Part shown: positions 1 to 33,791 of the stretch, piece after piece
Layout of the letters: each line of letters opens with the position of its first letter
How positions within the stretch are numbered: position 1 is the first letter of the stretch
Origin: Tomitella biformata AHU 1821
GTDB lineage: Bacteria; Actinomycetota; Actinomycetes; Mycobacteriales; Mycobacteriaceae
Direction: 5' to 3'
NCBI RefSeq assembly: GCF_000524475.1
Contig: NZ_BAVQ01000038.1
Span: 1-33,791 of the forward strand
Length of the DNA: 33,791 nt
Made by a program: the position numbers and the translations under genes
The notes under the pieces: model-generated
Seen by the model: the letters and a program-made list of their open reading frames with translations, nothing else
Told to the model about the DNA's origin: nothing
Databases searched by the model: none

Positions 1-106
1 ATTTACGTGAGACACCCGATTTTCCTGGGCCGGACGGTCAACCACCGCCACAACGAGAATAACCACACGAGAACGCCCGGACGGCAAGACAAGCTATCGG
101 CAGCCA

Positions 107-112
107 TACAAT
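107..112 (+). promoter_or_regulatory. Possible -10 element of rmuC
   Basis: TACAAT matches the actinobacterial -10 pattern TAnnnT. It overlaps the first in-frame ATG (111), which would then lie upstream of the transcript, leaving about 65 bases of leader before the ATG at 183. No convincing -35 is visible. Positions 1-106 show no gene. Confidence 0.25.
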
Positions 113-182
113 GCCCGGCAACACAGCACCCTCACCTGCGCTTTTCTCGAAACTGTCACACCCTCGGCGCATCATCCCCACC

Positions 183-1397
183 ATGAACGCTCTGTCAGCA
201 ATCGGACTGCTCGCCGCGCTGCTTCTCGGTGCCCTATTGGGCTGGCTGGCCCATGCCTCGCGAACCGGTGATCGGCTCGCCCGCGCAGAAGCCCTGCTCG
301 AGGCGCGCGAGGATGGGGAGCGCACCCTGCTGACTTCCCTCAACGCTGTCAACGCCGACTCGGCCCAACGCCAGGCCGGGGCGGTGGGGGCTCAGATGGC
401 TCATATCGTGGGCCCGCTCCGAGACGCCGTGGGGACCCTGGCCAAACAGGTGGAGGCGATCGAGCGTGAGCGGGTCCACGCCTATGCGGGCCTGACCGAA
501 CAGGTGGTCGGCATGCGCCGGGCCTCCCAGCAGCTGACCGCGCAGACCACCCAGCTAGTTGGAGCCCTGCGTTCGCCGCAGATCCGGGGCCGGTGGGGCG
601 AACTGCAGTTGGAGCGGGTAGTCGAACTCGCCGGTATGACCCGGCACTGCGATTTCGACACCCAGGTGTCGGCCGATGCTGCCGAGGGTGGGCGCACCAC
701 CAAGGTCCGCCCCGACATGATCGTCCGGCTCGCCGGCGGACGCCAGATCGTTGTGGACGCGAAGGTGCCCTTCTCCGCCTATCTGGACGCGCTGTCGGCC
801 GACAAGCCCCAAGACAAAGAGCAACTGATGTTCCGGCATGCGGCGCAGTTGCGCAGCCATGTGGACCAACTGGCGGCGAAGTCGTACTGGCAGTCCTTCG
901 ATCCAACCCCGGAATTCGTGGTGCTCTTCGTCCCCGGCGACCCTTTTCTCGACGCCGCACTGTCCACTGACCCCGGTCTGCTCGAGTTCGCGTTCAGCAA
1001 AAATGTTGTGCTCACCACCCCCACGACTCTGATCGCGCTCCTGCGCACCGTGGCGTTGACGTGGCGGCAGGAGGCGTTCTCGCGCGATGCCACAGCGATT
1101 CACAACCTCGGCAAGGAGCTGTATCAGCGGCTAGACACGATGGCCCGGCACATGGATAAGGCCGGTGGCCACCTTGGGAAGGCCGTGGAGGCATTCAATG
1201 CCACGGCCGCGTCCATGGAGTCCCGAGTGATGGTGACCGCCCGGAAACTCGCCGAGCTCGATGTTTCCAGCGACCAGCCGGCGGAGATTCGGCGGGTAGA
1301 CGAGTCGCCTAGGCACCTCCGGGCCGCATCGACACGCGAGACCGACATGTCTACAAATGCCACTCCCCTGACCAATACAGCTAACCTCGGGGGGTGA
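183..1397 (+). CDS. rmuC: DNA recombination protein RmuC family
   Basis: RmuC proteins are membrane-anchored, coiled-coil proteins with a restriction-endonuclease-like core, linked to limiting rearrangements at inverted repeats. The 404-residue product opens with one membrane segment (residues about 4-24), followed by an Ala/Glu/Arg-rich helical stretch (about 28-130). The RmuC core starts with RGRWGELQLERVVELAGM (135-152), and a VVDAK segment carries the nuclease-like Asp-x-Lys. I chose the ATG at 183 because it places the membrane anchor at the N-terminus; an upstream in-frame ATG at 111 lies within a -10-like hexamer. No Shine-Dalgarno is clear at either start. The last codons overlap the next gene by 4 bases (GTGA), so the two are probably cotranscribed and translationally coupled. 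Family assignment is firm; the exact role in Actinobacteria is inferred. Confidence 0.88.
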   Translation: MNALSAIGLLAALLLGALLGWLAHASRTGDRLARAEALLEAREDGERTLLTSLNAVNADSAQRQAGAVGAQMAHIVGPLRDAVGTLAKQVEAIERERVHAYAGLTEQVVGMRRASQQLTAQTTQLVGALRSPQIRGRWGELQLERVVELAGMTRHCDFDTQVSADAAEGGRTTKVRPDMIVRLAGGRQIVVDAKVPFSAYLDALSADKPQDKEQLMFRHAAQLRSHVDQLAAKSYWQSFDPTPEFVVLFVPGDPFLDAALSTDPGLLEFAFSKNVVLTTPTTLIALLRTVALTWRQEAFSRDATAIHNLGKELYQRLDTMARHMDKAGGHLGKAVEAFNATAASMESRVMVTARKLAELDVSSDQPAEIRRVDESPRHLRAASTRETDMSTNATPLTNTANLGG

Positions 1398-2536
1398 CAG
1401 TTACTCAACGCGCCCGAGGACGAGTACCACTCGACCAACGGTCGGTGCTTCAGTCTGTGTCTGGCCTGCCCTGGTGGGGTGCGTTGGCATGTGCGGCGAT
1501 CCCCATCACGATCGGCTATCTGATTGACGATATCGCCGGCTCAGAGCTCACCATGTTCTTCAGCGTGATGTTCTTCATCGGCTGTGTCGCCGCCGTGCTG
1601 ATGGTCCAGAATAAGTCGCTGTTCACCGCCATGGTGCAGCCACCGCTGCTGCTGATCATCGCCGTCCCCTTGGCATATAAGACCTTCGCGGTAGGGCCCA
1701 CGCAGGGCTTGAAGAGCCTGGTGTTGGACTTGGTCCTGCCCCTCATCGACCGGTTCCCCACCATGGCGTTCACCACAGTGGTTGTCTGGGTCATCGGCGC
1801 ATTCAGGCTCACGCTGTACATCCAGGAACGCCGCGGAAAACAAGGCGCCGCAGGCCGTCGTCGGTCGCCCACGGGCTCCCCGAGGACCACGAACCGCGAG
1901 ACGGTCTCAGCCTCCTCCGCCGCGACTCGCAGCGACTCGGCGCGGCAGGCGCCACTGCGAAAGCCTGCAGCACGCTCATCGGCAGCAGCGGACAGGCCCG
2001 CGGCCGGCCAGCGCTCGGCGACTCCTCGAGCTGCCTCGCCCAGGTCTGCCGCAGCCAATCCCTCTGCAGCCAATCCTGCTGCCGCTGTCCCCGACGCACA
2101 CCGCAGCAACGAACCACGCCAGAGCGGCAGCGTGCCACCGAATACTCGGACCCGGCGGGCGTCCGCGCAGCCGTCCCGCGAAGATCCACGTTCCCCGGAT
2201 CGGCAGCCGCGTACGCACCGTGACGATGTGCCCCGGACCCGCAGTTCGCGCGGCCACCGTTATGCCGGCGAACCCCAACAGTCGTCACAGCCCAGCCAGC
2301 CGGCACCACGCAGGAGCCCTCCGCCACCCGCAACCGATGAGCCCACCACGACCACGGGTCGGCGTCGGAGGCAGCAGGAGTCGGTGCGCGAGTTCGCGGA
2401 GCGCCAGGCCGAGGTGCCGCGCTACCGGGCGAACCGGCCGGAGAAGCCTCGCCCGGACACAGCAGATCCGGGCAAGACAAGTCCGGACGAGAAGTCGGAC
2501 TATCCCAGGCTGCCCAACGTCCGGTACCGCGACTAG
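1394..2536 (+). CDS. DUF6542-type membrane protein with disordered Pro/Arg/Ser-rich tail
   Basis: The 380-residue product starts at the GTG inside the GTGA overlap with rmuC. Residues about 25-145 contain four hydrophobic segments, the last running from VVVWVIGAF into a basic sequence (RLTLYIQERRG). This matches the N-terminal membrane domain of mycobacterial Rv1111c-like DUF6542 proteins. From about residue 150 to the end the chain is low complexity, rich in Arg, Ser, Pro and Ala, and predicted to be disordered and strongly basic, with an imprecise repeat SAANP around residues 220-230. The tail probably faces the cytoplasm; what it binds is unknown. Function is unknown. The gene converges on ispH, as Rv1111c does with lytB2 in mycobacteria. 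Confidence 0.75.
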   Translation: MTVTQRARGRVPLDQRSVLQSVSGLPWWGALACAAIPITIGYLIDDIAGSELTMFFSVMFFIGCVAAVLMVQNKSLFTAMVQPPLLLIIAVPLAYKTFAVGPTQGLKSLVLDLVLPLIDRFPTMAFTTVVVWVIGAFRLTLYIQERRGKQGAAGRRRSPTGSPRTTNRETVSASSAATRSDSARQAPLRKPAARSSAAADRPAAGQRSATPRAASPRSAAANPSAANPAAAVPDAHRSNEPRQSGSVPPNTRTRRASAQPSREDPRSPDRQPRTHRDDVPRTRSSRGHRYAGEPQQSSQPSQPAPRRSPPPPATDEPTTTTGRRRRQQESVREFAERQAEVPRYRANRPEKPRPDTADPGKTSPDEKSDYPRLPNVRYRD

Positions 2537-2605
2537 CCAGTCCAGACCCCCAGTCCAGACCTCTAGTCCTGGCTGTTCGCCCAGCTCGTTCGCCCTCAAC
2601 GCCAA

Positions 2606-2645
2606 AATTGCCCGCCACCTCAGTTTCCCGAGGTGGCGGGCAATT
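2606..2645. terminator. Bidirectional hairpin terminator
   Basis: A perfect 16-bp stem (AATTGCCCGCCACCTC at 2606-2621 with its complement at 2630-2645) encloses an 8-base loop between the convergent DUF6542 gene and ispH. The arms end in AATT, and four A's precede the left arm, giving a short U-rich tail for the minus-strand transcript. It probably stops transcription from both sides. Confidence 0.8.
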
Positions 2646-2691
2646 CGCACTGCAGGGCCTCCTGCGCTGTGGGGCTGTCAGCCCGGTGGCA

Positions 2692-3681
2692 TCAGCTGGG
2701 CTTGACCGTCAGGTTCAGGACGCGGCTGGGACGCAGTTCCCGGGGCAAGGAGAACACAAGCGTCTCCTGTGCGGTCTTGACGGGCTCGACGTCGGCGTAC
2801 CCATGCTCGGAGAGCAGGTCCAGAACCCCTCGCACCAGAATCTCGGGCACTGACGCGCCGGAAGTCAGGCCGACCGTCCGCACACCCTCGAGCCAGGCCA
2901 GGTCGATCTCGTTCGCGTAGTCCACCAGGTGGGACGCCTTGGCTCCGGCCTGCAACGCCACCTCGACGAGCCGCACCGAGTTTGACGAGTTCTCTGAGCC
3001 GACCACGATCACCAGGTCGCAGCGCGGAGCCATCTCCTTGACGGCGACCTGGCGGTTCTGCGTCGCGTAGCAAATATCGTCGCTCGGCGGGTCCTGCAGG
3101 TCGGGGAAACGCTCCCGCAGCTTCCGTACGGTGAGCATGGTCTCATCAACGCTCAGTGTGGTCTGCGAGAGCCAGATGACCTTGGACTCGTCCCGCACAG
3201 TCACCTTGTCGACGTCCTCAGGGCCATTGACGACCTGTACGTGATCGGGCGCCTCGCCCGCCGTGCCCTCGACCTCTTCGTGCCCGTCATGGCCGATCAG
3301 CAGGATGTCGAAGTCGTCGCGCGCGAACCGCTTGGCCTCCTGGTGGACCTTGGTCACCAGCGGGCAAGTCGCGTCGATGGTGTGCAGGTGGCGATTGTCG
3401 GCGGCGTCGCGAACCGCCGGCGAGACGCCGTGCGCGGAGAACACCAGCAGCGAGCCCTCCGGCACCTCGTCCGTCTCGTCGACGAAGATCACACCCTGTT
3501 CCATCAAGGTGTCCACCACATGGCGGTTGTGGACGATCTCCTTGCGCACGTAGATGGGCGCGCCGTGTTTCTTCAGTGCACGTTCGACGGTTTCAACCGC
3601 ACGATCGACGCCAGCGCAATAGCCGCGCGGCTCGGCAAGTAGAACTCGCTTTTCACCAGCAGGAATGACAGAGGCAGACAT
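2692..3681 (-). CDS. ispH: 4-hydroxy-3-methylbut-2-enyl diphosphate reductase
   Basis: IspH (LytB) performs the last step of the MEP isoprenoid pathway, reducing HMBPP to IPP and DMAPP with a 4Fe-4S cluster in the cytoplasm. The 329-residue product has the three conserved cluster cysteines, C22 (EPRGYCAGV), C106 (DATCPLV) and C204 (DICYATQNR), and the HEEVEGT segment (about 134-140) that holds the conserved His and catalytic Glu. Length is normal for the family. I chose the ATG at 3681 (MSASVIPAG) because homology starts about 10 residues later; the frame stays open well upstream, but that part is not IspH-like and crosses the divergent neighbour. The start lies 6 bases after a TACGAT hexamer, suggesting a leaderless transcript. 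The divergent lipid-droplet gene begins 76 bases away. Confidence 0.96.
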
Positions 3682-3687
3682 GACCCC

Positions 3688-3693
3688 ATCGTA
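3688..3693 (-). promoter_or_regulatory. -10 element for leaderless ispH
   Basis: On the minus strand TACGAT (TAnnnT) is followed by six bases, GGGGTC, and then the ATG. A transcript starting about 7 bases after the -10 would begin at the start codon. The GGGG could act as a poor Shine-Dalgarno only if the leader is longer. Confidence 0.45.
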
Positions 3694-3757
3694 CGTATGT
3701 AAAACGCTGGCGGCACCTCGCCTACCATCGACCCGAGGTATAGGGCACTCTAGAGGA

Positions 3758-4360
3758 ATGATCCGTCCCCCTTTTATGGCGAGAGTGGCCGCTGGCTTGG
3801 CTTTGACCCTCGTTGAAGAAACCCGTCGGCTGCCCACCACCGCGGTGACTTTGCCCATGACTTCGGTGAGCCTGATGCTGCAGACCACCATGCGGGTCCA
3901 GCAGACCATCACCGGCCTCGCGATCAAGGGCGACCAGGCGCTGTCATTCATGTATCCCGCCCGAGAGCAGCCCGAATGGGCGGTTTTCGATGAGGATCAG
4001 ACACCTGATGCAGACCTGCCCGCGGTGAAGGCGGACCGTGGCACGGAGGCTGGCGGAATCGGGCGTTTCGCGCTGTACTCCACACCGATCGCCGCGGTGG
4101 AGGCGACCACTGGGCCAGCCGAAGTGAAGGCGTCAGGTGCCGTCGAGGCTGCCGCTTCGACTCCGGAGTCCGCTGAGAAGTCAGGCGTCGTGGAGTACCT
4201 CAACTATGACGGGCTCACCCTCGCCCAGCTCCGCTCGCGGTTGCGCACGCTGTCCTTGGATGAGCTCGCGGAACTGCTGACGCATGAGCGCGCCGGATCC
4301 GCTCGCTCGCCGTATCTGACGATGCTGGAGAACCGCATCGCCAGCACCCCCGCCAAGTGA
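3758..4360 (+). CDS. Lipid droplet-associated protein, Rv1109c family
   Basis: The 200-residue product resembles the Rv1109c-type protein family annotated as lipid droplet-associated in mycolic-acid bacteria, where it is thought to coat triacylglycerol inclusions. Residues 1-75 are apolar and amphipathic ([26 protein letters not shown]..., then repeated Thr/Met/Val runs), suited to a lipid surface. An acidic, Ala-rich linker spans about 85-150. The C-terminal 40 residues ([27 protein letters not shown]) form a charged helical segment. The ATG at 3758 was chosen because AGAGGA precedes it directly and the apolar region starts there. It overlaps xseA by 4 bases (GTGA), as its mycobacterial counterpart is linked to xseA. 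Assignment rests on synteny and pattern memory. Confidence 0.72.
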
Positions 4361-5607
4361 CCGCACCCCAGGCCCGTCCGGCCCAGGGTGCCAGCACTGC
4401 GGAGCAGCCGTGGCCTGTGCGCGTGGTCGCGACGAAGATCTCGGATTGGATCAACCGTCTCGGCTCCATCTGGGTTGAGGGCGAGATCACGCAACTCAAC
4501 GCGCGGCCGGGCACCCGCACCGCGTTCATCGTGCTGCGGGACCCGTCCGCGGACATGTCCCTGTCCATCACCTGCTCCCCCACCCTGCTGCGCGATTCCC
4601 CGGTTCCGCTGACCGAGGGCAGCCGCGTGGTCGTCTACGGCAAGCCGACGTTCTACACCGGCCGCGGCACGCTCTCACTGCGGGTCACGGAGATCCGTGC
4701 CGTCGGGATCGGCGAGCTGCTTGCGCGCATCGAGCGACTGCGGCAACTGCTCGCGGCGGAGGGCTTGTTCGACCCCCGCCTCAAGCGTCCGCTGCCGTTC
4801 CTGCCAGGCACGATTGGGCTGATCACCGGGCGCGCCAGCGCGGCCGAGCGCGATGTCCTTTCGGTGGCCCAGCGTCGGTGGCCGGACGTCCGCTTCGAGG
4901 TCCGAAACACCCCGGTGCAGGGCACCACCGCCGTCCCGTTGGTCATCGAGGCGCTCCGGGAGCTCGACGCGAACCCTGCCGTGGAGGTCATCATCATCGC
5001 CCGCGGCGGCGGCAGCGTCGAGGACCTGCTGCCGTTCTCCGACGAGGCACTGTGCCGCGCGGTCTCCAAGGCCACCACCCCGGTGGTCAGCGCCATCGGG
5101 CACGAGCCCGATAATCCGCTGCTCGACCATGTCGCCGATCTCCGCGCGGCCACACCCACGGACGCAGCGAAAATGGTGGTGCCCGACGTTATTGCGGAAC
5201 GCGCGCTGGTCTCGGAACTGCGCGGTCGCAGCGCGAGCGCCCTGCGTTCCTGGGTCCAACGCGAGATGCACGGACTGGCCCAGATCCGGAGCCGTCCGGT
5301 GCTCGCCAACCCTCTCGGTGCGATGGAGCAGAAATCTGAGGAGGTCACCCGGCTACTCGCCAACGTCCGGCGCGATGTCCAGCGTGGAGTCGCCGCCGAG
5401 CAGACGACGCTGGCGCACCTCGCTGCCCGCCTCACCACCCTGGGCCCCGCCGCGACGCTTGCCCGCGGCTACGCGGTGGTGCAGCGGATCCTGCCCGACG
5501 CCACCACGGAGGTGCTGCGGTCCGTCCAAGACGCGCCGCCCGGCGCACAGATCCGCGTTCGAGTCGCCGACGGCGCGGTCCGCGCCGCCGTCATCGGCAA
5601 GGACTGA
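4357..5607 (+). CDS. xseA: Exodeoxyribonuclease VII large subunit
   Basis: XseA is the catalytic subunit of exonuclease VII, which degrades single-stranded DNA from both ends in mismatch repair and DNA damage processing. The 416-residue product has an N-terminal OB-fold (about 19-115, with [22 protein letters not shown] at its core), then the catalytic domain with [10 protein letters not shown] (215-224), GHEPD (248-252; many bacteria have GHETD) and [11 protein letters not shown] (261-271). A helical region with many Glu and Arg follows, and a C-terminal segment (LARGYAVV) closes it. It starts at the GTG of the GTGA overlap with the upstream gene and lies 33 bases before xseB, so the three genes appear to form one operon. 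Confidence 0.96.
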
Positions 5608-5640
5608 CTCTCCATCCCCTTCAATCGTTAGGAATAAGCA

Positions 5641-5868
5641 GTGAGCAGCACCGATGAGAAGCCCGTCGACGAGCTCGGCTACGAGGACGCGCGCGATGAG
5701 TTGATCGACGTGGTCCGTGTCCTCGAGCAGGGCGGCCTGGATCTGGACGCTTCGCTATCTCTGTGGGAGCGGGGCGAGAAGCTGGCCAAGCGCTGCGAGT
5801 TCCACCTGGCCGGGGCCCGCGAGCGCATCGAGAAGACCCTTGCCGAGGGCACTGCCGACCAGGGCTGA
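5641..5868 (+). CDS. xseB: Exodeoxyribonuclease VII small subunit
   Basis: XseB binds several copies per XseA along the coiled-coil of the large subunit and is needed for exonuclease VII activity. The 75-residue product is of normal length and carries the family signature GYEDARDEL...[24 protein letters not shown] (residues about 13-50), predicted to form two helices. It starts with GTG preceded by TTAGGAAT about 7 bases upstream. It is the last gene of its operon; its stop lies only 8 bases from the stop of the convergent DUF4245 gene, with no terminator hairpin between them, so transcripts from the two sides should overlap. Confidence 0.95.
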
Positions 5869-5876
5869 CTGGCTAG

Positions 5877-6449
5877 CTAGCTGGTTGGCAGGGGCTGGGC
5901 CTGGCTGAAGGCTGTTGCCAGTGCCGAGAATTCCTCCGGCGAGCCGCTACCGGTAATGGAGACGCTCGAGTTCGGTAGCTGCGCCACCCATAGGGTCTCG
6001 GCGTCCGCGTCCGAGAACACCGCCCAGACCTGGTCGCCGATCACCTCTTCGCCCGTGATGTTCCGCGAGCCCGAGGCCGTGAACTGCTGCAGCATGTCGG
6101 CGGAGATGCCCGACTGCGTGATCTGCAAGAACGTCGTCCGATCGGTGACGTAGCCGAGGTTCACGGCCACGCCGCCGTCCGTGTTCGCGATCTCCACAGT
6201 CCCGCCGGAGTTGGTGGTCCAGCCCTCGGGAGTCGCCGGCAGCCGCAGCGGGAAGGCCACCTTTTTAGCCTGCGAGCTAAGCGCGAGTTGGGCGTCGTAC
6301 CTGGGGATCTCGCCCACCGACGGTCCGCCCGGACGGAACGCGCAGGAGCCTGCAATCCCCGCGACTATAAGGCAGATAATGACGAACGGAATCAGCGTCA
6401 TGACCATGTCGCGACTGCTCAAGTGTAAACGGGACTGTTGGTTTGCCAC
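5877..6449 (-). CDS. DUF4245 membrane-anchored protein (Rv1100-like)
   Basis: The 190-residue product starts with a short cytoplasmic stretch including SSRDMVMTLIPF, then one membrane segment (about 16-36). The rest (about 45-190) would lie outside the membrane and is a mixed alpha/beta domain containing LPATPEGWTTNSGG and VAVNLGYVTDRTTFLQITQS, typical of DUF4245, a family nearly confined to Actinobacteria. Function is unknown. In M. tuberculosis the homolog sits next to glpX, transcribed away from it, as here. The GTG at 6449 lies 6 bases after a GATACT hexamer, with no well-spaced Shine-Dalgarno, so the mRNA is probably leaderless. It converges on xseB. Confidence 0.82.
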   Translation of the reverse strand: MANQQSRLHLSSRDMVMTLIPFVIICLIVAGIAGSCAFRPGGPSVGEIPRYDAQLALSSQAKKVAFPLRLPATPEGWTTNSGGTVEIANTDGGVAVNLGYVTDRTTFLQITQSGISADMLQQFTASGSRNITGEEVIGDQVWAVFSDADAETLWVAQLPNSSVSITGSGSPEEFSALATAFSQAQPLPTS

Positions 6450-6455
6450 GCCCCT

Positions 6456-6461
6456 AGTATC
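6456..6461 (-). promoter_or_regulatory. -10 element for leaderless DUF4245 gene
   Basis: On the minus strand GATACT, one base from the sigma-A optimum TATACT, is followed by six bases (AGGGGC) and the GTG start. The AGGGG is only 1-2 bases from the GTG, too close for a normal Shine-Dalgarno. Confidence 0.45.
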
Positions 6462-6560
6462 GCAGCCAGCCGAACGCTGGTTGGACTCCGGTGCGAGTCA
6501 GCGACCGGCGCTCTGCGAGAATTGACCCAAATTCCGGACATTCACCCATCAGCCGCGCGT

Positions 6561-6566
6561 TAACCT
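6561..6566 (+). promoter_or_regulatory. -10 element of glpX
   Basis: TAACCT fits TAnnnT and would start transcription near 6573, giving a leader of about 30 bases that contains AGGAGG (about 6588-6593) ahead of the ATG at 6603. A weak TTCACC lies at 6541-6546 with a short 14-base spacer. Confidence 0.35.
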
Positions 6567-6602
6567 CGCGTGTCTGATGACCTGCCTAGGAGGACGCGCC
6601 CT

Positions 6603-7622
6603 ATGACGGCCACATCTGCACCCACGCACCGCGAGGCTCCCGATCGCAACCTCGCCATGGAGTTGGTGCGCGTGACAGAGGCGGCTGCCATGGCGGCCGG
6701 ACGCTGGGTCGGGCGCGGTGATAAAGAGGGCGGCGACGGCGCAGCGGTAGACGCCATGCGCCACATGGTCAGCTCGGTCTCCATGCGCGGCGTCGTCGTG
6801 ATCGGCGAGGGCGAGAAGGACGAGGCCCCGATGCTGTACAACGGCGAAGAGGTCGGCAACGGCGACGGCCCCGACTGCGACGTCGCGGTTGACCCCGTCG
6901 ACGGCACGACGCTGATGTCCAAGGGCATGCCGAACTCCATCGCGGTCCTGGCGTGCGCCGACCGCGGCGCCATGTTCGACCCGTCCGCCGTCTTCTACAT
7001 GGAGAAGATCGCGGTGGGCCCGGACGCCGCCGACGTTATCGACATTGAGGCCCCGATCCTCGAGAACATCCGCCGCGTCGCCAAGACGAAGCGCTCGGAC
7101 GTGTCCGAGGTGACGGTGTGCATCCTCGACCGTCCCCGCCACGCCAAGCTGATCCAGGACGTCCGCGACACCGGCGCGCGCATCCAGCTGATCTCCGATG
7201 GCGATGTCGCCGGCGCCATCGCCACCGCGCGCCCCGAGTCCGGCGTCGACATTCTGCTAGGCATCGGCGGCACCCCCGAGGGCATCATCGCGGCCGCCGC
7301 GATGCGCTGCATGGGCGGCGCGCTGCAGGGCAAGCTCGCCCCGATGGACGACGCGGAGCGCGAGAAGGCGATCGCGGCCGGGCATGACCTGGACCGCGTG
7401 CTGTTCACCGAGGACCTCGTCTCCGGCGAGAACATCTTCTTCTGCGCCACCGGCGTCACTGATGGCGACCTACTGCGCGGCGTGCGCTACGCGGGCGGCG
7501 GCGCGACGACGCACTCCATCGTCATGCGCAGCAAGTCCGGCACGGTCCGCATGGTCGAGGCACATCACCGGCTTGCAAAGCTGCGCGAGTACACCACGGT
7601 GGACTTCACCCACCAGGGCTAG
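6603..7622 (+). CDS. glpX: Fructose-1,6-bisphosphatase class II
   Basis: GlpX hydrolyses fructose-1,6-bisphosphate to fructose-6-phosphate, the committed step of gluconeogenesis, and is the main FBPase in mycobacteria. The 339-residue product has the metal-binding GEGEKDEAP (68-76) and DPVDGTT (97-103), plus [43 protein letters not shown] and a C-terminal [15 protein letters not shown], all class II hallmarks. The ATG at 6603 follows AGGAGG by 9 bases; a GTG at 6570 in the same frame lies too close to the probable -10 to be used. A strong hairpin 23 bases past the stop ends the unit. In mycobacteria glpX is directly followed by the fumarase gene; here 3.5 kb with a P450 gene, tetR and a secreted protein gene separates them. 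Confidence 0.96.
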
Positions 7623-7644
7623 ACGCGGAAGAGCTAAGACGGAC

Positions 7645-7690
7645 ACAGCCCGGCCGGGACAGCCCGCAATCGCTGCTCCGGCCGGGCTGT
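7645..7690. terminator. Bidirectional hairpin terminator
   Basis: A perfect 13-bp stem (ACAGCCCGGCCGG at 7645-7657 and its complement at 7678-7690) has a 20-base loop. It lies 22 bases after the glpX stop and 1 base beyond the stop of the convergent P450 gene. There is no strong U tract. Confidence 0.65.
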
Positions 7691-7691
7691 C

Positions 7692-8903
7692 TCAGCTACT
7701 CAGCCCCGTCGCGGGCAGCTTCGTCCAGCCACGGGTGAAGGCGGACTTCAGCCGCACCGCGTTGTCGAGGTCCACACCGACGTTGGGGTGCCGGGCCAGC
7801 AGCTCCTCCAACGCGATCCGCCCCTGCAACCGTGCCAGGTGCGAGCCGATGCAGAAGTGCACGCCGCTGCTGAACCCGAGGTGTCGCGGGATGCGCCGGG
7901 TGATGTCGAGTTCCCCTGCGGTGGGGCCGTATTCGCGCTCGTCACGGTTCCCGGACGCATAGAGCATCATGACCTTCTCCCCCTCCGGGATCTCGATACC
8001 GTGGACCGTCACCGGCTTGAGGGTGGTTCGGGCCAAGCCCTGCGCTGATCCCTCGAGGCGCAGAAACTCCAGGAGGGCGTTGGGGATCAGCTCGGGCTCG
8101 GCGACGAGGCGGTCACGTTGCGCGTGGTCGCCGTCGAGCAGCATCACGCCGTGGGAGATGAGATTGCCGGTGGTGTCGTTGCCACCGGCCACCAGCACGA
8201 AGCAGAAGCCGAGGATGTCCCAGTCCGTGAGCCTCTCGCCATCGAGCTCGGCGTGGGCAAGGACGCTGATCATGTCGTCGCCGGGATTCGCGCGGCGGGC
8301 GGTGATGAGCTCCGAGAAATAGCCGAACATCTGCGCTACAGCGTCCTTGGCCTCTAGCGCTTGGATGTCGAACCCACTGTCCTGCAGCGAGGTCAGGGCC
8401 CGCACCCACGGGTCGAACTGGTCACGCTCGCCCTCCGGCAGGTCGAACAGCTCAGCCAACACGAAGGTCGGGATCTGCGAGGAGAAATCACCGTGCAGGT
8501 CCACCGTCTCCCCCTGCGCGATCATGGCGGCCATCTCGTCGAGGCGGCCGCGCACGAACTCGCGAATAAGCGGCTCCATCGACAGCACCCGATGCGGGGT
8601 GAAGCCCTTCGCGATGAGGCTGCGCAGGCGGGTATGGCGGGGCGGGTCAAGCATGACGATGGTCGGGGCGAGGCCGAGCTGGCCGATCTCGTCGGGGTAG
8701 AACGTCAGACCGCTCTCGGAGGAGAACGCGGAGTTGTCCCGCACCGCGGTCCAGATGTCCTCGAAGCGGGAGAGCGCCCAGAATCCGGGCTCGGCGTGCC
8801 GGTGGACGGGGTCGTTCTCGCGGAGTTCGTGGTACGCCGGGTAGGGGTTCGACTGGAAGGCGTCGCCGAAGGGGTCATACACGGTGGTCAGTGCCTGGGT
8901 CAT
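7692..8903 (-). CDS. Cytochrome P450
   Basis: A soluble class I bacterial P450 of 403 residues that would mono-oxygenate a small hydrophobic substrate using electrons from a ferredoxin. Motifs are complete: DPPRHTRLRSLIAKGFTP (C helix, 86-103), I-helix AGGNDTT (239-245), ExxR as EFLR (279-282), and the heme loop FSSGVHFCIG (344-353) with C351 as thiolate ligand. AGGNDTT has Asn before the Asp, as in several actinobacterial sterol and fatty-acid oxidising CYPs, but I cannot name a subfamily. I chose the ATG at 8903 because GAGGAG lies 7 bases upstream; an in-frame TTG at 8936 would sit inside the operator. No ferredoxin or reductase gene is nearby. It diverges from tetR and shares the operator region with it. 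Confidence 0.93.
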   Translation of the reverse strand: MTQALTTVYDPFGDAFQSNPYPAYHELRENDPVHRHAEPGFWALSRFEDIWTAVRDNSAFSSESGLTFYPDEIGQLGLAPTIVMLDPPRHTRLRSLIAKGFTPHRVLSMEPLIREFVRGRLDEMAAMIAQGETVDLHGDFSSQIPTFVLAELFDLPEGERDQFDPWVRALTSLQDSGFDIQALEAKDAVAQMFGYFSELITARRANPGDDMISVLAHAELDGERLTDWDILGFCFVLVAGGNDTTGNLISHGVMLLDGDHAQRDRLVAEPELIPNALLEFLRLEGSAQGLARTTLKPVTVHGIEIPEGEKVMMLYASGNRDEREYGPTAGELDITRRIPRHLGFSSGVHFCIGSHLARLQGRIALEELLARHPNVGVDLDNAVRLKSAFTRGWTKLPATGLSS

Positions 8904-8935
8904 GAGTGCTCCTCGTCCGTTCACGGATCTCGCCA

Positions 8936-8954
8936 ATTAACAGCGCCTGTTAAT
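8936..8954. promoter_or_regulatory. Palindromic TetR operator
   Basis: ATTAACAGCGCCTGTTAAT is a perfect 8-3-8 inverted repeat lying between the divergent P450 and tetR genes. It begins directly after the -10 of the P450 promoter and sits where the -35 of tetR should be, so a bound dimer would block both. A related half-site, CGTTAAT, recurs at 8961-8967. That the neighbouring TetR binds here is inferred. Confidence 0.75.
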
Positions 8955-8983
8955 AGTATCCGTTAATCTGTGCTCTATGTCAC
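8955..8983 (-). promoter_or_regulatory. P450 promoter
   Basis: On the minus strand GTGACA (8983-8978) and GATACT (8960-8955) are separated by exactly 17 bases, a near-ideal sigma-A type promoter. Transcription would start around 8948, inside the palindromic operator, giving a leader of about 45 bases with GAGGAG before the P450 ATG. Confidence 0.6.
8964..8969 (+). promoter_or_regulatory. -10 element of tetR
   Basis: TAATCT fits TAnnnT and ends 7 bases before the tetR ATG. No Shine-Dalgarno lies between, so tetR is probably leaderless. Its -35 region would be at about 8941-8946, inside the operator. Confidence 0.45.
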
Positions 8984-9618
8984 GGGAACCAAGCTCCACA
9001 CGAGAGAAGCTGCTGGCCGCGGGCGCGGAACTTTTCGCCCGCGACGGCATCGACGGGGCGCTGACCAGGGCCATCGTCACCGCGGCCGGCCAGTCCAACG
9101 ACTCCGCGATCAATTACCACTTCGGCTCCCGCCACGGCCTGCTCACCGCGATACTCGACGAGCACATGGCCGCCATCGAGTCCCGCCAACCCGAAGGGCC
9201 GCTGCCCGCGGACATCCCCGGGCTGATCCGCATCATCACAACCCCGGTTTCTCGCGAGCTGGAGTCGCCGGCGGGCCGCAACTTCCTCCGGATCATCGTG
9301 CAGCTGTCTGGACAGTCCGGCGTGACGACCCGGCAGATGCCGAATCCACTGCGCGGAAGCAGCGTCGGTGGCCAACTCGCTGCGCTGGACGACGCGCTGC
9401 GGACAGTCCTGCCGGAGGAGGTGGCGCTCGAACGCCTCGCCATGCTGGTCAGCATGCTGACCGCAGTGCTCGCGGACCGCGGCCGACGTCTCGACGGCGG
9501 CCAGCCCATCCTCCTCGACCACGACCTCTTCGTCGCCAACACCGTCGCGATGCTCACCGCGGCCATGCTCGCGCCCCACGCTGTAGGCCAGCCCGCCAGC
9601 CCACCGGTCGAAAACTAA
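8977..9618 (+). CDS. TetR/AcrR-family transcriptional regulator
   Basis: The 213-residue product has an N-terminal TetR helix-turn-helix domain (about 8-58): TREKLLAAGAELFARDGIDGALTR, then AAGQSNDSAINYHFGSRHGLLTAIL, with the usual YHFGS recognition-helix end. The C-terminal part (about 85-205) is helical and should form the ligand pocket and dimer interface. Such proteins are usually repressors released by a small molecule. The divergent P450 gene and the perfect palindrome between the two suggest that it represses the P450 gene and itself, and that the P450 substrate or a related compound is the inducer. The gene for a secreted protein starts 8 bases after its stop, so it is probably in the same transcript. 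Confidence 0.92.
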   Translation: MSREPSSTREKLLAAGAELFARDGIDGALTRAIVTAAGQSNDSAINYHFGSRHGLLTAILDEHMAAIESRQPEGPLPADIPGLIRIITTPVSRELESPAGRNFLRIIVQLSGQSGVTTRQMPNPLRGSSVGGQLAALDDALRTVLPEEVALERLAMLVSMLTAVLADRGRRLDGGQPILLDHDLFVANTVAMLTAAMLAPHAVGQPASPPVEN

Positions 9619-9626
9619 GGACGCCC

Positions 9627-11126
9627 ATGCGCCGCAACGCCTTCGCCACTCGATCTCTCACGCTGCTGGCCGCCACGGCGCTGGCAATCTCGGGGCACGG
9701 GCTGGCCAACGCCGCCCCGTTCGGCCCCCTGCCGCCGGCCAACCCGTTCCTCGGCCCGGTGGGCACCGCGACGATGCACGGCGACGCGGAGTCCTCCGAC
9801 ACGACGCCCTCCGCCGGGCCCGGCACCGGAGCGGTCGACGCCCGGTATGTGCCGTTGCTGGGCGCCTGCCCCACGATCTTGCAGGGCTCGGACGAGATGC
9901 CGATGGCGTTGTGCACCAATATCATCGGCCGTGAGCCGGTGGTGCATCTGCTCGATCCCGCGACCGGGGCCTCGATCGCGTCGTTGACGCTGACGAAGGG
10001 CAGCCTGCTGGGCGGCGTGTACGCCTATGTGGACGACCAAGACCGGATGGTCATGGTCGACGGCAACACGGACATGCTGCGCATCGGCCACTCCCGGGGC
10101 GGCGACGGGGCCTGGCGGCTGACCATCGACTCCGAGACCCCGCTGGCCGACCCCGTCACCGGGCACTGCGGCGGCGGCGACTGCGACGCCGTCAACTCGC
10201 TGATGCCTGACCGGGACGGCAATGTCTGGCTGGCGAGCGCCCTCGGGGTCGTCGGCGTCGTGGCGCCGGACGGTACCGTCCGAACCAAAATCCTTGCGGG
10301 CGAGCAGATTGCGAACAGCATCTCCACCGCGGCCTTCGGCACCGCAGTGACAACCGACCACGCGACGTACCTGTTCACCGCGGACTCCGCGAGCGCGCCC
10401 ACCGTCGTCTGGCGCGCGGAGTATGACCGCGGCACTGCCCGCAAGCCCGGCCAGCTCAGCTGGGGCTCGGGGGCCAGCCCCACGTTCTTCGGCCCGGAGA
10501 AGGGCAACGAGTACCTGGCGATCACCGACAACGCCGACGCGCAGGAGAGCCTCATCGTCTACCGCTCCGCCACCGGCGAGACCGTCTGCGAGGCACCAAT
10601 CTTCACGCCCGGGTCCAGTGGCACCGAGGACTCCCCCGTCGGCTCCGGCAACTCGGTGTTCCTCACCAGCACCTATGGTTACCCGTATCCCGCCCTGCCC
10701 GAGGGTGCCGGCCCGTCGTCCCCGGCGATGGCCCCGATCGCGGGCGGTATGACCCGCATCGACGTCAATGCCGCGGGCGACAGCTGCGAGACGGTGTGGG
10801 AGAACGACATCCATTCCTCAGCCGTGCCGCGGCTGTCTCTGGCCGACGGCCTGCTGTACACAATCACCCGCGACGCGCTGTTCCCCAACGCCATCGCAGG
10901 TTCGGCCGACCTGCCGATCCAGGAGCCCATGCTCGACATGGCCACCGGCGTCCTCGACAGCTACTCTTACACCGCGATCGATGCGGGTACCGGGGAGGTC
11001 CGGGCGCGCCAGCAGATCGGGGCCAGCGCGGTGGTCGACACCCTCGAGATGGTCGGCATGATCACCCCAGACCGGGTCATGTACCAGGGCACCATCACGG
11101 GGCTCCTGCGCATCGCGCCGCGCTAG
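9627..11126 (+). CDS. Secreted protein, probable beta-propeller-like
   Basis: The 499-residue product has a Sec signal peptide: basic MRRNAFATR, hydrophobic core LTLLAATALAI, and likely cleavage after ANA (residue 29). The mature part lacks membrane segments and repeats a blade-like pattern of the form VHLLDPATGASIASL, VYAYVDDQDRMVMVDG, DRDGNVWLASALGVVGVVAPDG, YSYTAIDAGTGEVRARQ, as in PQQ-type or YVTN-type propellers. Mature-part cysteines (about six, including HCGGGDC) may form disulfides. I cannot name a family or activity. AAGGA lies shortly before the ATG, and the tetR stop is 8 bases away, so it is probably controlled by the same operator. It may bind or process the compound the P450 acts on, but this is inference. 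Confidence 0.78.
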   Translation: MRRNAFATRSLTLLAATALAISGHGLANAAPFGPLPPANPFLGPVGTATMHGDAESSDTTPSAGPGTGAVDARYVPLLGACPTILQGSDEMPMALCTNIIGREPVVHLLDPATGASIASLTLTKGSLLGGVYAYVDDQDRMVMVDGNTDMLRIGHSRGGDGAWRLTIDSETPLADPVTGHCGGGDCDAVNSLMPDRDGNVWLASALGVVGVVAPDGTVRTKILAGEQIANSISTAAFGTAVTTDHATYLFTADSASAPTVVWRAEYDRGTARKPGQLSWGSGASPTFFGPEKGNEYLAITDNADAQESLIVYRSATGETVCEAPIFTPGSSGTEDSPVGSGNSVFLTSTYGYPYPALPEGAGPSSPAMAPIAGGMTRIDVNAAGDSCETVWENDIHSSAVPRLSLADGLLYTITRDALFPNAIAGSADLPIQEPMLDMATGVLDSYSYTAIDAGTGEVRARQQIGASAVVDTLEMVGMITPDRVMYQGTITGLLRIAPR

Positions 11127-11165
11127 GCCTGGGTTTCGCCACCACCCGGTGGCAGAGTGGATCCC

Positions 11166-12589
<1,424 letters not shown>

Positions 12590-12593
<4 letters not shown>

Positions 12594-13594
12594 ACCCCTT
12601 AGCTGTTGGCGGTCCGGTATTGGCCGCGGCAATCCAGCTCGACGCCCGGCTCGCCGACGTCTCTCACAACCTCGCGCAGTGCGAGCGGCTCGCCGACGAA
12701 GCCGGCAGTCGCGGCGCAAGGATCATCGGCCTGCCCGAGTTCTTCAGCACCGGGATCGCTTTCGACCGGCGGCTCCATGATTGCGCGCTACCGCCCGACG
12801 GCGCCGCGACACAGTTGCTGACCCGCCTCGCCCGACGCCACCACGCCCTGGTGGGCGGCTCGTTCCTCTGCCGTGACGCGGACGGCCACGTGCGCAACGC
12901 GTATCTGCTCGCCGGTCCCGACGGCGTCCTCGGCCGGCACGATAAGGATCTGCCGACGATGTGGGAGAACGCCTTCTATATCGGCGGGGCGGATTCCGGG
13001 GTTCTCAGCGCGCCCCCGCTGCGGGTCGGGGCGGCGGTCTGCTGGGAGTTGATGCGCACCGGCACCGCGGAGCGGCTGCGCGGCCGGGTTGATCTGCTGA
13101 TGACTGGCTCAGGGTGGTGGACGGTGCCGGGCTGGCGGCCCCACACGGTGTTCGACGCGATGGAGCGCCGCAACGCCGCCACCGCCCGTGCCGCCGCCGC
13201 TGATTTCGCCCGCTTCGCTGGTGCTCCACTGGTGCACGCCGCGCACTGTGGTCCGATCGAATGCCCCATGCCGTGGCTGCCGCTGCGCTACCGCGGCAGG
13301 TTCGAGGGCGCAACGCTGATCACGGATGGGGCGGGCCGGGTGCTCGCCGAACGCTCCGCCGAGCAGGGGCCGGGGGTGGTGCTCGCGGAGATCCAGCCGG
13401 GCGCGGTGGCCCGGTCGCTACCGCTCCCCCGGCGATTCTGGCTGCACCGCCGGGGCGCCATGCCGACGCTCGCCTGGCTTTACCAGGGCGTGCACGGTCG
13501 CCGCGTTTACGCGCGCGTCAATCCCCGTCCGGCATTAGACTCGGCCCGAGCCTATTTCACCCCGGCCGACGGCGGCCATGAGGAGCAGCCTTGA
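12590..13594 (+). CDS. Carbon-nitrogen hydrolase (nitrilase superfamily)
   Basis: The 334-residue product has the full Glu-Lys-Cys triad of the nitrilase superfamily: E50 in GLPEFF, K119 in [13 protein letters not shown], and C151 in VCWELMRTG. These enzymes hydrolyse amides, nitriles or carbamoyl groups. The residues after the Cys do not match the well-known Nit2, NadE-glutaminase or beta-ureidopropionase types, so the substrate cannot be named. A C-terminal extension of about 60 residues, rich in Arg, follows the core fold (from about 275). No signal peptide. It starts at the GTG of the GTGA overlap with fumC, and its end overlaps the next gene by 17 bases, so coupling is tight. A metabolite-repair role is possible but not shown. 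Confidence 0.85.
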
Positions 13595-15269
13595 CCCACA
13601 TGCAGTCGACCCACCTCAAGTCGACCCCGATGCAGCAGTCTTGACCGGCACCCGCCGCCGGTTCGGTCGCGCTGGGGCGCCGGCTCTCAGCGCGGTCGGG
13701 GTGGCCCTCGCCGCCGCGATATCCCTCTCCGCGTGCACCACAGTGCCCCAGCCGATCCCCGGCCTGGAGACCCCAACCGCCGAGGCACCCGCGCCGGAGC
13801 CGACGAAGCCGTCCCCTGAGCAGGCCTCCGCTGTGCCGATCCCCGACGGGCAGATCGATGCCGCTGTCGCGCAGTTGGACTCGCTCGCGACTGGCCTGCT
13901 GGACTCCTCGCAGGCGCCGGGTCTGTCCGTCGCGGTGGTGCGCGACGGAAAGACGGTCTACGCCAAGGGCTTCGGCGTCGGCGACGTTGCGACCAAGACC
14001 CCGGTGGACGCCGACACCGTGTTTCCGCTCGGGGCGGCGTCGCAGGCGCTCGCCGCCACCGTCGTCGCGCGGCAGCTCGGCGAGCAGGACCTGTCGTGGG
14101 ATACCCCGGTCCGCCAGCTGCTGCCCACGTTCACGTTGGCGGACAGCTATGTCAGCGACCACGTCACCCTCGGCGATCTGTTCGCGCAGCGCTCCGGCCT
14201 CCCCGCGCACACGGGCGAGCTCGCGGCGAGCCTCGGCTTCGACCGCCAGCAGCAGCTCGAGCGGCTGCGCTATCTGCCGCTTACGCCCTTTCGCGCGACC
14301 TCGGTTCCGAGTGCCATTGGTGTCACCGCCGCCGGCGAGGCCGTCGCACAGGCGGCGGGCACCGATTGGGCCTCCCTGTCCCAGCGGCTGCTCTACGAGC
14401 CACTCGGCATGCGCGCCACCAGCTCCCGCGACAGCGACTACCGTGCCCGGGCGGACCGGGCCGTCACGCATGTGGAGCAGGACGGAGCCTTCACCGTCGT
14501 ACCCGACGCGGTCGAGCCGGACGCGCTCTCCCCCGCCGCCGGCGTGAGCTCGAGCGCCGCGGACATGGGCCGCTGGATGGCCATGGTCCTGGACGGCGGA
14601 TCCGCTGCGGGCGCCCAGCTGATCCCGGCCGAGGACCTGTTGCCGGCGTTGTCCCCGCAGTCGGTGCCGGACCCGCCCGCGACGGCCGACGCACGCGCCG
14701 CAAGCCACGGTTTCGGCTTCGACATCTCCACCTCCGCCGCTGGCCGGGTGCAGCTGTCCGCACCAAGCGCTGCTGCCGCGTTCACCCTGATCCCGTCCGC
14801 AGATGTCGGCATCGTGGTGCTGAGCAATGCGTCGGACTCCTGGGTGCCGGCGGCGCTCACCGCGCAGTTTGCCGACCTCGTGCAGACCGGCGCGCAGACC
14901 CAGGACTGGCCGGCGCTGGCTAAGGAGGCCACAGCGGCCGCGGCGGGCGCTGCCACCGGCACGCTGGCGGGTGCCACACCGCCGGCCAAACCCACTCCGA
15001 CCGCCGCGCTGACCAGCTACGACGGCGTCTACAAGAACGACTTCTTCGGCCCTGCCACCGTCACCACCAGCAACGACTCCCTGATCCTGACCCTCGGGCC
15101 GGACGGGGCCACATTCCCGCTCACCCACTGGGACGGCGGCACGTTCACGATGACGCCGCCCGCTGGCGCCGCGCCCCCGGCATCGATCTCACGGGTCGTT
15201 TTCGCCGATGGCGTCATGCAGATCGAGTACCTTGACCAGAACGGCCTCGGCACGTTCTCTAAGAATTGA
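13578..15269 (+). CDS. Lipoprotein with inactive beta-lactamase/esterase fold and DUF3471-like tail
   Basis: The 563-residue product has a long N-region, a twin-arginine-like TRRRFGR (25-31), a hydrophobic segment and the lipobox LSAC with C53, so it is probably a lipoprotein. A Pro/Glu-rich linker (about 54-90) precedes a class C beta-lactamase-type domain (about 95-440). The catalytic positions are lost: where relatives have SxxK, it has GAASQ (152-156), with Ala153 for Ser and Gln156 for Lys. YxN is replaced by PSA (in PSAIGVTAAGEAVA), and the late HxG motif by APS (in LSAPSAAAAFTLIP). Fold features such as RSGLP remain. The C-terminus (YDGVYKNDFFGPATV...) looks like DUF3471. It is therefore likely a pseudoenzyme acting by binding. 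Start is uncertain: TTG at 13641 would give a more usual signal peptide. Confidence 0.85.
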   Translation: MRSSLDPHAVDPPQVDPDAAVLTGTRRRFGRAGAPALSAVGVALAAAISLSACTTVPQPIPGLETPTAEAPAPEPTKPSPEQASAVPIPDGQIDAAVAQLDSLATGLLDSSQAPGLSVAVVRDGKTVYAKGFGVGDVATKTPVDADTVFPLGAASQALAATVVARQLGEQDLSWDTPVRQLLPTFTLADSYVSDHVTLGDLFAQRSGLPAHTGELAASLGFDRQQQLERLRYLPLTPFRATSVPSAIGVTAAGEAVAQAAGTDWASLSQRLLYEPLGMRATSSRDSDYRARADRAVTHVEQDGAFTVVPDAVEPDALSPAAGVSSSAADMGRWMAMVLDGGSAAGAQLIPAEDLLPALSPQSVPDPPATADARAASHGFGFDISTSAAGRVQLSAPSAAAAFTLIPSADVGIVVLSNASDSWVPAALTAQFADLVQTGAQTQDWPALAKEATAAAAGAATGTLAGATPPAKPTPTAALTSYDGVYKNDFFGPATVTTSNDSLILTLGPDGATFPLTHWDGGTFTMTPPAGAAPPASISRVVFADGVMQIEYLDQNGLGTFSKN

Positions 15270-15275
15270 GGTGCT

Positions 15276-16034
15276 ATGACCACCACGGATTTCGATCTCA
15301 TCGCTGACGCGGCCCTCGCGGCCAAGATCGCCACCAGTGCCGGGAAACTGCTCCTCGACCTGCGGCTGGATGCGAGCATCCAGGATCCGGACGAGTTGCG
15401 GGATGAGGGCGATCGACGTGCCCACGAGCACATCATGGCCTTGTTGGACAAGCATTTTCCGGATGACGCAGTGCTATCGGAGGAGGGCGTCGACGAGAAG
15501 AGCCGGCTCCGCGCCGCGCGCACCTGGATCGTCGACCCGCTCGATGGGACCAACGAGTACGGATTTGCTGAGCGCGGCGACTGGGGCGTGCACATCGCGC
15601 TGGTGATCGACCACATTGCGGTGCTCGGCGCCGTCGCGATCCCCTCGCTCGGCATCACCTATGGCAGCGGCACCGTCACGCCCCCGATGTTCGGCGACAC
15701 CGGCCGGTTGAAGATCGCGGTCAGCCGCTCGCGCCGCTCCACCGTGGCCGCGGTGATCGCGGACGGCCTCGGTGCGGAGATCGTGCGCATGGGCTCGGCC
15801 GGCGCGAAGGCGATGGCCGTCGTGCGCGGGGACGTCGACATCTACGCGCACTCCGGCGGGATGTACGAGTGGGACTCGGCGGCGCCAGTCGCCGTTGCCG
15901 CCGCCGCCGGCCTGCATACCTCCCGCATCGACGGATCGCCGCTGCGGTACAACCACGACGATCCGTGGCTCCCGGACCTGCTGATCTGCCGGCGGGATGT
16001 GGCGGCCGAGGTCCTGGCGATCGTCAACCGGTAA
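15276..16034 (+). CDS. cysQ: 3'(2'),5'-bisphosphate nucleotidase (inositol monophosphatase family)
   Basis: CysQ dephosphorylates 3'-phosphoadenosine 5'-phosphate, a by-product of sulfate assimilation and sulfotransfer, to AMP; some homologs also act on inositol phosphates or fructose-1,6-bisphosphate. The 252-residue product has the Mg-binding set of the family: LSEE (67-70), WIVDPLDGTNE (84-94) and the late Asp200 in MYEWDSAAPVAVA. Asn93-Glu94 after DGT and the short length fit the mycobacterial CysQ (Rv2131c) type. GAGGTG lies 3 bases before the ATG. It starts 6 bases after the stop of the lipoprotein gene, so it probably ends the fumC transcript. Substrate choice within the family is inferred. 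Confidence 0.85.
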   Translation: MTTTDFDLIADAALAAKIATSAGKLLLDLRLDASIQDPDELRDEGDRRAHEHIMALLDKHFPDDAVLSEEGVDEKSRLRAARTWIVDPLDGTNEYGFAERGDWGVHIALVIDHIAVLGAVAIPSLGITYGSGTVTPPMFGDTGRLKIAVSRSRRSTVAAVIADGLGAEIVRMGSAGAKAMAVVRGDVDIYAHSGGMYEWDSAAPVAVAAAAGLHTSRIDGSPLRYNHDDPWLPDLLICRRDVAAEVLAIVNR

Positions 16035-16133
16035 CCTGTGTCGGCACCCAATGTGGTGGTGCCCACCAGCTTTCGGCCGCGCCCAAGAGTCCGCCCGGTA
16101 GCGGCGCGGCGGGGCCCCCTGCACACAATTTCG

Positions 16134-16174
16134 CAGATCATGCGACATCCTTGGTTCGCACGTTGCATGATCTG
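16134..16174 (+). promoter_or_regulatory. Inverted repeat in the lysX leader
   Basis: CAGATCATGCGAC (16134-16146) pairs with GTTGCATGATCTG (16162-16174): 13 bp with one G-U pair and a 15-base loop. The innermost-to-RBS gap is only 3 bases before GGGACAGGGAG (16178-16188), the likely lysX ribosome site. No U tract follows, so a simple terminator is unlikely. It is either an RNA hairpin affecting translation or a dimeric repressor site. The rest of 16035-16193 holds only a weak 6-bp hairpin (16043-16063). Confidence 0.5.
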
Positions 16175-16193
16175 GTGGGACAGGGAGTAGGCG

Positions 16194-19100
16194 ATGCCGG
16201 TGAAGCCCGACAAGCACAGCACGACCGAGAAGCACAGCACGTTCGACCGGTGGCGGGGCCAGGTGCCGCACGTTGCCGGGCTTGTCCTGGCCCTGTTCTC
16301 GACAGCCGCGTTCTTGACGAGCATTTTCCCGGCCTTGCGGCACCTGACCCATGGTGCCCGTGGGTTCATGGACCAGTACTACTTCGATATGCCGGACACC
16401 AGCCTCGCCTGGGCCGTGGTGCTCGCGCTGCTCGCCGCCGCCGTCGCCGCGCGCAAGCGCATCGGCTGGTGGCTGCTGGTGATCTACCTGGCGTTGTTCC
16501 TGGTGGCGAATATCAGCGAGCTGGTCGCCGATCCGGACAACGCGAACGCCGCCGTCGCGCTCGCGGTCCATGTGTTCGTGATCGCGCTGCTCATCGTCGC
16601 GAAACGGCAGTTCCCCACCCGCGTGCGGCGCGGTTCTGGGCGTCGGGCCCTCGCGGTGCTTATCGGCGGGCTCGCGCTGGGCACCTTGGCCGGCTGGGGC
16701 CTGGTGGCCCTGTTTCCCGGGACCCTGGAACAGGGCGACCATCTCGCCTGGGCCGCGAACCGGGTGGTGCTGTTCTCGAACGCGGACGACAATAATTTCA
16801 TTGGCCACACCCACGGACCGGTCAACACCGTCCTCGGGCTGTTCGGCGCCCTCGCGGTCATCGCCGCGGCCGTCACCCTGTTCCGCTCCCAGCGCGCGGA
16901 CAACGCGCTCACCGGCGACGACGAGTCCCTGCTACGCGGACTCCTGGCCCGGTACAGCGCCGAGGACTCCCTCGGCTACTTCGCCACCAGGCGGGACAAG
17001 GCCGTGGTCTTCGCCGAGAGCGGGCGGGCTGCGGTCACCTATCGGGTGGAAGTGGGCGTGTGCCTGGCCAGCGGGGACCCGATCGGCGAGCCGGCCGCCT
17101 GGCCCGCCGCGATCGAGGCCTGGCTCGCGCAAGCCGCCGAGTACGGCTGGACCCCGGCAGTCATGGGCGCCAGCTCCAGCGGGGCCACAGCGTACGACAA
17201 GTACGGGCTCACCGCGCTCGAGCTCGGCGACGAGGCCATCCTCCACACCCGCACCTTCAGCCTCGCCGGCCGCGAGATGCGTCCGGTCCGCCAAGCGGTC
17301 ACCCGCATCAAGCGGTCCGGCGCACTGGTCCGTATCCGCCGGCACCGTGACATCGAGCCCGCTGAGATGGCCGAGGTGACCAGGCTTGCCGACGCGTGGC
17401 GCGGCGCGGAGACCGAGCGCGGCTTCTCTATGGCGCTGGGCCGGCTGGGCGATCCCGCCGATGGCGATTGCCTACTGGTGGAGACCCTCATCCCGCCGGA
17501 GCCAGGCGCCGAGCCCGTCGTCGCCGCAATGCTGTCCTTCGTCCCCTGGGGTCGCACCGGAGTCTCACTGGACCTAATGCGCCGAGATCCGAAGTCGCCG
17601 AACGGCGTCGTCGAGTTCATGACCGCCGAGCTGGCCGAGGAGTCAGAACACCTTGGCATCCAACGGATCTCGCTGAACTTTGCCGTCTTCAGGTCTGTCT
17701 TCGAGGAGGGGGCGCGGATCGGCGCGGGCCCCATACTGCGGGCGTGGCGGCGCCTGCTGCTGTTCTTCTCACGATGGTGGCAGCTCGAGTCCCTGTACCG
17801 CTCCAACGTGAAGTACCAACCGCAGTGGGAGCCGCGCTACCTCTGCTTCGCGGACAACCGGCTGCTGCCGCGCATCAGCATCGCCTCCGGCATCGCCGAG
17901 GGCTTCATCTCCGTGCCCCGGCTCAGCCGCCGCGCCTCGGGGCACACCGGTCAACACTCCTCCGTGCCCGCGCTGGTCCAATCCACCGAGCTCCTGCACA
18001 CCGACGGCACCGGGCCAGACCTGCCCGCCGAGCTGGCGGCGTCCCAATCTGTCGAATCCCGACCCGGGCCACGACGCCCCGACCAGGTGCGCGTCCGAAT
18101 CGCGAAGGCGCAGCGGCTCATCCACGACGGCGTCGACCCGTATCCCGTCGCCCAGCAGCCCACCCACACCATCGCCGAGGCGCTGGTGGTCGTCGCCGGC
18201 ACCACGGTCCGCGTGTCCGGCCGGTTGCTGCGGCTCCGCGATCACGGCGGCGTCGTGTTCGCGCTGCTGCGGGACTGGTCTGGGGATATCCAAATCCTCG
18301 CCGATGTCTCCGGCATGGGTGCCGAGGCCCTCACGCAGTTCACATCGAGGGTGGACCTCGGCGACCTCGTCGAGGTCTCCGGCCGCATCGGGGCCAGCAA
18401 CTCCGGCGAGCTCTCGCTGCTGGTCCGCGAGTGGCGGATGAACGCGAAATGCCTGCACCCGCTCCCCGACAAATGGCGCGGGCTCACCGACCCCGAGGCG
18501 CGCGTGCGCAACCGGTACGTGGACCTGGCCATCAACCCGGAGGCCCGCGCCATCGCCACTGCCCGCAGCGCCGTCCTGCACTCGCTGCGCGACTCGCTGC
18601 ACCGGCAGGGCTTCCTCGAGGTGGAGACGCCCATCCTGCAGCAGGTGCACGGCGGCGCCAACGCCCGCCCGTTCACCACCCACATCAACGCCTACGACCT
18701 GGATCTGTACCTGCGAATCGCCCCAGAGCTGTATCTCAAGAGACTCTGCGTCGGCGGCATGGACAAGGTCTTCGAGCTGGGCCGCACGTTCCGCAACGAG
18801 GGCGTGGACTACAGCCACAATCCGGAGTTCACCATCCTCGAGGCCTACGAGGCGCACAGCGACTACCTGCGCATGATGGACACCTGCCGCGCGCTGATCC
18901 AGGGCGCGGCCATCGCCGCCAACGGCAGCTGCGTGATCATGCGGCCTGGCCCCTCTGGGGGCCTTGAGCCCGTGGACATCTCCGGTAAGTGGCCGGTGAT
19001 CACCCTGCACGACGCCGTCGCCCGGGCACTCGGCGAAGACATCGGACCCGAGACCGGGCTCAAGGAGTTGCGCCGCTACGCCGACGCCGCGAAAGTCCCG

Positions 19101-19529
19101 TGGCAGCCCGCGTGGGACGCGGGCGCGGTGGCGCTGGAGCTATACGAGCACCTGGTGGAGGACGCCACCCAGGAGCCCACCTTCTACACCGACTTTCCCA
19201 CCTCGGTCTCGCCGCTGACCCGGCCGCACCGGCTGCGTGCTGGCGTCGCGGAGCGCTGGGATCTGGTGGCCTACGGCGTGGAGCTCGGCACCGCGTACAG
19301 CGAGCTGACCGACCCACTGGATCAGCGCGAGCGGCTCACCGCGCAGTCGCTGCTGGCCGCGGACGGGGACCCGGAGGCCATGGAGCTCGACGAGGATTTC
19401 CTGCGCGCGCTCGAGCACGGCATGCCGCCCACTGGGGGCCTCGGCATGGGAGTGGACCGTGTGGTCATGCTCATCACCGGCATGAGCATCCGTGAGACGC
19501 TGCCATTCCCGCTGGCCAAGCCCCGGTAG
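16194..19529 (+). CDS. lysX: Bifunctional lysylphosphatidylglycerol synthase / lysyl-tRNA synthetase
   Basis: LysX charges tRNA-Lys and transfers lysine to phosphatidylglycerol, reducing negative surface charge and giving resistance to cationic peptides. The 1111-residue product has an N-terminal membrane region with about six segments (first at about 25-45), an MprF-like DUF2156 transferase domain (about 250-560), a low-complexity linker (about 580-640), an OB-fold anticodon-binding domain (about 650-760) and a class II synthetase core. Motif 2 is [16 protein letters not shown] (from R864) and motif 3 GLGMGVDR (1082-1089). Slightly shorter than M. tuberculosis LysX. The start follows a GGGACAGGGAG site. 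A strong hairpin lies directly upstream of that site. A second, housekeeping lysS should exist elsewhere. Confidence 0.96.
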
Positions 19530-19583
19530 CGCCCGACTACGGTGGCCGCGACAGAATCGTTGGCTGGGAAAGGGTTTCAGGTA

Positions 19584-20701
19584 ATGCGGATACGACGGAG
19601 CGCAACCATGATCGCACTGGCTGGCGCCATGCTCGCGGTGTCAGCCACCCCGGCCTTGGCCGATCCCGCCTCGGACTACACCGGAGCCGTGTCGCTCGGA
19701 ATCCTGGCCCCCGGCGCCGGACCGGCAGCCTGCGTCCCGCTCGGGCTTTGACACGTTCCCCGTCGCCGACCAGACCGGCCTGCCCGGGCGCGTGGACCTG
19801 CGCACCGCGACGACCACCTTCAACCGCCTGTGAACTGCACACACGTCCCCGGGAGGACCCGGGACCGTGGCGGCTCGTGCCCCTCCCGCACTGCCTGAAC
19901 GGAATCCTGACCAGTATCTCCGTCGACGACGATGAGATGACCGCCATAGACGGCGAAGGCTGGCTGTACACGATGGACAACGTGCTGCACCCGCCCTGGA
20001 TGTGGAACTGGACATCCTCGTTCGGCGCCCCGCTCTGGCTCGACCGCGGGCAGCAGATGCCGGACGGGCATGGGATTGGGCGGCCTCGGTGCACTCCCCC
20101 CAGGAGCAGCGCACCTTCACCGACACCGCAGGCCATCAGCAGTTCGTGGGCAATGCCAAGTGCACGATGACCGTGGTGCTCGTCGACGACGGCAGCCGAA
20201 TCGTCTACCTCGACCCGTGGCTGCCCAACGATCACAGCTATGAGATCGGCGCCCCCCTGGGCGGCCGGTTCCAAGCGCAGTCGCTGTCCGCCGCGGCGTC
20301 CACCACGTTCGTGATGAACGAGTACGGCGACATGTACACCCGCCTGTTCGACTTCGACATCGCCGGCGCCGACACGTTGTTCTTCCAGTATTCGTGGGCC
20401 GACCAGAGCGGACTTCGAGCGCCCGACAACCAGTTCAGCGGCCTCCTCGAATCCGGCATCGCGAAGATCCAGCTGCCCGCCCCGTCGTGGGAGCACCAGC
20501 CGAAGATCCCCGGCGAGATCACCTCGCAGATCTCCATCGAGCCCACCGGTGCGGGCTCCGACGCGCGCGAGCTCCACGTCGAGGGCCGCCAGGACGGCCA
20601 AAACGGATACTGGCACAAGATGATCCGCGACGACGCGTGGTCGTTCACTGGGCGTGGACGTCACCGAGACGACGATGGCAATCCACCGCCAGGACCCCTG
20701 A
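19584..20701 (+). pseudogene. Frameshifted secreted-protein pseudogene
   Basis: Protein-like sequence continues across changing frames. It begins at ATG 19584 with a clear signal peptide (MRIRRSATMIALAGAMLAVSATPALA|DP), which stops at 19751. It resumes in the next frame as GFDTFPVADQTGLPG... to a stop at 19833, moves to the third frame (VDDDEMTAIDGEGWLYTMDNVL, to about 20050), then to another frame (QFVGNAKCTMTVVLVDDGSRIVYLDPWLPNDH..., about 20070-20650). Near 20650 it shifts once more and ends naturally as VDVTETTMAIHRQDP with stop at 20699-20701. At least four frame changes are needed, so the gene is decayed. The ancestor would be a secreted protein of about 370 residues, possibly propeller-like; no family recognised. 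Confidence 0.75.
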
Positions 20702-20721
20702 CCGCGGCCCTGAACGGCACT

Positions 20722-20760
20722 CGGCCCCATCCGCACGCTGCGGATGGGGCCGGTTGTCCT
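20722..20760 (+). terminator. Rho-independent terminator
   Basis: A perfect 14-bp stem (CGGCCCCATCCGCA at 20722-20735, complement at 20739-20752) with a 3-base loop is followed by GTTGTCCTTTT, a U-rich tail for the plus strand. It would end transcription of the pseudogene and probably also serve the converging minus-strand gene. Confidence 0.85.
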
Positions 20761-20765
20761 TTTAG

Positions 20766-21314
20766 CTAGGGGCAGTTGACGGTGTAGTTCCACTCGGTGC
20801 CCTGCGGTCCGGTGACACGGACCATCACGGATGACGACGCGCCGGCCGGGACGTCGACCCAGATGCCGCCGGTCCCCTGGTTGAGGTTGTCGCCGACATA
20901 GCCGGTGTTCGCAATGATGCGGCCTTGGTAGAGCACCTCAATCTGGTCGGGGACGTTGATCGTCTCGTAGCGTAGGTAGAACCGCGTCGGGCCGGCCCTG
21001 CCGAGGTCGTGGTTGGTGATGGTCGTGCCCGCGCCACCAGAGATGGTTGTCGCCGAGCACGGCTGAGTGGGCGCCAGACTCCCGGTCCCGTTGAGAACAT
21101 TCGTGCCGAAGTTGATCAGGCCGCCGATATCGGTGGGCGGTCCGTTGACCACGATGTCGCCGATGACGCCCTCGACGAAGCCCTCCGGGATCATGGCGCT
21201 GCCCAGCGCGCCGGCGTTAGAGGCGCTGCCCAGCGCGTTGGAGGCGCTGCCCAGCGCGGCGATGCCGGCGATCCGTCGACGGGTGCGAGTTCCCACTCGT
21301 GTCTTGTGCTCCAT
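20766..21314 (-). CDS. Small secreted protein with beta-sandwich-like domain
   Basis: The 182-residue product begins with a very basic stretch (HKTRVGTRTRRR), followed by a signal-like region built from repeats ALGSASN, ALGSASN, AGALGSA (21-40). Cleavage near ALGSA is likely but the core is unusually polar. The mature part has two cysteines (in PTQPCSATT and at the end, VNCP), likely a disulfide. The last 90 residues (RFYLRYETINVPDQIEVLYQG, TGYVGDN, GIWVDVPAGASSSVMVRVTGP) alternate short strands as in beta-sandwich carbohydrate-binding or Calx-beta-like domains. Family and function are unknown. Of two adjacent ATGs (21317, 21314) I chose the second, 6 bases from GGGGA. The upstream region is AT-rich. 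Confidence 0.75.
   Translation of the reverse strand: MEHKTRVGTRTRRRIAGIAALGSASNALGSASNAGALGSAMIPEGFVEGVIGDIVVNGPPTDIGGLINFGTNVLNGTGSLAPTQPCSATTISGGAGTTITNHDLGRAGPTRFYLRYETINVPDQIEVLYQGRIIANTGYVGDNLNQGTGGIWVDVPAGASSSVMVRVTGPQGTEWNYTVNCP
21196..21257. repeat. Three palindromic 14-mers in a signal peptide region
   Basis: GCGCTGCCCAGCGC occurs at 21196-21209, 21223-21236 and 21244-21257. Each copy is a 6-2-6 inverted repeat. Spacing is 27 and 21 bases, both multiples of three, so the copies encode in-frame ALGSA units. Confidence 0.85.
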
Positions 21315-21317
21315 CAT

Positions 21318-21607
21318 TCTTCCCCATTTCGGCAATACTTAAATATCAAGCGCTCTGTTTATCGGGTTCCACTCCCGATTCCTTCGGGGGCCATATTCAT
21401 ATCCCCAGCCACTGCACTCGACTATTCTCGCAATGCCGAACTGTGCGCACAAGTCCGTCAAACGATCGACATAATGCCACTACCAAACCCGATTATCACA
21501 ATCGAACACGGTAGTCATGCCCCAAATTCCATTGCCGTTAGTTCAATTATCCGACACTCCAGGAATCGAATTCAATACCGTTAGCGCGCGGAATTAAATA
21601 GTAATTC
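21318..21607. other. AT-rich intergenic region
   Basis: About 290 bases between phoH2 and the small secreted protein gene, both on the minus strand. G+C falls to 27/60 in 21481-21540 and 25/60 in 21541-21600, against 46/60 for 22141-22200. It contains no protein-like frame. It probably holds the promoter of the secreted protein gene: minus-strand TTGATATTTAAGTATTG lies just upstream of that gene. No tRNA or known riboswitch was recognised. Confidence 0.55.
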
Positions 21608-21616
21608 CTACGCGCG
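21585..21616 (-). terminator. Possible phoH2 terminator hairpin
   Basis: CGCGCG-GAATTA at 21585-21596 pairs with TAATTC (21602-21607) and CGCGCG (21611-21616), with the 3-base phoH2 stop codon as a bulge and a 5-base loop. There is no clear U tract. Confidence 0.35.
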
Positions 21617-22906
21617 GGGCGTGAACTCCTCCAGCATGTCGGTGACCAGCTCGGCGATGGCGGAACGCTCGCTGCGGTGCAGGGTGATGTGCGCGAACAG
21701 CGGGTGCCCCTTGAGCTTCTCGATCACCGCGGAGACGCCGTCATGCCGGCCTACGCGGAGGTTGTCGCGCTGCGCCACATCATGGGTGAGGACCACCCGC
21801 GAGCCGGAGCCCAGGCGCGAGAGCACCGTCAGCAGGACGTTGCGCTCGAGGGACTGTGCCTCGTCGACAATGACGAACGAGTCGTGCAGGGATCTGCCGC
21901 GGATGTGGGTCAGCGGCAGCACCTCGAGCATCCCGCGGGCGACGATCTCCTCAATGGTCGACGGCTCGGCGAGGCCCTCGAGAGTGTCGAACACGGCCTG
22001 CGCCCAGGGCCCCATTTTCTCGGACTCGCTGCCGGGCAGGTAGCCGAGCTCCTGCCCGCCGACGGCATAGAGCGGGCGGAACACGACGACCTTGCGGTGG
22101 CTGCGCCGCTCCAGCACGGCCTCCAGGCCCGCGCACAGCGCCAGCGCGGACTTGCCGGTGCCGGCGCGGCCGCCGAGCGAGACGATGCCGACGCTCTCGT
22201 CGAGCAGCAGGTCCAACGCCACCCGCTGCTCGGCGGAGCGCCCGCGCAAGCCGAACGCCTCCCGGTCTCCGCGCACCACCTGCACCAGCTTGTCGGCCGT
22301 CACGCGCCCCAGCGCGCTGGAGGTCCCGGCGAGGATCCGAACCCCGGTGTGGCAGGGCAGCTCTCGTGCCGCGTCGATGTCCGCGACGCCCTCGGCGAAG
22401 AGCCTGTCGATCTGCTGCACGGGCGCCTCCAGCTCCGCCATGCCGGTCCAGCCGGAGACGGCGACATCCTGCGCGTGGTACTCGTCGGCAGGCAGGCCCA
22501 CCGCGCCGGCCTTCACCCGCAACGGCGTGTCCTTGGTAACGAGGGTGACGGCCTTGCCCTCCGCCTGCAGGTTCAGCGCACAGGCCAGGATCCGCGCGTC
22601 GTTGCCATCGGTGCGAAAGCCTGCGGGCAGCACGCCCTGGTCGGTGTGGTTGAGCTCGACGCGCATGGTGCCGCCGTCATCCCCGATCGGGATGGGCAGG
22701 TCCAGCCTGCCGTGCTCGATTCGCAGATCGTCGAGCATGCGCAACGCCTCACGTGCGAACCAGCCGAGCTCGTGATGGTGCCGCTTGCCCTCCAATTCCC
22801 CGATCACGACCAGGGGCAGCACCACCTGGTGCTCGGCGAAGCGCGTCACCGCCCAGGGGTCTGACAGCAAGACGGATGTGTCCAGGACATACGTGCGAGT
22901 AGCCAT
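21608..22906 (-). CDS. phoH2: PhoH2: PIN-domain RNase fused to PhoH ATPase
   Basis: PhoH2 couples a PIN ribonuclease domain to a PhoH-type SF1-like ATPase and is reported to unwind and cleave RNA in mycobacteria. The 432-residue product has an N-terminal PIN domain (about 3-145) with the acidic residues D9 (YVLDTSVLL), E37/E39, D103 (TDGNDARIL) and D126 (VTKDTPLR). The PhoH domain (about 220-430) has Walker [10 protein letters not shown] (245-253) and Walker B FVIVDEAQ (344-351). Length and order match Rv1095. TAGGAG lies 6 bases before the ATG. In mycobacteria a small phoAT gene precedes it; no convincing counterpart is seen here. It is divergent from the jetA gene, with 286 bases between starts. 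Confidence 0.95.
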
Positions 22907-22922
22907 TGCGGACTCCTACGTC

Positions 22923-22939
22923 CGCCCGGCCGCCGGGCG
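22923..22939 (-). promoter_or_regulatory. Hairpin in phoH2 leader
   Basis: A perfect 7-3-7 GC-only hairpin (CGCCCGG / CCGGGCG) lies just upstream of the TAGGAG ribosome site of phoH2 on the minus strand. It could limit ribosome access; role inferred. Confidence 0.35.
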
Positions 22940-23142
22940 AACCTCGGTTATCGGGCCGGTCATCCCTATCGGGATTCCCGGACGGGCAGCTTCCCCACTG
23001 CCCGCTGGCTTCGACGGTACGGCGGCGCGCCCACCCAGGTCAGGACCAACACGGATCCGTAACATGAAGAGTTGCTGAACGGCTTTCGCCGACCAGGTGT
23101 CCGGCCAGGGCTGGCGTGGGAGAACCCACCGCGGAATCGACG

Positions 23143-23148
23143 TATCCT
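23143..23148 (+). promoter_or_regulatory. -10 element of the jetABC operon
   Basis: TATCCT fits TAnnnT and would start transcription near 23155, about 38 bases before the jetA GTG, with GAGGAG in the leader. No -35 is convincing. Confidence 0.35.
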
Positions 23149-23192
23149 TGACGCTGCCATCAACCCGCCCCCAAACCTCTGAGGAGACGTCT

Positions 23193-24803
23193 GTGCAGGA
23201 CAGCTCGGACCCACTCCCCGACGCAACAGCCCTGCCCGACGCCGCCCCACGGCCGTTCGCCCACCTGCAGGCCCAGAATGCAGCGACCTACCGCCAGATC
23301 ATGGGCGCGTTCGTGCAGGCCAAGAGGCGGTTCACCGTGCACCTGCGGCCGGAGGACGTTCGTGAGGCCATCTTCGAGTCCAGCGGTCTGGCGCCCGAGC
23401 CCACCACTGTCAACGACGCGCTGGTGGCGCTTGAGGGCTGGGGCAATCTGCGCTCGGACCCCGACACCAGCCGCGTCACCACCGTCGAGGACTTTCGCCG
23501 CGCCCGCTATCTGTACCAGCTGAGCCCACATGGGGAGGCCGCAGAGGAGGCGCTCGACACCTATGACGGGGCGCTGGGCCGGCGCGGTGCGCTGCAGTCC
23601 GTCGCGCTGATCGACATCGCCGAGCAGCTGCGGATCCTCCTCGAGCTCGCGCGCGCCGCGGATCCCGATCCGGCCAAGGCGTATCCGGCGCTCGTCGTGC
23701 TCGCCCAACGCTTCCAGGATCTCGCCGCCAACGCACAGGCCTTCATGGGGGCGCTGGCCCGCACCATCGACCTCCAAGACGGCGCCGCCGACGCGTTCGT
23801 CGCCTATAAGGACCGGCTGATCGAGTACCTGCAGCGCTTCATCAAGGACCTGCTGGGCACCGGCGGGGAGATCGCCCGGCTCATCGAGGACCTGGAGGCC
23901 GTGGGCGTCGGCCGGCTGCTCGAGATCGCCGCCGCCCGCGAGTCCCAGGACGTCGCCCCGGATCCCGCGCATCCCACGCCGACCGCCGCCGACGCCGCCG
24001 CGGAGCTCTTGCACAGCCACCTGCTGTGGCAGGACCGGTGGCAGGGCATCCGCGCGTGGTTCGTGGGCACCCCCCACCAGTCCAGCCAGGCCGCGCAACT
24101 GCGCGCGCAGGCCCGGGCTGCGGTCCCGCGGCTGCTGCAGGTGGTCGCCGCACTCAATGAGCGCCGCTCCGGCCGCTCGGACCGCGCCGCCGACTTCCGC
24201 ACGCTGGCGCTGTGGTTCGCGCAGGCGACCGACGACGCCTCGATGCACCGGCTCTGGCGCGGGGCGTTCGGGTTGTCCCCCAGCCGCCACCTGACGATCG
24301 ACATGGAAACCCTCGACGCGCGGGACGAGGATCCCGTCGACGCGGGCATGTCCTGGGCCTCGGCCCCGCCCTTGCTGATCAGCCCACGCCTGCGCCGCAC
24401 CGGGAGCTACGAGCGGCGCGGCAAGCCGAACCGGGTACAGGATCGCACCTCCGAGCGCCGCTACCTGGCCGAGCGCGCCACCCGCGAGGCCGCCGAGGTC
24501 GCCGCTGCCCGCGCCCGCCTGGCCACGGACGGCCCGATCCGGCTCTCCGATATCGGCCGGCTGGACCCGCCCGAGTTCCGGTTGTTCCTCGGACTCCTCG
24601 GCGACGCATTGGCCAGCAAGGCGGCCGGCGCCACTCGCGTCGAGACCAGCACCTCGGACGGCTCCATGGCGATCAGCCTGGCCGAGCTACCCGCCGGCGA
24701 TTCGGGACGGGCCCATATCGAGACCCCGCACGGGGTGTTCAGCGGCCCGGACCACCTGGTGCAGATCACCGACCTGGCGTCGGTGTCGGAGAGGACCGCC
24801 TGA
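23193..24803 (+). CDS. jetA: Wadjet JetA-type protein (DUF2397, TIGR02677 family)
   Basis: JetA is the kleisin-like (MksF-type) subunit of a Wadjet condensin, which extrudes DNA loops and senses closed circular plasmids. The 536-residue product matches the DUF2397 pattern: PFAHLQAQNAATYRQIMGAF near residue 20, then HLRPEDVREAI, LEGWGNLRSDPDTSRVTTVEDFRRARYLYQLSPHGEAAEEAL, a helical middle (about 130-380) and a tail of two short folds. The GTG at 23193 was chosen because GAGGAG lies 7 bases upstream; the frame extends farther without family-like sequence. It overlaps jetB by 1 base (TGATG). The subtype with DUF2397, DUF2398, TIGR02680 and DUF2399 proteins is, as I recall, Wadjet type III. Family call is by pattern memory. 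Confidence 0.85.
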   Translation: MQDSSDPLPDATALPDAAPRPFAHLQAQNAATYRQIMGAFVQAKRRFTVHLRPEDVREAIFESSGLAPEPTTVNDALVALEGWGNLRSDPDTSRVTTVEDFRRARYLYQLSPHGEAAEEALDTYDGALGRRGALQSVALIDIAEQLRILLELARAADPDPAKAYPALVVLAQRFQDLAANAQAFMGALARTIDLQDGAADAFVAYKDRLIEYLQRFIKDLLGTGGEIARLIEDLEAVGVGRLLEIAAARESQDVAPDPAHPTPTAADAAAELLHSHLLWQDRWQGIRAWFVGTPHQSSQAAQLRAQARAAVPRLLQVVAALNERRSGRSDRAADFRTLALWFAQATDDASMHRLWRGAFGLSPSRHLTIDMETLDARDEDPVDAGMSWASAPPLLISPRLRRTGSYERRGKPNRVQDRTSERRYLAERATREAAEVAAARARLATDGPIRLSDIGRLDPPEFRLFLGLLGDALASKAAGATRVETSTSDGSMAISLAELPAGDSGRAHIETPHGVFSGPDHLVQITDLASVSERTA

Positions 24804-26188
24804 TGAGCCGCCCGCCCAGCCCCGGCACGAGCGGGGCGCTGACGAATGCCCTGGCCGCCACGCGCGACGCGGAGCGGATGCGGGCCGCCCGCGCGCTGCT
24901 GCTACGCCCGCTCCTGCACGCCGCCGGGCAGGACGTCTCAAGGCGGGACCTCCCAGGCAGAGACATCCCAGGCAGGGACATCCCCGACCACGACGCTGAG
25001 ACCTTCGCGATGGTGCGGCGGCACGCCCAGTACCTACGCGATTGGCACCGCGCGAACACCGGTTGGTCGCTACTCGTGGACACGGAGCTGGCCCGCCTGG
25101 TCAAGACGGTCGAGTCGCGGCAGTCGGTCTCCGGCGAGCACACCCACCCCGCCGTCGACGCCCGCAGCAAGACTGCTTTCACGCGGCGCCGATACGTCCT
25201 GTTCTGTCTGTCGTTGGCCGCGCTCTCGCGCGCGGACACACAGATCACACTCGGTCGGCTGGCCGAGCAGGTGGTGTTGGGCGCCGCCGACCCGGAGCTC
25301 GCCGCCGCGGGCATCGCCTTCACCCTCGAGCACCGGGACGAGCGCTCCGACCTGGTGGCCGTGGTTCGCCGGCTCATCGAGTACGGGGCGCTCTCCCGGG
25401 TGGCGGGCGAGGAGGACTCGTTCGTGGACCACACCGGCGACGTCCTCTACGACGTCCAGCGTCGGGTGCTGTCCGCGCTGCTCGCCACCGACCGCGGCCC
25501 CTCCACCGTGGCGGCGGCCGACAATGGCGAGCGGCTCGCCCTGCTGACCGCGCCCCCGCGCGCCGCCACCGACGAGCACCACGAGCGGCAGCTTCGACGC
25601 CGGCTGACCCGTCGGCTCCTGGACGAGCCGGTCCTCTACTACGACGAGCTGGCTGCGGACGAGCGCGAGTATCTGGTCCGCCACCGCATCGCCATAACCC
25701 GCCGCATCGCCGAGTTCACCGGCCTGGTCGCGGAGGCGCGCCGCGAGGGGGTCGCGATGGTCGACCCCCACGACGAGCTCACCGACGTCCGCATGCCGGA
25801 GACCGGCACCACCGGCCACGCCACGCTGTTGGTCGCCGACTTCCTCGCGTCCTCAGGTAGCGCCGTCGTCCCCGTAGACGAGCTCCGCGAGTGGCTGCGG
25901 GCGCAGGCGCTGATGTTTGTCTCGCAGCACCTGTGGCGCAAGGACTCCGCCGAGCCTGCCGGTCAGGAGGAGCTCCTCGGCACGGTCCTGGACCGGCTGG
26001 AGGCCCTCCGGCTGATTGTCCGCGAGAGCGACCTCGACGCGGTCCGCCTGCGCCCGGCGATTGCCCGGTTCGCCCTGGCCGAGCCCACCGTCACCGGCCT
26101 GCCGGACCCCCAGGACCCCAGCGTTCAAGACCCCAGCGTTCATGATCCCAGTGTGCAAGACCCTAGCGTGGGAGTTTCGACTTCGTGA
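24803..26188 (+). CDS. jetB: Wadjet JetB-type protein (DUF2398, TIGR02678 family)
   Basis: JetB is the MksE-like winged-helix subunit that bridges kleisin and SMC heads. The 461-residue product has the DUF2398 run AFTRRRYVLFCLSLAALSRADTQITLGRLAEQV (about 125-157), ERSDLVAVVRRLIEYGAL, DVLYDVQRRVLSALLA, DEPVLYYDELAADEREYL and a C-terminal FVSQHLWRKD. Two in-frame minisatellites are unusual: RDLPG-RDIPG-RDIPD (residues about 48-62) and four copies of (Q/H)DPSV just before the end (about 437-456). Both look like add-ons to the family core. GGAGAGGA precedes the ATG that overlaps the jetA stop, and the stop overlaps the jetC GTG (GTGA), so the three genes are translationally coupled. Confidence 0.87.
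   Translation: MSRPPSPGTSGALTNALAATRDAERMRAARALLLRPLLHAAGQDVSRRDLPGRDIPGRDIPDHDAETFAMVRRHAQYLRDWHRANTGWSLLVDTELARLVKTVESRQSVSGEHTHPAVDARSKTAFTRRRYVLFCLSLAALSRADTQITLGRLAEQVVLGAADPELAAAGIAFTLEHRDERSDLVAVVRRLIEYGALSRVAGEEDSFVDHTGDVLYDVQRRVLSALLATDRGPSTVAAADNGERLALLTAPPRAATDEHHERQLRRRLTRRLLDEPVLYYDELAADEREYLVRHRIAITRRIAEFTGLVAEARREGVAMVDPHDELTDVRMPETGTTGHATLLVADFLASSGSAVVPVDELREWLRAQALMFVSQHLWRKDSAEPAGQEELLGTVLDRLEALRLIVRESDLDAVRLRPAIARFALAEPTVTGLPDPQDPSVQDPSVHDPSVQDPSVGVSTS
24944..24988 (+). repeat. 15-bp minisatellite (3 copies) in jetB
   Basis: Three tandem 15-base units encode RDLPG, RDIPG, RDIPD. The units differ by a few bases (for example CGGGACCTCCCAGGC and AGAGACATCCCAGGC). The repeat lies near the N-terminus of JetB. 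Confidence 0.8.
26111..26170 (+). repeat. 15-bp minisatellite (4 copies) at the end of jetB
   Basis: Four tandem 15-base units encode QDPSV, QDPSV, HDPSV, QDPSV. The first two are CAGGACCCCAGCGTT and CAAGACCCCAGCGTT; the last two differ more. The array ends 14 bases before the jetC start codon. Confidence 0.88.
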
Positions 26189-29100
26189 CCAGCACCAACC
26201 CTGTTTCCCTCGCCAGCCTCGTGGCCCCCGACGCGACCCCGCTGCCGATGCCGCAGCTCAGCCGCTGGCAACCGCTGCGCGCCGGCCTGGTGGACCTGTT
26301 CTACTACGACCGCGACGAGTTTTGGTTCCGCGACGGCCGCCTGCTCCTGCGCGGCAACAACGGCACCGGCAAGTCCAAGGTGCTCGCGCTGATGCTCCCG
26401 TTCCTGCTCGACGCGGACTTGTCCCCGCACCGGGTGGAGCCCGACGCCGACCCGAAGAAGCGCATGGAGTGGAACCTGCTGCTCGGCGGCGCGCACCAGA
26501 ACACCGAGCGGCTCGGCTACACGTGGCTGGAGTTCGGCCGGATCGATGAGGACGGTGTCGCGCAGTTCCGCACCATCGGCGCCGGGCTCAAGGCCGTCGC
26601 CGGTCGCGGCATGGCACCGCCCTGGTACTTCGTCACCCAGCAGCGCATCGGCGAGGATCTGTCCCTAGTCGACCACACGGGCATCGCACTGACGAAGGAC
26701 CGGCTCAGCGACGCGCTGGGCGAGCGCGGACTGCGCTATGACCGGGCCGGGGCCTACCGCCGGGCCGTTGACGAGGCCCTTTTCGGACTGGGCGAGCAGC
26801 GCTACGGCGCCCTCGTGGACCTGCTGATCCAGCTCCGCCAACCACAGTTGTCCAAGCGTCCCAGCGAGAAGGCCTTGTCCGCCGCCCTCACCCACGCGCT
26901 GCCGCCGCTAGACCAGGCGGTCCTCGCCGACGTCGCCGAGGCCTTCCGCAGCCTCGAGGAGGATCGGCAGGAGGTGTCCGATCTCAAGGAGTCCGCCGAC
27001 GCCACCGCGTCGTTCCTCCGCCGGTACCGCCGCTACGCGGAGTTGGTCACCAAACGCCGCGCCTACGAGCCCCAGCGCGCACAGTCCGGATTCGATGCCG
27101 TCGCAAAGGATTTGGCGCGCGCACAGGCCAAGCACAAAGCCGCGGAGCGCGACGCGGCGGCTGCGAAAAGCGCCCTCGCCCGGCTCGAGCAGGAGCAGGC
27201 CGGGCTGAGCGAGCGGGAACGGACGCTCCGCGGCAGCGAGGTGATGGACAGCGCCCGAGAGCTCGAGCACGCCGGCGAGGCGGCCACCGCCACGGCCACC
27301 GAGACTGCGCGGGCCGAGCAGGAGAGCGCCGCCGCGGAGCAGGTCGCCACCCGCAGGCAAGCCCAACTCGACGCCGTCACCGACCGGCTCGACAGTGCCC
27401 GCACAAGGCTCGAGGCCGTCCGCGCCCAAGCCCGCGCCGCCGCCGGGACCGCGGGCCTGGGCGCGCAGCACCTGCACCGGGTCGACGCCGACCTGAGCGG
27501 CGACGTGCGGCAGGCGGGCGAGCAGCTCCTCGGCGCCCACTCCCGCGCCATTGCCCACGTCCGCGACCTGCTCAGCGCCGCCGACGTGGCGGGCGCGCGC
27601 CTGGCGAATGCCCGCCGCGACCTCGACGGCGTCGACTCGCGGACCGTCGAGCTCGCCGACCGGACCGCTGCCGCACGCGAGCACATCGCCACCACCGCGT
27701 CGGATCTCGTCGCGGGCACCCGCCGACAGCTCCACGCCGCCCGGGAACTGGCGCTCCCACAGCCCGAGGACCTGCTGGCCGAGCTCGAGTTGTGGGCCGT
27801 CTCGGCCGCGGGCCCCAACCCGGCCGGGGCTCGCATCGCCGCCGCCAACGCCGCCGCCGACGAGCAGCTCGTGCTCGCCGGTGCGGCCATCTCCGGGCAG
27901 ACCTCTGCGCTGCGAGACGAGGACGCGGGGCTGCGCGCCGAGGCCACACGGCTCGAGTCCGGCGAGACCGCGTCCCCGGCGGCGCCGCACACCCGCTCGG
28001 CGTCCGCCCGCGCAGCGCGCCCCGGCGCCCCGCTGTGGCGGGTCACCGACTTCGCCGCAGACCTCGACCCCGCACAGCGCGCCGGATTGGAGGCAGCCCT
28101 CGAGGCCGCCGGCATCCTCGACGCGTGGATCACTCCCGACGGCGGGCTGACCAGTGCCGACGGCCATGACATCACACTCGCGCCCATGTCTGACACCGTC
28201 GGAATCGCCCTATCGACCGCGCTGACTCCGGCCATCGATTCCGCCGACCCGCAGGCCGCGGCGCTCTCCGACGCGGCCGTCACCGCGGTGCTGGACGCCA
28301 TCGGGCTCGTCCAACCCGGCGCGGACTCGGCGCTCGCGCACACCTGGGTCGGTCTCGACGGCGCCTTCCGCGTCGGTGTCCTCACCGGCTTCTGGCGCAA
28401 GGAGTCCGCGTCGTATATCGGCAGCGGTGCGCGCGAGGCCGCCCGGCGGGCCCGCCTCGGCGAGGTCCACCGGCGCCAGGACGAGATCGCCACGGCCCTC
28501 GAGGCACTGTCCGCGAGCAGCACAGAGCTGCGCGGACGGCGTCAGGCATTGGCCGCCGAGATCGCCGCCATCCCCACGGATATCCCACTGCGGCAAGCAC
28601 ATTCCGCGCTATCTGCGATCGCGGCGGACCAGCACCAGCTGACCAAGTCGAAGACCGTCGCCGCGGCGCAGGTCGCCGCGCTCGCCGAGGCCCATCTGGC
28701 TGCGACCACCGCCGCGGCGGAGGCCGCCGAGGACACGGGACTGCCCGCGGAGACGAACTCGGTCGAGGAGCTGCGGGACGCGCTGGGCGTCTACCGCGGA
28801 GCCCTGTCCGATTTGGCCGCCGAGCTCGAACGCCGCGACGGCGCCCTCACGGAGCTGGCGGAGCGGCGCGAGGAGTCGGAGGAGTCCGCCGCCGCGCTGC
28901 TCCTCGCCGGCGAACGCCTCGGCGTCGCCCGCCTCCGCGCGATCACCGCGCAGGAGCGCCTGGCCACGCTGCGCGGGAGCGTCGGCGCCGAGGTCCAGGA
29001 GCTGCACCACATGCTCGAGCAGGTCGGCCTGGATCTGGCCGCGAACAGGCAGGCGGCCACCACCGCCGCCGCCGAGCATGAGGCCGCCCTCGAGGCGCGG

Positions 29101-30345
29101 GGCACGGCGAGTGGGCTGCGGGTGCAGCTCGCCGACCGCGTTGAGGAGGCCCGCGAGCGCCAGCATGCCGCCGCGGAGTCTCTGCGGCGGTTCACCGCGT
29201 CCGGACTGCTCGCAGTGTCCATCCCCGGCGGCGCCCACCCGGATCCCGACACCCCTGGCGGCTGGTCGTCCGAGCAGGCCCTGGACCTGGCCAGGCACAT
29301 CGACGCGGCGCTGCCCGAGACGGCGTCGGGCGAGGACGCCCTCACCCGTGCCGAGCGCGCCGTCTCCGAGGAGCACAAGAGCCTCGCGGACGTGCTGGGC
29401 CGGCAGGGCAACAGCGTCGCCATCTCGACCGTCGATGGCGTCCTGGGCATCGAGATCACCTTCCGCGGCCGGCCCACGGGGGTCCTGGACTTGGCCGCCG
29501 CCCTCGAGACGGAGCACGGGGACCGCGACCGGCTGCTCAGCGAGCGTGAGCGCGCCATCCTGGAGAACCACCTCGTCGACGAGGTCGCCAGCACCATGCA
29601 GGAGCTCATCGCCGGCGCCGAGGGGCAGGTCGCCCGCATGAACGCCGAGCTGGACTCACGGCCCACCAGCACTGGCATGCGGTTGCGCCTGCACTGGCAG
29701 CCGCGCGATGATGGCCCCGCGGGGCTCGCCGCCGCCCAGCAGAAGCTGCGGCAGCTGCCGGACCTGTGGTCAGAGGAGGACCGTGCGGCCGTCGGCGACT
29801 TCCTCCAGCAGGAGATCGCGGACGTCCGCCTGCGCAACGCCACCGGCACCTGGCTCGAGCACCTCACCGAGGCCCTCGACTACCGGTCGTGGAACCGCTT
29901 CGTCATCAAGCGCCATCAAAACGGCCAGTGGCGATCAGCGACGGGCCCCGCTTCTGGCGGCGAGCGTGTCCTCGCGGCCAGCGTGCCCCTGTTCGCGGCC
30001 GCGTCCGCGCACTACGGGTCCGCCGGCAACCCGCACGCGCCACGCCTGGTCACGCTCGACGAGGCCTTCGCGGGCGTCGACGACAACGCCCGCGCCAAGT
30101 ACCTGGGGCTGTTGGCTGCCTTCGACCTCGACGTCGTGATGACGAGCGAGCGCGAATGGGGCTGCTACCCGGAGGTGCCCGGGCTCGCGATCGCGCAACT
30201 CTCCCGCACCGACGACGTCGCCGCGGTGCTCGTCACCAGGTGGGAGTGGGACGGCAAGCGCAAGCTGCGCGCCGCGGTCCCCGCGCGGGACAGCCTCGTC
30301 GCCCCCCAGGAGGTCGATCCAGACCAGTCGGAGCTGTGGGGATGA
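26185..30345 (+). CDS. jetC: Wadjet JetC-type SMC ATPase (TIGR02680 family)
   Basis: JetC is the SMC (MksB-like) motor of Wadjet. The 1386-residue product begins with the head: FYYDRDEFWFRDGRLLLRGNNGTGKSKVLAL, Walker A GNNGTGKS (57-64), then DPKKRMEWNLLLGGAHQNTERLGYTWLEFGR, typical of TIGR02680. Long Ala/Glu/Arg-rich coiled coils (about 270-560 and 740-1110) flank a hinge-like region (about 605-740, PLWRVTDFAADLD...). The C-terminal head has the ABC signature SGGE (1257-1260) and Walker B LVTLDEAF with D1292-E1293. All ATPase motifs look intact, so the motor should be active. It starts at the GTG overlapping the jetB stop. Its stop overlaps an ATG (ATGA), where jetD is usually found; no jetD follows. 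Confidence 0.92.
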   Translation: MTSTNPVSLASLVAPDATPLPMPQLSRWQPLRAGLVDLFYYDRDEFWFRDGRLLLRGNNGTGKSKVLALMLPFLLDADLSPHRVEPDADPKKRMEWNLLLGGAHQNTERLGYTWLEFGRIDEDGVAQFRTIGAGLKAVAGRGMAPPWYFVTQQRIGEDLSLVDHTGIALTKDRLSDALGERGLRYDRAGAYRRAVDEALFGLGEQRYGALVDLLIQLRQPQLSKRPSEKALSAALTHALPPLDQAVLADVAEAFRSLEEDRQEVSDLKESADATASFLRRYRRYAELVTKRRAYEPQRAQSGFDAVAKDLARAQAKHKAAERDAAAAKSALARLEQEQAGLSERERTLRGSEVMDSARELEHAGEAATATATETARAEQESAAAEQVATRRQAQLDAVTDRLDSARTRLEAVRAQARAAAGTAGLGAQHLHRVDADLSGDVRQAGEQLLGAHSRAIAHVRDLLSAADVAGARLANARRDLDGVDSRTVELADRTAAAREHIATTASDLVAGTRRQLHAARELALPQPEDLLAELELWAVSAAGPNPAGARIAAANAAADEQLVLAGAAISGQTSALRDEDAGLRAEATRLESGETASPAAPHTRSASARAARPGAPLWRVTDFAADLDPAQRAGLEAALEAAGILDAWITPDGGLTSADGHDITLAPMSDTVGIALSTALTPAIDSADPQAAALSDAAVTAVLDAIGLVQPGADSALAHTWVGLDGAFRVGVLTGFWRKESASYIGSGAREAARRARLGEVHRRQDEIATALEALSASSTELRGRRQALAAEIAAIPTDIPLRQAHSALSAIAADQHQLTKSKTVAAAQVAALAEAHLAATTAAAEAAEDTGLPAETNSVEELRDALGVYRGALSDLAAELERRDGALTELAERREESEESAAALLLAGERLGVARLRAITAQERLATLRGSVGAEVQELHHMLEQVGLDLAANRQAATTAAAEHEAALEARGTASGLRVQLADRVEEARERQHAAAESLRRFTASGLLAVSIPGGAHPDPDTPGGWSSEQALDLARHIDAALPETASGEDALTRAERAVSEEHKSLADVLGRQGNSVAISTVDGVLGIEITFRGRPTGVLDLAAALETEHGDRDRLLSERERAILENHLVDEVASTMQELIAGAEGQVARMNAELDSRPTSTGMRLRLHWQPRDDGPAGLAAAQQKLRQLPDLWSEEDRAAVGDFLQQEIADVRLRNATGTWLEHLTEALDYRSWNRFVIKRHQNGQWRSATGPASGGERVLAASVPLFAAASAHYGSAGNPHAPRLVTLDEAFAGVDDNARAKYLGLLAAFDLDVVMTSEREWGCYPEVPGLAIAQLSRTDDVAAVLVTRWEWDGKRKLRAAVPARDSLVAPQEVDPDQSELWG

Positions 30346-30485
30346 CGCCTTGTGAATTCTTGGCGACACCTGCCCCGGCCAGCCCGCCCTGTTATGGACT
30401 CCCTGCGGCAACTCCGGGCGGCCGGTCGGATGCCTTGCTGTCAGACCTGTCAGACCCCCTCGATACCGTGTACCCATGTCCCTGA
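30342..30485 (+). other. Short frame at the expected jetD position
   Basis: An ATG overlapping the jetC stop (ATGA) opens a frame of 47 codons ending at TGA 30483-30485, inside the SNF2 gene start. The encoded peptide is rich in Pro, Ala and Cys, with no TOPRIM or DUF2399 features. It may be the original jetD start left after a deletion, or chance. I do not claim it makes a protein. Confidence 0.25.
30464..30469 (+). promoter_or_regulatory. -10 element for leaderless SNF2 gene
   Basis: TACCGT (TAnnnT) ends 6 bases before the ATG at 30476. No AGGAG-like site is present upstream, so the mRNA probably starts at the ATG and the gene has its own promoter. A TTGCTG at 30435-30440 is too far away for a usual -35. 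Confidence 0.45.
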
Positions 30486-33400
30486 ACATCCCGTCCGAGC
30501 AGAATCGCGCCGTCTTGGTGCGTAAAGTCGGCGCGCCGATGTTTTTCCGCGGTGAGCAGTACGCGAAGAAGGACATGGTCCTCGAGCACCACATGAAGTC
30601 CGACAGCCCCACGGTCGAGGGCGTGGTGCGCGGCAGCGGCGGGGTCACGTACCGCACGTCGGTGTATCTGACGGACGGGCCGAGCGGATTCGTCTTCGAT
30701 ATGGGTGTGTGCACCTGCCCGGTGGCACTGAACTGCAAGCACGCCGTCGCGCTGCTGCTGGTGACGATCGACAACACCCTCCCCTCGGCGCCCACGCCGC
30801 TGCGCACGTGGCAGGCCGTGCTGAATATGGCTCTGCCCGCGGCCGTCGAGGCCCCGCAGGTCCCCCTCGGCATCCAGCTCGCCTCCAACCGCGACGCCCA
30901 CACTGGGGTGTCCGGTTGGCCGCTCACAGCGCGGATCGTCCGACCTGGCAAGACCGGCTGGGTCAATGACAACCTCGCCTGGTCCACCGTCCGCAATGCG
31001 AACATGGACGCCACCCCTGAGCACCTGCTGCTCCTGACCGAACTCTTCGCGCTGTACGAGTCCGGCGCCCGCGCCAACTCCCGCTATGGCTACGGCTACG
31101 GGGCCATCAAGGACATCGACCTCACACTCATCGACAGCGCCCGGCTCTGGCTGCTCCTCGAGGAGGCCCACGCGCTCGGCATCGAGTTGGTGCACCAGAC
31201 GAAACGGCTCGGCGCGTTGTCCCGGCCGACCACCGCGAACTTCACCGTAGACGTCGTCCACGCCGACGACACCGATGCGCTGTCCATCTATCCCCGCATC
31301 ATGTTCGACGGCCACCGCGTCACCGCGGACGAGGTCGGGTACATCGGCGAGCCCAGCCACGGGCTGTTCACTGTCGACTCCATGACCGGCGAGATCACCT
31401 TGGCCCGGTTGGACTCACCCATTCCCCGAGCTCTGCGCTCTCTGCTCGTAGACAGGGAGCCGCTGACCATCCCCTCTGAGGATCAGGACCAGTTCTCTGA
31501 CGTCTACCTGCCCCGTCTCCAACGTGCCGCGACGGTCGTGTCCTCCAACGAGTCATTCCAGCCCCCCGCGATCTCCGGGCCCACCCTGCAGCTGGTCGCG
31601 TCGTACGCCGACGCCCACCGCCTCGACCTGCGCTGGCAGTGGTCCTATGCGGTCGGCCGCGAGCATCGCCATAGCGCCCTGGACTCCATGGACATCGCGC
31701 ACTATCGCAATCTGTCGCTCGAGCGACAGATCATCGACCGCCTCGATGTGCCGTTCGAGAAGTACGGGCTCCGCCACTCCCCGCACACCGCCCTGCGGCC
31801 CTTCGTCTCGCTGACCGGCATGGACACGATGCGCGTGTCCACAGAGCTCATTCCGCTGCTGCGCACGCTCGAGGATGTGGAGGTCGTCGTCGACGGCTCT
31901 GCCGCGGACTACCGCGAGGCCGGGGACACGATGCGGATCGGTGTGTCCACCACCTCGTCCAAGCGCAACACCGACTGGTTCGATCTGGGCATCTCCATCA
32001 CCGTCGACGGCCAGGATGTGCCGCTGCCCGAGATCCTGGCCGCGATCGCCAAAGGCGAAACGCACCTGCTGCTGACCTCCGGCGCGTACATCTCGCTGGA
32101 CAAGCCGGAGCTGCAGGCGCTGCGCCACCTCGTCGAGGAGGCCCGGGCGCTGCAGGACAAAGACGAGGAGCATGACGGGCTGCGCATCAGCCGCTTCCAG
32201 GCAGGCCTGTGGGAGGAGCTCGCCGGCCTGGGCGTGGTCGAGAACCAGGCCGCGTCCTGGCAGCGACAGGTCCAGGGGCTCCTCGACTTGGAGTCCGTCG
32301 CCTCCGCCGAGGCCCCCGCGTCCCTGCAGGCGGAGCTGCGCCCCTATCAGCTCACCGGATACCAGTGGCTGGCATTCCTGTGGACGCACCAGCTCGGCGG
32401 CATCCTCGCCGACGATATGGGCCTGGGCAAGACCGTGCAGACCCTCGCCATGATCTGCCATGCGATGGAGCGTGATCCCGGCCTGCCGCCCTTCCTGATC
32501 CTCGCGCCCACCTCCGTCGTGCCGAACTGGGCCGACGAGGTCGCGAAGTTCGCGCCGCACCTGAAGGTCGTCACCATCACCGAGACACGCCGCAAGAGCG
32601 GCCAGGACCTCGCACAGACCATCGCGGGCGCGGACATCGTCATCAGCTCCTACACGCTGTTCCGGCTGGACTTCGACTCCTACGACGAGCTCGAGTGGTC
32701 CAGCCTGATCCTCGACGAGGCCCAGTTCGCGAAGAACCACCAGTCCAAGCTCTACCAGTGCGCCCGCCTGTTCCGCACGCCGTTCAAGCTCGCGATCACC
32801 GGCACGCCCATGGAGAACAACCTGATGGAGCTATGGGCGCTGCTCTCCCTCGTCGCCCCCGGCCTGTTCCCCAGCCCCAAGCGGTTCACCGAGTACTACC
32901 GTGTGCCCATCGAGAAGGGCGGGGACTCCGAGCTGTTGGCCCAGCTGCGCCAGCGGATCCGGCCACTCGTCCTGCGCCGCACCAAGGAGCAGGTGGTCTC
33001 CGACCTACCGGAGAAGTGGGAGCAGGTCCTCGAAGTCGATCTGCACCCGCGCCACCGCGAGCTCTACGACACCCAGCTCAAGCGCGAGCAGCAGAAGATC
33101 CTGGGCCTGATCGACGATATGGACAAGAACCGGTTCACGATCTTGCGCTCGCTGACCATCTTGCGGCAGCTGTGCCTCGATGCCAGCCTCGTCGACCAGG
33201 AGCATGAAGGCATGCCGTCGGCGAAGATCGACGCGCTGGTCGAGCATCTGCACGACGTTGTCGAGGGCGATCACCGAGCCCTCGTCTTCAGCCAGTTCAC
33301 CAGCTTCCTCGGCAGGGTCCGCGAGCGCCTCGACGAGGAGGGCATCGAGCACTGCTACCTCGACGGCAGCACCCGCGACCGTGCCGCCGTCCTATCCGCA

Positions 33401-33721
33401 TTCAAAACCGGCCAGGCGCCCGTGTTCCTGATCAGCCTCAAGTCCGGCGGCTTCGGCCTCAACCTCACCGAGGCCGACTACTGCTTCATCATGGACCCCT
33501 GGTGGAACCCCGCCACCGAGGCTCAGGCGATCGACCGCACCCACCGCATCGGCCAGACCCGCAACGTCATGGTCTATCGGCTCATCGCCCGCAACACCAT
33601 CGAGGACAAGGTGATGGCGCTCAAGGCCCGCAAGTTCGAGCTGTTCTCCAGCGTCCTCGACGACGGCGGAACCCTCTCATCCTCGATCAACGCCGACGAT
33701 ATCCGCGAGCTCCTGGCCTAG
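30476..33721 (+). CDS. SWIM zinc-finger SNF2-family DNA translocase
   Basis: The 1081-residue product is a bacterial SNF2/HepA-like ATPase expected to translocate on double-stranded DNA and remodel bound proteins. The N-terminus carries a SWIM zinc finger, CTCPVALNCKH (C79, C81, C87, H89), a DNA or protein binding module. A long SNF2-associated middle region (about 100-620) follows. The motor has QLTGYQWLAFL, Walker A DDMGLGKT (646-653), motif II DEAQ (747-750), TGTP (775-778), and in the second lobe ALVFSQFTSFLGRVRERL, LISLKSGGFGLNLTEAD and DPWWNPATEAQAIDRTHRIGQ, ending at Q1027. All motor motifs are intact. It lies 130 bases after jetC on the same strand but seems to have its own promoter. 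Relatives include the mycobacterial HelZ group; a link to the Jet genes is inferred. Confidence 0.93.
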   Translation: MSLNIPSEQNRAVLVRKVGAPMFFRGEQYAKKDMVLEHHMKSDSPTVEGVVRGSGGVTYRTSVYLTDGPSGFVFDMGVCTCPVALNCKHAVALLLVTIDNTLPSAPTPLRTWQAVLNMALPAAVEAPQVPLGIQLASNRDAHTGVSGWPLTARIVRPGKTGWVNDNLAWSTVRNANMDATPEHLLLLTELFALYESGARANSRYGYGYGAIKDIDLTLIDSARLWLLLEEAHALGIELVHQTKRLGALSRPTTANFTVDVVHADDTDALSIYPRIMFDGHRVTADEVGYIGEPSHGLFTVDSMTGEITLARLDSPIPRALRSLLVDREPLTIPSEDQDQFSDVYLPRLQRAATVVSSNESFQPPAISGPTLQLVASYADAHRLDLRWQWSYAVGREHRHSALDSMDIAHYRNLSLERQIIDRLDVPFEKYGLRHSPHTALRPFVSLTGMDTMRVSTELIPLLRTLEDVEVVVDGSAADYREAGDTMRIGVSTTSSKRNTDWFDLGISITVDGQDVPLPEILAAIAKGETHLLLTSGAYISLDKPELQALRHLVEEARALQDKDEEHDGLRISRFQAGLWEELAGLGVVENQAASWQRQVQGLLDLESVASAEAPASLQAELRPYQLTGYQWLAFLWTHQLGGILADDMGLGKTVQTLAMICHAMERDPGLPPFLILAPTSVVPNWADEVAKFAPHLKVVTITETRRKSGQDLAQTIAGADIVISSYTLFRLDFDSYDELEWSSLILDEAQFAKNHQSKLYQCARLFRTPFKLAITGTPMENNLMELWALLSLVAPGLFPSPKRFTEYYRVPIEKGGDSELLAQLRQRIRPLVLRRTKEQVVSDLPEKWEQVLEVDLHPRHRELYDTQLKREQQKILGLIDDMDKNRFTILRSLTILRQLCLDASLVDQEHEGMPSAKIDALVEHLHDVVEGDHRALVFSQFTSFLGRVRERLDEEGIEHCYLDGSTRDRAAVLSAFKTGQAPVFLISLKSGGFGLNLTEADYCFIMDPWWNPATEAQAIDRTHRIGQTRNVMVYRLIARNTIEDKVMALKARKFELFSSVLDDGGTLSSSINADDIRELLA

Positions 33722-33758
33722 CTGGCTATAGGTCTTGTCAAGTGCGGGCTGGCCCAGG

Positions 33759-33790
33759 TGGCATCGCCGTCGCGAGTGGCGGCGGTGCCA
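33759..33790 (+). terminator. Hairpin terminator after the SNF2 gene
   Basis: TGGCATCGCCG (33759-33769) pairs with CGGCGGTGCCA (33780-33790): 11 bp with one G-U pair and a 10-base loop. It lies at the window edge, so the tail after it cannot be seen. Confidence 0.5.
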
Positions 33791-33791
33791 G

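Follow-up and report, generated by a model that had tools for sequence, protein, structure and literature searches.

A type II Wadjet-type jetABC operon without a detectable type II jetD in Tomitella biformata and its congeners

What a Wadjet motor does once its nuclease gene is missing is the question raised by a locus of Tomitella biformata AHU 1821 (genome G000). SMC complexes fold chromosomes and cut plasmids, which gives the passage between these two activities its interest. For the Wadjet systems examined so far, mainly those of type I, the available part of PMC10586767 describes ATP-dependent sensing of circular DNA by JetABC and cutting by JetD; Smc5/6, in turn, silences some viral genomes, according to the available part of PMC7617805. 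The window analysed here is the whole stretch of 33,791 nucleotides, one entire contig of a 112-contig draft that ends 70 bases past an SNF2 gene. An earlier note, made from the letters alone, had read it as a jetABC operon lacking jetD.

The jetABC operon and the search for jetD

The three genes lie on the forward strand. The jetA gene (kleisin, DUF2397/TIGR02677; 23193..24803) starts with GTG after GAGGAG and scores 537.5 bits with TIGR02677 and 502.4 bits with PF09660. The ATG of jetB (KITE subunit, DUF2398/TIGR02678; 24803..26188) overlaps the jetA stop, and its product scores 340.5 bits with TIGR02678 and 313.8 bits with PF09661, the profile scan having begun at 24797 and the start codon at 24803 having been picked by a custom gene-calling script; genes in the compared loci were likewise predicted by custom script instead of a standard gene finder. 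The jetC gene (SMC ATPase, TIGR02680; 26185..30345) reaches 1240.8 bits with TIGR02680 and 1369.6 bits with the PADLOC model JetC2. These scores are about three times the curated cut-offs (165.85 for TIGR02677, 124.65 for TIGR02678 and 462.85 for TIGR02680), the matches span almost the full profile length, and the PADLOC models JetA2, JetB2 and JetC2 all match. JetC keeps the segments RGNNGTGKS (26350-26376), GPASGGE (29944-29964) and RLVTLDEAF (30043-30069), which we take to be Walker A, the signature and Walker B. The assignment in the earlier note to the DUF2397/DUF2398/TIGR02680 subtype with overlapping genes is thus borne out by profile scores and coordinates, as are the intact ATPase motifs, and the window holds the JetA, JetB and JetC components by which type II Wadjet is recognised. 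JetB has a repetitive tail of DPSVQ/DPSVH repeats (26105-26185) and, near its N-terminus, a short repetitive insert GRDIPGRDIP (24941-24994) that is missing from 13 relatives compared. Rfam families were not found within 20000-33791.

As the earlier note had stated, no jetD-type gene follows jetC. The position that jetD occupies in outside relatives is a gap of 130 bases (30346..30475), too short to hold it, after which the SNF2 gene begins. Since contig and window coincide exactly, a jetD beyond position 33791 could not be excluded from the window alone. The whole-genome search with DUF2399/TIGR02679 profiles that the earlier note had proposed gave no type II jetD in G000. TIGR02679 matched neither G000, in a search where no positive control matched, nor any of the five genus genomes, compared with 20 of 201 family genomes (8 above cut-off); PF09664 matched none of the genus genomes and no control either. 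A JetD profile built from 15 JetD proteins, with which three positive-control genomes score 424-543 bits, had no match in G000 or in the congener G004, and gave weak matches of 16-21 bits in G001-G003, all inside one conserved gene. These were rejected as jetD: the translation carries GPPGTGKT and DEVH, and the gene is read by eye as a RarA-like AAA ATPase. The suggestion that jetD had moved beyond the window is therefore unsupported for type II jetD, which was found neither in G000 nor in two near-complete congeners. Because the JetD component of type II Wadjet (DUF3323/DUF2399, TIGR02679) neither follows jetC nor turned up in the searches of the whole genome, we do not class the operon as a Wadjet defence system; it has the composition of the nuclease-less Wadjet group, an operon of SMC, kleisin and KITE subunits without MksG/JetD.

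The same arrangement recurs in the genus. The near-complete genomes G002 (an assembly of two contigs) and G003 (one contig) carry jetABC without jetD, and a GH31 gene, identified by a Pfam run on the G003 gene, lies on the opposite strand 21 and 37 bases after jetC. In G001 the operon is divided over two contig ends, with flanking genes as in G002 and G003: a lipoate-ligase/WYL-regulator pair lies upstream of jetABC and GH31 downstream in all three. The WYL-domain regulator is divergent from jetABC and conserved alongside the operon (loci L018, L019 and L021). The open frames of jetA, jetB and jetC are intact in G000, G002 and G003. No type II jetC match was obtained in G004 (81% complete), and jetABC occupies two unrelated chromosomal sites in the genus; both observations suit an accessory gene set better than a housekeeping one.

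Descent of the operons and jetD in the wider family

Outside relatives were sought by scanning the genome_contigs collection with two short peptide patterns, only contigs matching either pattern being visible. In total, 109 JetC relatives were confirmed and the best 80 kept, with 40-55% identity and mostly from other actinobacterial genera. By the JetD profile, jetD stands directly after jetC in 77 of these best 80 of 109 loci, counting L153 with a partial jetD at its contig end; at the remaining three the contigs end within jetC. Loss of jetD was not seen in outside-genus operons among the best 80 of 109. A plasmid-borne origin was rejected, JetC relatives occurring in 20 of 72,556 plasmid records, all below 60% identity and none covering 80% of the protein.

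In a concatenated JetA, JetB and JetC tree of 24 rows (25 were selected, of which one fell out; G001 was not among them), the window, G002 and G003 form one clade with support 100/100. Its sister is the operon of Nocardia amamiensis, which has jetD, and the operons among which the clade is nested, most of them from Pseudonocardiaceae, carry jetD as well. Two groupings requiring two losses were rejected (p-AU 2.4e-4 and 2.5e-7). With a single nested clade and the alternatives rejected, one jetD loss suffices, most simply placed in the common ancestor of the genus operons. The clade looks old, judged from its branches of 0.49 and 0.61. Two earlier JetC trees were quick trees, the 71-row one flagged for long branches and one lacking L110 for want of a predicted gene; in them the window, L075 and G002/G003 form an unresolved fork, which the concatenated tree resolves.

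Loss of jetD is not unique to the genus, as many loci of the wider family have no jetD. TIGR02680 matches above cut-off were obtained in 80 of 201 family genomes and TIGR02679 matches in 20 of 201. Among 64 family JetC loci including the window, jetD stands within or next to the operon at 18 and is missing from 46, and the jetD scores are all-or-none, above 300 bits or nothing at E <= 1. Walker A was recognised by pattern in 45/46 JetC proteins of loci without jetD and in 18/18 of jetD-bearing ones, signature and Walker B in 41/46 and 16/18; the misses all fall in one divergent JetC subgroup, of which one member without jetD misses Walker A too. From jetC to the next predicted gene, the median distance at the 46 loci is 90 bases, with one above 900. 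Placement of jetD upstream of jetA was rejected for loci without it: among ten upstream genes at ten family loci, two are MFS, one PAC2 and one desaturase genes, six have no Pfam match, and none is picked up by the JetD profiles. G066 (L063) and G143 (L064) have a distinct operon in which jetD precedes jetA, the order being D-A-B-C.

At least eight changes of jetD state are needed on well-supported branches of the 71-row JetC tree, whose rows were chosen, not drawn: 18 jetD-bearing (from 18 of the 20 TIGR02679-matching family genomes, G120 and G132 not being taken), 46 without jetD (part of those available) and seven from outside. The JetD tree reproduces the main splits seen for JetC, so that ancestral presence of jetD with repeated loss is the simplest account. 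One conserved chromosomal locus houses the operon in several genera (L059, L165, L162, L190 and others); there it is followed downstream by a class I cysteinyl-type ligase gene, presumably mshC-like, an uncharacterised gene, DUF3090, a histidine phosphatase and BacA, and preceded in some genomes by PAC2 and MFS genes. This locus includes jetD in G150, G058, G115, G200, G139, G109 and G144. The ligase gene directly follows jetC in G039, G078, G018, G194, G026, G096, G009, G102, G174 and G051, and five more loci without jetD have another predicted gene between jetC and the ligase gene.

It is plausible, and we put it forward tentatively, that type II Wadjet has dropped its nuclease repeatedly in the family while the three-gene motor lived on, in several cases at one fixed chromosomal locus. 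If true, a plasmid-defence machine would have been converted recurrently into a chromosomal condensin, with Tomitella as one independent case. Neither a single old loss in a jetD-bearing clade nor repeated loss at a fixed locus was found in the literature searched, and Data S1 of PMC7617805 may hold such cases. Natural same-locus pairs with and without jetD are available (G109/G144 versus G194/G026; G150/G058/G115 versus G039), and, next to a genus that yielded no copy with jetD, they make it possible to test directly what the motor does after nuclease loss.

Possible roles of the motor without its nuclease

The most likely function of the operon, and in our assessment a probable one, is that of a nuclease-free, condensin-like, loop-extruding SMC complex. 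The three genes encode a complete motor of the type II Wadjet/Mks kind, with JetC as ATPase, JetA as kleisin and JetB as KITE subunit; without JetD, the complex would still load on DNA and extrude loops with ATP, and no cutting would follow. It may have been retained in an auxiliary, condensin-like capacity, acting on chromosomal or extrachromosomal DNA, comparable to nuclease-less MukBEF on the chromosome. MukBEF is a member of the Wadjet group that lacks a nuclease yet folds the chromosome, and several other members are also without MksG/JetD, as described in the available part of PMC7617805; a condensin-like role is therefore favoured over its rivals. Among the four readings offered by the earlier note, the nuclease-less condensin fits best and the chance adjacency to a helicase also stands, whereas SNF2 as effector and a type II jetD beyond the window do not.

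The sister species provide a measure of selection. Between G002 and G003, dN/dS is 0.125 for JetA, 0.308 for JetB and 0.195 for JetC, with 0.070-0.240 for three flanking genes; the G002/G001 pair gives 0.137, 0.287 and 0.218, the JetC value being from a partial sequence. The jetABC genes are thus under purifying selection in the sister species, dN/dS being taken from the G001-G003 copies and not from that of the window. An intact motor without nuclease, in this species and its sister, suggests that the motor has been kept for another job on DNA.

Residue conservation was assessed at columns in which conservation among jetD-bearing operons reaches 95% or more; seven jetD-bearing comparators helped define these columns. 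JetA of the genus operons departs at 2-4 of 121 such columns (comparators 0-3) and JetB at 3-5 of 91 (comparators 0-5); for JetC the window departs at 8 and G002/G003 at 15-16 of 271 (comparators 1-11). The higher JetC counts in G002/G003 could reflect some relaxation, though the comparators helped define the columns; JetC of these two looks somewhat freer than in the comparators, and nothing looks broken. Loss of JetD-contact residues was considered and rejected, just 2 (JetA), 1 (JetB) and 5 (JetC) conserved columns being changed in all genus rows, with no evident cluster.

The same data bear on a reading in which the operon still serves defence, JetABC recognising small circular DNA by extruding it and then, in the manner of Smc5/6, silencing it or else disturbing its segregation without cleavage. 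JetA and JetB about as conserved as in jetD-bearing relatives, selection on the sister operons, and the patchy occurrence at two sites in the genus are all compatible with this reading, as is the description of JetABC as sensor and JetD as effector in the available part of PMC10586767. The operons without jetD in the family, standing at one conserved locus in several genera, are better fitted by a housekeeping role, and we consider defence without cleavage unlikely.

That the operon is a decaying defence system, its nuclease gone and itself on the way out, appears quite improbable. In its favour, cleavage would already end with the loss of the executing subunit, G000 retains just a remnant of its type I system, and JetC of G002/G003 is the somewhat freer protein noted above; against decay stand the three intact frames in G000, G002 and G003, the sister dN/dS of 0.12-0.31 and the apparent age of the clade.

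A nuclease acting in trans, either a type I JetD or an unrelated host nuclease that completes the type II motor, was weighed against the type I systems of the genus, within which alone type I jetD was searched. PF09983 (JetD_C) detects type I jetD in G000, G003 and G004. Judged by layout, the G003 and G004 copies are the last gene of a four-gene type I operon, of which JetA, JetC and JetD of G003 were checked with Pfam. In G000 a relic type I Wadjet lies on the minus strand at 7590-9142 of locus L195 (contig C31, 28000-44000). Its jetD is intact (DUF3322/JetD_C, 380 aa, ENQE and GDLD motifs kept), with 55% identity to that of G003 and 52% to that of G004. Beside it is a JetC stub matching 147 residues near the type I JetC C-terminus; an unrelated SIMPL gene adjoins, and no type I jetA or jetB match was obtained in 16 kb around. 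The genome thus holds a motor without nuclease (type II) and, elsewhere, a nuclease without motor (type I). The earlier note had held that a jetD elsewhere in the genome would speak against a new variant: one exists, of type I, and none of type II was found. With most of its own motor deleted, this intact type I jetD would suit cooperation in trans. The N-terminal domains of the JetD proteins scanned differ, however, between type I (DUF3322) and type II (DUF3323), and G001 and G002 carry jetABC with no match to JetD_C, the type II jetD searches there giving none either. With the motor alone in these two, cooperation of a type I JetD with the type II motor is possible but unlikely, and we regard completion in trans as very improbable.

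The remaining candidate partner is the gene after jetC. The SNF2 gene (30476..33721, forward strand), whose neighbour in congeners is phoH, encodes SNF2 and Helicase_C domains, and its SWIM finger falls just under the Pfam cut-off (18.5 versus 19.6 bits), in agreement with the SWIM-SNF2 translocase that the earlier note had described. Its product scores 774 bits with the PADLOC DpdE model. On the left flank of the operon lies a PIN-PhoH gene (21608..22906, reverse strand; Pfam PIN_4 and PhoH). In G001, G002 and G004, phoH and SNF2 are direct divergent neighbours, with 0.17-0.35 kb between the matches and no jetABC; in G002 jetABC lies 0.5 Mb from this pair. In G003, SNF2 gave no match at E <= 1e-100 and PhoH one of just 33%, and jetABC of G001-G003 is located elsewhere with no SNF2 beside it. 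In the intergenic region between phoH and jetA (22907..23192), two short blocks, 22909-22936 and roughly 22976-23007, have counterparts between phoH and SNF2 in G001 and G002. Insertion thus took place to the right of these blocks, jetABC having entered between phoH and SNF2. Fourteen bases of the phoH 5' coding region (22858-22871) recur inverted at 30434-30447, shortly before SNF2 and on the far side of the inserted jetABC segment; this is possibly a trace of insertion, or chance.

The window-type SNF2 is present at E <= 1e-100 in 94 of 201 family genomes, in 61 of them without JetC above cut-off. Among the 33 family genomes having both, three (G000, G066 and G155) have it at a known distance of at most 10 kb from jetC, a count made by eye, the two sitting on different contigs in many drafts. 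The survey that the earlier note had proposed, of how often a SWIM-SNF2 gene follows jetABC in relatives, hence returned no recurrence. Among the best 80 of 109 outside loci, SNF2 relatives of 28-31% identity occur in the fetched flanks of two.

In G066 an SNF2 protein 51-53% identical to that of the window is encoded 0.1 kb from jetC, convergent and beside a jetD-bearing operon. SNF2 as a replacement effector working with JetABC, a reading that the same strand, the 130 bases from jetC and the G066 pair would favour, is rejected by the synteny of the congeners, where phoH and SNF2 adjoin without jetABC and jetABC stands without SNF2, and with no nuclease domain found in a domain scan it is hardly credible. 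The neighbourhood of jetC and SNF2 arose by chance, as the earlier note had allowed when it named chance adjacency to a helicase. In the preferred reading, the operon, moved or acquired, would have been inserted between phoH and SNF2 in this species, the SNF2 protein playing no part in a condensin-like complex.

Comparison with known systems

Nuclease-less Wadjet-group operons are already in print, in the available part of PMC7617805, and the window operon is not a first of its kind. Pipelines that call Wadjet defence from jetA-C alone would presumably mislabel such loci. The closest known system is type II Wadjet (JetABCD; DUF2397-DUF2398-TIGR02680-DUF3323/DUF2399), with which the window shares the JetA, JetB and JetC families, the gene order and the overlaps; its JetC is 40-55% identical to JetC of jetD-bearing operons from other genera (best 80 of 109). 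It differs from that system in lacking jetD after jetC, and searches of the whole genome gave no type II jetD either.

A second likeness is to MukBEF and to MksBEF without MksG, for which, as far as the available sources describe them, an operon of SMC, kleisin and KITE subunits likewise comes without a nuclease. The window operon differs from these in its sequence family (TIGR02680) and in being nested among jetD-bearing operons, and any chromosomal role of it would be a predicted one. MksB of Mycobacterium smegmatis, a replisome-associated condensin as cited in the available part of PMC13121528, is an actinobacterial Mks-type SMC protein with a chromosome role and may be comparable to the window operon.
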